From contig JARGFH010000008.1 in NCBI GenBank assembly GCA_029210695.1, positions 33,327 to 97,326 of the forward strand: 64,000 nt of DNA, read 5' to 3'. Below, piece after piece: positions 1 to 64,000 of this stretch (the stretch's first letter is position 1; every line of letters starts with the position of its first letter). The translations under genes and the position numbers were made by a program. Origin of the DNA: Acidimicrobiia bacterium (GTDB lineage Bacteria; Actinomycetota; Acidimicrobiia; Spongiisociales; JAHEDJ01). The notes under the pieces are model-generated. The model was not told where the DNA came from and did no database searches. It saw only the letters and a program-made list of their open reading frames with translations.

Positions 1-1236
1 CGACGAACCTGCCATCAAGGAAATGTGCGGGACCTCGCTGTTGGAGACCGCATTCACCATTTTGGCCCCGTCTTTGATCATCCCGCCCTGCTCGTACTCT
101 TTGCCAACCATGTAGCCGGTGGTGTTGTGGATGAAAAGGATCGGAGTGTCGTAGCGATTACACAACTGGATGAACTCGGTTGCCTTCTTCGCTTCTTCGC
201 TGAACAGGACTCCGTGCTGGTTGGCGACGATCCCAACCGGGAAGCCATGGATCGATCCCCAACCGGTAACCAGCGATGTGCCGTAGGTGAACTTGTATTC
301 ATCGAAACGTGAGCCGTCGAGTACGCGGGCCAGCACCTCGCGCATGTCGAACGGAACCTTGAGATCAGCCGAGATGATTCCCAACAGGTCTTCAGGGTCG
401 TGCCGCGGCTCATCCGCCGGCAGCTTCGGTCCGTAGCCCAGCTTGCTCCAGTTGAGATGGTTGACGATTTCTCTCCCGATGCGGATTGCGTCGTGCTCGT
501 CGGCCGCCAGGTAGTCGGACAGTCCAGAGATCCGCGAGTGCATCTCGGCCCCGCCGAGTTCCTCGTCGGTTGAATCCTCTCCCGTCGCCATCTTGACCAA
601 TGGGGGCCCGCCGAGAAACACCTTTGCTCGCTCCTTGACCATGACGGCGTAGTCGGCCATGCCGGGGACGTAGGCCCCGCCTGCGGTTGAGTTCCCGAAC
701 ACGAGAGCGATCGTCGGGATACCGAGTTTGGACAGCTGAGTCAGGTTTCGGAACCACTTGCCACCGACCAGGAATACGTCAGCCTGCGTCGGGAGATCTG
801 CTCCGCCCGACTCAACCAGATTGATGAGCGGGAGCCGGTTCTGGCGGGCGATGTCTTGAATGCGAAGGCTCTTGGGGAGCGATATCGGGTTGGATGAACC
901 CGCCCGGCTCGTGGGGTCGTTGGCGCTGATGGCGACCTCCACGCCTGAGACGACTCCGATGCCGGTGACGAGGTTGGCTCCAATCGGGAAGTCCGTCCCC
1001 CATCCGGCCAGCGAAGAGAATTCGAGGAACGGCGTGTCCCGATCGAGCAGCAACTCGATTCGCTCCCGTGCCAGGAGCTTGCCACGGCTGTGATGCCGCT
1101 CGACGTATTTTGGGCCACCACCGAGCCGCGACGTGTCCATGAGTTGCTCGAACTCGGTCAGCCGTTCGACCATGGCTGAACGGTTTGACAGATACTCAGT
1201 GGAACGTGTGTCGATCTTCGATGTCAGCACCGGCAT
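1..1236 (-). CDS. acyl-CoA carboxylase carboxyltransferase (beta) subunit, 3' end outside window
   Basis: Carboxyltransferase subunit of a biotin-dependent acyl-CoA carboxylase (methylcrotonyl-, propionyl- or acetyl-CoA type), which moves the carboxyl group from carboxybiotin to the acyl-CoA. About 412 codons are visible and the gene runs off the left edge; the family is usually about 530 residues. The N-terminus (MPVLTSKIDTRS...) and the RHHSRGKLLARERIELLLD block are typical of the family, and near the window edge the reverse strand reads NTTGYMVGKEYEQGGMIKDG, a carboxyltransferase signature. The ATG at 1236 is chosen because family N-termini begin this way. It has no Shine-Dalgarno site but has a TAACCT element 7 nt upstream. 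The substrate cannot be fixed from this part. Divergent from the membrane protein at 1298. Confidence 0.9.
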   Translation of the reverse strand, partial: MPVLTSKIDTRSTEYLSNRSAMVERLTEFEQLMDTSRLGGGPKYVERHHSRGKLLARERIELLLDRDTPFLEFSSLAGWGTDFPIGANLVTGIGVVSGVEVAISANDPTSRAGSSNPISLPKSLRIQDIARQNRLPLINLVESGGADLPTQADVFLVGGKWFRNLTQLSKLGIPTIALVFGNSTAGGAYVPGMADYAVMVKERAKVFLGGPPLVKMATGEDSTDEELGGAEMHSRISGLSDYLAADEHDAIRIGREIVNHLNWSKLGYGPKLPADEPRHDPEDLLGIISADLKVPFDMREVLARVLDGSRFDEYKFTYGTSLVTGWGSIHGFPVGIVANQHGVLFSEEAKKATEFIQLCNRYDTPILFIHNTTGYMVGKEYEQGGMIKDGAKMVNAVSNSEVPHISLMAGSS

Positions 1237-1243
1237 TACCGGC

Positions 1244-1249
1244 AGGTTA
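1244..1249 (-). promoter_or_regulatory. candidate -10 element (TAACCT), leaderless start
   Basis: TAACCT on the minus strand ends 7 nt before the carboxylase ATG and there is no ribosome binding site. The same TAnnnT-N6-8-start layout recurs at five other genes here, suggesting leaderless transcription. Confidence 0.5.
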
Positions 1250-1284
1250 GTTGCGGAGAAACGGGGTAGCCGATCCCTGCTGGG

Positions 1285-1290
1285 TACCAT
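1285..1290 (+). promoter_or_regulatory. candidate -10 element (TACCAT), leaderless start
   Basis: TACCAT lies 7 nt before the ATG at 1298 with no Shine-Dalgarno sequence between; consistent with a leaderless transcript. Confidence 0.45.
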
Positions 1291-1297
1291 CGCCTTC

Positions 1298-2119
1298 ATG
1301 CGATGGACGCGATTCGTGGGTGCGCTCGGGATGCTGGTTGCCGTCGGCGGCGTTTCGGCGGCGATGGTTGCCTCAGGGCAGCTGCGGGCTGCCGCCGTCG
1401 ACCGGTCCGCCTCGCTCGACCGGGCGCTCGCCGCCAGTGGCGAAGCGCTCCGCACGGCCGACGACACGGTCGCCATCGTTGCCTCGATCGTGGACCAGTT
1501 GGCCGGCAGCCTGGTGGCCGTCGAGGATGCCGCGTTCGATTCGATCTCCACCATCGATGGCGCCGAGAGCGGACTACGGAAACTGGCGGAGATCAGCGGA
1601 GAGGACCTTCCGCGCATCGTCGAGTCGCTGCAAGAGGCAATGCCGGCTCTTATCCAGGTAGCCGACGTCATCGATGGAGCCCTCGGAGCCTTGAGCTTCG
1701 TCGGCGTGCCCTACGATCCGGACGTGCCGTTCGATGAGTCGCTCACCGGTGTGGCAAGTTCTATCGAGACCCTCCCGGAACAGGTTCGAGCCCAGGCCGT
1801 GCTCATCGAAGAGGTTGCGGACGGACTCGGTGGGCTGGCCGATCAGGCCGGTGATCTGGTCGTCGAAGTCGGCGCGGCACGTGCGCAACTCGCCGACGGA
1901 CTGGAATTGCTCAATCAGTATCGAGCGACCACCGCCACCGCGATCGATGCCGTCGAATCCCAGCGGCAACTGCTCAACACACGCATCGAGTCCGAACGTT
2001 CGGCAATCTGGTGGATGAGTGCGGCGGTCGTAGTCGCCCAGTTCGGCTTGTTCGGCGGCGGAGCCTGGCTGGCGTTTCGCAAGGATGGCCAATCAACACC
2101 GGTGGACACCGGCAGCTAG
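1298..2119 (+). CDS. membrane-anchored coiled-coil protein of unknown function
   Basis: No family recognised. The 273-residue protein has an N-terminal hydrophobic segment (about residues 5-25), a long Ala/Glu/Leu-rich helical middle without cysteines that looks like a coiled coil, and a C-terminal membrane segment (WWMSAAVVVAQFGLFGGGAW) with a short basic tail, so the helical part is probably extracytoplasmic and tethered at both ends. The in-frame ATG at 1298 is preferred over an upstream one at 1133, because the upstream extension overlaps the divergent carboxylase and 1298 directly precedes the hydrophobic anchor with a -10-like TACCAT 7 nt upstream. The layout recalls bacterial proteins with methyl-accepting-like or YhaN-like helices, but no function is assigned. 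Confidence 0.65.
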   Translation: MRWTRFVGALGMLVAVGGVSAAMVASGQLRAAAVDRSASLDRALAASGEALRTADDTVAIVASIVDQLAGSLVAVEDAAFDSISTIDGAESGLRKLAEISGEDLPRIVESLQEAMPALIQVADVIDGALGALSFVGVPYDPDVPFDESLTGVASSIETLPEQVRAQAVLIEEVADGLGGLADQAGDLVVEVGAARAQLADGLELLNQYRATTATAIDAVESQRQLLNTRIESERSAIWWMSAAVVVAQFGLFGGGAWLAFRKDGQSTPVDTGS

Positions 2120-2229
2120 CGATTCGCCGTGGTTTCCGACACGGGTTCGGAACCTCGGGCCGAACGCCCCCGGCGTCGGACCTTCCGACCCTATGGTCAC
2201 CCGACCGAGTCGGCGACCATGGGGCCGTC

Positions 2230-4206
2230 ATGGGAGGTCATTGCCACACTCCGATGGCAGGGGAGACACCTCGAAAGGCAGGAGTCGTAGCCCTTGTTGG
2301 TCATCCCAACGTCGGCAAATCGACGCTGTTCGAGGCGCTCACCGGTCATCGAGTAATCGCCGCCAACTATCCCGGCACGACGGTTGAGATCGTCCGTGCT
2401 GCCGGGCGTCGTCTCGATGCCACCTTCATCGACTCGCCCGGAATCCTCTCGTTCCCTTCACGGACCGAGGATGAGCAGGCGACGGTGCGCGTGCTCCTCG
2501 ACTCCTCTCCCGTCGGGGTGCTACAGGTAGGCGACGCCAAGAACCTTCGCCGGACCCTTCTCGTGACCGTGCAACTCGCCGAGATGGGCCTGCCGCTCAC
2601 ATTGGCGCTCAACATGGCCGACGAGGCCGGAGAGCGCGGCATGCCCGATCGGGCCGAGGAACTCTCCCGCCTCCTCAGTATCCCGGTTGTCGCAACAACT
2701 GCAGTGCGTGGTGAGGGAATCAGGACCCTCGAAGAGGCCTTGCGCGCTCCCGGGACTCCTTCCATCCGGGTCGGGTATCCCGCGCCGATCGAAGCAGCTG
2801 TTCGTCAGCTTGCCGAGATCCTTCCCGATGATTCTCTCAGCGAGCGGTCGGTCGGGCTGCTGTTCCTGGCCGGGGACCCCGTCGCGGAAGAGTGGGTTCG
2901 GGACCATCTGGACGATCGTCGGGTCGGTGAGATGGTTCGCCTCCGAACGAAGGCAGCTGAAGAACTTGGGTCACCGCTCTCGTCGGCGATCCTGGCAGCT
3001 CGGATCGCGGTCGTTGACACGTTGTTGGGGGATGGCATCGGTACTGCGCCGATTGGGGGGCAGGTTCGCAAACGCAGGATCAGTCGCCTGACGACCCACC
3101 CGGTCTGGGGCATTCCGCTGCTGGCTGCGGTGCTTTCCGGGCTCTACTGGTTCGTCGGGGTCTTCGGGGCAGGAACACTCGTCGGCTGGCTCGAAGGGAC
3201 GCTCTTCGGTGAATACATCAATCCCTGGCTCAGCGCGCGTCTCGACCGGCTCGTAGCCTGGGACTGGCTCCGGGATCTCCTGGTAGGGGAATACGGCCTC
3301 TGGACCATGGGGATGACCTATGCACTGGCTCTGATCCTACCGATCGTGGCCACCTTCTTCTTCGCCTTCGGGCTGCTGGAGGACTCGGGATACCTTCCAC
3401 GGCTGGCGGTTCTCACGAACCGGATCTTCAAGGCGATGGGCCTCAACGGCACAGCGGTGGTACCGATGGTGCTGGGGCTCGGTTGCGTAACGATGGCAAC
3501 CATGACGACCCGGATCTTGTCCTCGAAACGAGACCGATTGTTGGTCATCCTGTTGCTCTCACTCGGCGTGCCGTGCAGTGCCCAGTTGGGGGTGGTGATG
3601 GGCATGTTGGGCGGCATCTCTATGACGGCGTTGATGATTTGGGGATTCGTCGTAGCGGGCGTGTTGGTGACGGTTGGCTGGCTGGCGGCCCGGTTGGTGC
3701 CGGGCGACCGCTCGGTGTTCGTCGCCGAACTGCCACCGATGCGTCGCCCGCCGGTCCGCCCCGTCGTACTGAAAACGGTGGCCAGGGTCGAGTGGTACCT
3801 CCGGGAGGTCGTGCCTCTCTTTCTGCTCGGCTCGGTGCTGTTGTTCGTGCTCGATCGGCTAGATGTTCTCCAATGGCTGGTCGGTGTGGCCGAACCGCTC
3901 GTGGTCGATTGGCTCGAGTTGCCCGCCGAGGCGGCCACCGCCTTCATGATGGGGTTCTTCCGGAGGGACTTCGGCGCCACCGGCCTGTTCCTCATCGCCG
4001 GCGCCGGGCTACTCACCCCGCTCCAGATCGTGGTGAGCATGACCACCATCACGCTGTTCGTCCCATGTGTGGCCAGCGTGCTGATGATCGCCAAAGAACG
4101 CGGAGCGAAGACGGCGGCGGCGGTAACGGCGCTTGTCTTCCCGCTGGCCATCCTGATCGGCGGTCTGCTGAGCCGCACACTCGAGTTCGTGGGATGGGGA
4201 GCATGA
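2230..4206 (+). CDS. feoB: ferrous iron transporter FeoB
   Basis: Main Fe(II) permease of the Feo system: a cytoplasmic G domain fused to a multi-spanning membrane domain. Visible G motifs: G1 GHPNVGKST (about residues 24-32), switch I with ANYPGTT, G3 DSPG, G4 NMAD. Two Gate-like repeats follow, with conserved GLGCVTMATMTTR and GVPCSAQLGV segments whose cysteines could line the iron path. The start at 2230 gives 658 residues and keeps an N-terminal CH pair often seen in FeoB; an ATG at 2254 is an alternative. The stop overlaps the FeoA-like gene start by four bases (ATGA), so the two are translationally coupled. It probably feeds iron to the haem and cytochrome genes further along, though they are not adjacent. 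Confidence 0.96.
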   Translation: MGGHCHTPMAGETPRKAGVVALVGHPNVGKSTLFEALTGHRVIAANYPGTTVEIVRAAGRRLDATFIDSPGILSFPSRTEDEQATVRVLLDSSPVGVLQVGDAKNLRRTLLVTVQLAEMGLPLTLALNMADEAGERGMPDRAEELSRLLSIPVVATTAVRGEGIRTLEEALRAPGTPSIRVGYPAPIEAAVRQLAEILPDDSLSERSVGLLFLAGDPVAEEWVRDHLDDRRVGEMVRLRTKAAEELGSPLSSAILAARIAVVDTLLGDGIGTAPIGGQVRKRRISRLTTHPVWGIPLLAAVLSGLYWFVGVFGAGTLVGWLEGTLFGEYINPWLSARLDRLVAWDWLRDLLVGEYGLWTMGMTYALALILPIVATFFFAFGLLEDSGYLPRLAVLTNRIFKAMGLNGTAVVPMVLGLGCVTMATMTTRILSSKRDRLLVILLLSLGVPCSAQLGVVMGMLGGISMTALMIWGFVVAGVLVTVGWLAARLVPGDRSVFVAELPPMRRPPVRPVVLKTVARVEWYLREVVPLFLLGSVLLFVLDRLDVLQWLVGVAEPLVVDWLELPAEAATAFMMGFFRRDFGATGLFLIAGAGLLTPLQIVVSMTTITLFVPCVASVLMIAKERGAKTAAAVTALVFPLAILIGGLLSRTLEFVGWGA

Positions 4207-4634
4207 GTCGCTCGATGTCCTGTCCGCTCTGCGGCGCTCGCTTCGATCCGGAGATCGAAATCGCTTGTGGAAGTTGTCCCATGCACGGAGCTTGCACCCT
4301 GGCCTGCTGCCCGGAATGCGGGTATACGACCGTCGACATTGGAAGGTCCCGCTCGGCCGGTCTGCTCGCCAGGTTATTTCCCGCGCGCAAAGAGGAAACG
4401 ATCGTGGCGGCGACACTCGACGTTGCGACGCTCGGCGAGGATGTAGCGATTGCCGGTTTCGCGGAGAATATGACCACCGGACACCGGGAACTCCTGCGCG
4501 CTTACGGAATCGAACCCGGGCGAATGGTGCGCGTCGGTCAGCACTCGCCGGTCACCGTTGTGCGGGTCGATGAGACCGAGATCGCGTTGGAAGCCGACCT
4601 GGCGAGGTTGATCTTCATCGGCGCCCCCCGCTGA
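4203..4634 (+). CDS. FeoA-domain protein with N-terminal cysteine-rich domain
   Basis: A 143-residue partner of FeoB. The C-terminal ~75 residues form a FeoA-type SH3-like domain (HRELLRAYGIEPG ... V-E-T-E-IALEADLARLIFI). The first 41 residues hold eight cysteines (7, 10, 22, 25, 31, 35, 36, 39) in CxxC-like spacing (CPLCG, CGSCP, CCPECGY), suggesting a zinc or Fe-S site. Classical FeoA (about 75 residues) lacks this extension. It may replace the missing FeoC or sense iron or redox state; this is inference. Overlaps feoB by 4 nt. Confidence 0.85.
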   Translation: MSRSMSCPLCGARFDPEIEIACGSCPMHGACTLACCPECGYTTVDIGRSRSAGLLARLFPARKEETIVAATLDVATLGEDVAIAGFAENMTTGHRELLRAYGIEPGRMVRVGQHSPVTVVRVDETEIALEADLARLIFIGAPR

Positions 4635-4740
4635 TCGATTCCGTTCTCGGCCGTCCTGCTCGTTCCCGGGCCGGGCTTTGCCGCGCCGCCAAGCTGGTTC
4701 GGGGAGGTACCGTCTTGTGGATAGCAGGAATGGAGGGGTT

Positions 4741-5631
4741 GTGAACGAAAAGATCGGATTCATCGGACTCGGGATCATGGGATCGGGGATGGCCCGCAAC
4801 CTCGTGGAGAAAGGTCACGACGTAACCGTGTGGAACCGCACCACATCCCGGGCGGATGAGCTGGCCGCGGTGGGTGCAGTGGCGGTGGATTCGCCGAAGG
4901 CGGTGGCGGAGTCATGTGATATCACGATGATCTGCGTCTCCGACACACCCGATGTCGAGGCGGTGCTGCACGGCGATCAGGGCGTGTTGTCCGGTCTGAG
5001 CGAAGGGCAGCTCGTTATCGATCATTCCACGATCAGCCCATCGGCCACGCTTCGCTTCGCCGAGGAGGTTGGCAACGTGGGCGCCTTCTGGCTCGATGCC
5101 CCGGTCAGCGGCGGCAGCGAGGGAGCGGCGCGCGGCACCCTCTCGATCATGATCGGGGGTGACGCCGACCAGTTCGAACGTGCCGTGCCCTTCCTGGAGG
5201 CGTTCGGGACCACTATTACCCATGTTGGCCCGACGGGAGCCGGGCAGCTAGTGAAGCTGGTCAATCAGATTCTGGTGGTCGGCACCCAGCTGGCGGTATC
5301 GGAGGCTCTCCTGTTCGCCGAGGCAGGAGGACTGGACCTCGAGAAGACGCTGAGTGCCGTCGCCGGGGGAGCGGCCGGGTCGTGGATGCTCTCCAATCGG
5401 GGTCCGCAGATGATTGTTCGCGATTGGCGGCCGGGCTTCACGATCGACCTCCAGCAGAAAGACCTCCGTCTCGTGCTCGAAGCCGCAGACGAGTTGGGAA
5501 CACCCGTTGTCGGTACCGGTCTGGTGTTCCAGATGTACCGGGCATTGCAGCGCCGGGGATTGGGCGGCGACGGCAACCACGCACTCGTGAAAGCGCTCGA
5601 GGAGATGTCGGGAATCACCCTCGGAACGTGA
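4741..5631 (+). CDS. NAD(P)-dependent beta-hydroxyacid dehydrogenase (HIBADH / tartronate semialdehyde reductase family)
   Basis: A 296-residue member of the 3-hydroxyisobutyrate dehydrogenase family, which interconverts short beta-hydroxyacids and aldehydes. It has a Rossmann GFIGLGIMGSGMA motif at the N-terminus, the substrate motif DAPVSGGSEGA at about residues 119-129, the catalytic lysine in GQLVKLVNQ and the late LQQKDLRL motif. The GTG at 4741 is chosen because GGAGGG lies 7-8 nt upstream and the Rossmann strand starts six residues in. The substrate (3-hydroxyisobutyrate, tartronate semialdehyde, succinic semialdehyde) cannot be decided from sequence alone; neighbours do not help. Confidence 0.9.
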   Translation: MNEKIGFIGLGIMGSGMARNLVEKGHDVTVWNRTTSRADELAAVGAVAVDSPKAVAESCDITMICVSDTPDVEAVLHGDQGVLSGLSEGQLVIDHSTISPSATLRFAEEVGNVGAFWLDAPVSGGSEGAARGTLSIMIGGDADQFERAVPFLEAFGTTITHVGPTGAGQLVKLVNQILVVGTQLAVSEALLFAEAGGLDLEKTLSAVAGGAAGSWMLSNRGPQMIVRDWRPGFTIDLQQKDLRLVLEAADELGTPVVGTGLVFQMYRALQRRGLGGDGNHALVKALEEMSGITLGT

Positions 5632-5683
5632 CGATACGGTCACCATTCGACTACGTTGATTCGAAACTACGACCGGGAGCGAC

Positions 5684-6250
5684 ATGGCGGCCGTTGATGC
5701 CCTCCATTGGACCGAAAACGAAGACGCCAACCGGCTGCTGGCGGCCGATCCTCTGGCACTGCTGATCGGGATGTTGCTCGACCAGCAGTTCCCGATGGAG
5801 CGAGCGTTCTTTGGGCCATTCCTTCTCTCGCAACGGCTCGGGCGGGATCTCGATGCAGCCGACCTCGCCTCGATAGACGAAGAAGAACTGATCACGCTCT
5901 TCAAGGGGCCACCGGCGATTCACCGGTTCCCCGGTTCGATGGCCAAGCGCACCCAATCGTTGTGCCAGGCCATTGTCGACGACTATCGGGGCGATGCCGC
6001 GCAGATCTGGGTGACCGCCTCCAACGCGGCCGAGCTCCTGAAGCGGCTCAAAGCCCTCCCGGGCTACGGCGTGGCGAAGTCTCGGATCTTCATCGGAATA
6101 CTTGGAAAGCGACTTCGGGTGACCCCTGACGGTTGGGAGAAGGCGGCCGCGGACTGGCCCTCCATTGCCGATGTCGCTGTCTTCGATGACGTGCTCGAGC
6201 TGCGTGAGAAGAAGCGGGCAATGAAGGAAGTCGGGAAGACCAACACCTGA
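5684..6250 (+). CDS. HhH-GPD-type base-excision repair protein (actinobacterial uncharacterised subfamily)
   Basis: A 188-residue protein of the small HhH-GPD family frequent in actinobacteria. The N-terminus with LLIGMLLDQQFPMERAF and the LKALPGYGVAKSRIFIGILGKR segment match the helix-hairpin-helix region (consensus LPGxGxxKA). It lacks the C-terminal FeS cluster of endonuclease III. The expected role is recognition or excision of damaged bases, but the subfamily is uncharacterised and the catalytic Lys/Asp pair is not obvious. The ATG at 5684 is preceded by GGGAG. Converges with the WYL regulator. Confidence 0.8.
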   Translation: MAAVDALHWTENEDANRLLAADPLALLIGMLLDQQFPMERAFFGPFLLSQRLGRDLDAADLASIDEEELITLFKGPPAIHRFPGSMAKRTQSLCQAIVDDYRGDAAQIWVTASNAAELLKRLKALPGYGVAKSRIFIGILGKRLRVTPDGWEKAAADWPSIADVAVFDDVLELREKKRAMKEVGKTNT

Positions 6251-6271
6251 GCCGGCCCTTCTCGACCACCG

Positions 6272-7186
6272 TTAGCCAGAAACGGCTGCCTGATACCGAG
6301 CCAGGGTTTGCTCCGCGAAGTCGATCAGCGTCCGGCGGAGTGCCTCGGGCGCCGTTACCTTGACTGCGCCGCCCCACGGCAGAAGCGCAGATCGCGCCTG
6401 AATGATGTCGTCGAATCGGAATACGAGCCGGGTGCCGGAGACGGTGAGTTCGTTGCCGAATCGACGTCGGAGCAGCGGTATGACGGATTCGGAAGCCGAC
6501 GCCTTGGCAACGAAGTTTCGCCGGCTGACGGCGGCGGTCGTTGCATAGCTCTGCCAGAAGGCGGTGAGTTCGAAGTCGGCCGGTCTTTCGAATCGGGTCG
6601 TGGTGAGTTTCGCCGACGCGATTGCATTGACCTGGTCGACACGGACCCGTCGATCGGCCAGCGTCCAAACGAGGTGCCACCGCTCTGCCTGGGAGACGAG
6701 GCCGAGCGGCTGCACGCGGCGCTCTACCCGGGAATCGAACATCCTTGTTACCGCAAGATCGACGCATAAATCCCCATGGACCGCCCGGTTGAGGACTTCG
6801 AGCAATGTGTCGCCGGCGGCAGGGTCGATATAGACCCGGCCCTCGGGACGGCGCTGTTCCGCCGGGATGGCGGCGCTGAGTTTGGCGAGCGCCGAAATGA
6901 GGGGTCCGCTCACCAACGACGCCGATTCCGTCGTGGTCAAGAGGGCGAGTGCTTCGTACTCGCCTGCAGTGAGGCCGGTTAGCTCCGTTCGCCAGTCCCC
7001 ATAGAGGCGCGCTCCGCCTCCAGGTCCTGCGTCGGTGATGAGCGGTACACCGGCGACACGCAATCCGTACCAGTCCCGATAGATCGTTCGAACCGAGACC
7101 TCGAGGTCCCGGGCCAATTCGTCTGCAGTCACTCTTCCCTTTCGCTGGATGATCAGCAACTCAGCGAGCAGACGATCGGCTCTCAC
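6272..7186 (-). CDS. WYL-domain transcriptional regulator (YafY/DeoR-like)
   Basis: A 304-residue regulator with an N-terminal winged helix-turn-helix (RADRLLAELLIIQRKGRVTADELARDLEVS...TIYRD), followed by a WYL domain (PLGLVSQAERWHLVWTLADRR in place of the usual GLVxKxxxWYLVA) and a WCX-like C-terminal part. WYL domains usually bind nucleotides or other ligands and switch DNA binding. The GTG start at 7186 has GGAG 7 nt upstream. It is divergent from the GyrI-like protein at 7326, a common pairing that suggests it regulates that gene and itself. Confidence 0.9.
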   Translation of the reverse strand: MRADRLLAELLIIQRKGRVTADELARDLEVSVRTIYRDWYGLRVAGVPLITDAGPGGGARLYGDWRTELTGLTAGEYEALALLTTTESASLVSGPLISALAKLSAAIPAEQRRPEGRVYIDPAAGDTLLEVLNRAVHGDLCVDLAVTRMFDSRVERRVQPLGLVSQAERWHLVWTLADRRVRVDQVNAIASAKLTTTRFERPADFELTAFWQSYATTAAVSRRNFVAKASASESVIPLLRRRFGNELTVSGTRLVFRFDDIIQARSALLPWGGAVKVTAPEALRRTLIDFAEQTLARYQAAVSG

Positions 7187-7274
7187 GGGCGAGCTCCGAA
7201 AGACGGTTCCACCCGAGAACCACGGTCGGCATGTCGGGGTCGTTCGTGTTCCGTTTTACCCCGATCCATATTGC

Positions 7275-7289
7275 TGACACTAGATGACA
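7275..7289. promoter_or_regulatory. possible operator, two TGACA half-sites 10 bp apart
   Basis: TGACA occurs at 7275 and 7285 in the 139-bp gap between the divergent WYL regulator and GyrI-like gene. Direct half-sites one helical turn apart could be the regulator's target; only the position and spacing support this. Confidence 0.3.
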
Positions 7290-7325
7290 GGTATCGGGCG
7301 GTACGGTTTCGGCGAAGGAGGTCAA

Positions 7326-7802
7326 GTGTCGGATATCACGGTGGAAATCCGAGATCTAGACGCAATGACCGTGGCCAGTGCCCTCGGCTTCGGCACCGAG
7401 CCCGAATACGAAGCATGGGAGTTGATTCGCGGGTTTGCCGAAAGGCATGGACTCGATCTCACCTCGGGCGAGCATCGCTTTTTCGGGTTCAACAATCCGA
7501 ACCCGTCACCGGGTAGCCCTAATTACGGGTACGAGCAGTGGATGACCATTGATCCAGACATCGAGGTCGAGGAGCCGCTGACGCGTAAACAGATACCGGG
7601 GGGACAGTACGCGGTGACCCGCCTCAAAGGGATCGAGAACATCACGGAAACCTGGCGGGAATTTGTCGCCTGGTTCGAAGAAAGCGGCCGGCACCCCGGG
7701 CGTGGATGGGACCAGTGCCTGGAGGAACTGCTGACGCCGATCACGTCGCCGCCGGAACAATGGGAGTTCGAATTGTATCTGCCGGTGGCCGTCGGCCCAT
7801 AG
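7326..7802 (+). CDS. GyrI-like / effector-binding domain protein
   Basis: A 158-residue stand-alone GyrI-like (SOUL-related) ligand-binding domain, with FFGFNNPNPSPGSPNYGYEQWMTI at about residues 46-69, the PGGQYAVTRLKG strand and the final QWEFELYLPV strand characteristic of the AraC effector-binding fold. It has no DNA-binding part. The start is set at GTG 7326 because a near-perfect AAGGAGGT lies 4 nt upstream; the earlier ATG at 7284 lacks one. Divergent from the WYL regulator, so probably its target. The ligand is unknown. Confidence 0.8.
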   Translation: MSDITVEIRDLDAMTVASALGFGTEPEYEAWELIRGFAERHGLDLTSGEHRFFGFNNPNPSPGSPNYGYEQWMTIDPDIEVEEPLTRKQIPGGQYAVTRLKGIENITETWREFVAWFEESGRHPGRGWDQCLEELLTPITSPPEQWEFELYLPVAVGP

Positions 7803-7888
7803 CCGCTTGGTCGGTGTCCCCGTCCTGAGCGTGGTCGACGGAGCGCAGCCTGTCCGCATAAGAGCTCCGTCTCGGCTATCAATGGTCC

Positions 7889-8497
7889 ATGCAGGTTTCG
7901 TTCTTCTTCGATCCGATCTGTCCATGGTGCTGGGAAACGGCCCGATGGCTCATCGAGGCGCGCAGTCACCGTCCGATCGAGATCGACTGGAGGCCGTTCA
8001 GTCTCGACATCAAGAACGAAGGCGCCTCTCCGTCGGAACGTGGGAAGCGGATGCAGCTCGAGGGCAGGAGAGCACTCCGGGTGGCGGAGTACGTGCGGGC
8101 GAAGTCAGGGCCTTCAGCAGTAGAGAACCTGTATGTAGAGATGGCGCGGCGCTGGCACCTGGAGGGCGAGCGGACCTTTGACCTGGCGTCGATCGTGGAA
8201 GCGGTTGGGCTCGAGTCGCTCGCACCCGGTGTGGCCGACGATTCCGACTGGGACGTACCCGTTGAGGTCGCAATGGCAGAGGCGATGACCGTTGTCGGGG
8301 AGGACGTTGGTGTGCCGATTGTCGTGTTCGAAGGAACCGACCCGGTCGGCTTCTACGGCCCCATAATGGCTCCCGCACCGCGAGGGGAGGAAGCCGCCCA
8401 CCTCTTCGATCATTTGATGGTGCTGGCTCGCACTCCCGGGTTCTTTGAACTCAAACGCCAACGGGACGCTCCGCCGCGGCTGAGGGGAGCACCGTGA
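7889..8497 (+). CDS. DsbA-family thioredoxin-fold oxidoreductase
   Basis: A 202-residue DsbA/FrnE-type protein. The N-terminal strand is followed at once by FDPICPWCWET, a CPWC active site. The middle (VEMARRWHLEG...DLASIVEAVGL) is the helical insertion, and VGVPIVVFEG supplies the cis-proline. There is no signal peptide, so it acts in the cytoplasm, perhaps as a disulfide or glutathione/mycothiol-dependent isomerase. The ATG at 7889 has no strong Shine-Dalgarno site; TATCAA lies 6 nt upstream. Its stop overlaps the plsC start (GTGA), so they are co-transcribed. Confidence 0.85.
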   Translation: MQVSFFFDPICPWCWETARWLIEARSHRPIEIDWRPFSLDIKNEGASPSERGKRMQLEGRRALRVAEYVRAKSGPSAVENLYVEMARRWHLEGERTFDLASIVEAVGLESLAPGVADDSDWDVPVEVAMAEAMTVVGEDVGVPIVVFEGTDPVGFYGPIMAPAPRGEEAAHLFDHLMVLARTPGFFELKRQRDAPPRLRGAP

Positions 8498-9456
8498 ACC
8501 GTGAGGTGCTGGCCCGGAGAATCCGGAGCGTGGGATCCATCGGCATCATGCTGGTCGTGCTGACCCCGCTCATGCCGCTCTTCCTGGTGCTGGCCGGCCT
8601 GCTCGGCCTACTGCGACGCACCAACTTCGTAGTGGTCCGACTTCTCGTGTTCGGGTGGTTGTATCTCGTTGGTGAGTTGCTCGGTGTATGCCGGGCAGGG
8701 GCGATCATGCTGATCGCCAGACCTGGAAGCCGTCGTTTTCTCGACCTCAACTACCGGCTCCAGACCTGGTGGGCGCTGTTTCTCTTCCGCTGGGTTTCAC
8801 GTTTGCTCCGCCTCTCCTTCGAGGTGCAGGGTGACGACGAGCTCGAGCCGGGCCCCATCCTGATCTTCATGCGCCATGCGTCGATCATCGACAATCTGCT
8901 CCCGCTGGTGTTTGTGTCTGAACCGCACAACCTGCGTATCCGCTACGTGCTGAAGAAGGAACTCCTATCGGATCCGGCGCTCGATATCGTCGGCAACCGC
9001 CTTCCGAACTTCTTCATCGATCGCGCGAGTAGCGACGAGGCTCAATTGCAGGCGCTGCGTGACCTGGTGACCGACCTCGAACCTCATGAGGGCGCCATCA
9101 TCTACCCGGAAGGGACGCGGTTCACCCGCCGCAAGCGCCATGCGATCCTCGCCAAGTTGGAAGGGTCGGAGTTCTTCGAGCGGGCGTCCGCCCTGGAACG
9201 GGTTTTGCCCCCGCGCATCAACGGGCCGCTGGCCATGCTCGAGGGAGCCCCAGGAGCAGACGTGATCATCTGCGCGCATCACGGTCTCGAAGGATTCGCC
9301 ACGGTGGGTGACATTCTCTCAGGTCGGTTGGTTGGGTCGACGATCACCGTCATGTTCAGAAGGATCGCCCGCCGCGATGTCCCGACCGATCGTCAGCTTC
9401 GTATCGACTGGCTCTATGCGGAATGGGCCAGGGTCGACGCAGACGTCGCTGATTGA
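8494..9456 (+). CDS. 1-acyl-sn-glycerol-3-phosphate acyltransferase family protein (PlsC-like)
   Basis: A 320-residue membrane acyltransferase. The N-terminal ~75 residues hold two hydrophobic segments. The catalytic HX4D box is seen as RHASIID, and motif III as YPEGTRFTRRKR (usual EGTRS). It probably acylates lysophosphatidate or another lysolipid in membrane lipid synthesis. It is longer than minimal PlsC (about 240 residues), with a C-terminal extension. GTG start overlaps the upstream DsbA-like stop by 4 nt. Confidence 0.88.
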   Translation: MNREVLARRIRSVGSIGIMLVVLTPLMPLFLVLAGLLGLLRRTNFVVVRLLVFGWLYLVGELLGVCRAGAIMLIARPGSRRFLDLNYRLQTWWALFLFRWVSRLLRLSFEVQGDDELEPGPILIFMRHASIIDNLLPLVFVSEPHNLRIRYVLKKELLSDPALDIVGNRLPNFFIDRASSDEAQLQALRDLVTDLEPHEGAIIYPEGTRFTRRKRHAILAKLEGSEFFERASALERVLPPRINGPLAMLEGAPGADVIICAHHGLEGFATVGDILSGRLVGSTITVMFRRIARRDVPTDRQLRIDWLYAEWARVDADVAD

Positions 9457-9549
9457 CCGCTATTTGCCCGCACCGGGCCTACAGGCCACACTGCGGATGT
9501 GGCTGCTGACACCTCTCAGGGATGGCCTGACAAGGGCAAGGGAAGACCG

Positions 9550-10158
9550 ATGGTGATCGGCATTGCCGGTGGCTCCGGTTCCGGAAAGTCGACGATCGCC
9601 GACCGCGTGCTCAACGCCATCGGGGTGGACCGGGTCCTACTCATCGAGCACGACGCCTACTACCGCGATCGCCCGGAGTTGTCGGCCGAGCAGCGGGCCG
9701 GAATCAACTACGACCACCCCAACTCGCTCGAAACGGAGCTACTGGTCCTGCATATCGAAGCCCTGTTGGCGGGGCGGAAGATCGATCAACCGCTGTACGA
9801 CTTCAGCGTCCACGCCCGCCGGCCTGAGACGGTCGTGGTCGAACCGCGCCGGGTGATCATTCTCGAGGGGATTCTCGTGCTCGCCGAGGAGCCGTTGCGA
9901 GAGCTGATGGATCTGAAGATCTATGTCGACACCGACGCCGACCTCCGCCTCGCCCGGCGAATGGATCGGGATATTCGGGATCGGCACCGGACGCCGGAAT
10001 CCGTGTTGGATCAATACCTGGTGTCTGTGCGGCCGATGCATCTCCAGTTCGTTGAACCTTCCAAGCGGTATGCCGACATCATCATTCCGGAGGGCTACAA
10101 CAGCAGCGCCGTCGGTACCGTGATCGGGATGATCCGGGAGTATCTCGCCCGGGAGTAG
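9550..10158 (+). CDS. udk: uridine kinase
   Basis: Phosphorylates uridine/cytidine in pyrimidine salvage. The 202-residue protein has a P-loop GGSGSGKST at residues 7-15, the EHDAYYRD acceptor-site motif, NYDHPNSLET, YDFSVHARRPE and a RRMDRDIRDR lid, all in Udk order. The ATG at 9550 is chosen since the P-loop strand begins at residue 2, and GGGAAGA is upstream; a longer reading from 9499 adds a non-conserved 17 residues. Converges with ybaK across a tandem hairpin repeat. Confidence 0.93.
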   Translation: MVIGIAGGSGSGKSTIADRVLNAIGVDRVLLIEHDAYYRDRPELSAEQRAGINYDHPNSLETELLVLHIEALLAGRKIDQPLYDFSVHARRPETVVVEPRRVIILEGILVLAEEPLRELMDLKIYVDTDADLRLARRMDRDIRDRHRTPESVLDQYLVSVRPMHLQFVEPSKRYADIIIPEGYNSSAVGTVIGMIREYLARE

Positions 10159-10171
10159 GGAGCCGACCCCT

Positions 10172-10282
10172 TTTCTCGGCAATGCTGTGGTGTGTCACGC
10201 GCCATTGCATTGCGCAGAAAACCCCGACCCGTTTCTCGGCAATGCTGTGGTGTGTCACGCGCCATTGCATTGCGCAGAAAAC
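10172..10282. repeat. two tandem copies of a 51-bp imperfect palindrome (60-bp period)
   Basis: Positions 10172-10222 and 10232-10282 are identical. Each copy starts TTTTCT..GCAATG and ends CATTGC..AGAAAA, so it can fold into a long hairpin flanked by T/A runs in both directions. It sits between the convergent udk and ybaK genes and is probably a bidirectional terminator or REP-like element. Confidence 0.75.
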
Positions 10283-10290
10283 GGGTTTTG

Positions 10291-10761
10291 TCAGTCGGCG
10301 ATTGCTGCGCGTGTGCCGTCGTTCAACTCGATGAGCAACCGGGGCCGCACCTCTAGTTGCACCCCGCGCTGGCCGCCGCTCACGAAGACCGTGTCGTGCT
10401 GGAATGCGGATTCGTCAACATAGACCGGGATCCGCCGGGTCCTGCCGAACGGGCTGATGCCGCCGACCACGTATCCGGTCAGCCTCTCGGCGTCCTTGGC
10501 ATCTGCCATGTGGGCGCGTTTGCCGAGGGCAACCCGGGCGAGAGCCTTCATCGAGAGTTGGCGATCGACCGGAACAATGCCGACGGCCGGCCGGCCGTCG
10601 ACCGAGGCAACCAGCGTCTTGAACATTCGGCCGCCGTCTACGCCCACTGCCGCCGCCACCGACTCACCGTAGGAGCCCTCGTCGGAAGCGACGTGGTAGT
10701 AGTGGACGTGGAATTCGGCTCCTGCTCTTTCGAGCGCCTGGATTGCCCGTATCTTGGTCAC
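10291..10761 (-). CDS. ybaK: Cys-tRNA(Pro) deacylase YbaK/EbsC family
   Basis: Trans-editing enzyme that hydrolyses Cys-tRNA(Pro) mischarged by prolyl-tRNA synthetase. The 156-residue protein has the conserved lysine in RMFKTLVASVDG, the GYVVGGISPFG loop and FVSGGQRGVQLEV at the usual positions. I prefer the GTG at 10761 (VTKIRAIQ...), which matches the length and N-terminus of YbaK; a start at 10803 is possible but would cover the proC promoter on the other strand. Convergent with udk and divergent from proC. Confidence 0.9.
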   Translation of the reverse strand: MTKIRAIQALERAGAEFHVHYYHVASDEGSYGESVAAAVGVDGGRMFKTLVASVDGRPAVGIVPVDRQLSMKALARVALGKRAHMADAKDAERLTGYVVGGISPFGRTRRIPVYVDESAFQHDTVFVSGGQRGVQLEVRPRLLIELNDGTRAAIAD

Positions 10762-10802
10762 GACGCATTGTTCCACGCTCGGCCCCCCGCGCGTCGAGCT
10801 CA

Positions 10803-10808
10803 TATACT
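10803..10808 (+). promoter_or_regulatory. -10 element (TATACT) for leaderless proC
   Basis: A near-consensus TATACT ends 8 nt before the proC GTG, leaving no room for a ribosome binding site. No clear -35 is visible. This is the clearest of the leaderless-type promoters in the window. Confidence 0.6.
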
Positions 10809-10816
10809 GTTCCTTC

Positions 10817-11653
10817 GTGACTCACCAACATCCTTCCGTTGCGATCCTTGGAGCCGGAGCCATGGGCGAAGCCCTGGCCATGGGCTTGATCGACGCTGGG
10901 TGGGAGCACACAGCCATCGAACTCGCCGCCAGGCGAACCGAGCGGGCCAAACGCGTCGCGGCAAGCACGTCGTGCCGGTGTGTGCTCGATCCTGCTGAGA
11001 TCCTGCCCGGCAAGGACGTCGTGGTTGTGGCGGTGAAACCACGAGACGTGCATCACCTCCTGGGACAGATCCACTCTGCGCTCGGCGCAGGACAGGTCGT
11101 TGTCTCGCTGGCTGCCGGGGTACCGACCACCGTCTTTGAGAAGGTTCTCGGTGCAATCCCCGTGGTGCGGGTGATGCCGAACACCCCCGCGATCGTGCGC
11201 CAGGGCATCACCGGTATGGCCGCCGGTGCCCACGCCGGCCCCGCCGACCTCGATCTGGCCGAGCGAGTCCTGACCGCGGTCGGGCCGGTGACCAGGCTCG
11301 ACGAGCACCTCCTCGACGCAGTGACCGCGGTGTCCGGCACCGGGCCTGCGTATGCATTCCTGCTTGCCGAGGCTCTCACAGAGGCAGCCATCCGTGAGGG
11401 ACTTCCCCGAGACGTAGCCGAACTGCTTGTTCACCAGACGATCAAAGGTGCCGGGCACCTCCTTGTCGACACCGGACGCAGCCCCTTCGAACTCCGATCC
11501 GAAGTGACCTCTCCCGGGGGTACAACCGCGGCGGCCATGCACGTCCTCGAGGAGCGCGGTTTTCGGGCGCTCGTTGAAGATGCGGTCCGGGCCGCCGCCC
11601 AGCGATCGAGAGAAATGGGTGGATTCGCCGTGGCGGCCGAGGAGGAAGAATGA
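10817..11653 (+). CDS. proC: pyrroline-5-carboxylate reductase
   Basis: Last step of proline synthesis: P5C to proline with NAD(P)H. The 278-residue protein has the Rossmann motif VAILGAGAMGEALA near the N-terminus, VAVKPRDV, RVMPNTPA and the C-terminal dimerisation signature SGTGPAYAFLLAEAL...SPGGTTAAAMHVLEE. Start GTG at 10817, leaderless by the TATACT at 10803. Its stop overlaps the start of a proline dehydrogenase by four bases, an unusual coupling of synthesis and degradation. Confidence 0.95.
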   Translation: MTHQHPSVAILGAGAMGEALAMGLIDAGWEHTAIELAARRTERAKRVAASTSCRCVLDPAEILPGKDVVVVAVKPRDVHHLLGQIHSALGAGQVVVSLAAGVPTTVFEKVLGAIPVVRVMPNTPAIVRQGITGMAAGAHAGPADLDLAERVLTAVGPVTRLDEHLLDAVTAVSGTGPAYAFLLAEALTEAAIREGLPRDVAELLVHQTIKGAGHLLVDTGRSPFELRSEVTSPGGTTAAAMHVLEERGFRALVEDAVRAAAQRSREMGGFAVAAEEEE

Positions 11654-12564
11654 TCAACGCCTTCAGCAAGGTCATGCTGAAGGCAACCGATCTGCGGCTG
11701 TCGAAATGGCTCTTCACTGATCTGAATGCAGGTCGCAAACTGGCGCTGCGTTTTGTGGCCGGCGAGACCCTCGCAGAGGCGGTGGCGGTCGCAACGACGC
11801 TCAATGCCAGGGGAATGAGCGTATCCATGGATCACCTCGGTGAGGCGGTCACGGATGTGGGCTCTGCCCGGGCTGCGCGGGACGACTACCTGGCCTGTCT
11901 CGACGAGATAGCCTCCACCGGTCTCGATGCCAACGTGTCGGTGAAGCTCACCCAGCTCGGTCTCGCGCTCGATCGGGGCATTGCAATCGAGGCGATGCGA
12001 CAGATTGCCGGTCGAGCGGCAGAGCTCGAGACGACGGTCACTATCGACATGGAAGACAGCCCCTATACCGATGCCACCTTGGACATCTACGAATTGATAC
12101 AGAAGGAATTCGGGAACGTTGGGGTGGCCGTTCAGTCATATCTCTATCGGTCCGGTGCGGATATCTCCCGGATCGCGCCACTCGGCGGGCATATCCGGCT
12201 CTGCAAGGGGGCATACGCCGAGCCGGAGTCCATTGCGATGAGCCGCAAGGAGCACGTCGACGCCAACTTCGCGACCCTGACCCGTCAGCTGATGGACCAG
12301 CACGATGCAAAGCCTGCGATTGCCTCACACGATGATCGGCTGATCGACCTGGCGAGAGCCCTGGTGGCCGGCCGCTCGTCGCCTTTCGAGTTCCAGATGC
12401 TGTTTGGAATCCGGACGCAACTGCAGGAAGAGCTGGTGCGTCAGGGCCACCCATTGCGCATCTACGTACCGTACGGCTCTGAGTGGTACCCCTACCTGAC
12501 TCGGCGGCTGGCCGAGCGCCCGGCCAACACGTTGTTTTTCATGCGAGCGTTGTTCGGCAAGTAG
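11650..12564 (+). CDS. proline dehydrogenase (monofunctional)
   Basis: Membrane-associated FAD enzyme oxidising proline to P5C and passing electrons to quinone. The 304-residue beta-alpha barrel carries DHLGEAV, KLTQLGLALD, TIDMEDSPYTD, RLCKGAY (substrate/FAD lysine), ASHDDRLI and the late YGSEWYPYLTRRLAERP motif with the two arginines that bind the proline carboxylate. It is not fused to P5C dehydrogenase (PutA type) and no P5C dehydrogenase is nearby. It starts inside the proC stop, so both opposing activities are made from one mRNA. Confidence 0.93.
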   Translation: MINAFSKVMLKATDLRLSKWLFTDLNAGRKLALRFVAGETLAEAVAVATTLNARGMSVSMDHLGEAVTDVGSARAARDDYLACLDEIASTGLDANVSVKLTQLGLALDRGIAIEAMRQIAGRAAELETTVTIDMEDSPYTDATLDIYELIQKEFGNVGVAVQSYLYRSGADISRIAPLGGHIRLCKGAYAEPESIAMSRKEHVDANFATLTRQLMDQHDAKPAIASHDDRLIDLARALVAGRSSPFEFQMLFGIRTQLQEELVRQGHPLRIYVPYGSEWYPYLTRRLAERPANTLFFMRALFGK

Positions 12565-12606
12565 CGTGGTGGAGAGCTACCGACGACGATCGTGCGAGGT
12601 GACCGA

Positions 12607-13068
12607 GTGCTCGAAATAGGTCAACAGGCCCCCATGTTCAAGCTTTCCGACGAGACGGGAACGCCGGTGTCGTTGTCCGACTACACAGGCCGCAATCTGG
12701 TCATCTTCTTCTATCCGAAGGCAATGACTCCCGGGTGCACTGCGGAGGCGTGCGACTTCCGCGACCGTGCTGATGCGCTGCTGACCGGTGGATTTTCTGT
12801 ATTGGGAGTTAGTCCGGATCCGATCAACCGGCTGGCCGCCTTCAAGGACAAGGAGTCGCTGAACTACCCGCTCCTTTCCGACGAAGAGCACACCGCCGCC
12901 TCCGCCTACGGAGCGTGGGGAATCAAGAAGAACTACGGGCGCGAGTATGAAGGTCTGATCAGGTCGACCTTTGTGGTCGACGCGACGGGAAGACTGAGTC
13001 ATATCTACCGGAACGTGCGCGCCAAGGGGCATGTCGGTCGCGTGACGAGCGACCTCCTGGGCCTGTGA
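12607..13068 (+). CDS. bcp: thiol peroxidase, Bcp/PrxQ family peroxiredoxin
   Basis: Reduces hydrogen peroxide and organic hydroperoxides. The 153-residue protein has the peroxidatic motif PKAMTPGCTAEACDFRD with the peroxidatic Cys in PGCT and the resolving Cys five residues later (PrxQ alpha-type). The GTG at 12607 is preferred over 12592 because GAGGTG lies 5 nt upstream. The K-A-M in place of the more usual K-A-D/N-T before PGCT is a small variation. Confidence 0.92.
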   Translation: MLEIGQQAPMFKLSDETGTPVSLSDYTGRNLVIFFYPKAMTPGCTAEACDFRDRADALLTGGFSVLGVSPDPINRLAAFKDKESLNYPLLSDEEHTAASAYGAWGIKKNYGREYEGLIRSTFVVDATGRLSHIYRNVRAKGHVGRVTSDLLGL

Positions 13069-13120
13069 ATAGATCCGGGCTTGCGCCCCACCCGGCAGGC
13101 CTGCCGGCCTGGCCCATCGC

Positions 13121-13126
13121 TATGCT
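13121..13126 (+). promoter_or_regulatory. candidate -10 element (TATGCT), leaderless start
   Basis: TATGCT lies 7 nt before the GTG at 13134 and no Shine-Dalgarno site intervenes; same layout as at 1244, 1285, 10803, 26649 and 46348. Confidence 0.5.
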
Positions 13127-13133
13127 GCCGAGA

Positions 13134-14510
13134 GTGATACGCCGATCCTCGCTTCTCGTGCTGGTTGTCTTGGCCGTCCTCGCTGCTGTACCTGCCCTCG
13201 CAGCCGAACCCGAAGACATCGCCGTCGAACTGGAGTTCCGCAACTACGCAGCGGAGCCGGGCACTTCGGTGGATATCAATGCACTCGAGGAGCTCATTGT
13301 CGATGTCGATGCCGTCGGACAGGGCGTCTACTTCGTCGTCCTCGCCTCCGACCCGACCGGAGGCAACGACCTGTTCGCAGCCCGACTACTCGACCTGCAA
13401 CTCGAGGGCACTGTGATCGTGATCTCTCCGAATGAGATCGGAGCGGCCTCAACCGTCTTCGAAGACGCGGCCGTGAACGATGCCGTCGACTCGGCCTACG
13501 ACAAGTTCCTCGATCGCGATGACGTCGGAGCGTTCAGAGAGTTCGCCCGGGATCTTCCGAATAGCGCCCAGCCGGCGACCGGGTCGACGGCGGCGGTAGA
13601 CGAGCCGGTCCCGGCTTCGCAATCATCCGGGGGAGGAGGGGGATGGTTCTTCCTCATGTTCATCCTGCTCATCGTCGGGGGCATCGGGTTCATGCTGTGG
13701 CGCAACTCGCGGCGGGACGAAGCGGTTGCCGAAGGCCGGGTGGATGAAGCCCAGGATGAACTCAAAGGGCAGCTAGACGTCATCGCCAACGAGATCCTCG
13801 ATCTCTCCGATCGGGTGACCGTTGCCGAGAACGAGGTGGCGCTGGCACACTTCCGCGCCGCCAGCGACACGTTCTCTGAAGTGACCGACGCGGCAGAAAC
13901 CGCGACGGCTCTTGCCGATCTCGAAGCGCTTTCCGATCGGCTCGACCGCGCCCGCTGGCAACTCGAAGCCGCGGAGGCCCTTATTGAAGGCAGGGAGGTT
14001 CCGCCTGAGCCGGAGGACCGACCGGCTCACTGCTTCTTTGATCCTGCCCACCGGGCAGGTGTGGAAGAAGCGGAGATCCGCACCCCCGCCGGTTCGAAGA
14101 TGGTGAGCGTGTGCCGTGAGTGTGCTGCGAAGCTTCGCAAAGGCGAGACGCCGACACCGCGTTCGATCAACGTTGGAGGGCGACCGGTTCCCGCACCACG
14201 AGCACCGAGATCCTACGGTGGCGGAGGGCTCGATTGGCTCGGGGCCTTCTCGATCATTCTCGGCGGACGGGACAGGGGCACCTCCTACGACTTCGGAAGC
14301 ACGCGTAGCGCCAACCGGAGCCGCGGGGGCGTCGGGTCCGTGTTGGGCCGCCTCGGCACTCGGGGCAGCGGAACATCTCCAATAGGTGGGACTCGGAGCG
14401 CCAGCCGATCGACGCCCCGTCGAACTACGACCAAGCGAACCTCCACGCGGTCGACCTCCACGAGCACCCCGGCGCCGAAGGTCAAGGGTCGAGCTCGCCG
14501 CCGCCGCTAG
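13134..14510 (+). CDS. secreted/membrane TPM-like domain protein upstream of PspA
   Basis: A 458-residue protein: signal peptide (ends near PALA-AEPED), an extracytoplasmic domain with weak resemblance to the TPM (YgcG) domain (GVYFVVLASDPTGGNDLFAARLL; D...VNDAVDSAYDKF), a Gly-rich linker, one membrane segment (WFFLMFILLIVGGIGFMLW), a cytoplasmic helical region and a later CFFDPAH...CRECAAKL cysteine pair that could bind zinc, then a basic Ser/Thr/Arg-rich tail. TPM proteins often accompany PspA, as here. The GTG at 13134 puts the signal peptide at the N-terminus; the ATG at 13122 is an alternative. The TPM assignment is tentative. Confidence 0.65.
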   Translation: MIRRSSLLVLVVLAVLAAVPALAAEPEDIAVELEFRNYAAEPGTSVDINALEELIVDVDAVGQGVYFVVLASDPTGGNDLFAARLLDLQLEGTVIVISPNEIGAASTVFEDAAVNDAVDSAYDKFLDRDDVGAFREFARDLPNSAQPATGSTAAVDEPVPASQSSGGGGGWFFLMFILLIVGGIGFMLWRNSRRDEAVAEGRVDEAQDELKGQLDVIANEILDLSDRVTVAENEVALAHFRAASDTFSEVTDAAETATALADLEALSDRLDRARWQLEAAEALIEGREVPPEPEDRPAHCFFDPAHRAGVEEAEIRTPAGSKMVSVCRECAAKLRKGETPTPRSINVGGRPVPAPRAPRSYGGGGLDWLGAFSIILGGRDRGTSYDFGSTRSANRSRGGVGSVLGRLGTRGSGTSPIGGTRSASRSTPRRTTTKRTSTRSTSTSTPAPKVKGRARRRR

Positions 14511-14634
14511 CAACCGTTCCTGCCGCCTGCTCGCCCGGATCAACAACGAGCAACATACGACCCGGTGTTCGCCTCCACCGCGCCTTTCCCGGTCTTAGTA
14601 TGGATCGCAGTCATCGACAGAGATCGGAGAAACG

Positions 14635-15351
14635 ATGTTCAAACGCGTGTGGGGGTACATCAAGGCGCTGTTCAGGCGCACCGTCGAAGGTGCGATGGAT
14701 CCTGAAGTAGAGATCGAGCAAGCCATCCAGGAGGCACGCAAACAGGATCAGGTGCTGCGTAACCAGGCTGCCAAGGTCATCGCCCACCGAACTCAGCTGG
14801 AAGCCAAGATCGAGCAGGCCGCCGACACCGTCGGCGAGGCCCGCGAGATGGCCAAGAAGGCCCTTCTGCGCGGCGAAGAGGCCAAGACGCAGGGTGATCT
14901 CGACGGGTTGAACAAATGGAATCAAGCTGCTCAAAGCCTGGCTCTCAAGCTCCAGGCAGGTGAGAACAACCTCAACGGACTGAAGGACCAGTACGAGGTC
15001 TCGGTGAATCAGGCTGAGGACGCCAAGCGAGCTGTTCAGCAGAACGCGATGCGGCTGCAAGAACTGGCCGCCAAGCGGATGGAACTGGTCGGTCAACTAC
15101 AACAGGCCAAGATGCAGGAAGCGGTCAACTCGGCCGTCGAGACGATCTCGGCATCGATGGAAATCGAACAACCCAGCCTCGACAAGGTCCAGGACAAGAT
15201 CCAGGCGCGACTGTCGGAAGCGAAGGCTCGCGCCGAGTTGCGCGAAGCGACTCCCGAAGGGTCGGAAGCCGAGCTGCGTGAGGCGATCTCGCTGGCCCAG
15301 GCCGACACCAGGCTCGAAGAGCTGAAAGCGGAACTAGGGCTCACGGAGTAG
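14635..15351 (+). CDS. pspA: PspA/IM30 (ESCRT-III-like) envelope stress protein
   Basis: Peripheral membrane protein that oligomerises on damaged inner membrane. The 238-residue, almost fully helical protein has the amphipathic N-terminal helix (FKRVWGYIKALFRR), EGAMDPEVEIEQAIQEARK and long heptad-rich helices. It has no cysteine. GGAGAAACG precedes the ATG, and a TAGTAT -10-like hexamer sits about 40 bp upstream. It follows the TPM-like membrane protein, the common gene pair in actinobacteria. Confidence 0.93.
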   Translation: MFKRVWGYIKALFRRTVEGAMDPEVEIEQAIQEARKQDQVLRNQAAKVIAHRTQLEAKIEQAADTVGEAREMAKKALLRGEEAKTQGDLDGLNKWNQAAQSLALKLQAGENNLNGLKDQYEVSVNQAEDAKRAVQQNAMRLQELAAKRMELVGQLQQAKMQEAVNSAVETISASMEIEQPSLDKVQDKIQARLSEAKARAELREATPEGSEAELREAISLAQADTRLEELKAELGLTE

Positions 15352-15414
15352 CAAAAGCCGGATCGTTCGTGATTGGTGCCGCAGCGGCAGGCCGCTGCGG
15401 CACTTTCCCCCCTA

Positions 15415-15675
15415 CCCCAGCGGCAGCAGCCGCTGCGGTACTTTCCCCCCTGCGGGGGGAAAGTACCGGCGACCAGCGACTCTGTTGCGGATGCCCCCTT
15501 ACCCCAGCGGCAGCAGCCGCTGCGGTACTTTCCCCCCTGCGGGGGGACCGAACCGGCGACCAGCGACTCTGTTGCGGATGCCCCCCTACCCCAGCGGCAG
15601 CAGCCGCTGCGGTACTTTCCCCCCTCCGGGGGGACCGAAGCCGCGACCAGCGACTCGCGACCAGCGACTCTGTGA
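15415..15675. repeat. three tandem copies of an 87-bp GC-rich palindromic repeat
   Basis: Copies start at 15415, 15502 and 15589 (CCCCAGCGGCAGCAGCCGCTG...), exactly 87 bp apart. Each has two palindromes: CAGCGG..CCGCTG, and CCCCCC(T)GCGGGGGG next to an ACTTTC. A partial inverted or degenerate copy lies at 15381-15410. The 405-bp gap between pspA and the next gene is filled by these units and I see no gene in it. Confidence 0.85.
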
Positions 15676-15756
15676 CCTTCGACCCTGACGGGGAGCCGTC
15701 TGTCGGGTCGGGAGGTTCGTAGACTCTTTCGCATCGCCCAGACGAAAGGACGAATC

Positions 15757-17907
15757 ATGGAGCCCCGCCGACGGCCGACTGCGACTCTCGTGCTTCTCGT
15801 CATGGCCTTTGCGGCATTTCCCGCCACGCTGCTCTTGTGGTGGATGGGCACTCTTCCCGGTCACAACGTGCCGGAGATCGGGAGGGAGATCTTCGGCAAC
15901 GTTCCGGGCGCGTTGCAGGCAGCGTTCTATGTGGGAGTGGGAGCGTTCCTGTCGCTGACCCTGTATCTGTTCTCCGAGCGCTCGCGGAGCTGGGAGCGTG
16001 GGGGCGCCGAATCTCGCGCCGGCCGCTGGGGTGAGCGCTTCCGAACCATGATGGCGGGACTGGAGATGCGGACGCTGCTGAGGGATCGAGCCGCCGGAAT
16101 CATGCATGCGCTCATCTACTACGGGTTCGTGTTGTTGTTTCTCGGCACCGTCACGCTCGAGATCGATCATCTCCTTCCGGATGGTTTGAAGTTCTTGAGT
16201 GGCACGTTCTACAAGGTGTACTCGGCGATTCTCGACGCGGCGGCAATCGCGCTGGTGGTCGGCGTTGTGTGGGCCGTCATCCGGAGATATGGCCAAGCAC
16301 CCTGGCGGCTCCGATCAAAGACGAAAGCGGAAGATGCGTGGATTCTCACGGTGCTCGGTCTGATCGGGGTGACCGGGATCTTCACGGAGGCGGCCCGGAT
16401 CGCAGTTGACGGCCGGCCTGACTTCGAAGTGTGGTCGTTCGTCGGGTACCCGTTGAGTTCGCTGTTCCCTGCCTCCGCCGCTGCGGGATGGCATCAGTTC
16501 TTCTGGATCTTCCACGTAATCACGTTTGTCTGGTTCCTCGTGATCCTGCCCACGACCAAGCTCCGGCACATGGTGACCTCACCGGCCAACATGTTCCTGG
16601 CGCCGAAGGACCGACCCAAAGGGGCGATGAAGGCGCTTCCGAACTTGATGGAAGCAACCGACATCGAATCGCTCGGTGCTTCTGTGATCACGGACCTCAC
16701 CTGGAAGCAGATCTTCGATACAGACGCCTGCACCGTGTGCGGCCGTTGCACGAGCGTGTGTCCTGCCAACATGACCGGGAAGCCGCTCGATCCCCGCGAG
16801 ATGGTGTTGAAGGTCGGGGAGGTGGCGGCGTCGACTGCACCGGCGCGGATCTCTACGCCCGTCTCCATGGATGCGGAGATCACGATCGACGCCGGCAGCT
16901 TGTTCGATCGGGTGACTCCTGAGGAACTGTGGTCGTGCACTACGTGTAGAGCGTGTGATGCCATTTGCCCCGTCAACATCGAAATCCTCGACAAGATCCT
17001 CGATATGCGGCGCTACAAGGCACTGATGGAAGCCGACTTCCCGACCGAACTCGGAAAGGCGTTCGTTGCTCTCGAGAACCAGGGGAATCCCTGGGGCCTC
17101 AGTCAGCAGAATCGTATGGACTGGGCCAAAGACCTGGACTTTAAGGTCAAGGTGCTCGGTGACGATGGGGTCGAATCGGCCGACTACCTCTACTGGGTTG
17201 GATGTGCCGGGTCCTTCGACGACCGCAACGTCGAGGTCACGAAGGCGACAGCCCGTTTGCTGCACGAGGCCGGGATCGATTTCGCCATACTGGGCCCGAA
17301 GGAGTCGTGCACGGGCGATCCGGCCCGCCGTTCCGGCAACGAGTACCTCTATCAGCAGCTCGCCTTGTCGAATATCGAGACACTCAATGATCTTGGGGTT
17401 GAGAGGGTGATCACGCAGTGCCCACATTGCTTCAACTCGCTTGCCAACGATTATCCCCAGCTCGGCGGTGACTACGAGGTCGTTCACCACAGCCAGCTGC
17501 TCATGGAGTTGGTCGGGAAGGGCTCACTCGACACGGCGGCGGCGACCGGGACCACCCCACAGATAACCTTCCACGATCCCTGCTATCTGGGCCGTCACAA
17601 CGACGTCTATTTGGCGCCACGGGAGGTCGTGTCCGCATCGGGTGCGTCTCTAGTGGAGATGGAGCGGAACGGCACCAACGCGATGTGCTGCGGGGCCGGC
17701 GGAGCTCGTTTCTGGATGGAAGAGCAGACCGGCAAGAAGGTGAATGTTGAGCGCGCCGAGCAAGCCATCGCTACCGGCGCCGACGAGGTGGCAGTCGGAT
17801 GCCCCTACTGCTACGTCATGATCGACGACGGTGTCAAAGAACTGGGGTCAGAGATGCGGGTCCGTGATATCTCGATGATCCTGGCCGACTCGGTATTCAA
17901 GAAATGA
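15757..17907 (+). CDS. cytochrome b / HdrD-like iron-sulfur membrane oxidoreductase, resembles ETF:menaquinone oxidoreductase
   Basis: A 716-residue fusion. The N-terminal ~280 residues contain about six membrane helices of NarI-like cytochrome b type with several helix histidines. Two ferredoxin sites follow (CTVCGRCTSVCP and CTTCRACDAICP), then two CCG-type cysteine-rich domains (DPCYLGRHN, CCGAGGARF, GCPYCY) as in HdrD/GlpC. This order matches the family described as EMO, which passes electrons from ETF (fatty acid oxidation) to menaquinone; no etfAB is adjacent. AAAGGA lies 7 nt before the ATG. A hairpin follows at 17970. Confidence 0.85.
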   Translation: MEPRRRPTATLVLLVMAFAAFPATLLLWWMGTLPGHNVPEIGREIFGNVPGALQAAFYVGVGAFLSLTLYLFSERSRSWERGGAESRAGRWGERFRTMMAGLEMRTLLRDRAAGIMHALIYYGFVLLFLGTVTLEIDHLLPDGLKFLSGTFYKVYSAILDAAAIALVVGVVWAVIRRYGQAPWRLRSKTKAEDAWILTVLGLIGVTGIFTEAARIAVDGRPDFEVWSFVGYPLSSLFPASAAAGWHQFFWIFHVITFVWFLVILPTTKLRHMVTSPANMFLAPKDRPKGAMKALPNLMEATDIESLGASVITDLTWKQIFDTDACTVCGRCTSVCPANMTGKPLDPREMVLKVGEVAASTAPARISTPVSMDAEITIDAGSLFDRVTPEELWSCTTCRACDAICPVNIEILDKILDMRRYKALMEADFPTELGKAFVALENQGNPWGLSQQNRMDWAKDLDFKVKVLGDDGVESADYLYWVGCAGSFDDRNVEVTKATARLLHEAGIDFAILGPKESCTGDPARRSGNEYLYQQLALSNIETLNDLGVERVITQCPHCFNSLANDYPQLGGDYEVVHHSQLLMELVGKGSLDTAAATGTTPQITFHDPCYLGRHNDVYLAPREVVSASGASLVEMERNGTNAMCCGAGGARFWMEEQTGKKVNVERAEQAIATGADEVAVGCPYCYVMIDDGVKELGSEMRVRDISMILADSVFKK

Positions 17908-17969
17908 ACTCGAACCTCGAGCGCTGAGTCGCTCGCCGGGGCTGATCTCCGTCGACATCTGGTTCTGCT

Positions 17970-17985
17970 GAGGCCTTGTGGCCTC
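17970..17985 (+). terminator. hairpin downstream of the Fe-S oxidoreductase
   Basis: GAGGCC-TTGT-GGCCTC, a 6-bp perfect stem, 63 nt after the stop. There is no clear T-run, so the terminator role is tentative. Confidence 0.4.
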
Positions 17986-18135
17986 TCACAAGACGACCGC
18001 GCTAAGCATTGCGATCCCTACTAAGAGTGGCTATGATTGATGCTGCGGATCGCGGCCGGGCGGGCGGCGAATCCACGGAAGCGTGAACTGCCACTGGTAG
18101 GTTGACGTGGTCCTTGGGGAGCAAGGGAGGCTCGA

Positions 18136-18411
18136 GTGCGGCACAAATCGAACTGCAAAAAGGGTATGCACGCGTTCGGACGTCAGTCCGACGTGGGTGG
18201 CGGACTTCAACGCCAGGTCTGCAGATCGTGCGGGCTGGTCGAGATCGATTTGCGCTCCGATGCAGAAGTCGAAGATTCCAAGCTGTTTGCCCCTGTGCGG
18301 ACTGACAGCATCTTCGCTATTCAGTCTGTGCTGGAAGCCGAGTTCGAGCCGCCTGAGCGGCGGTTCGGGGTTCGTCCCTCTCACAGGTCGATATCCAGCG
18401 ACGTGTCCTGA
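18136..18411 (+). CDS. small zinc-ribbon-like protein of unknown function
   Basis: A 91-residue protein with N-terminal C...H (RHKSNCKKGMHAFG) and a CRSCGLVEIDL knuckle, spaced like a one-ion zinc ribbon: Cys7, His12, then CxxC at about residues 29-32. The GTG at 18136 has AGGGAGG 5 nt upstream, and the cysteine/histidine pattern supports real coding. The rest is acidic and unremarkable. Function unknown; it stands alone between two transcription units. Confidence 0.6.
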   Translation: MRHKSNCKKGMHAFGRQSDVGGGLQRQVCRSCGLVEIDLRSDAEVEDSKLFAPVRTDSIFAIQSVLEAEFEPPERRFGVRPSHRSISSDVS

Positions 18412-18693
18412 CAGGTCTTAGACCTACGGATGGCGGTCCGCTGCGAACGTGACAGAGGGGGGGCTACGACCGGCAACCGCCCGTAGCCCGAGTACCGAGT
18501 ACGCGTCGATTCCTTTCTCACTGAACTCTCAGGTTGTTTCCAGATCTGCCTTAGATCTACCGGGCATCCTCCGGGGGGCAGTGAGAATTCGCCGTTAGAC
18601 GAAACGGTGTGGAGATAGACGATCCCGGTCTCCGCAGCGTGAGCTCTGGCCCCGGCCGACTCTGATTGCGATCAGAACGCGAGAGGATGCAAG

Positions 18694-20274
18694 ATGAGCG
18701 ATACCAAAGTCATATCGGAGTCACACATGCCACCAGATGAAGACTCCTCGCCCGAGGGTGAGGGAGAAACCACAGACACAGTGCGGCGACGTGGACGCTG
18801 GATGTGGTGGGGGGTCGGCCTCCTGGTCGTCGCCGGCGCGGCCAGTGCTGCGGTACTCATGGCCAACGAGGCTCCTTCCGATTCGACTGCGGTCACGGCC
18901 ATCCAACTGAATTACGGTGAGGCGGTCATCACCGATCTCGTGCAAACGGAGAGCTTCGACGGCACGCTCGGCACCGTGGACGGCGATCCTGTGACGACCC
19001 AGTTCGCAGGCACCGTCACGAGCGCGGCGACCGCCGGCGAGAGGGTCGAGCAGGGTGACGTGTTGTTCAGCATTGACGGAGAACCCGTCGTGCTCCTCTA
19101 CGGCGAGGCGCCCGCCTATCGCGATCTGGCTATTGGTGTCGACAGCATGAGCGTGCCGGGCCGGCTGGTGGGAACCATCACTGGCATCGTCGAACCGGGG
19201 ACCGCGATCGAGCAGGGTGATGTCCTGTACCGGGTCAACGGCGAGCCGGTGGTCGTGCTCTACGGTGATGTTCCGGCCTACCGGACCTTGCGCGATGCCT
19301 CGACCAGCCTCGAAGGAGATGACGTCCAGCAGCTCGAGGCGGCACTGATCGCGCTCGGCTATGACTCCGGCGAGACCGTGACCGTCGATCAAGAATTCAC
19401 CTACAACACTGCGCAGATCGTGGAAGCCTGGCAAGAAGACATCGGCGCTGAAGTCGACGGGGTCGTCGACCTGGGCGAGGTGGTCTTCATCCCGGGCCCT
19501 GCCCAGGTTCGGAGCGGTGCGGCGATCGGGGATTCCACCGGCACGGGGAGTCCGGCCGTCACTCTCATCACCGGTGAGGCAATGGCGGGTGCCGACGTCG
19601 AGCAACTTGAAGCCGCACTCAACGCTCTCGGGTTCAATCCCGGCATCGTGGACGGCACATTCACCGATGAGACCCGGATTGCCGTGCTCGACTGGCAGGC
19701 TGCAACAGGACTCCCTGAGGATGGCGTCGTCGACCTAGGTGAGATTGTGTTCCTGGAGGGTGCTGTGCGTGTGAGCGACCGGCTGGCTTCGGTCGGCAGC
19801 CGCGTCGGTGCCGGCAGCCCCGTCCTGGCAGTTTCATCGTCCGAGAAGGTGGTCCGCCTCGACCTGCCTGCCCGCAATCAGGGCATTGTCTCGGTCGGCG
19901 ATGAAGTCATCATCGTGATGCCGGACTTCTCAGAGACGCCCGGTGTCGTGGCCTCCGTCGCTACTACCGCTTCTGTCGACCAGGGCAACCAGGCTGTGTT
20001 CGAAGTGATCGTGGAACTCATCGATCCCTCCGTGGCCGATGGCCTCGATGAAGCACCGGTCGATGTCGACGTGATCTCCGAGTCGGTTGAGAACGTGCTG
20101 GCAGTCCCCGTATCTTCGCTCGTGGCGCTGACCGAAGGTGGCTACGCCGTGAGAGTCGACACGGGCGGGGCAAGCCCGCAACTGGTGGCCGTCGACCCCG
20201 GGTTCTTTGCCGACGGCCTCGTCGAGATCACCAGCAGCGAGGTGCAAGCGGGCGATCGGGTGGTGGTGCCGTGA
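18694..20274 (+). CDS. membrane-fusion/adaptor protein with two peptidoglycan-binding domains (MacA-like)
   Basis: A 526-residue periplasmic-adaptor-type protein: cytoplasmic N-terminus, one membrane helix (MWWGVGLLVVAGAASAAVLMA), a lipoyl/barrel-sandwich part (GTVTSAATAGERVEQGDVLFSIDGEPV), two peptidoglycan_binding_1 repeats (DDVQQLEAALIALGYD... and ADVEQLEAALNALGFNPG...), then a beta-barrel part. It is followed with overlap by an ABC ATPase and MacB-like permease. In a monoderm the wall-binding modules probably anchor the exporter to peptidoglycan; substrate unknown. GAGAGGA lies before the ATG. Confidence 0.85.
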   Translation: MSDTKVISESHMPPDEDSSPEGEGETTDTVRRRGRWMWWGVGLLVVAGAASAAVLMANEAPSDSTAVTAIQLNYGEAVITDLVQTESFDGTLGTVDGDPVTTQFAGTVTSAATAGERVEQGDVLFSIDGEPVVLLYGEAPAYRDLAIGVDSMSVPGRLVGTITGIVEPGTAIEQGDVLYRVNGEPVVVLYGDVPAYRTLRDASTSLEGDDVQQLEAALIALGYDSGETVTVDQEFTYNTAQIVEAWQEDIGAEVDGVVDLGEVVFIPGPAQVRSGAAIGDSTGTGSPAVTLITGEAMAGADVEQLEAALNALGFNPGIVDGTFTDETRIAVLDWQAATGLPEDGVVDLGEIVFLEGAVRVSDRLASVGSRVGAGSPVLAVSSSEKVVRLDLPARNQGIVSVGDEVIIVMPDFSETPGVVASVATTASVDQGNQAVFEVIVELIDPSVADGLDEAPVDVDVISESVENVLAVPVSSLVALTEGGYAVRVDTGGASPQLVAVDPGFFADGLVEITSSEVQAGDRVVVP

Positions 20275-20972
20275 TGCCGTCTGAGCCGGTTCTTTCCCTG
20301 AACAATGTGTTCAAGGAGTACCCGACGACGCCGGTGGTTCGTGCTCTCCGTGGTGTGAGCTTCGCAGTCAACTCAGGCGAACTCGTCGCGGTGGTCGGCC
20401 CGTCTGGATCCGGCAAATCGACTCTGCTGCACATCATGGGAACCCTGGATCGACCGACCTCCGGCGAGGTCACGGTGGCGGGCTACCAGGTCTCCCGACT
20501 GTCGGACAGAGACATGTCGTCGCTGCGCGCTCACCATATCGGCTTCGTGTTCCAGCAGTTCCACCTGCTGAGCGGGTTCACGGCACTCGACAATGTGGCA
20601 GATGGTTTGTTGTATACCGGCCTGCCACTTCGCACTCGTCGCGACATGGCCGAAGTCGCGCTGCGCAGGGCCGGCATGGGTCACCGCCTCGACCACGTTG
20701 CCACCAAGTTGTCCGGCGGCGAGCGTCAACGAGTGGCGACCGCCAGGGCCTTGATCGGCAATCCCTCGATCGTGCTGGCGGATGAACCAACCGGCAACCT
20801 CGACTCGAAGACATCTGATGCAATTGTCGAACTCATCGAGGAACTGAATGAGAGTGGCACGACCATCGTGGTGATCACCCACAACCCCGAGATTGCCGAG
20901 CATTTCCCTCGCTCCGTTGGTCTTCGCGACGGACAGATCGAATACGACACCTCCTGGAAGGACGTTGCCTGA
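20274..20972 (+). CDS. ABC transporter ATPase, MacB/LolD type
   Basis: ATP-binding subunit of the tripartite exporter: Walker A GPSGSGKST (about residues 40-48), Q-loop FVFQQFHLL, signature LSGGERQRV, Walker B IVLADEPTGNLDS, H-loop TIVVITHNPE. 232 residues. The ATG at 20274 overlaps the preceding stop (TGATG); a GTG at 20271 is the alternative. Its stop overlaps the permease start. Confidence 0.93.
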   Translation: MPSEPVLSLNNVFKEYPTTPVVRALRGVSFAVNSGELVAVVGPSGSGKSTLLHIMGTLDRPTSGEVTVAGYQVSRLSDRDMSSLRAHHIGFVFQQFHLLSGFTALDNVADGLLYTGLPLRTRRDMAEVALRRAGMGHRLDHVATKLSGGERQRVATARALIGNPSIVLADEPTGNLDSKTSDAIVELIEELNESGTTIVVITHNPEIAEHFPRSVGLRDGQIEYDTSWKDVA

Positions 20973-22177
20973 TGGCAACCACCCTCAAGCCGAGCAGCCT
21001 CCATCCGCGGGACCTGGGGAGGACTGCGACGGTCGGACTCCGGACCCGCAAGCTGCGAACGGCGCTTTCTGCCCTCGGCATATTGATCGGCATTGCGGCG
21101 ATGGTCGGCGTACTCGGGCTGTCTGAGTCGTCGAAGTCGGAGTTGCTGTCGCAACTCGACCGGCTCGGGACGAACCTGCTGACCGTGGAGGCCGGAACCG
21201 GAATCGGGATCGGCTCGGGAGAACTCCCCGAAGAAGCGGCCGGGATGATCGCTCAGATCGGACCGGTCGAGACCACCACTGTGGTGAGTGCGGTCGATGA
21301 CGCCAACGTATATCGAACCGACTACATCCCGGAGGGACAGACCGGTGGTGTCTCCGTTCAGGCCGTGGACCTGACGTTGCTCGACACTCTGGCCGGCGAC
21401 GTCGCCGATGGCCAGTGGCTAGATGCCGCGACGGGCGCCTATCCGACGACGGTGCTCGGTTCTGTTGCCGCCGAGCGATTGGGGGTCACCGAGGTGACCG
21501 GTACCGAGCAGGTGTGGCTCGGTGATCAGTGGTTCACGGTGATCGGCATCCTCGAGGAGTTCGAGCTGGCTCCGGATCTCGACCGTGCTGCCATGGTTGG
21601 TCTCGACGCGGCCGCCGACTACCTCGACGCTGACGGAGTGCCGACTCGCATCCTCGTTCGCGTCGACCCCGACCAGGTCGATGCGGTGATGGGCGTGATG
21701 GCTGCTACTGCCAATCCGGAGAACCCGGAGGAAATCGAAGTCGCCCGCCCCACCGATGCATTGGAGGCCAAGGAGGCTGCCGATGATGCGTTGACGGCGC
21801 TGTTTCTCGGGCTGGGCGCGGTTGCGCTTCTCGTTGGAGGGGTCGGAATCGCCAACGTGATGGTCATCTCGGTGTTGGAACGAAGGGCTGAAATCGGGCT
21901 TCGTCGTGCTCTGGGCGCGACCAAGCGGCACATCGCTTCGCAGTTCCTCGGTGAGGCCCTGCTGCTGTCCGGCATCGGAGGAATCGGTGGGGTCTTGGCG
22001 GGCGTGGCGGTGACTACCACTTACGCCAGCATTCGCGGCTGGTCTGCGCTCGTGCCACCTATTGCCATCGGCGGTGGGATCGCAGCCGCGCTGGTCATTG
22101 GCGCGATCGCCGGCCTGTATCCGGCCATCCGGGCCGCCCGCATGTCGCCAACGGAGGCGCTCCGCACCGCCGGGTGA
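20972..22177 (+). CDS. ABC transporter permease, MacB-like (FtsX superfamily)
   Basis: A 401-residue permease: one N-terminal helix (LRTALSALGILIGIAAMVGVLGLSE), a large extracytoplasmic MacB_PCD domain, then three C-terminal helices including the ERRAEIGLRRALGATKRHIASQFL coupling region and the final PAIRAARMSPTEALR motif. Translationally coupled to the ATPase (TGATG). A MacB-type mechanotransmission exporter for a peptide, lipid or antibiotic; substrate unknown. Confidence 0.92.
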   Translation: MATTLKPSSLHPRDLGRTATVGLRTRKLRTALSALGILIGIAAMVGVLGLSESSKSELLSQLDRLGTNLLTVEAGTGIGIGSGELPEEAAGMIAQIGPVETTTVVSAVDDANVYRTDYIPEGQTGGVSVQAVDLTLLDTLAGDVADGQWLDAATGAYPTTVLGSVAAERLGVTEVTGTEQVWLGDQWFTVIGILEEFELAPDLDRAAMVGLDAAADYLDADGVPTRILVRVDPDQVDAVMGVMAATANPENPEEIEVARPTDALEAKEAADDALTALFLGLGAVALLVGGVGIANVMVISVLERRAEIGLRRALGATKRHIASQFLGEALLLSGIGGIGGVLAGVAVTTTYASIRGWSALVPPIAIGGGIAAALVIGAIAGLYPAIRAARMSPTEALRTAG

Positions 22178-22237
22178 GTGCGCACTTCCGCTGGCTCTCT
22201 GGGCTGCAAGAGGTGTTTTGCCCCCTCCGCCTCGCCG

Positions 22238-22755
22238 ACTCGGCACCTCCCCCGCTTTCAGCGGGGGAGGAACGCGCTGGTGGTTGGGGGCTGTGGCGGC
22301 GGTGATGTCCCCCTGCTGGTCGGCGTTCTCCCCTCACGGAGTGGGGGGAGTCCCGGAGCGGAGCGGAGGGGAGGGGGGCTGGTGAGGTCTTTGTTTGGGG
22401 TTTGTTGCCCCCTCCGCTGGTCGACATGAATCGGCCCGCGTTGGTTTGGCTGGTCGAATCCATTCACATCGATCGTCGACTCGGCACCTCCCCCGCTTTC
22501 AGCGGGGGAGGAACGCGCTGGTGGTTGGGGGCTGTGGCGGCGGTGATGTCCTCCTGCTGGTCGGCGTTCTCCCCTCACGGAGTGGGGGGAGTCCCGGAGC
22601 GGAGCGGAGGGGAGGGGGGCTGGCCGGTTTGGTCTGGGGTTTGTTGCCCCCTCCGCTGGTCGATATGAATCGGCCCGCGTTGGTTTGGCTGGTCGAATCC
22701 ATTCACATCGATCGTCGACTCGGCACCTCCCCCGCTTTGAGCGGGGAGGAACGCG
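22238..22755. repeat. about 240-bp direct repeat, two full copies and a partial third
   Basis: Units start at 22238, 22479 and 22718 (ACTCGGCACCTCCCCC...). Copies one and two are nearly identical over their full length; the third is cut after about 37 bp. Each contains C/G-rich hairpins, CTCCCCCGC-TTTC-AGCGGGGGAG and CTCCCCTCACGGAGTGGGGGGAG. The 601-bp gap between the exporter and the amylase gene holds only these units; predicted reading frames through them are artefacts of the repeat. Confidence 0.85.
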
Positions 22756-22757
22756 TG

Positions 22758-22792
22758 TTGCCTATTGCCTATTACCTATTACCTATTACCTG
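22758..22792. repeat. heptanucleotide tandem repeat (TTRCCTA x5)
   Basis: TTGCCTA twice, TTACCTA twice, then TTACCTG: five 7-bp units directly after the 240-bp repeats. The last two units overlap the stop codon and final codons of the amylase gene. Confidence 0.85.
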
Positions 22793-24245
22793 TGATTTCC
22801 CATACCGCGCCTGTCCGGGGGGCCAACGCAATATGGATCTCTCCGTCGGTCGATTTGATGCCGCCAGTTCCCCACAGCGTCCTGAACCCGGTTCCGAGGA
22901 GCTCATCGACGATCGTGGCCGAGGATCCGAGGTCGGATGTATTCACTGCGATGAGAAGCTGTTCTTGGCCATCTTCCATCACGAAGGTATACAACGAGGA
23001 GCCGTCCTCGGCCGGCAACCTGCGGTACTCGCCGTGGCGCAGCACGCGGTGTTTTCGTCGCAGGGCGACCAGCGATCGGTGGGCGCGCAGCAAACGGTCG
23101 TTCCACAGGTCGGTGCGCTTCCATGGGAATGCGCCGCGTGATCCCGGATCATTGCCACCGCTGAGCCCGATCTCGTCGCCGTAGTAGATCGAGGGGGCGC
23201 CGGGGAAGGTGAAGTTCAGGAGAGTCGACAGAATCACCGAGTCGATGTCGCCGCCCGCCACGCTGAGCACCCGCGCCGTGTCGTGAGAACCGAGCAGGTT
23301 GAGGTTGGCCAGGTGGGCGTGACGCGGATACCTCCCCAGGAGTTCCTCAACAGCGTCCCCGTAGGCCGGCGCGTCGAGCGCCGGCGCCACCGGGAAGGGG
23401 AGTCCGGCGGCCAGTTGAGCGTTGACCCGGTCTCCGGCCGTGAAGGCAATCGTCCTGCCCCCGAAGTGGTAGTTCATCGTTCCATCGAACCGATCGCCGC
23501 GCACGATCCAGTCGGTGGCGTCCTCCCAGATCTCTCCGACGATATAGAGATCCGGGTTGATTGCCCGCACTCGCTCCCGGAACTGCTCCCAGAATCCCTC
23601 GGTTGTGATCTCGTTCGGCACGTCGAGCCGCCAGCCGTCGATACCCCGCCGAGCCCAGTACTCCCCGATATTGAGGAGATACTCGGCGACCTGCGGGTTG
23701 TCGGTGTTGAACTTGGGGAGGGCCGCGTTGCCCCACCAGGCCTGGTAGCCGGGGTGCTTGCCGTCGTAGGCGTGGAGGGGCCAGCTTTCGATGATGAACC
23801 AGTCCAACCAAGCCGAGCTCTCTCCATTCTCGAGCAGATCGTTGAATCGCAGGAACCCCCGGCCGCAATGGTTGAACACCCCATCGAGCACAACGCGAAT
23901 GCCGCTTCCGTGGCAGGCATCGAGGAGCTCGTCAAAGGCAGCTTCACCTCCCAGCATTGGGTCGATCTGGTAGTAGTCCCAGGTGTGATATCTGTGGTTT
24001 GAAGCCGACGAGAAGATCGGATTGAGATAGAGGGCGTTGATGCCCAGGTCGACCAGGTAGTCGAGCTTCTCAGCGATGCCGAGCAGATCCCCGCCCTTGT
24101 AGCCGAAGATGGTCGGCGGGCTGTCCCAGTCTTCCAGATTGGGTGGCTTGTCAACGCGATCGGACGATGCGAACCGATCGGGAAAGATCTGATAGAAGAT
24201 GGCGTCGGCGACCCAGGCCGGGGGACGGTCTATTTGTCTGGTCAT
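22779..24245 (-). CDS. glycoside hydrolase family 13 alpha-amylase (neopullulanase/maltogenic-like)
   Basis: A 488-residue cytoplasmic GH13 enzyme (no signal peptide) acting on maltodextrins. Conserved regions: I DGVFNH, II GIDGWRLDVPNE (nucleophile Asp), III IVGEIWED (acid/base Glu), IV LGSHDTARV. The N-terminus DAIFYQIFPDRFASSD is typical of GH13 subfamilies 20/31-like enzymes but the N-terminal CBM34 domain of neopullulanase is missing. GGGAGG lies 4 nt before the ATG. The stop lies within a heptanucleotide repeat, so its last residues may have been reset by repeat growth. Confidence 0.93.
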   Translation of the reverse strand: MTRQIDRPPAWVADAIFYQIFPDRFASSDRVDKPPNLEDWDSPPTIFGYKGGDLLGIAEKLDYLVDLGINALYLNPIFSSASNHRYHTWDYYQIDPMLGGEAAFDELLDACHGSGIRVVLDGVFNHCGRGFLRFNDLLENGESSAWLDWFIIESWPLHAYDGKHPGYQAWWGNAALPKFNTDNPQVAEYLLNIGEYWARRGIDGWRLDVPNEITTEGFWEQFRERVRAINPDLYIVGEIWEDATDWIVRGDRFDGTMNYHFGGRTIAFTAGDRVNAQLAAGLPFPVAPALDAPAYGDAVEELLGRYPRHAHLANLNLLGSHDTARVLSVAGGDIDSVILSTLLNFTFPGAPSIYYGDEIGLSGGNDPGSRGAFPWKRTDLWNDRLLRAHRSLVALRRKHRVLRHGEYRRLPAEDGSSLYTFVMEDGQEQLLIAVNTSDLGSSATIVDELLGTGFRTLWGTGGIKSTDGEIHIALAPRTGAVWEITGNR

Positions 24246-24499
24246 CGGTCCTCCCGTTGCCTTGCTTCACATTCGCGGCAGTCGGCCATGCGTAGCTCGT
24301 CGCTATCACTGCTGCCGTCCCCGCCACGACGCGTGCCGTCAACGACGATCGCGGGATGAACAGCGGACACCGGACTCCGGGGCCTGGTCAACTGAGGCGA
24401 TCATGGCCTCTCCTGCCGGCTCGGCACACACAAGGAGTGAATCTAGCGGTCGGAGGCCCGCTATCCCACCCGTGCTCGGTAGGCTGCCGCCGAGCCACG

Positions 24500-25861
24500 A
24501 TGATTGGATGGCAATTGAGTTCGGGTCTTGTCTGGTTTCGCAAAGATCTCCGCCTGTCCGACAACCCGGCCTGGTCGGCCGCGACGTCTGATCACGAGAT
24601 CGTGCAGGCGCTCTTCGTGGTCGATCCCCGGCTGTGGGACCGCGCCCCGGCTCACCGCCGGATCCAACTGGAGGCCAATCTTTCCGCGCTCGACGGACAA
24701 CTCACCGCGATGGGCGGGCGACTGAAAGTACTGACCGGTGATCCGGCCGCGCTGGTGCCGGCGGCGGCGCGGAACCATCAAACCATCTACTGGAACGAGG
24801 ACGTTTCCTCCTTCAGCCGGCGCAGGGACGCACAGGTCCGGGAACGGATCGCCGGGGAGATTGCCACGTACCACGGGTCCCTCGTTCACCCGCCCGGGGC
24901 AGTCGTCACCGCCGGTGGGGAGACCTACCGGGTGTTCACGCCCTTCTGGCGCAAATGGTCGGCAACGGAGTGGCAGCCGTGGCCGGAGGCAGGTAATGCG
25001 GCGGTGCTCGCCGATCCGGGAGACGGCCTAGCGCCGTCCGGGATCGCTCCGGTTCTGACCCCGGGCGAAGAGGGGGCGCTCGGTCGCCTGCGTGCCTTCG
25101 ACGTTGACATGTACGAGGCAGAGAGGAATCGGCCGGACACGAACGGCACGTCGATGCTGTCGGTCGACTTGAAGTTCGGAACCATCAGCCCGCGGACGAT
25201 CATCCGTCATCTGTCCGGCCGGCGGGCAGAGCCATTCATCCGACAGCTCGCCTGGCGAGACTTCTATGCCCATCTGCTGGTGGTCTTCCCGGCGATGGCG
25301 ACTACCAACCTGCGGTCCGACTACGACGGGATCGCCTGGCGCAACGACCTCGGCGAGTTCGAAGCATGGCAGACGGGCAACACCGGATATCCCATCGTTG
25401 ACGCCGGTATGCGGCAGCTGATCGAGACCGGATGGATGCACAACCGGGTGCGGATGGTGACGGCTTCGTTCCTGGTCAAGGACCTTCTCATCGATTGGCG
25501 TTGGGGAGAGCGGCATTTCCGCCGGTTGTTGCTCGATGCCGATCCGGCCCAGAACGCCGGCAACTGGCAGTGGGTGGCGGGAACCGGAGCAGACGCGGCC
25601 CCCTATTTCCGGGTGTTCAACCCCGTCACCCAGAGCCGTAGATTCGATCCGGATGGCGCGTACATCCGACGCTATGTTCCGGAACTCGCCTCTGTTCCGA
25701 AGCACCTGATCCACGCCCCGTGGGAGGCCGGTGGCCTGGAGTTGGCAGAGTACGGAGTCACCATCGGCCGGGACTACCCGCCGCCACTCGTCGACCACGC
25801 CATCGCCAGAGAAACGACAATCCTCGCCTACCAGGCGGCCAGAGCTCGGAATGTGACTTGA
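24500..25861 (+). CDS. phr: deoxyribodipyrimidine photolyase (class I CPD)
   Basis: Light-driven repair of cyclobutane pyrimidine dimers. The 453-residue protein has an N-terminal photolyase domain ([17 protein letters not shown]) and the C-terminal FAD domain with [48 protein letters not shown] (Trp of the electron chain) and YFRVFNP. The ATG at 24500 is the closest start to the conserved strand. A TAGGCT hexamer at 24480 is a possible -10. Converges with the sortase gene. Confidence 0.94.
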
Positions 25862-25870
25862 TCTGACCTC

Positions 25871-25890
25871 CGTTGCACTCCGGCGCAACG
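25871..25890. terminator. hairpin between convergent phr and sortase genes
   Basis: CGTTGC-N8-GCAACG in the 40-bp gap between two convergent stops. It lacks a T-run; it may serve either direction. Confidence 0.4.
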
Positions 25891-25901
25891 TCGTGGGACG
25901 C

Positions 25902-26642
25902 CTACCGAACGAACCCGACTTCCCGGTCAGGTATTGGAACTGCAAAGACGACGACGTTGCTGTCGTAGCTACCCGCCGATTCACTGAACCCTCCACCACA
26001 GGTGATCAGCGTCAGGACCGGTGAACCCTCCCTGGCGAAGATCGTGTCGAGTGGCAGTTCGTCCTTTTGGTAGATAGTCCTTGCTTCGACCCGAAACCGA
26101 CGTACCGAACCGTCGCTGAACCCGACGGCAACGATGTCACCCGGATCGACGTCTCGTAGACGAAAGAACACACCGGGTCCTTGATTCGCCAGATCGACGT
26201 GGGCGGCAAGCACCGCGGAGCCACTCTCGGCAGGGCGAGGTCCAAACTCGTACCAGGCGACCTCGGTGACGTTGCGGGGTACTGCCATCTGGCCCGTGCG
26301 GGCATCTACGCCCGTTGGGATGATCGGAGCCTCGACATCGATCGAGCCGACGGTCAGCACCACGGGGAGGATGGCTTCCTCGACTTGTGTGTCAGAGAGC
26401 CTGCCCGGCCAGATGGGTACGGTGGAAGAAGGTCGAACTGCATCGGATGGGGGAGGGAGGCCGGCGGTCGTGCTGGTAGCGGTGGAGGGGGTGGTGCTCG
26501 CCACCGGATGACCAAGAGACGCCTCAACTGCAGCGACATCACCGGCTTCACCGGATCGGCCGGTGCCGACAAACATGGCGGCCACGGCCATCAAGGTGAT
26601 GAGGCTGATCGTGAACGCGTACGTGAGGGTGCGGCGGGACAT
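25902..26642 (-). CDS. class F-like sortase
   Basis: Extracytoplasmic cysteine transpeptidase that would attach proteins to the cell wall. The 246-residue protein has an N-terminal membrane anchor (residues 7-26), a Thr/Pro-rich stalk and the sortase fold with catalytic His148 (LAAHVD) and Cys215 (LITCGGG). The strand after the Cys reads GSYDSNVVVFA (224-234) and no arginine is present where class F sortases normally place the catalytic Arg (around 224-227), so activity is uncertain. Own leaderless-type promoter at 26649. The upstream DUF4397 protein with a C-terminal membrane segment is a possible substrate. Confidence 0.85.
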   Translation of the reverse strand: MSRRTLTYAFTISLITLMAVAAMFVGTGRSGEAGDVAAVEASLGHPVASTTPSTATSTTAGLPPPSDAVRPSSTVPIWPGRLSDTQVEEAILPVVLTVGSIDVEAPIIPTGVDARTGQMAVPRNVTEVAWYEFGPRPAESGSAVLAAHVDLANQGPGVFFRLRDVDPGDIVAVGFSDGSVRRFRVEARTIYQKDELPLDTIFAREGSPVLTLITCGGGFSESAGSYDSNVVVFAVPIPDREVGFVR

Positions 26643-26648
26643 GAAAGA

Positions 26649-26654
26649 AGTGTA
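26649..26654 (-). promoter_or_regulatory. -10 element (TACACT) for leaderless sortase mRNA
   Basis: TACACT on the minus strand ends 6 nt before the sortase ATG, immediately after the terminator of the upstream gene. Confidence 0.5.
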
Positions 26655-26656
26655 GA

Positions 26657-26693
26657 AAACCCCGGGGGGGCCGCTGGGGCCTCCCCGGGGTTT
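26657..26693 (-). terminator. strong rho-independent terminator of the DUF4397 gene
   Basis: AAACCCCGGGG pairs with CCCCGGGGTTT across a 15-nt loop that is itself GC-rich; on the minus strand it is followed by TTTTC. It lies 15 nt after the DUF4397 stop and separates that gene from the sortase. Confidence 0.85.
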
Positions 26694-26707
26694 GCCCGGT
26701 ATGTTCG

Positions 26708-27535
26708 CTACTTGCCGGAACGGCGGGTGAGAGCAACCCCGGAGCCGGCCAGGCCGATCAGCGCCATGCCGCCAGCGAGCGCCAGGGCGAGCGGGAAGCC
26801 GTCTGAAGCCAGTCCAGCGTCGCCGGTGGGAACACCGGTGGGAGCAGCTCCAAGACCCGAGATGGTCTGAACCGCCACCGTGAAGCTTCCGCCTTCGAGC
26901 GAGCCGATGGCGTAGACGATGGTTGAGGTTCCCTCAGCCAAGTCGAGGTCTGCCTCGAATACGACCGGATCGGTTGCGCCGGTGGGTACGACCTTGGCGT
27001 TGTACGTTGCGGCAGGAACGTCGCCGGCAGCTTCGTTCGGATTGCTCAAGCCGGCGAAGAGGACGCCGTCATTGGCGAGCACGTCGACGGTCGGGGCGGC
27101 TGCAGTGTGACGCACCGTCAGGCGGGTATCGCCGGCGGCGATTTCTGAGATGTCATTGACGAACACGGAGGCGGTGGCGGCACCGGCCTCGTCGAGGTGG
27201 GCCTCGATAGTGGCGTTCGCTCCGGCCGGGAGGGTCACGACCAATGGTCCGAGCGCCGGGTCGGTGCTCGCAGGGTCGGCTCCGGCGCCGTAGATCTCAA
27301 TCGAATAGTCGGCAGCCGGCAGGGTGACAGGCCCGGCGAAGTTGCCGAAGGTCAAACCCGGGATGAATGGGGCGCTGTAGTCGCCGTTGACGTAGATGTC
27401 GACCGGGAATCCACCGTCGCCGGGGATTCCGTGTAGGACGGAAACGGTACCGTCGGTGGTCTGGGCGAGGGCCGCACCGGCCGGCAGGGCCAGCAGCAAC
27501 ACTGCCACTATGAATATGCGTCCGAGATTGCGCAT
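26708..27535 (-). CDS. secreted DUF4397 protein with C-terminal membrane segment
   Basis: A 275-residue exported protein: signal peptide ending ALA-QTTDG, two DUF4397-type beta repeats (VSVLHGIPGDGGFPVDIYVNG...; LTVRHTAAAPTVDVLANDG...), a linker containing VPTGDAG and a C-terminal hydrophobic helix with an RRSGK tail. The tail resembles a cell-wall sorting signal, though the motif is not canonical LPXTG or LAXTG. AAGGAG lies upstream of the ATG. Its promoter shows an ECF-like motif and it is divergent from an ECF sigma factor gene, so it is probably in that regulon. Function unknown. Confidence 0.85.
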   Translation of the reverse strand: MRNLGRIFIVAVLLLALPAGAALAQTTDGTVSVLHGIPGDGGFPVDIYVNGDYSAPFIPGLTFGNFAGPVTLPAADYSIEIYGAGADPASTDPALGPLVVTLPAGANATIEAHLDEAGAATASVFVNDISEIAAGDTRLTVRHTAAAPTVDVLANDGVLFAGLSNPNEAAGDVPAATYNAKVVPTGATDPVVFEADLDLAEGTSTIVYAIGSLEGGSFTVAVQTISGLGAAPTGVPTGDAGLASDGFPLALALAGGMALIGLAGSGVALTRRSGK

Positions 27536-27584
27536 GGCTTCTCCTTGTAGTTGGCGCCCGTATTTCGGGCTTCATACAGGTGAT

Positions 27585-27611
27585 CTACGGAGGCGCCGGT
27601 GGACATGGATG
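27585..27611 (-). promoter_or_regulatory. candidate ECF sigma promoter (CATCCA-N15-CCGTAG) of the DUF4397 gene
   Basis: On the minus strand CATCCA (27611-27606) and CCGTAG (27590-27585) are 15 bp apart, close to the CCATCC/CCGAAT-type promoters known for mycobacterial SigK. The start site would be about 40 nt before the DUF4397 ATG. A small hairpin GCCCG-TATTT-CGGGC follows at 27556-27570. Confidence 0.4.
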
Positions 27612-27669
27612 ACACTTAGTGATAGAAACACGGGGCGGCCGAGGGTTTTCTTCGGAAGGGGCCGCTGCA

Positions 27670-28245
27670 ATGCGTCCAACAGAACTGTCAGCGCTCGCCG
27701 ACGCTCCCTTGGTCACGGCTATCGGCCGCTTCTCCCAGGAGGCGCTCGGCGAGGCATACCGTCGGCACTCCGGAGCCGTTCACGGCCTGGCGCGTCGCCT
27801 CCTGCGGGATGACACCCTGGCGGAGGAGATCACACAAGAGGTCTTCCTGCGCCTCTGGAATGATCCCGAGAAATTCGATGCCGGTCGCGGATCGTTGCGT
27901 TCGTTTCTCCTCGCCCATACTCACGGGCGCAGCATCGATCTCATCCGCTCAGAGTCGGCGCGCCGTACAAGGGAGGACAAAGACGCCCGGCTGGATCCCG
28001 GTTTGGGCCAGGACGTTGAGGAAGAAGTTTGGGATATGGCCCTTGCCGAAAGCATTCAAGGGGCCCTTTCCACCCTGGGAGAAGGCGAGCGTCGACCGAT
28101 CGAACTTGCCTACTTCGGCGGACACTCCTATCGGGAGGTCGCCGAGATCCTCGGCGAGCCCGAAGGAACGGTGAAGAGCCGGATCAGGTCCGGATTGAAA
28201 CGGCTTCGCGTATCGCTCGATGCTGCAGGTGTGAGCAACGCATGA
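27670..28245 (+). CDS. ECF RNA polymerase sigma factor (SigK-like)
   Basis: A 191-residue ECF sigma factor. Region 2 (YRRHSGAVHGLARRLLRDDTLAEEITQEVFLRLW...GSLRSFLLAHTHGRSIDLIR) and region 4 (PIELAYFGGHSYREVAEILGEPEGTVKSRIRSGLKRLR) are complete. The ATG at 27670 is chosen for the GGAAGGGG upstream. It overlaps the anti-sigma gene by four bases, the usual arrangement for SigK/RskA-type pairs. Confidence 0.93.
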   Translation: MRPTELSALADAPLVTAIGRFSQEALGEAYRRHSGAVHGLARRLLRDDTLAEEITQEVFLRLWNDPEKFDAGRGSLRSFLLAHTHGRSIDLIRSESARRTREDKDARLDPGLGQDVEEEVWDMALAESIQGALSTLGEGERRPIELAYFGGHSYREVAEILGEPEGTVKSRIRSGLKRLRVSLDAAGVSNA

Positions 28246-29027
28246 CACAACACGACGAGTACACGGATATCGAAGATCTGCTCGGGGTGTATGCCCTGGA
28301 CGCCATCGACGCGCCCGAACGTGACCTCGTCGAGCAGCATCTTCAGGTGTGTGAGGTCTGCCGGGCCGAGGTAGACGAGCACCACACGGTGCTGGCCACG
28401 CTGAGCGCAGACATGGAGCCTGCCCCCGATCGGATCTGGGCTCGGATTGCCGGCACGCTGGACGCCCAACAGCCCAGGTTCGCCAACGTCATCCCTTTGA
28501 CAGGCTCGCCTCGCAACACGGGCCAAAAACCCTTCCGCTGGGTGGCCGGGGTGGCCGCGGCCATGGTTGTGCTGCTGGGCGGCGCAGTGTTCTCTCAAGC
28601 GAACCAGATCGACGACCTCAACACCCGGGTGGCGGCTCAGGAGCAAGAGATCACCACGCTGGCCTCGGCACAAGCCGGTAATCCCCTCGAGCAGGCAGTC
28701 ACGGTGGCGCTCGACGACCCGGGCGCGCAGGTTGCCACATTGACCGCTGAAGGGACGGCTGGAGCGATGTTGATCGTGGTCCTGCCGGATGGAACCGGCT
28801 ACGTATATCAGAGCACTCTCGAGCAGCTCCCAGATGACCTGACCTACCAGCTCTGGGCCGTGATCGATGACAGAGTGATCTCGGCAGGTGTTCTCGGGAA
28901 CCGTCCCACCATCGTTCCGTTCCACATCGATCCAGAAGGCCTCAAGGGATTGGTCATCACTCGAGAAGTGTCCGGTGGGGTGGCTCAATCTGAGGCGGAC
29001 CCGGTTGTCTCATGGTTCGGCGCGTAG
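28242..29027 (+). CDS. membrane anti-sigma factor, RskA family
   Basis: Holds the ECF sigma factor at the membrane until released by proteolysis. The 261-residue protein has an N-terminal anti-sigma domain (DIEDLLGVYALDAI...) with the HxxxCxxC zinc motif (HLQVCEVCRAEV), one membrane helix (FRWVAGVAAAMVVLLGGAVF), a short coiled coil and an RskA-type extracytoplasmic domain (TYQLWAVIDDRVISAG). Start ATG within the sigma stop. Confidence 0.92.
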   Translation: MTQHDEYTDIEDLLGVYALDAIDAPERDLVEQHLQVCEVCRAEVDEHHTVLATLSADMEPAPDRIWARIAGTLDAQQPRFANVIPLTGSPRNTGQKPFRWVAGVAAAMVVLLGGAVFSQANQIDDLNTRVAAQEQEITTLASAQAGNPLEQAVTVALDDPGAQVATLTAEGTAGAMLIVVLPDGTGYVYQSTLEQLPDDLTYQLWAVIDDRVISAGVLGNRPTIVPFHIDPEGLKGLVITREVSGGVAQSEADPVVSWFGA

Positions 29028-29992
29028 CCGTGGGCGTCTCCAGCTCCCTCGATTTGGATGATGTGCTCGATCGGACGGTGATCGGGAGCTTCACCAATAT
29101 CGGTTTTGCCCTTCGGAGCCGCAGGTGGCCTCGTGAGCTTCCCACGCTCGAAGGGAAAACGATTGTCGTCACCGGTTCGACGTCAGGGCTGGGCCGGGCG
29201 GCGGCGGAACGACTGGCCGGTCTCGGCGCTCGCCTATGTCTGGTCGGGCGTTCCGAGGCAAAGCTCGAGACGGCCCGCCGGGAGATCCGCGCGGCCACCG
29301 CTAACGACGACCTGGCGGTGTACGTTGCCGATCATTCCGATGTCGGATCGGTGCGCGAACTCGCCGATGCTCTCCTGGCAGGTGAACCCAGGATCGATGT
29401 GTTGATCAACAACGCCGGCGCCCTGTTCACCAAGCGATCCGAGACCGCAGCCGGTATCGAACTAACGCTCGCCACGAACCTCCTGAGTCACTTCGTGCTC
29501 ACCAATCTGTTGATTCCCCGTCTCGAAACCTCCGCACCCTCCGGCATCATCAATGTGTCATCGGGTGGCATGTACACGCAGCGGATCAGAGTGCGCGATC
29601 TTCAGTCCAGGCGCGGTGAGTACAAGGGTTCGATCGCGTATGCCCGGGCGAAACGTGGTCAGGTGATTCTCACCGAGCTGTGGGCTGAGCAACTGGCGGA
29701 TCGTGGTGTCGTGGTCCACGCGATGCACCCCGGCTGGGCCGACACTCCGGGGGTTGAGGATTCGCTTCCGACCTTCCGCCGGGTCACCAAGCCGTTTCTG
29801 CGGACTTCCGAACAGGGAGCAGACACCATCGTCTGGTTGGCCGCCTCGGATGAAGCTTCCCGATCCACCGGCTTGTTCTGGCTCGACCGCCGTCCCAGGC
29901 CAACGCACCGGTTGAAGAGCACCGTCGAGGCGCCTGCCGATCGACACGGGTTACGAGTGGCCCTCAACGCACTGGCCGGTACCGCCTTCTGA
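29012..29992 (+). CDS. short-chain dehydrogenase/reductase (DHRS12-like)
   Basis: A 326-residue SDR with the cofactor motif TGSTSGLGRAAAERLAG, NNAG (INNAGALF), the catalytic Ser in INVSSGG and YARAK (YxxxK). Homologues annotated as DHRS12-type share the N-terminal ~45 residue extension and the RGEYKGSIAYARAKRGQ and HPGWADTPGV segments. Substrate unknown. It overlaps the anti-sigma gene by 16 bases; a GTG at 29030 would shorten it by six residues. Confidence 0.88.
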   Translation: MVRRVAVGVSSSLDLDDVLDRTVIGSFTNIGFALRSRRWPRELPTLEGKTIVVTGSTSGLGRAAAERLAGLGARLCLVGRSEAKLETARREIRAATANDDLAVYVADHSDVGSVRELADALLAGEPRIDVLINNAGALFTKRSETAAGIELTLATNLLSHFVLTNLLIPRLETSAPSGIINVSSGGMYTQRIRVRDLQSRRGEYKGSIAYARAKRGQVILTELWAEQLADRGVVVHAMHPGWADTPGVEDSLPTFRRVTKPFLRTSEQGADTIVWLAASDEASRSTGLFWLDRRPRPTHRLKSTVEAPADRHGLRVALNALAGTAF

Positions 29993-30115
29993 CGTCGAGG
30001 TGCGCCCGGCTCCGAACCGCCCGGCGGGCTGCCCTGTCAACGTCCTAACCATCCTGGCACCGCCAACCCGCCTTGCGGCTTCTAGGCTTCAGTGGCTTTC
30101 GGAGACAGGAGAACG

Positions 30116-30973
30116 ATGCATCTCGGCGTAGCGATATTCCCAACGGACACGACGCTGCAGCCTGTCGATCTGGCCCGGGCAGTTGAAGAGCGGGGGTTCG
30201 AATCGTTGTGGTTCCCGGAACACAGTCATATCCCGGTCAGCAGGCGAACCCCCAGGGGTGGCGTGGCCGGGGCCGCCCCCCTCCCCGACTACTACTGGAG
30301 AACCCACGACCAGTTCGTGGCACTGGCCGCGGCAGCCGCGGTCACTTCGACTCTCAAGTTGGCCACCGGAATCACACTCGTAGCTCAGCGAGACCCACTC
30401 TGGCTGGCCAAGGAGGTCGCCTCCCTCGATCTGATCTCCGGCGGACGTGTGTTGTTCGGCATCGGCTATGGGTGGAACAAGGAGGAGATGGCCGATCACG
30501 ACCTCCAGTACACCGAGCGGCGTGCGGTGCTCCGCGAGAACATCCTGGCCATGCAGGAGTTGTGGACCAAGGACGAGGCGGAGTTTCATGGCGACCACGT
30601 CGATTTCGAGCCGAGTTGGTCGTGGCCAAAACCCGTCCAGAAGCCGCATCCTCCGGTCATCCTCGGTGGGGCGGCGGGTCCGAAAACGATAGAGCACATC
30701 GTTGAATTCTGCGACGGATGGATGCCGATCGCCGGGAGGCACTCGTTTGGCGACCGGCTGGACGACCTGCGACTGGCTGCCGAGCGAGCGGGGCGCGACC
30801 CGGCTTCCATCGAGCTTGGTCTGTTTATGGCTCCTCCGAACGCCAGTGCCTTAGAGCCGCTGGCCGCCTCCGGGATCGGCCGGGCCGTGCTGGGACTCCC
30901 GCAGGGGCCGCCGGAGGAGGTACTGGAGGCGCTGGATTCGTTTGTGCCGCTCCTCGACGTGGTTGGAGGGTGA
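30116..30973 (+). CDS. LLM-class F420-dependent oxidoreductase
   Basis: A 285-residue luciferase-like monooxygenase family protein: HLGVAIFPTD N-terminus, FPEHSHIP, TGITLVAQRDPLWLAKEVASLDLISGGR and FGIGYGWNKEEM, the pattern of actinobacterial F420-type enzymes. The fold is a TIM barrel without the bulge for flavin retention. AGGAG lies 6 nt before the ATG, and a TAGGCT hexamer near 30082 may be the -10. The physiological substrate is unknown. Overlaps a DoxX-family gene by four bases (GTGA). Confidence 0.9.
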   Translation: MHLGVAIFPTDTTLQPVDLARAVEERGFESLWFPEHSHIPVSRRTPRGGVAGAAPLPDYYWRTHDQFVALAAAAAVTSTLKLATGITLVAQRDPLWLAKEVASLDLISGGRVLFGIGYGWNKEEMADHDLQYTERRAVLRENILAMQELWTKDEAEFHGDHVDFEPSWSWPKPVQKPHPPVILGGAAGPKTIEHIVEFCDGWMPIAGRHSFGDRLDDLRLAAERAGRDPASIELGLFMAPPNASALEPLAASGIGRAVLGLPQGPPEEVLEALDSFVPLLDVVGG

Positions 30974-31329
30974 CCGGCACCGCCTGGATTGTCGCCTTCT
31001 TCCTCGGAATGTTGTTCCTGGCGACCGGTGCAATGAAGTTGATCGTTCCGTATGAGCAGGGGCGGGCACGCATCGGCTGGATCGGAGACGTGCCGGCGGG
31101 TCGCTACCGGCTGGTCGGATGGCTGGAAATCGCGGGAGCGATCGGCCTGGTGTTCCCGACTCTGGTCGACGCCTTCGACCCGGTGGTGCCCGTCGCTGCC
31201 GGGGGTCTGGCTGCCGTCATGGTGGGAGCGATGGGTCTCCACGCTCGCCGCCACGAGTGGGGATCTCTATTACTCACGTCGGTGCTGCTGGCGGGTTGCG
31301 TGTTCGTGGTGGTCGGCAACCTGGGATGA
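30970..31329 (+). CDS. DoxX-family integral membrane protein
   Basis: A 119-residue protein with four hydrophobic helices and the DoxX-like pattern GxxKL near the N-terminus (FLATGAMKLIVPYEQ), then LVGWLEIAGAIGLVFP. The family is linked to membrane redox or quinone-related functions but is poorly defined. GTG start overlaps the LLM gene stop. Confidence 0.8.
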   Translation: MTGTAWIVAFFLGMLFLATGAMKLIVPYEQGRARIGWIGDVPAGRYRLVGWLEIAGAIGLVFPTLVDAFDPVVPVAAGGLAAVMVGAMGLHARRHEWGSLLLTSVLLAGCVFVVVGNLG

Positions 31330-31360
31330 CGTCAACTGCCGCCAAATCGCCGGCGGGCGG

Positions 31361-33139
31361 TCAGACGAGTGCCGGAGCTGCAATGCGCTCGGCTTGACCG
31401 CGGAGTTCGGCTAGCTGCGTGAGGAATTCGGGTCCGGTGCCAAGCTCTTCGGCGATCGTCGTGTAGTAGTCGAGTCCTTCGATCAGGTTCGCCTTGTACT
31501 CATCGAAGTAGCTCGCCTTGCGCGGTGAGAGATCGAGCACGAAACGATCGAGTTCCTTATTGACGAAGTCGAGGTAGAGCTCTGCCTCGCGGATGAACAT
31601 GTGGGGACGCCCGGGCTGCGACATGAGCTGGGCCCGCCCATAGATATGGTCGACCATTTCGCGGAGGCTGGCCAGCTTCGAGAAGTTCACGATATTCGGA
31701 CCGGTGCAGATTGATGTGTGCGACCGGTTCTTGATGGCGTTCTTTCCCTCGGCTCCGCCGGCTAGATCCCGGCACAAGCATGTTTTCGCCAGGATGTCCT
31801 CACGAACTACCGCGAGTTGTTCCGGTGAGTAGCCCTCCTGATCGAGGTGGGCGAGCTTCTGGACCTGGTAGGTCCGCGACGCAACGCAGATCGGCTCTTC
31901 GCTGAACTCGGTATTGGAGAGAGCGAGATATCCCTTCGGGCAAGCGCTGCCCGGGCGGCCCTTCTCGATCTTGTCGCGGCGGTTTCTCTCGCTCTCCGAC
32001 GTGCGCAGGCTCCAAAACGGTATGCCGAACGGTGAGGAGTTGCTGAGATAGACATCGTCGCCGGTGGCCTCCTGCAGCTTCACCAAATGCTGGTCATCAA
32101 CGTTCGTGACTTCTGGAACCAGGAGAAATGGGGTGCCCCACCCTGCGGAGTCCACGTTGAAATACTCAACTATCTGCCGGTGCTCTTCTGCGGTGCCGAT
32201 CCCACCCTGGACGGTGATTCGCAGCTCGGGTGGGTCTGCGACGGGGGACCGGTCCGTCTCTTCGAGGCCGCGGTTACGCATCGAGTGAAGTGTCTCGATG
32301 AGCTCTGCGCGCCTCTTCTTGAACTCGTCGAGGATCGGTCCGAGCAGCTTTCCGGCGGTTGGGAAAGTGTGACCGCCACAGTTGAGCCCAGACTCGACCC
32401 GGAACTCCGATACCCACAGGCCCCGCTTGGCGAGGTACTTCCCCTGGATGAGGGCGGAGCGAAAGTCGCTCACCTTGAGGACGATTTGTTTCCGCAGTTC
32501 GCCCTGGTCGTCCGGGTAGAAGTCGTCGAACTGAGTCAGGTAGTTGTACAACCTGGGGTTGAGCCCGGCGGAGAAAACGACTGCCGAGCGCAGGGTGCTG
32601 CGGGCGAAGCCGCGCAAGCCGGATAGCGCGTCGCTCAACTCGGGTGCTTGTTTCATTCCGTCCTGGTAGGCGTCGCGATCGACCTTGGTCATGAGGTTGA
32701 CGTCGATCGAGCCTGCCGTGACGTGGCGCCGCAGCAGATCCTGGAGGCGGTCGCGCTCTGACTCATCGCGGCTCTCCCTCATTCGCTGGTAGGCCTGGCG
32801 GAGGGGTCCGGTGGGCAGCATCTCGAAGTACTTCGTGAGGTCGTTACCGGCTTCGAACAGCATCAACTGCATGGAACGGATCTGCTGCGCTACCTGAGTC
32901 TGAACGAGATCGAGGTAGGCGGTGATCCGCCTGGCTCGCGCATCGTCGGCGTCGTCGGGGATCTCCTCGTAGGTCTCTCCCGCCAGCTCACTGTGGAACT
33001 TGCGCATCTGCTCGATGAGCATGTCGTCGACGATCTGAATCACAGACGAGATGCCGAAACGGGCAACCTTCAACGGAGTGTCGATCGTGAAGCCTGTGCC
33101 CATTACCGGGATGTGAAAAGAGTGGACGGCAGCCGTCAA
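31361..33139 (-). CDS. large conserved protein of unknown function, possible Fe-S or FMN barrel
   Basis: A 592-residue soluble protein. I recognise a conserved family also found in Bacteroidota (N-terminus xHSFHIPVMGTxFTIDTPxKVARFGISS) but know of no function. Visible features: an early barrel-like strand pattern, QGGIGTAEEHRQIVEYFNVDSAG (309-332), which resembles the phosphate-binding region of nitronate monooxygenase/FMN barrels, and six cysteines (254, 400, 418, 454, 456, 478) in conserved-looking contexts (GLNCGGH, SACPKGYLAL, EEPICVASR, KTCLCRDL, SICTGPN). The start is a TTG at 33139 with GGGGAA upstream, chosen because family N-termini begin there. Not in an operon. Confidence 0.75.
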   Translation of the reverse strand: MTAAVHSFHIPVMGTGFTIDTPLKVARFGISSVIQIVDDMLIEQMRKFHSELAGETYEEIPDDADDARARRITAYLDLVQTQVAQQIRSMQLMLFEAGNDLTKYFEMLPTGPLRQAYQRMRESRDESERDRLQDLLRRHVTAGSIDVNLMTKVDRDAYQDGMKQAPELSDALSGLRGFARSTLRSAVVFSAGLNPRLYNYLTQFDDFYPDDQGELRKQIVLKVSDFRSALIQGKYLAKRGLWVSEFRVESGLNCGGHTFPTAGKLLGPILDEFKKRRAELIETLHSMRNRGLEETDRSPVADPPELRITVQGGIGTAEEHRQIVEYFNVDSAGWGTPFLLVPEVTNVDDQHLVKLQEATGDDVYLSNSSPFGIPFWSLRTSESERNRRDKIEKGRPGSACPKGYLALSNTEFSEEPICVASRTYQVQKLAHLDQEGYSPEQLAVVREDILAKTCLCRDLAGGAEGKNAIKNRSHTSICTGPNIVNFSKLASLREMVDHIYGRAQLMSQPGRPHMFIREAELYLDFVNKELDRFVLDLSPRKASYFDEYKANLIEGLDYYTTIAEELGTGPEFLTQLAELRGQAERIAAPALV

Positions 33140-33210
33140 GTGGGTTCCCCGTTTTCGTAAACCCCAGTCAAGCAGACAAATGCCATTAAAGGGAGGGTCA
33201 AAATCAAGAG

Positions 33211-33300
33211 GTTCAGCAAGAGATTCTGAGTTATTGCAAGAGATTCTGAGTTATAGGTTCTGAGTTTTGCAGGAGGTTCTGAGTTTTAGGTTCTGGGTTG
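33211..33300. repeat. short degenerate repeats of GGTTCTGAGTT
   Basis: AGATTCTGAGTT at 33231 and 33241, then GGTTCTGAGTT at about 33257 and 33275 and GGTTCTGGGTT at 33289, irregularly spaced. They are AT-richer than the surroundings. Confidence 0.6.
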
Positions 33301-33348
33301 TGGTCCGTCGGGAGGCGTCTATCCCATCACGGGCACGCGTCGCCGGCT

Positions 33349-33590
33349 AGAACCTACAACGTAGAACCTGAAACCAGATCGCAGATCGTCGCGGATGGCA
33401 GTAGGCAGTAGGCAGCAGGCAGCAGGCAATAGGCGATAAGGGGCGCCGGTTAGAACCTACAACGTAGAACCTGAAACCAGATCGCAGATCGTCGCGGATG
33501 GCAGTAGGCAGTAGGCAGCAGGCAGCAGGCAATAGGCGATAAGGGGCGCCGGTTAGAACCTACAACGTAGAACCTAAAACCTCGATCGCA
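33349..33590. repeat. 103-bp direct repeat, two full copies and a partial third
   Basis: Copies start at 33349, 33452 and 33555 (AGAACCTACAACGTAGAACC...), exactly 103 bp apart. Each unit contains the palindrome CCTACAACGTAGaacc and an internal heptamer run (GGCAGTA, GGCAGTA, GGCAGCA, GGCAGCA, GGCAATA, GGCGATA). With the degenerate repeats at 33211 it fills the 483-bp gap before trpB2; no gene is visible there. Confidence 0.85.
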
Positions 33591-33622
33591 GATCGCAGAT
33601 CGTCCGACTCCTCCTCAGCTCC

Positions 33623-34981
33623 TTACACCTCGGGCAAGTGCGCCAGGGCTTCTGCGACCTTTGCTTCGGGATAGTCGTAGTCGATGATCTCTCCGGCCAG
33701 GAACTTGTCGTAGGAAGCCAGATCGAAGTGTCCGTGCCCGCACACCGCGGTGAGGATGACCTTCTCCTCTCCAGATTCCTTGCATGCCTCGGCTTCCCGT
33801 ATGGCCGCGGCAATGGCGTGGGTCGGTTCGGGAGCAGGAATGATCCCCTCGGTCCGTGCGAACCGGATGGCGCTCTCGAAACACTCGACCTGGCCGATCG
33901 CGGTCGCTTCGATGAGCCCGAGCTCGTAGATGTGCGAGAGCAACGGCGACATGCCGTGGTAGCGCAAGCCGCCTGCATGGATCGGGTCCGGTATGAAATC
34001 GTGGCCGAGGGTGTGCATCTTCATCAAAGGAGTCATCCCCGCCGTGTCGCCGTAGTCGTAGGCATAGACGCCTTTGGTGAACGACGGGCAGGCGGCCGGC
34101 TCGATAGCGCGGATGGTCGGGTTGATCTTGCCCGCCATCTTCTCGCGAAGGAACGGGAAGCTGAGCCCGGAGAAGTTCGAGCCACCCCCCGTGCAAGCCA
34201 CGATCACGTCGGGCGACTCACCGATCTTCTCGAACTGACGGAGGGTCTCCTCTCCGATGATCGTCTGGTGCAGAAGTACGTGGTTCAAAACGCTGCCGAG
34301 CGCATAGCGGATCGTGGGATCCTGAACCGCAGCTTCAACTGCCTCTGAGATGGCGATCCCGAGCGAACCAGGACTGTTCGGATCTTGTTCGAGGATCGTC
34401 CGACCGGCAGCCGTGAGCATGGAGGGGCTCGAGTGGACCGTTGCGCCCCAGGTCTCCATCATCGACTTGCGGTAGGGCTTCTGCTCGAACGAGGCGGCTA
34501 CCTGCCAGACCTCACATTCGAGACCGAACAGGGCGCTGGCAAACGCCAGGGCACTGCCCCATTGGCCAGCCCCCGTCTCGGTGGTCAGCTTCCGGATGCC
34601 TTCCCGGGCGTTGTAGAAGGCCTGCGGAACGGCGGTGTTCGGCTTGTGAGAGCCGGCCGGGCTCACGCCTTCGTACTTGTAGTAGATGCGCGCCGGCGTA
34701 TCCAGGGCTTGCTCGAGACGTCGCGCCCGGTAGAGCGGAGTGGGCCGCCATAGCCGGTAGACGTCGAGGACTTCACCTGGGATGTCGATATAGCTGTCTG
34801 TGCTGACTTCCTGCATGATCAGCGCCATGGGAAAGAGCGGGGCGAGATCTTCAGGTCCGACAGGTTGTTTGGTGCCGGGATGGAGCGGTGGGGGAGGTGG
34901 TTCGGGCAGGTCGGGCACGATGTTGTACCACTGGGTGGGCATCTCCGACTCGTCCAGCATGATCTTGGTGGCGTCGCTCAC
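33623..34981 (-). CDS. trpB2: TrpB2-type tryptophan synthase beta-like PLP enzyme
   Basis: A 452-residue PLP enzyme of the TrpB2 group, which makes tryptophan from indole and serine (or phosphoserine) without a TrpA partner. The PLP lysine lies in [12 protein letters not shown] and the phosphate-binding loop is [10 protein letters not shown]. The long N-terminus ([23 protein letters not shown]) distinguishes TrpB2 from TrpB1. The GTG at 34981 is chosen for GAGAGGT 7 nt upstream; a longer reading to 35041 lacks support. No other trp genes are near, so a salvage role is likely. Confidence 0.93.
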
Positions 34982-35050
34982 AGCATGTACCTCTCGTCTG
35001 CTCCTGAATCGATGGTAGCTCTCCTGCGCTGAGCCGACCACGGATTGAAA

Positions 35051-35080
35051 GAGGGCCCGCAGCAGCTGCTGCGGGCCCTC
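35051..35080 (-). terminator. perfect 30-bp palindromic terminator
   Basis: GAGGGCCCGCAGCAG followed by its exact reverse complement with no loop, and TTTC on the minus-strand side. It lies just after the haem lipoprotein stop (35102) and before the trpB2 start. Confidence 0.85.
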
Positions 35081-35101
35081 AGTCGTAGGTTGCGGGTTGG
35101 A

Positions 35102-36247
35102 TTACGGAGCGAACACGAACGGTGTCACGCCAACCTGGAAGGAATGGCGAACCTGGGCGTTGTCGAAGGTCGCAACGCCGAAGTAATAGGTGGCACCCAT
35201 GTCCGAGAACTGCACATCGAACTCGGAACCGGTCGTCATCGCACGTGCGATCTCGACCGTCCAGGTACCGTCGGCATACGTCCACTCTGCTGAGATGTCG
35301 CTGCGATCACCAGTGAACTCGGCCTTGTAGATACCGGGAACCCGGTCACCGGCCACGAACAGTGAGTCGTCGAACTCCACCTTCTCGGAGTCGAGGATGT
35401 AGCCGGGCGAACCGTCCTTGGCGCCACCATCGGGTGACATGAAGGCAGGCAGGGTCTTGTCTTCGTTCTCGTTGTTGGTGTAGCCGCCGCCGTCACTCGG
35501 GTCGCCGTGGCGCCCGGCGCCGGGGGTGTCGGCCGAGTACCTGACCGAATCGACGTACTGGTCGTCGATCTGGTGGAGGTTACGAACCGACTTCCAGTGC
35601 CAGATGTCGCCGATTTGGCCTTCCGCCGCCGTGTACTTGTTGCCGTAAGGCTTGGCGTCCGAGTCCTCACCGGCATGGCACATGACGAAGCAGCCCGATG
35701 ATTCGAAGCCTTCGATGGCGGAATCCGTGTTCCAGATGATGGACATCTTGTCCTCGTACCAGAGGTTGTTGTCGCCGCCGTTGTCGTTCGGATCCTTGAG
35801 CTTGGCCCATGAACCGTCGTCCTGCTTCTCCCATGGCGAGCGCAGGTAGCTCTCGGTGGGATCATCCCAGCTCACCAGGAAGTAAACGGTATCGCCCGAG
35901 TACACGGACTGGAGGCTGACATCGGCGCCGCCGCTGTTGGCTCCACCGGAGACGGCAACGGTCGTGACCGGGGCCCCTGCCCAGGCGCCGTCGTCGGCGA
36001 CACCATCGAGGGTCGGAGCGTCCGTAGCAACCGAAACCAGCGTTCCCTCAGGAACCTCGAGCATCGCTTCCGTGGTCGTTGTGGCCACCATTGCCTCGGT
36101 AGTCGTTGTGGCCACCATCGCTTCGGTAGTTGTGGTCTCGGGCGCGCCGACCGCGCCTTCTGTGGTAGTGGTCTCATCTGAACTGCCGCAGGCAGCCAGG
36201 ATGAGCGCCAGCATCATTGTGATGCCGGCGATACGTATGAAACGCAT
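35102..36247 (-). CDS. ethylbenzene-dehydrogenase-type haem-binding lipoprotein
   Basis: A 381-residue lipoprotein: signal peptide with lipobox LAAC (Cys20), a TTTTEAMVA nonapeptide repeated about three times as a stalk, then a DOMON/EB_dh (cytochrome c-552/DMSO-reductase-like) domain (DGAWAGAP..., YFLVSWDDPTESYLRSPWEK, WYEDKMSIIWN). At about residue 190 it has SGCFVMCHAGE, a CX3CH rather than CXXCH motif, as seen in some EB_dh proteins. It could bind b- or c-type haem outside the membrane and donate or accept electrons. GGGGAG is 7 nt before the ATG, and an inverted repeat covers the -10 region. Confidence 0.82.
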   Translation of the reverse strand: MRFIRIAGITMMLALILAACGSSDETTTTEGAVGAPETTTTEAMVATTTTEAMVATTTTEAMLEVPEGTLVSVATDAPTLDGVADDGAWAGAPVTTVAVSGGANSGGADVSLQSVYSGDTVYFLVSWDDPTESYLRSPWEKQDDGSWAKLKDPNDNGGDNNLWYEDKMSIIWNTDSAIEGFESSGCFVMCHAGEDSDAKPYGNKYTAAEGQIGDIWHWKSVRNLHQIDDQYVDSVRYSADTPGAGRHGDPSDGGGYTNNENEDKTLPAFMSPDGGAKDGSPGYILDSEKVEFDDSLFVAGDRVPGIYKAEFTGDRSDISAEWTYADGTWTVEIARAMTTGSEFDVQFSDMGATYYFGVATFDNAQVRHSFQVGVTPFVFAP

Positions 36248-36275
36248 ATAAGTTCTCCCCGTTAAGGTCTCATCA

Positions 36276-36294
36276 GTATATCTATCTGATATAC
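36276..36294 (-). promoter_or_regulatory. operator-like inverted repeat over the -10 of the haem lipoprotein gene
   Basis: GTATATC-N5-GATATAC is a perfect 7-bp inverted repeat. On the minus strand it overlaps TATACT, a good -10, about 30 nt before the SD/ATG of the lipoprotein. A regulator bound here would block transcription. Confidence 0.55.
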
Positions 36295-36315
36295 CACAAG
36301 CGAGATTCGGCAGAC

Positions 36316-36332
36316 GTCACTACTTAAGTGAC
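36316..36332. promoter_or_regulatory. second inverted repeat upstream of the haem lipoprotein gene
   Basis: GTCACT-N5-AGTGAC, about 25 bp upstream of the operator-like site, in an otherwise empty 206-bp gap between the lipoprotein and hemY. Position fits an activator site around -60; no family can be assigned. Confidence 0.35.
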
Positions 36333-36453
36333 CTGTGCTGCCCACATAGGGTGGTGAAGAGGCCCGATGCGGCCTCGCCCAGACTTCCAGGCTCGCCAGA
36401 TGCATTTACGGCCTGATTGACTGCCGGGCGAGATCGAGAGAGGTCCCTTGGAC

Positions 36454-37767
36454 CTACCCGGCCAGCAGAGTACCCAGGCGGGTGGCTTCGGTTCCTAGGC
36501 TGGAGACTCCAATCCCCCGGTAACCCCAGCCGGTGAGATGTAGACCGGGGTGATTGGCCACGGTCGCGTCGAGCTTGCGCATCCAATCGACGTGACCCAC
36601 GTTGTACTGGGGGATTCCGGGGTCGTGCCTGACGACTCTCGACCAGGTCGGTTGCACCCGCGTCCCGATCACACGACTCGTCTCGTCGATCATCATGGCA
36701 ATGAGTTCTTCATCCGTCCGCGTCAGCACTTTCGGGTCGGCAGCACCTCCGTAGATCCCTTTGGCGAGATGGTGCAGCTCCGGTGCTCGCCCGGGGGCGT
36801 ATTGCGACTCCATGAGGATTCCCAGGACGTGCACATCGGTGTCCGGGCCGATCAGTGCACCGAATCCTGCCGGAAGAGGAACGTCCGCTGCCCGGCCGCC
36901 GATCCCGACGACCGCCACGGGGGCGACCACTGCCTCTCCTAGCTGCGCAGCGATATCGGGCGGCGCCAGCTTGCAGGCATCGTGGGGAGCCAGGGCTAAC
37001 ACGATGTCTTTCGCCTGCAACTCACTTCCTGCTTCGACGATCCAGCCGTTCTCAATCCTTCTGACGGCACTCACCGGCCGATTCGTCTGGAAGGACGCGC
37101 CGAGATAGGCGGCGAGGTCTTCGGCTACCCCTGTCATTCCGTTCGCCGGAACGTGGACCGAAGCTCGCGGCGTGTCTTTCTCGCGCTGCTTCATGCGGGC
37201 CATCATCCCCCGGACCATGCTGCCCGCCTCGTCTTCGAGCGCCACCATCCTCGGGAACGCGGCTCGCATGGACAGCGTGGATGGGTCACCGGCGAAAACG
37301 CCGTGCGCCATCAGGGTCGCACCGAGTCGGCCGAGTTCCGGACCGAAGCGACGGCTGAAGTAACTCTCGATCGACTCGTCGGAGCTGGGGGGCGGTGTCT
37401 TGACCCATGGTTCGCAAATCGCCCGGAACTTCGCTCTCCACGAAACCAGTCCGGAGAAGGCGAGGGCCGGCGATTCCGGAACCTGAAAGAGCTCGTCCCT
37501 CTCGTAGACGAATCGTGACTTCGCCTCCGGATTTGCAGCCAGCATCTCGATTCCCGCCGCTTCGAAGACGGGTCCGAGGTCGGAGTTGGGCCACAGGAGG
37601 GACCCGGCCGCGGGTTCGAGTAGAAAGCCGTCCTGCCGAACGCTGGACGCCACGCCGCCGGGGTGTCCCGACGCTTCAAGGACTAGTACTTCCATGTCGC
37701 GGCGCTTCAATTCCGCTCCGACGATCAGTCCACCCAAACCACCGCCGACCACGATCACGTCACTCAC
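36454..37767 (-). CDS. hemY: protoporphyrinogen/coproporphyrinogen oxidase (FAD)
   Basis: Oxidises protoporphyrinogen IX (or coproporphyrinogen III) using FAD. The 437-residue protein has the dinucleotide motif VVGGGLGGLIVGAEL at residues 5-19, the EASGHPGGVASS motif and the C-terminal FAD signature (GLHLTGWGYRGIGVSSL). Start GTG at 37767 with GGAGG 7 nt upstream; it overlaps the hemH stop by 4 nt. Last gene of the haem operon. The sequence alone does not say which porphyrinogen it prefers; a genuine hemN upstream favours protoporphyrinogen. Confidence 0.9.
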   Translation of the reverse strand: MSDVIVVGGGLGGLIVGAELKRRDMEVLVLEASGHPGGVASSVRQDGFLLEPAAGSLLWPNSDLGPVFEAAGIEMLAANPEAKSRFVYERDELFQVPESPALAFSGLVSWRAKFRAICEPWVKTPPPSSDESIESYFSRRFGPELGRLGATLMAHGVFAGDPSTLSMRAAFPRMVALEDEAGSMVRGMMARMKQREKDTPRASVHVPANGMTGVAEDLAAYLGASFQTNRPVSAVRRIENGWIVEAGSELQAKDIVLALAPHDACKLAPPDIAAQLGEAVVAPVAVVGIGGRAADVPLPAGFGALIGPDTDVHVLGILMESQYAPGRAPELHHLAKGIYGGAADPKVLTRTDEELIAMMIDETSRVIGTRVQPTWSRVVRHDPGIPQYNVGHVDWMRKLDATVANHPGLHLTGWGYRGIGVSSLGTEATRLGTLLAG

Positions 37768-38732
37768 AGCGAATCCTCCAAAACATCGGCCAGCATCGGC
37801 CCTACCTCGGGCCGGTCGTTCATCATTTCCGATCGGTAGTAGGTGCGGATTCCGACCTCTTCGGCCGCATCCCGGAAGAGCATGTCGACTTCGTAGAGCG
37901 TCTCGATGTGATCGGTGACAAATGAGATGGCCACCATGCCCACCGTGTCGAATCCGTCGCCGGCGAAGTCGGCGAGTACATGTTCGGTTCCCGGCCCGAT
38001 CCATTTCACCGGCTTCGTGCGGGACTGGTAGCCGAGCCTGGCGTCGATCGAGTACGGGATCCGATCCACCACTGCCTTGACGGTGGCGGCCGTCTCTTCT
38101 GGATACGGGTCGCCTTTGGCGACCACGCTCCGGGGAAGGCCGTGCGCCGAAAACAGCACGGCAGCCCCGTCCCGCTGATCATGTGGCCGGGTCTCGAGCA
38201 TCTCGGTCACCAGCTTCGCCTGGAAGTCGAGATACGACGGATGGTCGTACCAGGTGCGCACGACGTCGAGCGGGACTGCAACGTTCAGTTCCTCGAGCAC
38301 CCGCCTGAGTTCGTTTTCCGAAGATCCGGTGGTGGCCCTCGAGTATTGGGGGTAGAGCGGCAGGAGAATGATGCGGTCCACGTTGGCGCGGACGAGCGAA
38401 CGTACTGCATCGTAGGTATCCGGGCGTGTATAGCGCATGGCTACAGCCACTTCAGCGTCGTGTCCCCGTTCGTTCAGCGTTGCCTGGAGCATCCGGGCTT
38501 GTGCCAGCGTGATCTCCATGATGGGGGATCCACCGCCGATCAGCCGGTAGTTTCGCCTGACGAACGGCCCACGCGCTTTCGCGACCAGCCACCCGAAGGC
38601 TTTGCTCACTGCCGGACCGCCGGGGATGGGCACGAGATCAGGGTCGGCGAAGATCGCACGAACGAACGGCTCGACTTCCTTCTGGTCACGGGGGCCGCCT
38701 AGTTGGGCCAGGATGATTCCAGTCTTGGACAT
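37764..38732 (-). CDS. hemH: ferrochelatase
   Basis: Inserts Fe(II) into the porphyrin. The 322-residue protein has QLGGPRDQ at the N-terminus, LPLYPQYSRATTGS, the catalytic histidine in LFSAHGLPRS, and the ISFVTDHIETLYEVD region with the conserved glutamate. It lacks the C-terminal cysteines that ligate a [2Fe-2S] cluster in some family members. Seven nt after hemN. Confidence 0.95.
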   Translation of the reverse strand: MSKTGIILAQLGGPRDQKEVEPFVRAIFADPDLVPIPGGPAVSKAFGWLVAKARGPFVRRNYRLIGGGSPIMEITLAQARMLQATLNERGHDAEVAVAMRYTRPDTYDAVRSLVRANVDRIILLPLYPQYSRATTGSSENELRRVLEELNVAVPLDVVRTWYDHPSYLDFQAKLVTEMLETRPHDQRDGAAVLFSAHGLPRSVVAKGDPYPEETAATVKAVVDRIPYSIDARLGYQSRTKPVKWIGPGTEHVLADFAGDGFDTVGMVAISFVTDHIETLYEVDMLFRDAAEEVGIRTYYRSEMMNDRPEVGPMLADVLEDSL

Positions 38733-38739
38733 GCTGCTC

Positions 38740-40125
38740 CTAGACAGTTCGGGAGAAGACGGGCTTGTCCCGTTTCACATTCTTGAGGTACACATCGAAA
38801 GCCATGGCGACGTTGCGAATGAACACCCGGCCGAGCTCGGTGGCGGTGATGTGGTCGTCGGCGACGGTAGCCATCCCCTCCTCGACGGATCCGCCGGGCC
38901 CGGTGATGACCGCCAGCTCCTTAGCGAAGTACTCGTGGAAATCGATGGAGAACAGCTCCTCCACGTCGGGAAACGAGAGATGCGAGTTGCACATCAGCTC
39001 GGTGATGACGTGGCGGCGGATCCGGTCGTCGTCGGATAGGGTAACTCCTCGCTCGACCGGCAGTTCGCCGGCTTCGATCGCTTGGTAATACGAGTTCAGC
39101 CGCTTGTGGTTCTGGGCGTATGCGCCGGCGACGTCGCTGATACCGGAGGTGCCGAGGGCAACCATTTCGGTTCCCCGCTTGGTCGTATACCCCATGAAGT
39201 TGCGCGAAAGCGAACCGTTGCCCATCGCGATGGAGAGTTCGTCGTCTGGTAGGGCGAAGTGATCCATGCCGATGGCGCGATAGCCGCCTCCGACGAGGGT
39301 TTCCGACACCTGGGCGAGCAGCGCGAACTTCGCGTCCCGATCGGGAAGGGTTGCCTTGTCGATCCTCTTCTGATTGGGCTTGACCCAGGGCACGTAGGCG
39401 AATGAATAGACCGCCAGGCGGTCGGGGCGCATCTCGAGCGTCTTCTCCAGTGTGTCGCCCATCGTGTCGAGAGTCTGGCCGGGGAGCCCGTAGATGAGGT
39501 CGATGTTGATGGAATCGAATCCCAACCGCCTGGCTTCGTCGTAGAGGGTTCTTGTTTCTTCCCAGGTTTGGTTTCGCCCGATCATCTCCTGGACCGTTGG
39601 ATCCAGATCCTGGACCCCCAGGGAGAGCCGGTTGAACCCCAGTTCCCTGAGCATGAGCAGGTGTTCGGGAGTCGTTACGCGGGGGTCGACTTCGAGGGCA
39701 ACCTCGGCATCCGGCGCGATGGTGAAGTGCAACAAGAGCGTCTTGTGGAGGGTGCTGAGGTCATGGGCCGAGTAGTAGGTTGGGGTTCCTCCCCCCCAGT
39801 GGTACTGCACGACCGAGCGTCGCTCGCCGAGATGGTCGGCGACGATCGCCGCTTCTTCGATGAGGCGTTGGAGGTACACGTTGGAGACCGAGTCGCGGCG
39901 GGCGATCACTACGTGACATCCGCAGAACGAACAGCGGGCGTCGCAAAAGGGGAGATGCACATACAACGAGAGGGGCCCCCCTGCGTCGCGTGCGGCGTCC
40001 CGCAAACGACCCGCGTAGGCGTCCGGCCCGAATGACTCCGTGAACTCCACCGCGGTCGGATACGAGGTGTAGCGCGGGCCGGGTCGATCGTAGCGAGCCA
40101 GGAGGTCCGGCGTCAGCGAGATCAC
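38740..40125 (-). CDS. hemN: oxygen-independent coproporphyrinogen III dehydrogenase
   Basis: Radical SAM enzyme decarboxylating coproporphyrinogen III to protoporphyrinogen IX without oxygen. The 461-residue protein has RPGPRYTSYPTA at residues 15-26, and CDARCSFCGC, i.e. CX3CX2CXC with the extra cysteine that marks true HemN and separates it from the haem chaperone HemW; then GGGTPTYYS and YGLPGQTLD. Start GTG at 40125 with GGGGAGG upstream; its first bases overlap the hemE stop. Confidence 0.93.
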   Translation of the reverse strand: MISLTPDLLARYDRPGPRYTSYPTAVEFTESFGPDAYAGRLRDAARDAGGPLSLYVHLPFCDARCSFCGCHVVIARRDSVSNVYLQRLIEEAAIVADHLGERRSVVQYHWGGGTPTYYSAHDLSTLHKTLLLHFTIAPDAEVALEVDPRVTTPEHLLMLRELGFNRLSLGVQDLDPTVQEMIGRNQTWEETRTLYDEARRLGFDSINIDLIYGLPGQTLDTMGDTLEKTLEMRPDRLAVYSFAYVPWVKPNQKRIDKATLPDRDAKFALLAQVSETLVGGGYRAIGMDHFALPDDELSIAMGNGSLSRNFMGYTTKRGTEMVALGTSGISDVAGAYAQNHKRLNSYYQAIEAGELPVERGVTLSDDDRIRRHVITELMCNSHLSFPDVEELFSIDFHEYFAKELAVITGPGGSVEEGMATVADDHITATELGRVFIRNVAMAFDVYLKNVKRDKPVFSRTV

Positions 40126-41117
40126 CGGTCCTCCCCTCGGACGGACGCCACCATGGCGGCCACGTTGTCGACTGGGGTGTCGCGGTGGATGCCGTGACCG
40201 AGATTGAAAATGTGGCCGGGCCGCCCACCGGCTTCGTCGAGTACACCGGCGACGGCCTTTCGGACCCGTTCCGGGTCGGTCAACAGAGTCGCCGGATCGA
40301 GGTTTCCCTGGATGGGGTGAGAAACGCCAACTCGCTGCCACGCCTCCGCCAGAGGCAGCCGCCAGTCGACGCCGTAGGCAGTGGCCCCGACCCCGTCGAA
40401 GTGGGGGAGGAGATGAGGGCCGTGGGGGGCGAAATAGATCGTGGGCACCGTCTGGTGCTCGAGGGCGGCCCTTGCAGGCGGAATGGCCAGGTCGACGAAA
40501 TCGTTGGCCGAGAGGATGCCTGCCCACGAGTCGAACAACTGCACAACGTCGGCACCTGCACTCACCTGCATCTGCAGGTAGGCCGACATTGCCCGGCCGA
40601 CCTTGAGGAGCGCTTCGGTGGCAACCGTCGGTTGGCGCTGGAGCGTGCTGCGGAGGGCCATGAATTCCTTGCTCCCTCCCCCCTCGAGCAGATAGGCGAG
40701 CAGCGTGGTGGGAGCCCCGGCGAACCCGATCAGGGCGACCCCGGCAGGTAGGTCCGAGCGTACGTTGGCGATGGCCTCGGCCACGAAGTCGACCTTGTGA
40801 GGCTCGAACTCTGGAAGCCGCGCGATTTGTTCGATGGTCATCGGTGCGAGTTGCGGTCCCGGGTTGAAATCGACTGTCACGCCCATGGCTTCGAGCGGTG
40901 TCATGATGTCCGAGAAGATGATTGCGGCGTCGAGTTCGAATCGTCTGATGGGTTGCAGGGTGATCTCGGCTGCCACGGCGGGATCGTGCACCGCCTCCTG
41001 GAACGAATGCCCGGCGCGTAACTCCATGTATTCGGGCAGGTAGCGGCCTGCCTGTCGCATGAACCAGACGGGCGGCCGGTCGAGTGGCTCTCGGCGAAGA
41101 GCTTGCAGCAGTCTCAC
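40122..41117 (-). CDS. hemE: uroporphyrinogen decarboxylase
   Basis: Converts uroporphyrinogen III to coproporphyrinogen III. The 331-residue protein has the active-site signature WFMRQAGRYLPEY, the SDIMTPLEAMGV segment with catalytic Asp, GFAGAPTTLLAYL and FNLGHGIHRDTP. Start GTG at 41117 inside the hemL stop (GTGA overlap). Confidence 0.95.
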   Translation of the reverse strand: MRLLQALRREPLDRPPVWFMRQAGRYLPEYMELRAGHSFQEAVHDPAVAAEITLQPIRRFELDAAIIFSDIMTPLEAMGVTVDFNPGPQLAPMTIEQIARLPEFEPHKVDFVAEAIANVRSDLPAGVALIGFAGAPTTLLAYLLEGGGSKEFMALRSTLQRQPTVATEALLKVGRAMSAYLQMQVSAGADVVQLFDSWAGILSANDFVDLAIPPARAALEHQTVPTIYFAPHGPHLLPHFDGVGATAYGVDWRLPLAEAWQRVGVSHPIQGNLDPATLLTDPERVRKAVAGVLDEAGGRPGHIFNLGHGIHRDTPVDNVAAMVASVRGEDR

Positions 41118-42382
41118 GATGCAGCTTCGATGATGGCCTCTTCGAGCGCAGTGAGCGCGATGTCGAGAGTGCCGTCGAGGTGTGACTCCATCAGGAACCA
41201 GGTTTCGAAAGGCGACGGCGGCAGCAACACTCCCCGTCGCAGTGCGCCGTGGAAGAAGCGGTTGAAGAGCTCGGTATCGAGACCCGCCACGTCGGTCCAG
41301 GTGGTCGCCCGGTCGACCCCCAGGAAGACGCCTACCATGCCGCCTACCGCGTGAACGACTCCGGGCAAACCCGCTTCGGCGAGGGCTTTCCCGAGGCGGT
41401 GTTCTATCAACCGCCCGGCCTCCTCGAATCGATCGTAGAGATCGTCGTTGCTCCGGATCCAGCGCAGCGTTGCCAACCCGGCCGCCGTAGAAAGGGGATT
41501 GCCGGCGAGCGTACCGGCCTGGTAGACGGGCCCGTTGGGAGCGATCATGCTCATCAGGTCGGCCCGGCCTCCGTAGACGGCGGCTGGCGTGGCGCCGGCA
41601 ACGACCTTGCCCATCGTCGTCAGGTCGGGCGAGACGCCGTAGCGACCTTGGGCGGATTCGCGGCCCACCCTGAATCCGGTCATGACTTCGTCGAAGATCA
41701 GCAAGGCGCCGTGAGATCCGCACAGGTCGCGCAAACCGGAGAGGAACCCATCGGCCGGGGCGATACAGCCCATGTTTCCTGCCACGGGTTCGACGATCAC
41801 CGCGGCGATGTCGCCGGTGGCGAGATGCGCCTCTACCGAGTCGAGGTCGTTGAAGTCCGCCACCCTCGTGTCGATTACCGTCCGCTCGGGGACACCGGGG
41901 CTCGACGGGGTGCCGAAGGTGGCGAGGCCGCTGCCGGCCTGCACGAGGAACGGGTCTGCATGGCCGTGGTAGCAGCCGGCGAACTTCACGATTCCGGCCC
42001 TGCCGGTGGCAGCCCGGGCGAGGCGGATCGCCGAGGCAGTTGCTTCCGTCCCGCTGTTGACCATGCGTACGACCTCGATCGAGGGAACCATCTCGACGAT
42101 CAACTCGGCGAACTCGACCTCTGCTGTGGTGGGCAGGCCGAACGATGAGCCGTTTTCCGCGGCCTCTGTGATGGCTGCAATGACCGATGGGTGCGCATGC
42201 CCGTTGATCAATGCCCCCCACGAGGCCACGAAGTCGATGAGTTCCCGGCCGTCGGTGGTGGTGACCCTCGCTCCCGACCCTGAAAGAACGAACGGTGGGT
42301 CTCCTCCCACTGCTTTGAAGGCCCTGACGGGCGAGTTCACTCCTCCGGGGATGACGGCACGAGCGCGTTCGAACCAGCTCAT
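41114..42382 (-). CDS. hemL: glutamate-1-semialdehyde 2,1-aminomutase
   Basis: PLP/PMP enzyme making 5-aminolevulinate in the C5 pathway. The 422-residue protein begins ERARAVIPGGVNSPVRAFKAV, carries the DEVMTGFRVG segment and the PLP lysine in TTMGKVVAGATPAAVYGGR (usual GKIIGGG), then AGTLAGNPL. GGGAGGG lies before the ATG, one base after the hemB stop. Confidence 0.95.
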   Translation of the reverse strand: MSWFERARAVIPGGVNSPVRAFKAVGGDPPFVLSGSGARVTTTDGRELIDFVASWGALINGHAHPSVIAAITEAAENGSSFGLPTTAEVEFAELIVEMVPSIEVVRMVNSGTEATASAIRLARAATGRAGIVKFAGCYHGHADPFLVQAGSGLATFGTPSSPGVPERTVIDTRVADFNDLDSVEAHLATGDIAAVIVEPVAGNMGCIAPADGFLSGLRDLCGSHGALLIFDEVMTGFRVGRESAQGRYGVSPDLTTMGKVVAGATPAAVYGGRADLMSMIAPNGPVYQAGTLAGNPLSTAAGLATLRWIRSNDDLYDRFEEAGRLIEHRLGKALAEAGLPGVVHAVGGMVGVFLGVDRATTWTDVAGLDTELFNRFFHGALRRGVLLPPSPFETWFLMESHLDGTLDIALTALEEAIIEAAS

Positions 42383-42383
42383 C

Positions 42384-43364
42384 TCATCCCTCCCTCAACG
42401 CCAGGGCGGCATCGATGGCGAAGTACGTCAAGACGATGTCCGCTCCGGATCGAACGATGCCGGTCAGTGATTCGAGCATGACCCGGTTCCTTTCGATCCA
42501 ACCCTGTGCCGCCGCCGCTTCGATCATCGAGAATTCACCGGACACCTGATAGGCGGCGATTGGCAGGTCGGTGCGATCCCGCAGGTCCCTGATGATGTCC
42601 TGGTAGGGACCGGCCGGCTTGACCATGATCATGTCGGCGCCCTCGCCCTCGTCGAGGGCGGCTTCCCGCCTGGCTTCGCGGGCGTTGGCCGGATCCATCT
42701 GATAGGACCGCCGGTCGCCGAATGTCGGTGCAGAGTCGGCTGCCTCGCGGAACGGCCCGTAGTAGCCGGATGCGTACTTCACGGAATACGAACAAATGGT
42801 GACGCCTGTGTGGCCCGTCTCGTCCAAACTGGTGCGGATGGCGCTCACCCGTCCGTCCATCATGTCGGACGGTGCGACGATGTCGGCGCCCGCGTCTGCG
42901 TAGGCAGATGCAGCCCTGGCGAGCAGGGGTAGAGCGGCATCGTTGTCGACGGTGTCTCCGGTAATCGGCCCGCAGTGGCCGTGACTGGTGTACTCGCACA
43001 GGCAGACATCCGCCCAGCGCACCAGGCCGGGGGCGGCGCCGGCGACTGCCTCTATGGCTTTCGGAACCGGCCCGGCCGGATCCCAGGCCGGCGAACCGAT
43101 CTCGTCCTTGTGGTCGGGGATCCCGAAGAAGATCATCCCTCCCACCCCGGCATCTTCTGCCCGTTTGGCCAAATCGAGGATGCCGTCGACGGAGAGATGA
43201 TAGTGGCCCGGCATCGACGCAATCGAGCGGCGGACTTTTTCGCCGGCGACCACGAACACCGGCAGGACGAACCGGGCCGGATCCAGGCGGGTCTCCGAGA
43301 CCGTTCGCCGCAACCTATCCGTTCTGCGGAGTCGCCGGGGGCGGATCGTCGGGAACTGACTCAT
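42384..43364 (-). CDS. hemB: delta-aminolevulinic acid dehydratase (porphobilinogen synthase)
   Basis: Condenses two 5-aminolevulinates. The 326-residue protein has the zinc site CLCEYTSHGHCG (three cysteines, zinc type), Schiff-base lysines in SYSVKYASGYYGPFR and MIMVKPAGPY, and RPRRLRRTDRLRRTV at the N-terminus. Start ATG at 43364 overlaps the hemD stop by 4 nt. Confidence 0.95.
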   Translation of the reverse strand: MSQFPTIRPRRLRRTDRLRRTVSETRLDPARFVLPVFVVAGEKVRRSIASMPGHYHLSVDGILDLAKRAEDAGVGGMIFFGIPDHKDEIGSPAWDPAGPVPKAIEAVAGAAPGLVRWADVCLCEYTSHGHCGPITGDTVDNDAALPLLARAASAYADAGADIVAPSDMMDGRVSAIRTSLDETGHTGVTICSYSVKYASGYYGPFREAADSAPTFGDRRSYQMDPANAREARREAALDEGEGADMIMVKPAGPYQDIIRDLRDRTDLPIAAYQVSGEFSMIEAAAAQGWIERNRVMLESLTGIVRSGADIVLTYFAIDAALALREG

Positions 43365-44044
43365 GCTGCAACTCCCAGGTGTTTGGCGACGGCTTCGGCC
43401 AGGCTCTGGAACGTCGGAGCTTCGGCAACAATCGTCGCCGAAGTTCCGGTCCGATTGACCGCCAGACGGGTGCTCTCTCCGATTGCCGCCACCGGCTTGT
43501 CGAGCGGTCGTGACAGCTGCCATCCGGACACCGCCGACGGAGAAGCGAATGTGATCACATCGACGGGATCGGAAGGAGGGGCCAGGGGCACGCTGGTGTA
43601 GATGATTGGCGCGGAGAACTCTCTGGCATGGCCGGCCAGTTGCTGCAACGGCCTGGGATCGGCTCCGCGTCCATGGGGCCAGGCGACGGATCTGCCGGTT
43701 ACGTGTGGGGCCAGCATCTCTACGAGTTGTGCCGACCCGCCGGTGCCGATCATCGCCGCCCGGCCGCCACGCGCTTGCACCGCCCGGGCGGTGGCAGCTC
43801 CGACGACTGCAAAGTCGACGGCAGGAAGGGGACCTTCCGGCCAGAGAATGTCGATCGTTCTCTTTGAACTGACGACCAGTAGATCCGTGAGGAGGGCGAT
43901 GGCGCGAACCGCCTCGAGTTCCGGCTCAGCAGAGGACTCGACGCCGATGCAGGGGAGCAGCACAGTCTGCAAGCCGAGGAACGTGAACGGCATGGCGGCG
44001 GCTTGCGCCCGATCGGCACTGGTGGTGACGGCCACGCGTTTCAT
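43361..44044 (-). CDS. hemD: uroporphyrinogen-III synthase
   Basis: Closes and inverts ring D of hydroxymethylbilane. The 227-residue protein has the two-lobe HEM4 pattern: VVSSKRTIDIL, FAVVGAATARAVQA, PHGRGADPRPLQQL, DVITFASPSAVSGW, VAAIGESTRLAVNR. Low conservation is normal for this family, and placement between hemC and hemB supports the call. Starts in the hemC stop. Confidence 0.9.
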   Translation of the reverse strand: MKRVAVTTSADRAQAAAMPFTFLGLQTVLLPCIGVESSAEPELEAVRAIALLTDLLVVSSKRTIDILWPEGPLPAVDFAVVGAATARAVQARGGRAAMIGTGGSAQLVEMLAPHVTGRSVAWPHGRGADPRPLQQLAGHAREFSAPIIYTSVPLAPPSDPVDVITFASPSAVSGWQLSRPLDKPVAAIGESTRLAVNRTGTSATIVAEAPTFQSLAEAVAKHLGVAA

Positions 44045-44904
44045 AACCCCAACTCCTTCCGTGCCGCCGCAACCACGCCGGCGGGGTCATCGCCGAGGAC
44101 CGAAGTGCGGCGAGCCCCGTTGTGGTCTTCGATGAAGGCATCCATGCGGATCCGGCCGTCGTGCCACTGCGCCAGGGCACCGAGTGCCGACCGGCATCCC
44201 GCCCCGGTCTCGGTGAGGAGCAGCCGCTCGCCGGCGACCAGAGGCGCCAACTCGTGGTCGTCGATGACCGCGACGAGACCTCGGATGGGCCCGTGATCGC
44301 GCGTCTCAACGGCCAGCACACCCTGCCCCGGGGCAGGCACCATAGAGTCGAGCGTGAGAACCTCAGAGATGTCGTCCGTGTGACCGAGGCGAGTGAGCCC
44401 GGCCTCGGCGAGGATTGCTGCATCGACCTCGCCACCGGCAACCTTCCGGAGGCGCGTATCGACATTGCCGCGCAGTTCCCGGGTGGAGAGATCCGGGCGT
44501 ATGGCTTTGAGCTGGGCAATGCGACGGGGGCTGCCGGTCCCGACCACGGCCCCTTCGGTCAAGTCGGCGAGCCGTGCTCCGACGACGGCGTCCCAGGGAG
44601 TCGCCCGCTCGGGCAACGCCGCCAGGACTAGGCCGTCTGCTTGGGCGGTGGGAAGATCCTTGAGTGAGTGAACGGCGGCGTCGGCCCGGCCGTCGAGTAC
44701 GGCGGCCTGTACGGCTCGAACGAATGCGCCCATTTGGGTGAGCTGCGCGACAGGCGAGTTCCGATCAAGGTCTCCGGTCGAGTCGATCTCAACGAGTTCG
44801 ATCCTCATGTCTCCGTGGACGGCGCGGAGCCGATCGGCTACGCGCCCGGCCTGGTAGAGGGCCAGTGCCGAACGACGGGTGGCGAGACGGATCTCAGTCG
44901 GCAC
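44041..44904 (-). CDS. hemC: porphobilinogen deaminase (hydroxymethylbilane synthase)
   Basis: Polymerises four porphobilinogens on a dipyrromethane cofactor. The 287-residue protein has RLATRRSALALYQA, HSLKDLPT, RGNVDTRLRKV, APGQGVLAVE and the cofactor cysteine in TGAGCRSALGAL. The GTG at 44904 (VPTEIRLATRRS) matches family N-termini; a longer reading to 44949 lies within hemA. Overlaps hemA by 11 bases. Confidence 0.94.
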   Translation of the reverse strand: MPTEIRLATRRSALALYQAGRVADRLRAVHGDMRIELVEIDSTGDLDRNSPVAQLTQMGAFVRAVQAAVLDGRADAAVHSLKDLPTAQADGLVLAALPERATPWDAVVGARLADLTEGAVVGTGSPRRIAQLKAIRPDLSTRELRGNVDTRLRKVAGGEVDAAILAEAGLTRLGHTDDISEVLTLDSMVPAPGQGVLAVETRDHGPIRGLVAVIDDHELAPLVAGERLLLTETGAGCRSALGALAQWHDGRIRMDAFIEDHNGARRTSVLGDDPAGVVAAARKELGL

Positions 44905-46126
44905 CCGCCACCCCGAAGACCTCGGCGAGGATGGGTGCGGCGCTCGCACCGTTCTCGGCCGAACTCAGGTAGGACAGCGGACGGTGCAGGACGCGGTGCG
45001 CCACGGTCTGGGCAAGCTGGTTGAGAACGGCGAGTTGCTCATCGTCGACTTGGAGTCTGCCGGAGAAGCGGCTCACCTCTTCATCAACGGCCCGCCGGGC
45101 CTCGGCGAGTATGGCGGAAATGACGGGACCAACCTGATGATGGTTCGTCAGCCTGGCCCACATGTCCGTCGCCAACCCGTCGAGCACTTCTTCGACCTCG
45201 GTGGAGGTCTGGCGGTCACGCGCCCGGTCGGCGAGGTCGTCCAGATTGACGTAGCGAAGGCGTCCGTTGCATCCGTTCGGAGAAAAGTCCGGTGGCATCG
45301 CCAGGTCGATCAGAAGGAGTTGGTCCGGTCTGGCACTCAGTGCCTCCGCCAAAACACCTCCGTCGAAGAGCTCGCGTTTGGATGAGGTAGCGCTGATGAC
45401 GACAGGGAATGAGGCGAGGGCCTTCGGCGCGTCGGTCATATGCCGGACCTCGTCCGCATCGAAAGCGACGGCGTCCGGGCGACGTGCGAACACGGTCACT
45501 CTCGGCGTACGCCCGGCGGTGCGCAGTGTCTCGGCGGCGGCGTGGGCCATCGCCCCGGCCCCGAAAATGGCTACCTCTCCGGCGCCGGCGGCGAGGTCGG
45601 CGGCGACTAGCGCCATAGACCCGACGCCAGTTTCGGGCAGTCGCTTCCGAGCGGCTCGACCGGCCCGCACCGCGGATTGAAGGAGCTTCTCGAACATGCC
45701 CCCCGCCGCTCTATGGCTGCGGCTCATTTCGAGGGCAGTGCGGAACTGACCGAGCACCTCGGGTTCGCCGACGATGGGGCTATCGAGGCCCGCTGCCACC
45801 CGGTAGAGGTGGTGGACGACGTCGCGATCGAACCTGACGACCGGCGCGGGGAGGTCTGCGTCCGGGTACAGCAGTTCGAGCACCCGCCTGTTGGCTCTGT
45901 CGCAACCGACCGACACCACTTCGACTCGCAGACAGGTGGCAAGGACAAAGGCGTCGACACCTACCGCTCGGACCCGGTTCAGAGCCTCCTCGAGATGAGG
46001 TCCGTAGAGAGCCAGCCGCGCTCGGTCCTCGCTGGATGTGTCGGGATGAGCGAACGTCGCCGATGTGACCCTGAAACTCGGATGAGCCACTGCCGCGTGC
46101 GTATGCCCTGCGATCGGCGTTGACAT
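44894..46126 (-). CDS. hemA: glutamyl-tRNA reductase
   Basis: First committed step of C5-type haem synthesis, reducing Glu-tRNA to glutamate-1-semialdehyde. The 410-residue protein has the catalytic cysteine in LATCLRVEVV (usual TCNRTE), LDSPIVGEPEVLGQ, GVGSMALVAADLA, the Rossmann IFGAGAMAHAAAE and DLAMPPDF. ATG at 46126 with GGGGAG upstream. First gene of a nine-gene operon with nearly all junctions overlapping, so regulation probably acts at its promoter in the 233-bp gap to pheA. Confidence 0.94.
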   Translation of the reverse strand: MSTPIAGHTHAAVAHPSFRVTSATFAHPDTSSEDRARLALYGPHLEEALNRVRAVGVDAFVLATCLRVEVVSVGCDRANRRVLELLYPDADLPAPVVRFDRDVVHHLYRVAAGLDSPIVGEPEVLGQFRTALEMSRSHRAAGGMFEKLLQSAVRAGRAARKRLPETGVGSMALVAADLAAGAGEVAIFGAGAMAHAAAETLRTAGRTPRVTVFARRPDAVAFDADEVRHMTDAPKALASFPVVISATSSKRELFDGGVLAEALSARPDQLLLIDLAMPPDFSPNGCNGRLRYVNLDDLADRARDRQTSTEVEEVLDGLATDMWARLTNHHQVGPVISAILAEARRAVDEEVSRFSGRLQVDDEQLAVLNQLAQTVAHRVLHRPLSYLSSAENGASAAPILAEVFGVAGAD

Positions 46127-46347
46127 TATCTCCCCGATTTTGCCGTTCCTCTTACATCAGGTTGGCCGGGCTTCTTGACCGCACTTCAGGGCGAGAAGTC
46201 CCTTCTTGCTGGGTCACCGGCCCCTATGCGGGGCAAGTTTGGGCCAGATCTGCGGTCGACACCGAGTCGATATCGAGCCGACGCGGAGTCGGCCGGTGCA
46301 GCCGGCGCTCGACCCGGCAAACGAGCGACTCGCGACCCGCGACTCGC

Positions 46348-46353
46348 TACCCT
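46348..46353 (+). promoter_or_regulatory. -10 element (TACCCT) for leaderless pheA
   Basis: TACCCT ends 6 nt before the pheA ATG and no ribosome binding site is present. Confidence 0.5.
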
Positions 46354-46359
46354 TTCGCC

Positions 46360-47172
46360 ATGCCAGTTGGATACCAGGGCGAGGCGTTCTCCTACAGCGA
46401 TCGGGCTGCCGGCGAGTTGTTTCCCAACCGCCAGAGGATCGGGTTCGAGAACTTCGTTGATGCATTTGCAGCGTTGACTGCCGGAGACGTTGGTCGGTTG
46501 GTCCTGCCCATCGAGAACTCGACGACCGGGAGTGTGCTCCCGGTGCTCGACCGCCTTGTGGCGGGCGGGGCCAAGATCGTTGCCGAGCACTACGTCGAGG
46601 TGCGCCATGCGGTCCTCGGTGTGCCGGGGGCCACCCTCGATGGCGTCGTCAGCATCCGCTCGCATGCAGAGGCTCTGTCGCAGGCAGGCGATGCGATTGC
46701 CAGGCGGGGATGGCAGCCGGTGCCGGTGAGTGACACGGCGGGCGCCGTGCGGATGATTGCCGAGCGTGGCGACCCGACGCGGGCCGCGCTTGCTCCGCCT
46801 GAGGCGGCCGGGCCGCATGGGCTGGAGATCCTCTTGAGCGACGTCGTGGACAAACTCCACAACACGACGCGCTTCGTCGTGCTCGAGGCGGGTGACCCTG
46901 AGATACCGGCGGACGCCGACAAGTCCAGCGTTGCCTTTGAAACTCTTCACCGCCCGGGTGCTCTAGCGCTGGCACTCACCGAGCTCGGCTTGCGGGGTGC
47001 CAACCTGACTCGCATCGAATCGCGTCCGACCGAGACGCCGTGGACCTACCGCTTCTTCGTCAATCTTGTCCATCAGCCGGGCCCCGAAGGTTTCACGGCA
47101 GTCTTCGACCCCCACCCGGTGACGATGGCCGAGATCCACCATCTCGGCACCTACCGATCCGAAGTGAGCTGA
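46360..47172 (+). CDS. pheA: prephenate dehydratase
   Basis: Converts prephenate to phenylpyruvate in phenylalanine synthesis. The 270-residue protein has the GYQGEAFSYSDRAA N-terminus, LVLPIENSTTGSV, the catalytic NTTRFVVLE (TRF motif) and a C-terminal ACT domain (HRPGALALALTELGLRGANLTRIESRPT) with the ESRP motif for feedback by phenylalanine. ATG at 46360 is the first residue of the conserved strand. Divergent from hemA. Confidence 0.93.
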   Translation: MPVGYQGEAFSYSDRAAGELFPNRQRIGFENFVDAFAALTAGDVGRLVLPIENSTTGSVLPVLDRLVAGGAKIVAEHYVEVRHAVLGVPGATLDGVVSIRSHAEALSQAGDAIARRGWQPVPVSDTAGAVRMIAERGDPTRAALAPPEAAGPHGLEILLSDVVDKLHNTTRFVVLEAGDPEIPADADKSSVAFETLHRPGALALALTELGLRGANLTRIESRPTETPWTYRFFVNLVHQPGPEGFTAVFDPHPVTMAEIHHLGTYRSEVS

Positions 47173-47805
47173 GTGAACCCGGCGGCGGCCTGGGATCGAG
47201 TCGAGGAGGGCTGGAAGGTGGCCTTCCTTCAAAGCTGGAAGGCATTCTCCCGCAGCTCATTTCCGGTGGGATCGGCACTGGTCGGTGGAGATGGGGTTGT
47301 CCTCGCTAGTGGTCGCAACAGAGTGTTCGACCCGGCCGAGGAGGGTTTGTCGGGATCTCTACTCGCCCATGCAGAGATCGACTCTCTGAGCCGGTTGTCG
47401 GCCGACGAACGACACGACGATGTGACGCTCTTCACGACCCTCGAGCCTTGTGTTTATTGCATGGGAGCAGTTGTGGTGTCCCGGGTTGGGACCGTCCGGT
47501 ATGCGGGGGTCGACCTGTACGGTGGCGCGGCGGGCCTCCCGTTGGATCTCAATCAGCAGACTGCTCGCTACCCGTTGCGCGTCGAAGGGCCCCTGGCCGG
47601 CCCCTACGGAACGTGGGCGGCCGTCCTGCCGCTCGTGTTCCTTCTGGGTGCCGACCGCTGGCGACGGGTTGTCGACCATGTCGGTCGGGCCGATCCGCGA
47701 CTCCTGGACACAGCGGGCCGGGTAGGTGAGCTGGCTTCGTTGCTGGATCCGAAGTCAACCAGTCTGGCCGCCGCGCTCGAAGAGGCCTGGCCGATCCTTC
47801 AATAG
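47173..47805 (+). CDS. cytidine/deoxycytidylate deaminase-family zinc protein
   Basis: A 210-residue nucleoside/nucleobase deaminase-like protein. The zinc motifs are HAEIDSL and EPCVYCMGAVVVSR (H[AV]E ... PCxxC). The N-terminal ~120 residues resemble tRNA-adenosine/guanine deaminases (GSLLAHAEID), and the C-terminal ~90 residues (TWAAVLPLVFLLGADRWRR...) are not recognised. Substrate unknown. GTG start directly follows the pheA stop, so it is co-transcribed. Confidence 0.82.
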   Translation: MNPAAAWDRVEEGWKVAFLQSWKAFSRSSFPVGSALVGGDGVVLASGRNRVFDPAEEGLSGSLLAHAEIDSLSRLSADERHDDVTLFTTLEPCVYCMGAVVVSRVGTVRYAGVDLYGGAAGLPLDLNQQTARYPLRVEGPLAGPYGTWAAVLPLVFLLGADRWRRVVDHVGRADPRLLDTAGRVGELASLLDPKSTSLAAALEEAWPILQ

Positions 47806-47940
47806 GGACGGCGACCTACGGCGAATGCCATGATTTGGCCTCCAGTCGAGACCGCTGGTGTCCTCGCCGTTTCGGGACCATGGGCCCTATGGTGTAGTGG
47901 TGATCGCTTCATAATCTCGCGGTGAGACGAGGGGTATTTC

Positions 47941-49536
47941 ATGGATGATATGTCGAACACGCCACCGGACCCGGAAGACCAAGACGCACTTGAGGTGCCG
48001 GAGGCCGAATCCACCGGTTCCGCCGACGATGATTACACCATTCAATCGTTGTACGGCCATCCGCTGGCGGCGCTGGGCGGGGCAATCATGCTGGCCGGCA
48101 TCCTGGTCTTCATCGTGCTGCTCGGTCTCGACTACCTCTCGGAGACCGAGAACCCCTATCGGTCACTCGTCGCCTTCATCGGGGCGCCCGCGATCGGGTT
48201 CCTCGGCCTGCTCCTGTTCCTGATTGCCATCCGCGTTCAGGTCTCCTCGGCCAAGCGGCACGGTCAGCACATCCGCTGGCGGTTGACGATCATCCCGTCG
48301 AGCGCCCGCTATATGCGCAACTTGTGGCTGTTCCTGGGCCTCAGCGCCGCGCTTGTCATCATCTTCATCTATGCAGGGTTCAGGGGGTACGAGGCCACCG
48401 AGTCCGTGGCATTCTGCGGAGAGACCTGCCATACAGTGATGGGTCCGCAGATCGAGACCTACGGCGACTCTGCCCACGCCCGGGTGCCGTGTGTCGAATG
48501 CCATATCGGCCCGGGTACCTCATTCTGGGTGCAGTCGAAGATCGACGGTATCCGGCAGGTTGTGGCCGTCGCACGGAACTCCTACACCCGGCCGATCCAC
48601 ACGCCGGTGGTGAGCCTCCGGCCTGCTCCAGAGACGTGTGAGCAGTGTCACTGGCCGGAGCAGTTCTACGGCCAGAAGTTGCAGACGAAGCAGTACTACC
48701 GGACCGACGAACAGAACTCGCCGTGGACCATTTCCCTCCTCGTCAACATCGGGGGTGGCAACCCGCAGACGGGCCGGGCCGAAGGCATCCACTGGCACAT
48801 GGTCACCGACAGCGTGGTCGAGTACATCGCGGTGGATGAGAAGCGTCAGGACATCCCGTGGTTCCGGGTGACCAAGCCGGATGGGTCCGTGCAGGTGTAT
48901 GCCGATCCGACCGCCACGTATCCCGATCCCAACAGCGTGCTCACTGAGAAACGGGTCATGGACTGTGTCGATTGCCACAACCGCCCGAGCCACAAGTTCA
49001 CTCCTCCCGCAGTGTCGGTCAACCTCGCTTTGTCGAAGGGCGAGATCTCCGGCGACCTTCCGTTCATCCGTGCAGTGAGTGTCGACCTGCTCAACGCCGA
49101 ATACGCAACGCTCGACGAGGCGTTGGCCGGCATCCCGGCCGGCTTGCGGGAGTACTACGAACAGCAGTATCCCGGGCGGGTCGCAGAACTGACTGAGGAC
49201 ATCGACCAGGCGATCACTGTGCTTCTCGGGATCTACCAGGCCAACTTCTTCCCTGAGATGAACACCGACTACCGGGCGCGGGAGAACAACCTCAGCCACT
49301 TCGTCAACGACGGGTGCTTCCGGTGCCACGGCGGTGACCAGGTCAACGAGGTCGGCGAACCGCTCTCGGCCACCTGCGACAGCTGTCATGAGATCATCGC
49401 GCAGGGCCCGTCTGCGGATCTCAACGAGTTGCAGAACGACATCGCCGGTGTGGACTTCGTTCACCCGCTCGAGATCGGCGACATCTGGGAAACGGTGAAG
49501 TGCACGCAGTGCCACACCCGGGAGTCCGGCTACTAG
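47941..49536 (+). CDS. membrane NapC/NirT-like heptahaem cytochrome c
   Basis: A 531-residue protein with three N-terminal membrane segments (about residues 41-65, 71-95, 119-142) and an extracytoplasmic domain with seven haem sites: FCGETCH (CX3CH) and six CXXCH (CVECH, CEQCH, CVDCH, CFRCH, CDSCH, CTQCH). The FCGxxCHxxM start of the haem domain is typical of NapC-like quinol dehydrogenases. Expected role: oxidise menaquinol and pass electrons to other multihaem cytochromes outside the membrane. GAGGGG lies before the ATG. It stands alone and is followed by a repeat block. Confidence 0.9.
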   Translation: MDDMSNTPPDPEDQDALEVPEAESTGSADDDYTIQSLYGHPLAALGGAIMLAGILVFIVLLGLDYLSETENPYRSLVAFIGAPAIGFLGLLLFLIAIRVQVSSAKRHGQHIRWRLTIIPSSARYMRNLWLFLGLSAALVIIFIYAGFRGYEATESVAFCGETCHTVMGPQIETYGDSAHARVPCVECHIGPGTSFWVQSKIDGIRQVVAVARNSYTRPIHTPVVSLRPAPETCEQCHWPEQFYGQKLQTKQYYRTDEQNSPWTISLLVNIGGGNPQTGRAEGIHWHMVTDSVVEYIAVDEKRQDIPWFRVTKPDGSVQVYADPTATYPDPNSVLTEKRVMDCVDCHNRPSHKFTPPAVSVNLALSKGEISGDLPFIRAVSVDLLNAEYATLDEALAGIPAGLREYYEQQYPGRVAELTEDIDQAITVLLGIYQANFFPEMNTDYRARENNLSHFVNDGCFRCHGGDQVNEVGEPLSATCDSCHEIIAQGPSADLNELQNDIAGVDFVHPLEIGDIWETVKCTQCHTRESGY

Positions 49537-49571
49537 GACATGCTCCCTCCAGGGACCCTCGCGCGTCTCTC

Positions 49572-50063
49572 CCCACGGTGGGGGAGACTAAAGAGACGTC
49601 TTTCTTCAGGGTGCGTCGTGAACGCGTTTCTCCCCCACGTTCGTGGGGGAGATGTCGAGTCCTAGAGACAGAGGGGGCCGCTGCCTGTGGTGTGCCCCCC
49701 TTCCCTTCGCTCGCTTTGCTCGGTTCGGGACTCCCCCCACTTCCGTGGGGGGAGAACGCGGTTGTGGCGTGTGCAGCAGCGAACCCCTTCTCGCGTTTCT
49801 CCCGGCCTGTCCTTGTCGCAAAACAGGGGGGCGCCGCGAGGGGGGTCTTCGGGCAGGGTGCGTCGTTTGTTGACGCGTTTCTCCCCCACGGAGTGGGGGA
49901 GATGTCGAGTCTTCGAGACAGAGGGGGGCCCCACTCAGAAAGGTGCCCCGCTCAGAAAGGTGCCCCGCTCAGAAAGGTGCCCCGCTCAGAAAGGTGCCCC
50001 GCTCAGAAAGGTGCCCTCCTCCCCTTCACTCGCTTTGCTCGGTTCGGGACTCCCTCTACTGCC
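49572..50063. repeat. hairpin-rich direct repeats (C/G-rich stems) filling the intergenic gap
   Basis: Hairpins of the form CTCCCCCAC-N-GTGGGGGAG occur at about 49572, 49631 and 49882, and GACTCCCCCCACTTCCGTGGGG/GAGGGGAGAACGC at about 49729 and 50047. The blocks GGGCAGGGTGCGTCGT...GAGACAGAGGGGG (near 49607 and 49853) and TCGCTTTGCTCGGTTCGGGACTCC (49710, 50029) each occur twice. Members of the same hairpin family are in the 22.2-22.8 kb repeats. No gene is credible in this 563-bp gap. Confidence 0.8.
49934..50018. repeat. 17-bp tandem repeat, five copies
   Basis: CTCAGAAAGGTGCCCCG repeats at 49934, 49951, 49968, 49985 and 50002 with no spacer; a minisatellite inside the larger repeat block. 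Confidence 0.9.
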
Positions 50064-50099
50064 GTGAGGGGAGAACGCCGAGGGGCGCGAAGCCCAGCT

Positions 50100-51608
50100 T
50101 TACGGCGCGCCGGCCCCGATCCACTCCTTGAACGTCGCCAGCTCCGCAGCAGTGAAGGCACCCGGATGGCCTCCGGCCTCCTGGACGGTGATGAGCGTGC
50201 TCCCGGCGGCGTCGCCGGGAAGGATCGCATCGCCGCTGGCCAGCGCATTCGAGAGCGAGGACAGATCCACGCCACCGAGGGCCACCGTGTCGGAGTGGCA
50301 GGCGCCACACCGCAGAGCGGCCGTCGCTCCGATTCCACCGTCCCAACTCAGTGCTGCGGTCGGCGTTGCGCCGTCACCGGCGGCTCCGGAGTCGATCCAC
50401 GCAGTGACCAGGGCCAGATCTCCGGCGGTCAATTGGCCGGGATGTCCTCCGGCCTCCTGGACCGTCACCAGGGAACTGGCAGCGGCGTCACCGGTGACAA
50501 CAACTCCCTCGGAACCCAGCGCCCCCTCGTATGACGAGAGGTCGAGTCCGCCCATTGAGTTCGAGGCTGAGTGGCAGGTACCACAGTTATCGGCCAGTAG
50601 GGGTCCAACCGTCGCCCATGTGACTTCGCCCTGCGGCACCGTGGTCTCGGTGGGGAGGGTGGTGTCGGGGATGACGATGGTCGGGAGCGGGTTGTCTTCA
50701 GAGAGCGCCGGTCCGCTCGGGTTCTGGAACTCAGGTGGCAGCGGTTTGAAGGCCACTACGTCTTCGATGGGCTCGATGGTGGCGATAGACGTATCTTCGA
50801 AGCTCACGAACCAGTAGATGCCGGCCATCATGAGGACCGCCACAACGCCGAAGGCGAGCAGGAACTTGCGCCGCCGCTCAGCCATCTGGGCCGGGGTCGC
50901 CTGCGGACCGGACTTGCCTGCCTCTATGGCCTCGAGTTCCAGGCCGTGTTCTTCGATCATCTCTACCCGGCTGATGTAGCCGGTGAAGATGCTCCTGTTG
51001 AAGTGCTTGATGTGCACGTGGTAGATGTGCCAGACGAGGATGGCCAGCACTGCCAGGATCGCCTCTCCACCGTGAGCTGCTTTGGCGGCCGGGATGAAAT
51101 CGCCGGGGAGGAACTTGGCGGTGGAAATCGGATTCCACAGCATGTAGCCGGTGGCGATCATCAACACGGTGCCCCAGACGAACGACCAGTACTCGACTTT
51201 CTCCGCGAATGTGAACCGACCTTGTTTCACCGGTTCGTGCCGCCGTCCCGCCAGCAGCGCGACCGATTCTTTGATGGCAATCCAGTCGCGCTTGCTCGGG
51301 ACCATGGCCCGTGGCCGCCGTTCGACGTACGTGCGATATCCGGCTTTTCCAAAGTGCCAGATGACGGCGAGCATGAGGATGGTCGCCAGCCACCGATGAA
51401 TAACGCGCACTTGCGGCAACCCACCGAGGAACCCGATCCACCACTGAGAGATGGCCGACTCGAAGAACTTCTGGATAAGTCCGGTGAGGCCGAGGCCGGC
51501 GAAGCTGATTACCTGGACGGCATGCTCGATGCGATCCGCTTTTCCAAAACGCAGTATCCGGTCATCCGCTTGGACGTCCGCTGCTTGGCGCTCGAGGACG
51601 TCAGACAC
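50100..51608 (-). CDS. diheme cytochrome b (FdnI/HydC-like) fused to two C-terminal cytochrome c domains
   Basis: A 502-residue protein. Residues ~15-260 form four membrane helices with paired histidines (ADRIEHAVQ, VIHRWLA...IWHFGK, KAAHGGEA...VWHIYHVHI), the di-haem b pattern of formate dehydrogenase gamma subunits. A fifth helix (about 280-300) is followed by two c-type domains of ~85 residues, each with CXXCH (CGTCHS, CGACHS), GGxDLSS, VQEAGGHPG and WIxxGA, an internal duplication. With the 9-haem partner upstream (8-nt overlap) it resembles a split CbcL. GTG at 51608 chosen; a start at 51650 is possible. Confidence 0.85.
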   Translation of the reverse strand: MSDVLERQAADVQADDRILRFGKADRIEHAVQVISFAGLGLTGLIQKFFESAISQWWIGFLGGLPQVRVIHRWLATILMLAVIWHFGKAGYRTYVERRPRAMVPSKRDWIAIKESVALLAGRRHEPVKQGRFTFAEKVEYWSFVWGTVLMIATGYMLWNPISTAKFLPGDFIPAAKAAHGGEAILAVLAILVWHIYHVHIKHFNRSIFTGYISRVEMIEEHGLELEAIEAGKSGPQATPAQMAERRRKFLLAFGVVAVLMMAGIYWFVSFEDTSIATIEPIEDVVAFKPLPPEFQNPSGPALSEDNPLPTIVIPDTTLPTETTVPQGEVTWATVGPLLADNCGTCHSASNSMGGLDLSSYEGALGSEGVVVTGDAAASSLVTVQEAGGHPGQLTAGDLALVTAWIDSGAAGDGATPTAALSWDGGIGATAALRCGACHSDTVALGGVDLSSLSNALASGDAILPGDAAGSTLITVQEAGGHPGAFTAAELATFKEWIGAGAP

Positions 51609-52710
51609 TCGCGGCCGCCTTCCGTCGATGCTGCAGATGGCGAATGCCATCGATCGTCACCCAGACCAGCATGCCCCCTACGACGCCGGGGATGACGAGT
51701 CGGTAGAACCAGTTGACCAGCCAGACAAAAATCGCCTGGTCGGCGGTTGGTTGGTAGTGCTTCATCCACGAGTCAGGGAAGTTGGCGGTGGCGTCGGGGT
51801 GGCACCGCTGACAGGTGAGGAGCAGGTTCTCCTTGTAGACAGTCGAGTCGACCGAGTCGGCGGCCAGGATGTTGTGCACGCCGTGGCAGTCGATACAGAC
51901 CGGCGAATTGGTCTTCTGGTCGGGCGCCAGTTCCTCGAAGAGCATGACAGTCGTGCCGTGGAAATCGGCCACATAGGTGTCGAAGACGGCCGTGCTGATC
52001 CCGTACTTGCCCATGAGGGCTTCGTCCGCGTGGCAGTCCTCGCAGATTTTCGGTGAGAACAAGTGGAACTGCGAGTGCGAAGGTCCTTCAACACTGTGGA
52101 CACCGTGACAACTCGTGCAGCTCGGAACGTCCTGATTGTCGTGTTCGAGCAGGGCGGCGCCGTGGATGCTGCCGGCATACAGGTCGTAGATTTCCGAGTG
52201 GCAGTTCCGGCAAGTGCGGGGGATGGCCGTCGTGTCGGCGCTCGGGTGAGTCACGTTGTGGGCGCCGTGGCAGTCAGTGCAGACGGCTGCTTCCCGGTTG
52301 CCGCCGGCCAGTGCCTCGGTGTGCATGTTGTCGAGCGTGTCGGTGTATTCGCTCTGATGGCAGTTGAAACACGTGGTGTACAACTCAATGGCGAGGTCAC
52401 GACGGGTGACGGCCGACATCGGATCGTGGGGGTATTGCCCGATATCGGTATGACAGGCAATGCAGGTGAGGCCGGCCTGACCGTGAATCGAGGCGTCAAA
52501 GACGGTGCGCGGCACCACGGCGGGAAGCATCTCACCCGACGGGAACGACAGAATGATGTTCCCGGATTTGTGGCATCCTAGGCAGTAATTGTTGACTTCC
52601 GAGTCGGCGGAGTCCTGCGCTGAGGCCAAGTCCGCCGAGAGGGCAGTGAATCCGATGACGGCAATGAACAGCATCCCCCACAGAGCGAACCGTTGCAGCT
52701 TGGTGCGCAT
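51601..52710 (-). CDS. membrane-tethered nonahaem cytochrome c
   Basis: A 369-residue protein: signal peptide (ends near ASA-QDSAD), nine CXXCH motifs (CLGCH, CIACH, CFNCH, CTDCH, CRNCH, CTSCH, CEDCH, CIDCH, CQRCH) with many CHGxH pairings, then a C-terminal membrane helix (VWLVNWFYRLVIPGVVGGMLVWV) and short basic tail. The haem domain would face outward. It overlaps the cytochrome b gene and together they would carry about nine c haems plus two b haems, like the quinol oxidase CbcL. GGAGAG precedes the ATG. An ISL3 element lies 119 bp upstream. Confidence 0.9.
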   Translation of the reverse strand: MRTKLQRFALWGMLFIAVIGFTALSADLASAQDSADSEVNNYCLGCHKSGNIILSFPSGEMLPAVVPRTVFDASIHGQAGLTCIACHTDIGQYPHDPMSAVTRRDLAIELYTTCFNCHQSEYTDTLDNMHTEALAGGNREAAVCTDCHGAHNVTHPSADTTAIPRTCRNCHSEIYDLYAGSIHGAALLEHDNQDVPSCTSCHGVHSVEGPSHSQFHLFSPKICEDCHADEALMGKYGISTAVFDTYVADFHGTTVMLFEELAPDQKTNSPVCIDCHGVHNILAADSVDSTVYKENLLLTCQRCHPDATANFPDSWMKHYQPTADQAIFVWLVNWFYRLVIPGVVGGMLVWVTIDGIRHLQHRRKAAASV

Positions 52711-52852
52711 CGATCTCTCCGGAATCGGTTGTTGGTCCGATCTCTCTTGGTCAAGCTACCGCATGACCCGCCGGCCACTCCAGGGGCCTGAGTCACTTAC
52801 TAAAGGGTCGGGAACACCTTTGTTGATTGGGCCTTTGGCGGCACTCCGCGAT

Positions 52853-54112
52853 TCAGTGGGGTGTGCTGGTTGCGAGTAGGTCCCAGTTGGGTTTTCCGGC
52901 GTAGAGGAGGGTTCGGATCCGGTAGTTGCGGAAGTTGGTGATCCTGAACGCCATCCGCTTGACGCGCTTGAGGAGGTTGTTGACCGCTTCGGTTGGTCCG
53001 TTCGACACCCGAGCCCGGTGCCAAGCCACGATCTGATCCTTCCACCGGGCGATGGTGCGGCCGAGGGAACGCACCTCGAGGGGCATCGTCCGGTCTCCGA
53101 GGTCGTCGATGAGCTGGTCGACGAGCTCACAGGCGAGGTCGTGATCGTCGAAGTGGTAGATGGACCGGATGGTCTCTTTGGCATGCCAGGTCATCTGCAC
53201 CTCACCCCGAGGGTCGCCCGCCTTGAGCAGACCGGTCAGTTTCAGCTCGCCGGCTTGGTCGAGCCGCTCATGGGCTTTGGTCAACAACCGCCGTGCCCGA
53301 TACAACGGGTCGTCTTTTCTGCCTCGATGCCCGACGGTCTCGTTCTGGACTCGGCGGCGGCACTCGTCCAGCTTCGAGTTGGCGAGGCGTACAAGGTGGA
53401 ACGGGTCGGCCACCTGGACAGCGTCGGGAAGCATCACATCGAACACTTTCCGGTACGGTCCCGACAAGTCCAACGTCGCCCACCGGATCCGGCCCCGCCA
53501 CTCGCCTGTCTGCTTCTCGAGCCATTCGATCGGACCCGAAGCGGCGCGGCCGGCCACCACATCGAGCAACTGGCCGGCTTCCACGTCGACGATCTGAGTG
53601 GTCCACTCCTGGCGGCGCCATTCCCCGACACGGCACCGCAACGTCTCATCCAACCCCAGGGCCGACACGTCTCCGAACCGTGCCGGGTCGTCGACCAGGG
53701 CTTGACCGTAGGCAGCGACGGCGTCCATCACCGGATGCCAGCCGCAGCCCAGATCCTTGGCCACCTCCGTGACTGATCGGCCATGACGACCCACCTGCAC
53801 CGTCGCCCACCGGCCCGCCCGATCCGTCAACTTCAACCGGGATGCGGCGATTGCCGGTGCCTGCTCGGTGAACGACCCGCACCTCAACGGGCATGCCCAG
53901 CGGATCTTGCGCCACGCCAACACCGTCGGCCGTCCGAAACAGGGCAGATCCGTCAACTCGACCATGTTCCGATCGTTCACCGTCACCGCCGACCCACAGG
54001 CGGGACACGACGGACGTTCTCCTCTGGTCTCGACCATCACTCGAAGATGGGTGTCGGCATCGGTCACCTCCAACACGTTGACGGCGGGCAACCCCACCAG
54101 CAGCTCGCACAT
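52853..54112 (-). CDS. ISL3-family transposase
   Basis: DDE transposase of 419 residues. An N-terminal zinc-binding part (CPACGSAV...CPLRCG), a helix-turn-helix-like segment (VTEVAKDLGCGWHPVMDAVAAYG) and the catalytic core are intact: ALGLDETLRC (first Asp), VQVADPFHLVRLAN (second Asp) and SNGPTEAVNNLLKRVKR (Glu), ending with the family signature AFRITNFRNYRIRTLLY. The ATG at 54112 is preferred; a GTG at 54133 would add seven residues. It appears undamaged and may be active. Confidence 0.93.
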   Translation of the reverse strand: MCELLVGLPAVNVLEVTDADTHLRVMVETRGERPSCPACGSAVTVNDRNMVELTDLPCFGRPTVLAWRKIRWACPLRCGSFTEQAPAIAASRLKLTDRAGRWATVQVGRHGRSVTEVAKDLGCGWHPVMDAVAAYGQALVDDPARFGDVSALGLDETLRCRVGEWRRQEWTTQIVDVEAGQLLDVVAGRAASGPIEWLEKQTGEWRGRIRWATLDLSGPYRKVFDVMLPDAVQVADPFHLVRLANSKLDECRRRVQNETVGHRGRKDDPLYRARRLLTKAHERLDQAGELKLTGLLKAGDPRGEVQMTWHAKETIRSIYHFDDHDLACELVDQLIDDLGDRTMPLEVRSLGRTIARWKDQIVAWHRARVSNGPTEAVNNLLKRVKRMAFRITNFRNYRIRTLLYAGKPNWDLLATSTPH

Positions 54113-54132
54113 GGCAATAGCATCACACGACA

Positions 54133-54187
54133 CAGGGACTCCCGAATCTCGAAGGCCTAAAACACCTCCAGATTCGTCGAGTCCCTG
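54133..54187 (-). promoter_or_regulatory. long hairpin in the transposase leader
   Basis: CAGGGACTC(CC)GAATCT pairs with AGATTCgtcGAGTCCCTG across about 20 nt, just upstream of the transposase start and inside the right end of the IS. Such hairpins often limit transposase expression from read-through transcripts. Confidence 0.6.
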
Positions 54188-54263
54188 TTACTCGTCGAGG
54201 ATCCCCACCGATCACACCCCACTCAAACGCGAAGCCCCCCTTTGGCCCGGGTGTCGAGCGGGG

Positions 54264-55454
54264 TCAGCCCTCGGGTGGTTGGTAAGTCCTCGCGTAGGCC
54301 GCCTGCTCCAGGTCGTTGGCAGACGGCAGTGGCGTCGCAACGGTGAAGAGCACGACACGGTTGTTCTCGCGGTCGGCCAGCGCGAACGACCCATCCGGGG
54401 CCACGGCGAGCTTCTCGGGGAAGTTGAGAGATGTCTCCGCGATGCCGGCCGCACCGAACTCCGAAATCAGCTCCCCATCTGGGTTGAGAACAACGATGTG
54501 TCCGGCGCCGGAGCACTTGTCTTGTGCTCTGAAGGTGTCCACCACGTAGAGATTTCCGTCGGATCCGATGGCGATTCCTCGCGGAAGTTGCCAGAAGCTG
54601 ACGATTTCTCCATCGACGTCACGCTCACCGGAGATCCACAGGACTTCGCCCGTCTCGTCGAGGGCGACTATGCGGCGGTTGAGCGTGTCGGCAACGTAGA
54701 ACGTGCCGGTCTCCTCATCAATTGTGAATGCGTCGGGGAAAGCGAATTCCCCGGCCCCGGACCCCCTGGCGTCGCCTCCCCAGCGGTCGACAACGTGGCC
54801 CGATCGATCGAAGAAGTAGAGCCCGTCGTTGCTGGCGGCCACGATCTGGTCTTTCCACACGCGTACCTCGTAGGGGGAGAACCCGTCCGGTCCAAAGACG
54901 TCGAAATCCTGGTCTACTGCCGGGAAGGTCTCGATGTATCTGCCGTCAGCTGAATAGATCAAGATCGCTCGAAGCGCCCAATCGGCGACGTACAACCTCT
55001 GCTGATCCGCGGAAAACGCCATGCTGTAGGGTCCCCATAGTTTGCCGGGGCCTTCGTCCGCTCCGATGACGTTGATGAGCTCCTTCTCGGGTCCGAATAC
55101 GAGAATTCTGCCGTTACCGGTGTCGGCCACGAGCACATTCCCGTTCACATCGAACTGTGTCGCTAGGGGTTGGAGCAGTAACTCGTCGGCACCCGACCCG
55201 AATCCGATGATGGTTTTCTCGAATACCATTGGACAGTCGGCTGGGAGCGCCAGGTTTCCTGCATCGGAATCCGGACGCAATATCCAGATCAGCGTTATTG
55301 CCAGGATACCCGCCGCGATTACGAGCAATACGATGAGGCCCAGCAGCATCCTTCTTCCGCGGCGATCGGCTTCAACAGGCTCGGTTCCTCCCGTTGAGGT
55401 TGGGGGTGGTGGGCCGGGGGTTGTGCCTGGGCCTTGAGGTGGGTTTGCTTCCAT
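54264..55454 (-). CDS. membrane-anchored NHL-repeat beta-propeller protein
   Basis: A 396-residue protein with a Pro-rich cytoplasmic N-terminus, one membrane helix (about residues 36-59) and an extracytoplasmic NHL/six-bladed propeller (repeats such as DVNGNVLVADTGNGRILVFGPE, YVADTLNRRIVALDETGE, SDGNLYVVDTF). It has no haem site. Last gene in the cytochrome operon before the IS. NHL proteins accompany multihaem cytochromes in metal-reducing bacteria, probably as assembly or docking factors; its exact role is inferred. GGAG is 6 nt before the ATG. Confidence 0.88.
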   Translation of the reverse strand: MEANPPQGPGTTPGPPPPTSTGGTEPVEADRRGRRMLLGLIVLLVIAAGILAITLIWILRPDSDAGNLALPADCPMVFEKTIIGFGSGADELLLQPLATQFDVNGNVLVADTGNGRILVFGPEKELINVIGADEGPGKLWGPYSMAFSADQQRLYVADWALRAILIYSADGRYIETFPAVDQDFDVFGPDGFSPYEVRVWKDQIVAASNDGLYFFDRSGHVVDRWGGDARGSGAGEFAFPDAFTIDEETGTFYVADTLNRRIVALDETGEVLWISGERDVDGEIVSFWQLPRGIAIGSDGNLYVVDTFRAQDKCSGAGHIVVLNPDGELISEFGAAGIAETSLNFPEKLAVAPDGSFALADRENNRVVLFTVATPLPSANDLEQAAYARTYQPPEG

Positions 55455-55462
55455 GGTTGCTC

Positions 55463-56119
55463 CTATGGTGTCGTGGCAGCGGCACCGAGCCTGGCGAGCG
55501 CATCGCGGATGTCGGTGTTTGTGGGGTTGAAGGCTGACGCTTGTTCGTATGCGGCGATTGCACTATCGATCTCGCCCTGCGCCTCCAGCGCTCTACCGAG
55601 CCCGAAGTGCGCGTCTGAGACGAAACGATTGTCCGCGATGGCCTCTTGGAAAGCCTCCTGGGCTTCCGTGGGCCGATCCATCTCGAGCAGCAGGTCGCCG
55701 AGAGCGATGAACGGCAGCGCCTTGTTTTCTCGCGGAGCGTATTCGGCCGACCGGGTGAGCATCTCGGTTGCCCTGTTTTGATCTTCCCTCCTCACCATGA
55801 CAGCGAGGTCCAGTAGTGCCGACCACTGGTTGGGGTCGATTTCCAGTGCGCGCTCGAGTGTTTGCCGAGCTTCTTCGGCTTCGCCGTTTCGGAGCAGTGC
55901 ATTTCCGAGGCCGGCGAGAGCCCAGGCGGCACCAGGGTTTTTATCAACGGTGTCGCGCCAGGATGTAATCTCGAGGGCGGTCATCGTCTCCGGTACGGGA
56001 TCGGGGCGGAGCTGTAGAAAGACGATCGCGCCTCCCAGACCGGTCACGACGATCATCAGGACAACCACGATGGTCAGAAGACCAGTCGGGATCGGCTGCG
56101 CTCTCTTACTTCCAGTCAT
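55463..56119 (-). CDS. membrane-anchored TPR protein
   Basis: A 218-residue protein: one N-terminal membrane helix (LLTIVVVLMIVVTGLGGAIVFL) and four to five TPR motifs outside (GAAWALAGLGNALLRNGEAEEARQTLERALEIDPN; GDLLLEMDRPTEAQEAFQEAIAD; GLGRALEAQGEIDSAIAAYEQASAFNP). It resembles the CcmH/NrfG type of TPR protein in cytochrome c maturation, though it lacks the CcmH thiol domain. Overlaps the PPIase-like gene by 14 bases and precedes the NHL gene by 8 nt. Confidence 0.88.
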   Translation of the reverse strand: MTGSKRAQPIPTGLLTIVVVLMIVVTGLGGAIVFLQLRPDPVPETMTALEITSWRDTVDKNPGAAWALAGLGNALLRNGEAEEARQTLERALEIDPNQWSALLDLAVMVRREDQNRATEMLTRSAEYAPRENKALPFIALGDLLLEMDRPTEAQEAFQEAIADNRFVSDAHFGLGRALEAQGEIDSAIAAYEQASAFNPTNTDIRDALARLGAAATTP

Positions 56120-56765
56120 CTGCCAATACCTCTACTTCGACTTCGTCCCGTCGGGTTTCCAGCCAGTCTACGAATGCGGCTTCTTGCATGTCTCCAGTTA
56201 GTTCATCCATCAAGGAGTTCCTCACCTCGATGAAGGGGAGCGTGCCACCAGAGTCTTTGAACTGGTCGGGGTTCGCGTTGTAGTAGGCCTCGGCATTTTC
56301 CTCGGTTGCCTCGATGCCTTCAGTGATCGCCCGGTACACCCGTGACGAGGACTCCTGGAGGTACAAACGGCGGCGTGCCTCCTGCTCGTCGATTCCGTTT
56401 TGAGCCAGCCAGGCTTCCCACTCGTCGCCGCCGCCGATGGCAGCGCGTAGATCGTCTAGTGCTTGGTCAACATCGCCATCGGAGACGGCTACGCCTCGCT
56501 CTTCGGCTTCAATCTCTACGATGATGTCGTCGGTGAGCGTCCGAAGCACAACGACCCGCCAATCCTCGCCAAGCGCTACCTCGATATCGCCCCCGTGTAA
56601 TTGCGCGATGCCTGCAATGCGAGAATCCGCCACCGATTCGTAGACAGGACGGCCATCCACTGTGGCGATGATCGGCCCGGCGGGTTCAGACGATTCACAT
56701 GCCGGGGCAGTGATAGCCAAGACCGCGAGGAAAAGAGCACTCCCGGTGTTGCGGCGCAGCTTCAT
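56106..56765 (-). CDS. SurA/PrsA-like peptidyl-prolyl isomerase-type lipoprotein (chaperone domain only)
   Basis: A 219-residue exported protein with a signal sequence and lipobox-like TAPAC. The body matches the SurA N-terminal chaperone domain (ATVDGRPVYESVADSRI..., VLRTLTDDIIVEIEAEERGVAVSDGDVDQALDDLR, ITEGIEATEENAEAYYNANPDQF, PFIEVRNSLMDEL). The parvulin catalytic domain between the ATEENAEAYY and PFIEVR parts is missing, so it is probably a chaperone without isomerase activity. Start ATG at 56765 with GGAGGT 8 nt upstream; it overlaps the cytochrome stop by 4 bases. Confidence 0.8.
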   Translation of the reverse strand: MKLRRNTGSALFLAVLAITAPACESSEPAGPIIATVDGRPVYESVADSRIAGIAQLHGGDIEVALGEDWRVVVLRTLTDDIIVEIEAEERGVAVSDGDVDQALDDLRAAIGGGDEWEAWLAQNGIDEQEARRRLYLQESSSRVYRAITEGIEATEENAEAYYNANPDQFKDSGGTLPFIEVRNSLMDELTGDMQEAAFVDWLETRRDEVEVEVLADDWK

Positions 56766-57598
56766 CCTGATGTACCTCCGATGGGTAGTGGTCGTGAGCG
56801 GGGTCGAACTCCGGCGTGACAAGCGTCCGAGCAATAGGTCGCTGTGTGGCAGGTGCCACAGTTGTTGGCACCTCCTTCATCTACATCGGCGCCGTGGGTT
56901 GCGTTCCAGCCGTCCGGGTGGTTGATGTCATGACAGTTCGCGCAGGTTGAGGCGCTATGGCAAGCGGTGCAGGAGTCGCGATCGGTCCCGTCAAACGACC
57001 CCGGTAAAATGAGGCTGTGATCCTGCCCGGGATGGAACGAATCGGGAAGGTGACAGGTGCCGCAGTCGACGTAGCCACCACGAGGTATGGCGAAGTCGTA
57101 GTAGTGGGGCAATGACCCGGGCACATGGCAGTACTGGCACTGGCTCTCCGACGCAACTTGTGTATGGCATTCGGCGCACACTCGCTCTGGGGGTGCCAGC
57201 GGGTTCGGGTGTGTCAGATCTGTGTGACAGGCTTCGCAAGTGAGACCGGCTTCCGCATGGGTGGGATGGTTGAAGTACAAATCGCTGGACCGAACGTTCG
57301 TCCAGTAGTTCTCGTGGCAGTCGGCGCACTCAGAGAACTCCGATGGCACCGCGGCTTCTGCTGTCGGCTGTTGCCAGACTGGCAGAACCCAGCGATCGAT
57401 GGACTGGTCCGCTTCATCGACGAACCGCGAGAGGAGGCCGGGCCGTTCGTCGCTGCCTGCCCACAGCACGACCACGTCTTCAGCAAATCGTCCAAGGCCG
57501 TCCCTCGCATCGGGTGAGACGAGCACCGCTCCGACAATTGCACCTTCGATAATGAAGAGGCTGATGACAGACGCGACGATCAGGGTGAATCTGTTCAC
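56762..57598 (-). CDS. membrane-anchored nonahaem cytochrome c
   Basis: A 278-residue protein with an N-terminal membrane helix (RFTLIVASVISLFIIEGAIVGAVLV), an ~80-residue linker and a dense haem domain: CADCH, CEACH, CAECH, CQYCH, CGTCH, CTACH, CANCH, CGTCH and a final CSDACH (CX3CH). About one haem per 17 residues in the second half suggests a wire-like chain. It contains the CANCHDINHPDGWNATHG module shared with the two upstream proteins. Start GTG overlaps the upstream stop (GTGA). Confidence 0.87.
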   Translation of the reverse strand: MNRFTLIVASVISLFIIEGAIVGAVLVSPDARDGLGRFAEDVVVLWAGSDERPGLLSRFVDEADQSIDRWVLPVWQQPTAEAAVPSEFSECADCHENYWTNVRSSDLYFNHPTHAEAGLTCEACHTDLTHPNPLAPPERVCAECHTQVASESQCQYCHVPGSLPHYYDFAIPRGGYVDCGTCHLPDSFHPGQDHSLILPGSFDGTDRDSCTACHSASTCANCHDINHPDGWNATHGADVDEGGANNCGTCHTATYCSDACHAGVRPRSRPLPIGGTSG

Positions 57599-58623
57599 GG
57601 CACTATGTCCCAGTCGTAGAGCCGTTGCTCGGTGTGCACCGAGTGTTTGACATGGCAGACACTGCAGTCGCGGATGGAATGGCACGTGGCGCAAGCCGAC
57701 GCTTGAGGCGTTTCCACCGACCGGAAGTGCAGCCCAACCCAGTTTTCCGGATGCGGTATTTCGGTCCCGTGGCAGCCTGCGCAGAAGGAGGGCGCATGAC
57801 ACGACGTACAGCTGGCGCCGCGATCTCCGATGCTCTCCGGCCCGTGCATCGTGGTCCAGTCTCCCGGGTGCGGATAGGTCGCTCCGACGTGACACGCCGA
57901 GCAGAAGTCTGAGGCGTGGCAATCGACACACGCGGTCGGTTCGGCGACGGCGTCGCGGCCGTGGGTGAACGAGTAGTCGGCTGGATGCGGATCCCCTGGA
58001 CGGGAAACGGCTGCGGTCGTACCCGGATGAGCGACCTGGCCGTGGCAAGCGTCGCAGGCAGCATCTGGTCCCGGATGCCCGGCGGCCACCAGTTCAGAAC
58101 TCGCCGCTATCTCGATGTGACACTCACTGCATGCCCCCGGGGCGAGAACCCCCTGTGCGGTGGGTAGCCGAGTGACTTGCTGGGCGGCTTCCCTGATCAG
58201 AGTCGGTACGTAGACCAGGCCGCCGAGGAGACCGTGGGTCGTACCGTGACATGCGAGGCAGGCGACATCAGCATGAATGGATTGGCCATGACTCGTTGCG
58301 GCCGACTCGGCAGTGTGGCACGAACCACAGAACGCCCGTGAGGAACCTGGATAGGTGGTTGTGAAGCCGATCGCAAGCGCGAATAGAGCTGCCACTCCAA
58401 GCACCCAGAGAAGCCATCTGCGCGGTCCGTCGGATGCTCCCTCGAGCTCGCGCGGTAGCTTCCTTCGATCGGGAAAGTCGGTCGACGGCGGAGTCTGGCT
58501 GTTTCCATCCGGTGGCTCGGGAGGGTCTGGAGGCGATGGATCGCTCTGCGACGGCGGTGGCGGTTCGACACCGTTGCCGCGGAATGCCTCCGGAGGCCCC
58601 TCGCCGGGCGGCTCGAAGGTCAT
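57595..58623 (-). CDS. membrane-anchored decahaem cytochrome c
   Basis: A 342-residue protein: a Pro-rich cytoplasmic N-terminus (~70 residues), one membrane helix (WLLWVLGVAALFALAIGF) and ten CXXCH sites (CGSCH, CLACH, CSECH, CDACH, CVDCH, CSACH, CTSCH, CAGCH, CATCH, CSVCH). Two CxxCH...PHPxxWxxxHG modules occur (FCSACHVGATYPHPGDW, FCAGCHGTEIPHPENW). The first haem pair after the helix (FCGSCH ... CLACHG) resembles a NrfH/NapC start. GGGGAG precedes the ATG, which overlaps the upstream stop. Confidence 0.88.
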   Translation of the reverse strand: MTFEPPGEGPPEAFRGNGVEPPPPSQSDPSPPDPPEPPDGNSQTPPSTDFPDRRKLPRELEGASDGPRRWLLWVLGVAALFALAIGFTTTYPGSSRAFCGSCHTAESAATSHGQSIHADVACLACHGTTHGLLGGLVYVPTLIREAAQQVTRLPTAQGVLAPGACSECHIEIAASSELVAAGHPGPDAACDACHGQVAHPGTTAAVSRPGDPHPADYSFTHGRDAVAEPTACVDCHASDFCSACHVGATYPHPGDWTTMHGPESIGDRGASCTSCHAPSFCAGCHGTEIPHPENWVGLHFRSVETPQASACATCHSIRDCSVCHVKHSVHTEQRLYDWDIVP

Positions 58624-59522
58624 GGTCGCTCCCCTGGTTCTTCGTTCCCAGAGGTGTCGCCATCGAGGGTCGAATCTGCCTCGCCTGTGGTTTCGGCTGG
58701 TGGCGCGAGGCGTCGAAGGTCGGCTGAGTAATCCTCTACACCCCGTGTGTGGCAAGAAACGCAGGTGTTGGGATCGTGGCACTCGAAACAGCCGGCACCA
58801 CCGTCGGTTCGCACAACCTCAGGATGAGCCTCTCTCCAGACCGGAACGTCGGGGTTCTGCGGGTGGTGGCAGGCGTCGCACTCATCACGAGTGGTCAGAT
58901 CTGGTCCGCGCTCGTGACAGCTCATACACGATTCGATGCTCGAGTCGAACGTAGCCCGCGCATGCGGATATCCCGCCCATCCGTCGTCGTGCGGTATGTC
59001 GACACCATGGCACGCCGTACAGAAATCTTGTCGCGAGTGGCAAGTCTCGCACAGCGACTGGCTGATCAGGGCGCCAGAGCCGTGAACGTCCCGCCACTCT
59101 GCAGTGAAGTGGCTCTGGGGCGGAGGCACAGTGGCATTGTCGTGGCACCGGAGGCACGGCAGCTCGAGAGCCGGCCCGGCGTCTAGGTGGCACGAAAAGC
59201 AATCCTCCATGTTCGGTGTCAGCGGGGGAGTGCGATCGTGCGTATCGAGACCATGGCAATTGCCGCAACCGACGTCACCAGAAGTCGAGAAGTGCTCTTC
59301 GTGTCGAAATCCGATGAGTTGCACCAGTCCGGCTTGCAGGGAGTGCTCGATGTCATCGTGGCATTCGAGGCACGCGTCGAAGTCGGAATCCGCCGCCACG
59401 GCGGCGGCTGCAATCGGGATCAGCGGTGGGTCGTTTGCCGGATCGTCCGTCAACTGCCAGGCGACCAACGCAACAACGGTGAGGAGTCCGCCGAGCGCAA
59501 AGGGCCGTGGTCGTCGTCTCAT
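58620..59522 (-). CDS. membrane-anchored decahaem cytochrome c
   Basis: A 300-residue protein with an N-terminal anchor (PFALGGLLTVVALVAWQL) and ten CXXCH sites (CLECH, CGNCH, CFSCH, CLRCH, CETCH, CTACH, CMSCH, CDACH, CFECH, CVSCH). It carries the FCTACHGVDIPHDDGW module shared with its neighbours, pointing to duplication within the operon. The ATG at 59522 is used; a GTG at 59531 would add three residues. First cytochrome after the Rrf2 gene. Confidence 0.88.
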   Translation of the reverse strand: MRRRPRPFALGGLLTVVALVAWQLTDDPANDPPLIPIAAAAVAADSDFDACLECHDDIEHSLQAGLVQLIGFRHEEHFSTSGDVGCGNCHGLDTHDRTPPLTPNMEDCFSCHLDAGPALELPCLRCHDNATVPPPQSHFTAEWRDVHGSGALISQSLCETCHSRQDFCTACHGVDIPHDDGWAGYPHARATFDSSIESCMSCHERGPDLTTRDECDACHHPQNPDVPVWREAHPEVVRTDGGAGCFECHDPNTCVSCHTRGVEDYSADLRRLAPPAETTGEADSTLDGDTSGNEEPGERP

Positions 59523-59583
59523 CGCGACCACCCGGCGAGATGGGGTGCGCTGCAGGCTGCGATGGTCCCCAAGTAATCCACGC

Positions 59584-60009
59584 CTACTCCTCTTGGACGA
59601 ACGGGCGGAGAGGGATGTGGCCGCCGTTTAGTAATGTGTCGTAGGTCACCGAGAAGACCCGCCTCAGCTCGTCGAAGGCGTCCTCGCAGACGGGTCGGAT
59701 CGGACAGTCGGCTGCGGTGTCACAGGTTTCGGGATGCTCGCAGCAGATGTTGACGAAGAGTGGGCCTTGCACGGCCTCTATGACGTTGAGCAGGCTGATC
59801 TCGCTTGGATCGCGCGCAAGATCGATCCCGCCGTTGACTCCTCGTCTGGTGGTGAGTATGCCCGCTTTCGACACGGCCGCCACGATGCGCCCGAGGATCG
59901 ATGGGGGTATCCCGGCCCGTTCCGCGACTGCTCCGGTGGAGGTGTGCCCGGTGCGGGCTACGTCGAGAACACAGCGCACGGCATAGTCGACCTCGCGGGT
60001 GATCAACAC
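59584..60009 (-). CDS. Rrf2-family regulator with cysteine cluster
   Basis: A 141-residue winged-helix regulator: EVDYAVRCVLDVARTG and ERAGIPPSILGRIVAAVSKAGILTTRRGVNGGIDLARDP form the Rrf2 DNA-binding domain. The effector loop contains Cys89, 90, 96, 102 and 108 (ICCEHPETCDTAADCPIRPVC), more than the three cysteines of IscR/NsrR, suggesting an Fe-S cluster sensing iron, NO or redox state. GTG at 60009 has AGAGGGGG upstream. It heads the cytochrome run, so those genes are likely targets. Confidence 0.88.
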   Translation of the reverse strand: MLITREVDYAVRCVLDVARTGHTSTGAVAERAGIPPSILGRIVAAVSKAGILTTRRGVNGGIDLARDPSEISLLNVIEAVQGPLFVNICCEHPETCDTAADCPIRPVCEDAFDELRRVFSVTYDTLLNGGHIPLRPFVQEE

Positions 60010-60193
60010 CGTGGGCCCCCTCTCGACCACTCACGGCATTCACAAACCATTGCGGACCCTCGCCTCTCTCCCATGTGGCCCAACCCGCGGCTCCTGACAG
60101 CCATCCCGGGTCCAACCGCGACGGTACTCGCAGTCAACTGGCGTCCTGTAGGGCCCAATGGCATTCGCGGGGGGATGGAGGTCGGGTCTGTCA

Positions 60194-61696
60194 TCAGAAC
60201 CGCGTCGATCCGTGATTGTGGCACTGTGTGCAGAGCCTGTTGGGTGTGTGGTGGTCGCCGTGGCAGCTGCCACAGAAGTCAGAGAGGATTGCCTGCTGTT
60301 CTGGGGTGTCCTCATCGATGAATCCGGTAACCCGTGGGCCGACGGTGCCGGCGGGCACACCTGCCTGTCCGGGGCTGATCACATACTCGCGCAACAGGTA
60401 TGAGTTCGAGGAGCCATGCGGGTCGTGGCAGGCGGTGCAGGCGAGTTGGGCGCCCGCACCGTGGTCCGACCGTTCGTTGGTGAAATAGTACGTGGCGTCG
60501 AACGTGTCGTGGGGTCCGCCGCTCCCGTTCAGCACGGCTGAGTCGTTGGTGAGCCGCACGTCGTAGGGGACCCAGGTGCCGGCGTTGATTGGAGCGGTCG
60601 TGGTCGGGTCCTGGTGACACGCAACGCAAAACTGCGATATGGTGCCCCGGGTGAACGTGCCGTCCGTCCAGGTGATGGCGACGTCGCCTCGGGTGTCTCC
60701 CGGATTCGAGATCTTGCTCCCAGTTGCTGAGTACTCACGGTCAACCCGATGAGCGTTGTGACATGACGCGCACTCGACCTCACGGCTACCAACGTCTTGT
60801 TCATGGTCGCCGATGGGGTGGTGGTAGATGCGAATCAAGCCGTCGGCGTCGGTGGGGTCGTAGTCGTTGGCTGCCGCCGTGAAGGCGTACTCGAGGTCGG
60901 TGGTGTCGAAGGGAAGATCGGGGTTGGTGTTGGGCGTTGCCGTGTTGTGGCAGGTGAAGCAGGTGGCCTCTTGTTGGGAGAGGCCCGGGTAGGCCGAGCC
61001 ATGGCCGTTGTGGCAGTTCACGCACTGGATGCCCGATCCCGAGGGAGGATCGCCCCCGAGCATTTGGTGAACGCCTCCGTCAAACGCAGTCTGATCGCCA
61101 AACGGAGCGGGGAATGGAGAGGCGGCACCGTGGCACCGGTAGCAGTAGGTGTTGCCAATCGGAGTGCCGACCGGCGAGTAGACCCAGCCACCGGAACCAT
61201 CGTTGATGCGCAGGAGTTTCGTGAACTCGGATCGAGCCTGATGTGGCGTGTGGCAGTCGCCACACGTGACCGAGTATCCGTCGAGCGCGTGGGGGAGGGG
61301 ATGATACGAAGGTTGGGTGCTCTCCCCCAGATTCGACTCGCCGAACTCTGCGCGGATGTCGGACGTCGATCCACTCCCGTCGTGGCATCGGTAGCAGGCT
61401 TCCTTTTCGGTGGCGGTTGCCAGCAATGTGGTTCCGGCGGCATTGTGGACGTCGTGGCAGGAGAGACACCCGTTCGTGGCGGCGCTGAGGAGACCGTGAG
61501 GGTCCGGGAACTCAACTGCCTGAGCCACCGCGAGGATCGCAAAGGGCATTGAAGTTGCTGCCGTGTCCGCGCGTTGGTCCGGTCCGGCCGCAGCCGGCAA
61601 GAATGTAAGGGCACCGAACACAACGCTCAGCGTGGTCGCAAGAGCGATCCGCCGCCATTGTGCGCCCGGTACTCGAAACCTGACGAGTTTGGTCAA
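60194..61696 (-). CDS. secreted undecahaem cytochrome c (doubled CXXCH type)
   Basis: A 500-residue protein with a signal peptide (ending near LPAAAG) and eleven CXXCH motifs (CLSCH, CYRCH, CGDCH, CYRCH, CVNCH, CFTCH, CASCH, CVACH, CTACH, CGSCH, CTQCH), many as CHDVHN, CHTPHQ, CHNGHG, CHDPHG pairs in which the second His can ligate a neighbouring haem. No membrane anchor at the C-terminus. The start is TTG at 61696 with GGAGG 4 nt upstream; no better start is visible. Divergent from the hexahaem gene. Confidence 0.88.
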   Translation of the reverse strand: MTKLVRFRVPGAQWRRIALATTLSVVFGALTFLPAAAGPDQRADTAATSMPFAILAVAQAVEFPDPHGLLSAATNGCLSCHDVHNAAGTTLLATATEKEACYRCHDGSGSTSDIRAEFGESNLGESTQPSYHPLPHALDGYSVTCGDCHTPHQARSEFTKLLRINDGSGGWVYSPVGTPIGNTYCYRCHGAASPFPAPFGDQTAFDGGVHQMLGGDPPSGSGIQCVNCHNGHGSAYPGLSQQEATCFTCHNTATPNTNPDLPFDTTDLEYAFTAAANDYDPTDADGLIRIYHHPIGDHEQDVGSREVECASCHNAHRVDREYSATGSKISNPGDTRGDVAITWTDGTFTRGTISQFCVACHQDPTTTAPINAGTWVPYDVRLTNDSAVLNGSGGPHDTFDATYYFTNERSDHGAGAQLACTACHDPHGSSNSYLLREYVISPGQAGVPAGTVGPRVTGFIDEDTPEQQAILSDFCGSCHGDHHTPNRLCTQCHNHGSTRF

Positions 61697-61775
61697 ATAT
61701 CCTCCGCCACCCTAAGAGTAAATCATACCTATTTCGGGCGATTTCGGTAGTGCGATGCGCCCCGTTGATGGGGCC

Positions 61776-61803
61776 GAATGGCCCTGTCGCGATAGGGCCA
61801 TTC
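61776..61803. promoter_or_regulatory. 10-bp inverted repeat in the divergent cytochrome promoter region
   Basis: GAATGGCCCT-N8-AGGGCCATTC, a perfect 10-bp stem about 80 bp upstream of the TTG of the undecahaem gene and 210 bp upstream of the hexahaem gene. It could be a regulator site or a transcript hairpin. Confidence 0.45.
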
Positions 61804-61869
61804 CTCAACTTGACGCTGTGTCGGGAAACACATAGAGTGATGAATGAGCCAAGTGCTATCGGCATATTT

Positions 61870-62000
61870 GACCTAAAAGGTCTGATTACGTCGAGGTTAG
61901 GGATTACGCATCGCCAGGCTTCTTGGCGGCATCGCGATGCGGGTTGCGAGAAACAGAAGGGGAGCATGCAGCTCCCATGAGTCGGGTTCCGAACCCGACA
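61870..62000 (+). promoter_or_regulatory. structured 5' leader of the hexahaem cytochrome gene
   Basis: Four successive hairpins precede the SD: GACCT-AAA-AGGTC (61870-61882), GCATCGC...GCGATGC enclosing CGCCA...TGGCG (61908-61940), GGGAGC-N5-GCTCCC (61960-61976) and GTCGGGTT-CCG-AACCCGAC (61981-61999). A four-codon reading frame (ATG at 61966, stop 61978) lies in the third. The 317-bp divergent gap holds nothing else obvious. It does not match a riboswitch class I know. Confidence 0.5.
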
Positions 62001-62013
62001 GGGAGGAGGGCGA

Positions 62014-63144
62014 ATGAGACGGCGATTCAGAACCGTCGGACTCGTTGTGTGTGTAATGGCTGCGATGTTGGTCCCGGTAACGGGGGCGATGGCGCAGGAT
62101 GCGAGCAATGTTGGTGATCCAGCTGCCGGGGCAGTTGATCCGCATGGTGGGTACTCGTCGACTACGCAGTTCTGTCTGCAATGTCATGACGTCCATAATG
62201 CAAACGGATCGTACGGTCTCATGGGGGCAGTCAGTGTGACAGCCGTCTGTCAGACTTGCCATGCGTTGCCGAGGTTGGGTGGAGGCGGAGTAACGGTTCC
62301 GAGCCACAATCCAACGCCAAATCTCAACCCCGACGGGTCGGTCAAGACACTCGGTACGACGTCGTCGTTCAGTGCCTACGACCTAACGGGTGGGGTGGGC
62401 GAAGAGCACACGATCGGTGCTACAGACATTGACGGCAACCCGATGACGCAGTCTGCCTACCAATACCGTGGACGGTTCCTCGGAACCGATTCTGCCGTTG
62501 CGGCGGGTGCGGGCACTGCAGGTGAGTACGCCGGCGGTCTTTACTGCGCCAGTTGCCACACGGCACACGGCGAGTACGGCCAGGTTGTGAATGATCCGGT
62601 CGAACCGACGGCAACCAGTCCTGGCGACGAGGGTGTGCACTTCTATCAGGGGAATACGCAACTCTGGTTGGACTACTCCGGCGACGCGACAAACCCGAAT
62701 GCCGACTGGTTCGCATGTGAAGCCGCGGCCGATGTAATGATTGGCACCGGCGTCGGCACCGCCTGTGCGAAGCGATTCGACGCGCTGACGATCAACGATG
62801 AAGAGGGCAAGCCCTCTTCGCTGTTCGGCTACAAGCTGCTGTCGTCATATCCGAATCACACATGGGGGAGCAAGTCGAGCTTCAAGTTCGACAACCACGC
62901 GCATGATGTATCGGTGTGGTGCTCAAAGTGCCATGATTCGAAGTCGATCGATACTGCGGGCATTCACAATCACCCGACGGGCTGCCTGGCTTGCCACGGC
63001 AACCCTTCGGATGTCGACTCGCGAGGTCGATTCACTGTTGCGACGGCCTTCGACTTCCCGCATACGTCGCCAAATGCGGCCTTCCTGCGGGCGTTGCCTG
63101 ACGCACTCTGCATCAGCTGCCACACGAGGGGAAGCCTGCCGTAG
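62014..63144 (+). CDS. secreted hexahaem cytochrome c, OmcS-like haem layout
   Basis: A 376-residue exported protein (signal peptide to about residue 27, AMA-QDAS) with six CXXCH motifs at residues 54, 79, 178, 303, 324 and 366, and at least a dozen extra histidines for bis-His ligation. The number, spacing (two near the N-terminus, one mid-protein, two around 300-330, one at the C-terminus) and contexts (CHDVHN, CHTAHGEY, GCLACH then RGRF, LCISCHTRG at the end) resemble the Geobacter nanowire cytochrome OmcS. Cys235 and Cys251 may form a disulfide. GGGAGGAGGG precedes the ATG and a strong terminator follows, so it is a single-gene unit. Confidence 0.88.
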   Translation: MRRRFRTVGLVVCVMAAMLVPVTGAMAQDASNVGDPAAGAVDPHGGYSSTTQFCLQCHDVHNANGSYGLMGAVSVTAVCQTCHALPRLGGGGVTVPSHNPTPNLNPDGSVKTLGTTSSFSAYDLTGGVGEEHTIGATDIDGNPMTQSAYQYRGRFLGTDSAVAAGAGTAGEYAGGLYCASCHTAHGEYGQVVNDPVEPTATSPGDEGVHFYQGNTQLWLDYSGDATNPNADWFACEAAADVMIGTGVGTACAKRFDALTINDEEGKPSSLFGYKLLSSYPNHTWGSKSSFKFDNHAHDVSVWCSKCHDSKSIDTAGIHNHPTGCLACHGNPSDVDSRGRFTVATAFDFPHTSPNAAFLRALPDALCISCHTRGSLP

Positions 63145-63170
63145 ACGACCTGTAACTTACCGACTACCCG

Positions 63171-63198
63171 AAGTGGGGAGCCGAAAGGCTCCCCACTT
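63171..63198 (+). terminator. strong hairpin terminator with GAAA loop
   Basis: AAGTGGGGAGCC-GAAA-GGCTCCCCACTT, a perfect 12-bp stem with a GNRA tetraloop, followed by CTCTGTCC. It lies 26 nt after the hexahaem cytochrome stop. Confidence 0.88.
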
Positions 63199-63296
63199 CT
63201 CTGTCCCACCCCAAACCCCTTCTTGCGTCACTTCTGGGCGTATAGCGCCCGTGGCTTCAGGTGGTGTGGGCGACGGGGTGGCTTTGGAGGTGGGTT

Positions 63297-63533
63297 GTGG
63301 GCCGTCCCAAGATTCCGTGGTTGGTGGCGCGTGAGGCGTTGTTGGCGATAGGCAGGGGTGCAACGATTGATCAGGCTGCTGTGGTGGCTGGTGTGTCACC
63401 GCGGGCGGTTGATCAGCTGGTCAGCGAGCATGGCCGCATGTTGCATTTGGAAGGTCATAAACCGCGGGCTGATGTGTTGACGGTGGGAGAACGTGAAGTT
63501 ACGTCCATTGACGTGGTGTACGGGAGGGTCTGA
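63297..63533 (+). pseudogene. truncated transposase N-terminus (IS30/IS481-like)
   Basis: A 78-residue fragment starting GTG with GGAGGTG upstream. VGRPKIPWLVAREALLAIGRGATIDQAAVVAGVSPRAVDQ resembles the N-terminal helix-turn-helix region of IS30-like transposases, and the frame stops where the conserved catalytic part should begin. No matching remainder follows, so it is a remnant. Confidence 0.55.
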
Positions 63534-63604
63534 GGGTCCTTCCTTATCGGTGTTCACCGCGTCAGCCTCACGAACACGTGCAAGCGAGCGTGAGGAGTAA
63601 CGCG

Positions 63605-63930
63605 GTGATCAATAAAAGCATGGACGCGTTGGTGTGGCTGCGCAAGCAGCTCGAGACCGGCGACAACGACTTGCTGCGTGAGATGGTGCGCAGCTTCGCC
63701 GAGGAGTTGATGGGAACCGAAGCGGATGTGGTGTGCGGTGCCGGCTACGGGGAGGTCTCGGTGGACCGGGTCAATAGCTGCGGACTGGTTCGTATTTCCC
63801 GGACTGGCTCCTGGATGCGAGGACCCGTTCGGAGCGGGCGTTCATCCAAGTCGTCTCGGAAGCCTACGTTCGGGGCGTTTCCACTCGCAGGGTCGAAGGG
63901 CTGGTGGAGGCGTTGGGGATCACGTTGACG
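63605..63930 (+). pseudogene. broken IS256-family transposase
   Basis: The frame from GTG 63605 reads MDALVWLRKQLETGDNDLLREMVRSFAEEL...ADVVCGAGYGEVSVDRVN, the IS256 N-terminus. After an internal deletion the next conserved block (YFPDWLLDARTRSERAFIQV ... GVSTRRVEGLVEALGIT) continues in another frame until about 63930, where similarity ends at the IS21-like sequence. Not functional. Confidence 0.8.
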
Positions 63931-63937
63931 CCGCTCG

Positions 63938-64000
63938 CTGAAATTCCCCAGGGTTGCTCATCGAAATTCCTCACCTTGGGTTGGGTTTGGATGCTAGTTG
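63938..64000. mobile_element. possible end of an IS21-like element, cut by window edge
   Basis: CTGAAATTCCCCAG at about 63939 and GAAATTCCTCACC at 63963 are short direct repeats of the kind found at IS21-family termini. The sequence interrupts the IS256 remnant. The rest lies outside the window. Confidence 0.4.

Follow-up and report, generated by a model that had tools for sequence, protein, structure and literature searches.

An OmcS-like hexahaem cytochrome of a mainly actinobacterial family, a candidate filament subunit in a likely monoderm host

The hexahaem gene and its locus

Close to the end of the window, the whole 64,000-nucleotide stretch of DNA analysed here, lies a gene for a hexahaem cytochrome (HEXA), accompanied by further multihaem cytochromes, a regulator, and a group of predicted assembly genes that we refer to as the cassette. 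The features are listed by position.

47941..49536, + strand: NapC/NirT-type membrane 6-haem cytochrome, the likely quinol-side entry
51601..52710, - strand: MHC9, 9-haem cytochrome with a C-terminal TM-like stretch
54264..55454, - strand: NHL-repeat beta-propeller with an N-terminal TM-like stretch
55463..56119, - strand: TPR-type protein with an N-terminal TM-like stretch (clusters by BLAST with TPR proteins of relatives; Pfam on a relative)
56106..56834, - strand: predicted prolyl isomerase/foldase, SurA_N/rotamase-like, whose N-terminus is lipobox-like (no Pfam match reaches its cut-off)
56762..58048, - strand: MHC8, 8-haem cytochrome with a TM-like stretch (ORF start uncertain)
57595..58782, - strand: MHC10b, 10-haem cytochrome with a TM-like stretch N-terminal to the haems (true start probably lower)
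58620..59531, - strand: MHC10a, 10-haem cytochrome
59584..60030, - strand: Rrf2-type regulator
60194..61696, - strand: MHC11, 11-haem cytochrome, divergent neighbour of HEXA
62014..63144, + strand: HEXA, hexahaem cytochrome and predicted filament subunit (376 aa; from ORF, motifs and family)
62014..62097, + strand: predicted signal peptide of HEXA (codons 1-28, cut between AMA and QD)
62173..62187, + strand: CXXCH 1 (CLQCH), followed by His61 (CXXCHxxH), which aligns with OmcS His16
62248..62262, + strand: CXXCH 2
62407..62409, + strand: His132, candidate distal ligand (73/73 family rows)
62545..62559, + strand: CXXCH 3 (CASCH), followed by His185, which aligns with OmcS His147
62857..62859, + strand: His282, candidate distal ligand (70/73 rows; aligned with no OmcS histidine)
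62920..62934, + strand: CXXCH 4, with His320 (62971-62973) after it
62983..62997, + strand: CXXCH 5 (CLACH, in CLACHGNP), without the CXXCHxxH histidine, unlike OmcS haem 5
63061..63063, + strand: His350 (DFPHTS), candidate distal ligand (73/73 rows; no OmcS histidine aligned)
63109..63123, + strand: CXXCH 6, the last motif, shortly upstream of the conserved C-terminus GSLP
63170..63199, + strand: perfect 13-bp hairpin 3' of HEXA, with no T-run

A sequence-only reading of this DNA had placed six CXXCH motifs at residues 54, 79, 178, 303, 324, and 366, and the ORF and motif positions bear this out; shuffled versions of the protein carry 0.027 such motifs on average and at most two (20,000 shuffles). 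The signal peptide and lack of a membrane anchor that it described are likewise predicted from the N-terminus, where a hydrophobic stretch precedes the cut site and A27 is nearly invariant across the family; HEXA has no TM-like stretch beyond this N-terminal one. Six CXXCH motifs in a predicted exported protein without a membrane anchor correspond to the OmcS type. Upstream of the ATG, GGAGGAGG occupies 62002-62009. The description of HEXA as a stand-alone unit with a strong terminator held in part: the neighbouring gene is divergent and the hairpin is strong (-31.9 kcal/mol, z -6.1), but it lacks a T-run and was not among the calls of a terminator scan. The proposed OmcS-like "2-1-(gap)-2-1" spacing fails in its second half, given gaps between motifs of 25, 99, 125, 21, and 42 in HEXA versus 38, 93, 99, 89, and 72 in OmcS.

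Haem biosynthesis genes lie in a row near the cytochrome locus (36454-46126: GlutR, porphobilinogen deaminase, HemD, ALAD, URO-D, HemN-type, ferrochelatase, and amine-oxidase-type). A 516-aa ORF at 50100-51650 contains two CXXCH as well as two TM-like stretches, which gives it the look of a membrane cytochrome fusion; it is 98% identical to that of a congener over the 128 aa available there.

We compared the window proteins with 22 hexahaem loci (18 of 21 named loci, three short ones being omitted, plus four fetched). An NHL homologue occurs in 17 of the 22; among those without one (L009, L016, L020, L025, and L029), L029 alone is longer than 11 kb. Five loci (L010 and L030-L033) have the isomerase-like gene, and the gene order in genome G014 is hexahaem, isomerase-like, NHL. 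Strong MHC11 homologues sit beside the hexahaem in four loci: L009, L010, L030 (from the congener G001), and L032 (G007-C81). In ten loci there is another small gene instead, of lipoprotein-like type (cluster C3); the one member scanned gave no match to Pfam. ResB-cluster genes stand beside hexahaem, TPR, and NHL genes in L012, L015, L017, L021, L023, and L026, with CcsA-cluster genes in five of these six; the L026 members were confirmed by Pfam. An 803-aa longer relative of MHC11 (L010:11124-13532) has ZU5 and FlgD_ig-like matches N-terminal to its haems.

Relatives of HEXA

Besides the query, a single-sequence search returned 35 relatives, and a search of 5.8 billion proteins with a 27-row profile returned 107 proteins, query included. 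Of the 111 proteins from the sequence and profile searches, 73 make up the family alignment; of the 38 omitted, 12 were fused, fragmentary, or long, and the other 26 (P0086-P0111) were the most distant. The CXXCH count is six in 64 rows, five in 4, four in 4, and seven in 1. Six histidines outside these motifs are conserved, namely His61 (72/73, the single remaining row having a gap there), His132 (73/73), His185 (73/73), His282 (70/73), His320 (70/73), and His350 (73/73), which is the number needed for six bis-histidine haems. His44, in the PHGGYS segment, is kept in 65 of the 73 rows.

Actinobacterial labels (Actinobacteria, Actinomycetes, Actinomycetota, Thermoleophilia, or Coriobacteriaceae) are attached to 17 of the 21 named loci, and it is on these relatives' labels that the word "actinobacterium" in the sequence-only reading rests. 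One other locus is labelled Acidobacteria and three are labelled only bacterium, and other labels occur on the protein records P0013 and P0020 (Gammaproteobacteria MAG) and P0065 (Clostridiales). Among 99 genomes near the host, four matched HEXA by single sequence and five by profile, the fifth (G092) with partial matches only. HEXA is present in two of the five genomes of the host genus; the three genomes without it also lack the 11-haem neighbour, and one of these is only 56% complete. Searched as a single protein, HEXA had no match in plasmids and none in a scan of genome contigs.

Giant hexahaem relatives of 1369-1373 aa were observed in three loci (L017:14093-18211, L018:6689-10795, and L019:4266-8381), each with six C-terminal CXXCH matching the HEXA family and each adjoining normal-sized hexahaem, TPR, and NHL genes. 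The L017 giant, the one scanned, has NosD/beta-helix and Ig-like domains N-terminal to its haems. In L032 the hexahaem is split into two frames of 239 and 152 aa, through a frameshift or an assembly error, next to an 819-aa 11-haem ORF.

Relationship to OmcS

HEXA shares six haems with OmcS (Geobacter sulfurreducens, 6ef8/6nef), OmcT, OmcJ, and OscC, along with CXXCHxxH at haems 1 and 3, a histidine in H-P-[A/T]-G after haem 4, and a last haem at the C-terminus, at 20-24% identity over aligned parts. Unlike in OmcS, haem 5 of HEXA lies 21 residues after haem 4 and has no CXXCHxxH, equivalents of OmcS His63 and His335 are missing, His282 and His350 are extra, and the family has a conserved PHGGYS start and FPHTS...GSLP end of its own. 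OmcE has been described as having a four-haem core in common with OmcS (PMC9473688); it differs from HEXA in having four haems, and the match between them is local and piecewise.

Searched alone against the PDB with phmmer, HEXA retrieved no OmcS at E<=10, and its single match was a weak one to OmcE (7tfs, E 3.8e-4). The 27-row profile matched 17 PDB chains at E<=10, headed by a glucose-dehydrogenase cytochrome subunit (1.1e-5), OmcE (1.6e-4), 6r2q_A (1.8e-4), and OmcS (4.3e-4); with the dehydrogenase subunit leading and OmcS behind it, this search alone is ambiguous. The comparison of profiles, which the sequence-only reading had suggested as a check, gave a link: the 73-row HEXA profile matched a 40-row OmcS-family profile at 97.9% (E 4.5e-13, score 99.0), pairing HEXA residues 50-323 with OmcS 5-260 and haems 1-4 in order. 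Decoys in which the OmcS columns were shuffled with CXXCH fixed scored at most 49.9 (n = 100), and at most 68.9 when the CXXCHxxH histidines were also fixed (n = 100). Compared singly with the OmcS profile, HEXA reached 91.1%, and at least 90% was attained by 43 of the 73 family rows.

As controls, which temper this link, we used 32 other multihaem proteins (26 distant profile-search matches and six window cytochromes). Their single-sequence hhalign scores against the HEXA family (35-141) overlap those of 40 single OmcS-family sequences (43-94), and we dropped this score as proof of OmcS kinship. The aligned span separates better, being at least 115 columns in 26 of the 40 OmcS sequences and 23-94 columns in the controls with at least eight haems (n = 23), except P0099 (192). 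Two controls, P0108 and P0111, turned out to be OmcS-family members that the 27-row HEXA profile had pulled in. Five others, the hexahaems P0086, P0088, P0093, P0101, and P0105, join a HEXA-type PHG-[GN]-[YF] start to OmcS-type CXXCHxxH at haems 1, 3, and 5. The match to OmcS covers 267-283 columns in four of them (37 in P0088), and their matches to the HEXA family, on the N-terminal side, span 69-134 columns; by sequence this group is the best bridge between OmcS and the HEXA family. The C-terminal tails of the group are Pro/Thr-rich and vary in length.

In 20 alignments built from mixed subsets, the six CXXCH of the HEXA family all pair in order with those of OmcS. Taking the distal histidines of OmcS (His16, 63, 110, 147, 257, and 335) from conservation in the OmcS-family alignment, His61 pairs with His16 in 20/20, His185 with His147 in 20/20, His320 with His257 in 19/20, and His132 with His110 in 11/20, while His282 and His350 have no OmcS histidine opposite and OmcS His63 and His335 are unmatched. 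We take His16 to be the inter-subunit ligand of OmcS. In OmcS, haem 5 is ligated by a residue from the adjacent monomer (PMC7096707).

Structural comparison gave a fainter signal. VIA-align found a weak match of the HEXA model to OmcS among the 37 chains to which that comparison extended, and Foldseek of the model against the PDB returned 11 matches, none at E<=0.001 and none a cytochrome by description. A fold model of the shorter relative P0032 had a pLDDT of 45. The claim that HEXA is OmcS-like is supported at the profile level and, weakly, by a structural match, but not as membership of the OmcS family proper, as there is no single-sequence OmcS match and haem 5 lacks CXXCHxxH. Profile similarity runs over several haems in order and beyond the motifs, as in a wider OmcS-like superfamily that includes the bridge group. 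Judged by these comparisons, HEXA belongs to a distinct family of OmcS-like hexahaems that is mainly actinobacterial. A search for OmcS relatives in IMG/VR and plasmids found none.

An OmcS-like wire in a Gram-positive has been proposed before (PMC7911101), and one OmcS homologue has been reported from an actinobacterial genome (PMC7399161). CwcA (Tfer_0075) of Thermincola ferriacetica is there reported as an OmcS-like hexahaem with 18% identity and proposed to form a wall-spanning polymer with an inter-subunit histidine in a Gram-positive host (PMC7911101). The Coriobacteriales MAG S27 encodes a six-CxxCH OmcS homologue, 28% identical to OmcS by plain BLASTP (PMC7399161). We liken both to HEXA by these published descriptions only: CwcA as another OmcS-like hexahaem, from Thermincola, and the S27 protein as another of actinobacterial origin. 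Full-text searches, judged from titles and abstract openings and with most subscription journals outside their coverage, returned no description of the HEXA family.

Host envelope and cytochrome maturation

The sequence-only reading had assumed a monoderm host, and the genome supports it: no Omp85 match was found in the host genome (97.85% complete), and the same search was positive in 7 of 14 control genomes. Host contig 20 carries a match to CcmE and two to Cytochrom_C_asm, and no ResB was found in the host genome. Paired-CXXCH (PF09699) matches number eight, six on the window's contig and two on contig 20. From the lack of Omp85 and the presence of CcmE and Cytochrom_C_asm, the host is probably a monoderm with the machinery for producing c-type cytochromes.

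A candidate filament and the alternatives

Shen et al. in 2025 are said to have described OscH as a prolyl isomerase and OscD as propeller-like. The osc (omcS companion) genes of Geobacter form one operon with OmcS-type hexahaems, and roles proposed for them are folding (OscH), secretion (OscE-G), and nanowire morphology (OscD) (PMC13194489, PMC12977616). We liken the window cassette to osc by gene kinds only, that is, by the NHL propeller found in most of the compared loci (17/22) and the sub-cut-off isomerase-like gene found in fewer (5/22). An assignment of the Geobacter NHL gene to GSU2505 was dropped, because GSU2505 is tabulated as hypothetical (PMC10599522).

Near HEXA, the NHL propeller, TPR-type, and sub-threshold prolyl-isomerase-like genes are joined by two multihaem cytochromes with TM-like stretches. 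What is observed is the six motifs, the six conserved histidines, the OmcS profile match over haems 1-4, the multihaem locus, and the cassette neighbours; support for a filament is indirect and comes from the conserved ligand positions, His61 at the place of OmcS His16 among them, and from the cassette. HEXA would be loaded with haem by the host Ccm system, exported across the single membrane, and folded and released by the neighbouring cassette, as in Geobacter osc. Copies would then polymerise outside the membrane, stacked head to tail, with His61, after the first CXXCH, predicted to be lent to a haem of the neighbouring subunit and so to complete one continuous haem chain. Electrons may be fed in by the NapC-type and 8-11-haem cytochromes and delivered to a solid acceptor beyond the wall. 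That HEXA copies stack end to end into an electron-carrying filament is, of the readings considered, the likeliest, and we hold the chances for and against it to be about even. If true, a polymerising cytochrome would offer an electron exit from a one-membrane, thick-walled cell that has no outer-membrane conduit, and the family supplies loci for testing this in MAGs labelled Thermoleophilia, Coriobacteriaceae, and other Actinomycetes.

Next in rank, and a serious though lesser possibility, is that HEXA is a non-polymeric relay of OmcS ancestry in the cell wall or at the surface, where single molecules or short oligomers would carry electrons between the 8-11-haem cytochromes and the cell exterior. 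The same homology evidence would serve such a protein, HEXA differs from OmcS in its haem 5 motif and at two distal histidines, and all six distal histidines could be used inside one subunit. What speaks for the filament instead is the retention of His61 at the OmcS His16 position in every family row that is not gapped there, and the adjoining propeller and folding-type gene, kinds that have been named for OmcS filaments.

We think it improbable that HEXA is itself a terminal surface reductase, fed by the adjoining MHC11 and giving electrons to minerals or soluble acceptors. Strong MHC11 homologues next to the hexahaem in four loci would suit this, as would the giants of three loci, whose hexahaem part is C-terminal and follows beta-helix and Ig-like domains in the one scanned; however, with six conserved distal histidines all six haems would be fully coordinated unless a ligand were given up, and no catalytic-type family scored above cut-off. 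A soluble, periplasm-type carrier for a nitrite or sulfite reductase (NrfB/DmsE-like), closeness to which the sequence-only reading had named as evidence against a nanowire subunit, is very hard to credit, since the weak local NrfB-type (23.8 bits versus a cut-off of 184) and DmsE-type (21.0 versus 192.2) NCBIfam matches score just 11-13% of the curated cut-offs and are confined to residues 294-373 or 54-84, and a Pfam scan of 19 window ORFs showed no nitrite or sulfite reductase.

Divergence of subunit and cassette between congeners

We computed DNA identity between the window and the congener G001 in 300-bp bins. Identity is 90-94% at 51.3-52.8 kb (MHC9), falls to 48-68% at 54.3-58.8 kb (NHL, TPR-type, isomerase-like, MHC8, and MHC10b), returns to 82-94% at 58.8-61.8 kb (MHC10a, Rrf2, and MHC11; next bin 73%), and is 51-54% over the mature hexahaem (62.1-63.0 kb), with 68% in the last 300 bp. 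A block of 87% identical DNA spans 58717-62097, and its BLASTN edge (62097) is the end of the predicted signal peptide. Protein identities follow the same division, being high for MHC9 (96%), Rrf2 (96%), MHC11 (88%), and MHC10a (80%) and low for NHL (55%), the TPR-type protein (46%), MHC10b (44%), MHC8 (42%), the isomerase-like protein (41%), and the hexahaem (40%). The window NHL protein is closer to that of another family (60% to G007-C26, 59% to G014) than to that of the congener (54%).

Since the subunit and cassette have diverged and the DNA between them has not, the pattern in this one pair is most simply explained by an exchange of matched subunit and cassette alleles between congeners. 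In a 68-row family tree (eight alignment rows dropped, three added), the two congeners fall in an unresolved fork with long branches, which does not separate exchange from fast evolution, and in a second pair (G007-C26 versus G014) similarity is roughly even along the whole locus, at 85-89% in long blocks. That subunit and cassette diverged together suggests that particular subunits have particular assembly partners. A bolder proposal, doubtful but conceivable, is that the actinobacterial OmcS-like nanowire is an exchangeable module, like a surface-antigen or pilus cassette, in which the subunit would be swapped along with dedicated genes for folding, secretion, and the propeller while the common electron-feeding cytochromes stay fixed, with the giant N-terminally extended hexahaems acting as filament caps or adhesins.

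Two further stretches of the window were observed. A 426-aa ORF at 52853-54133, between the MHC9 and NHL genes, borders the diverged block and, we presume, resembles a transposase; next to nothing in G001 corresponds to this stretch. Short broken reading frames occupy the contig end (63260-64000), and these we take to resemble transposase pieces.
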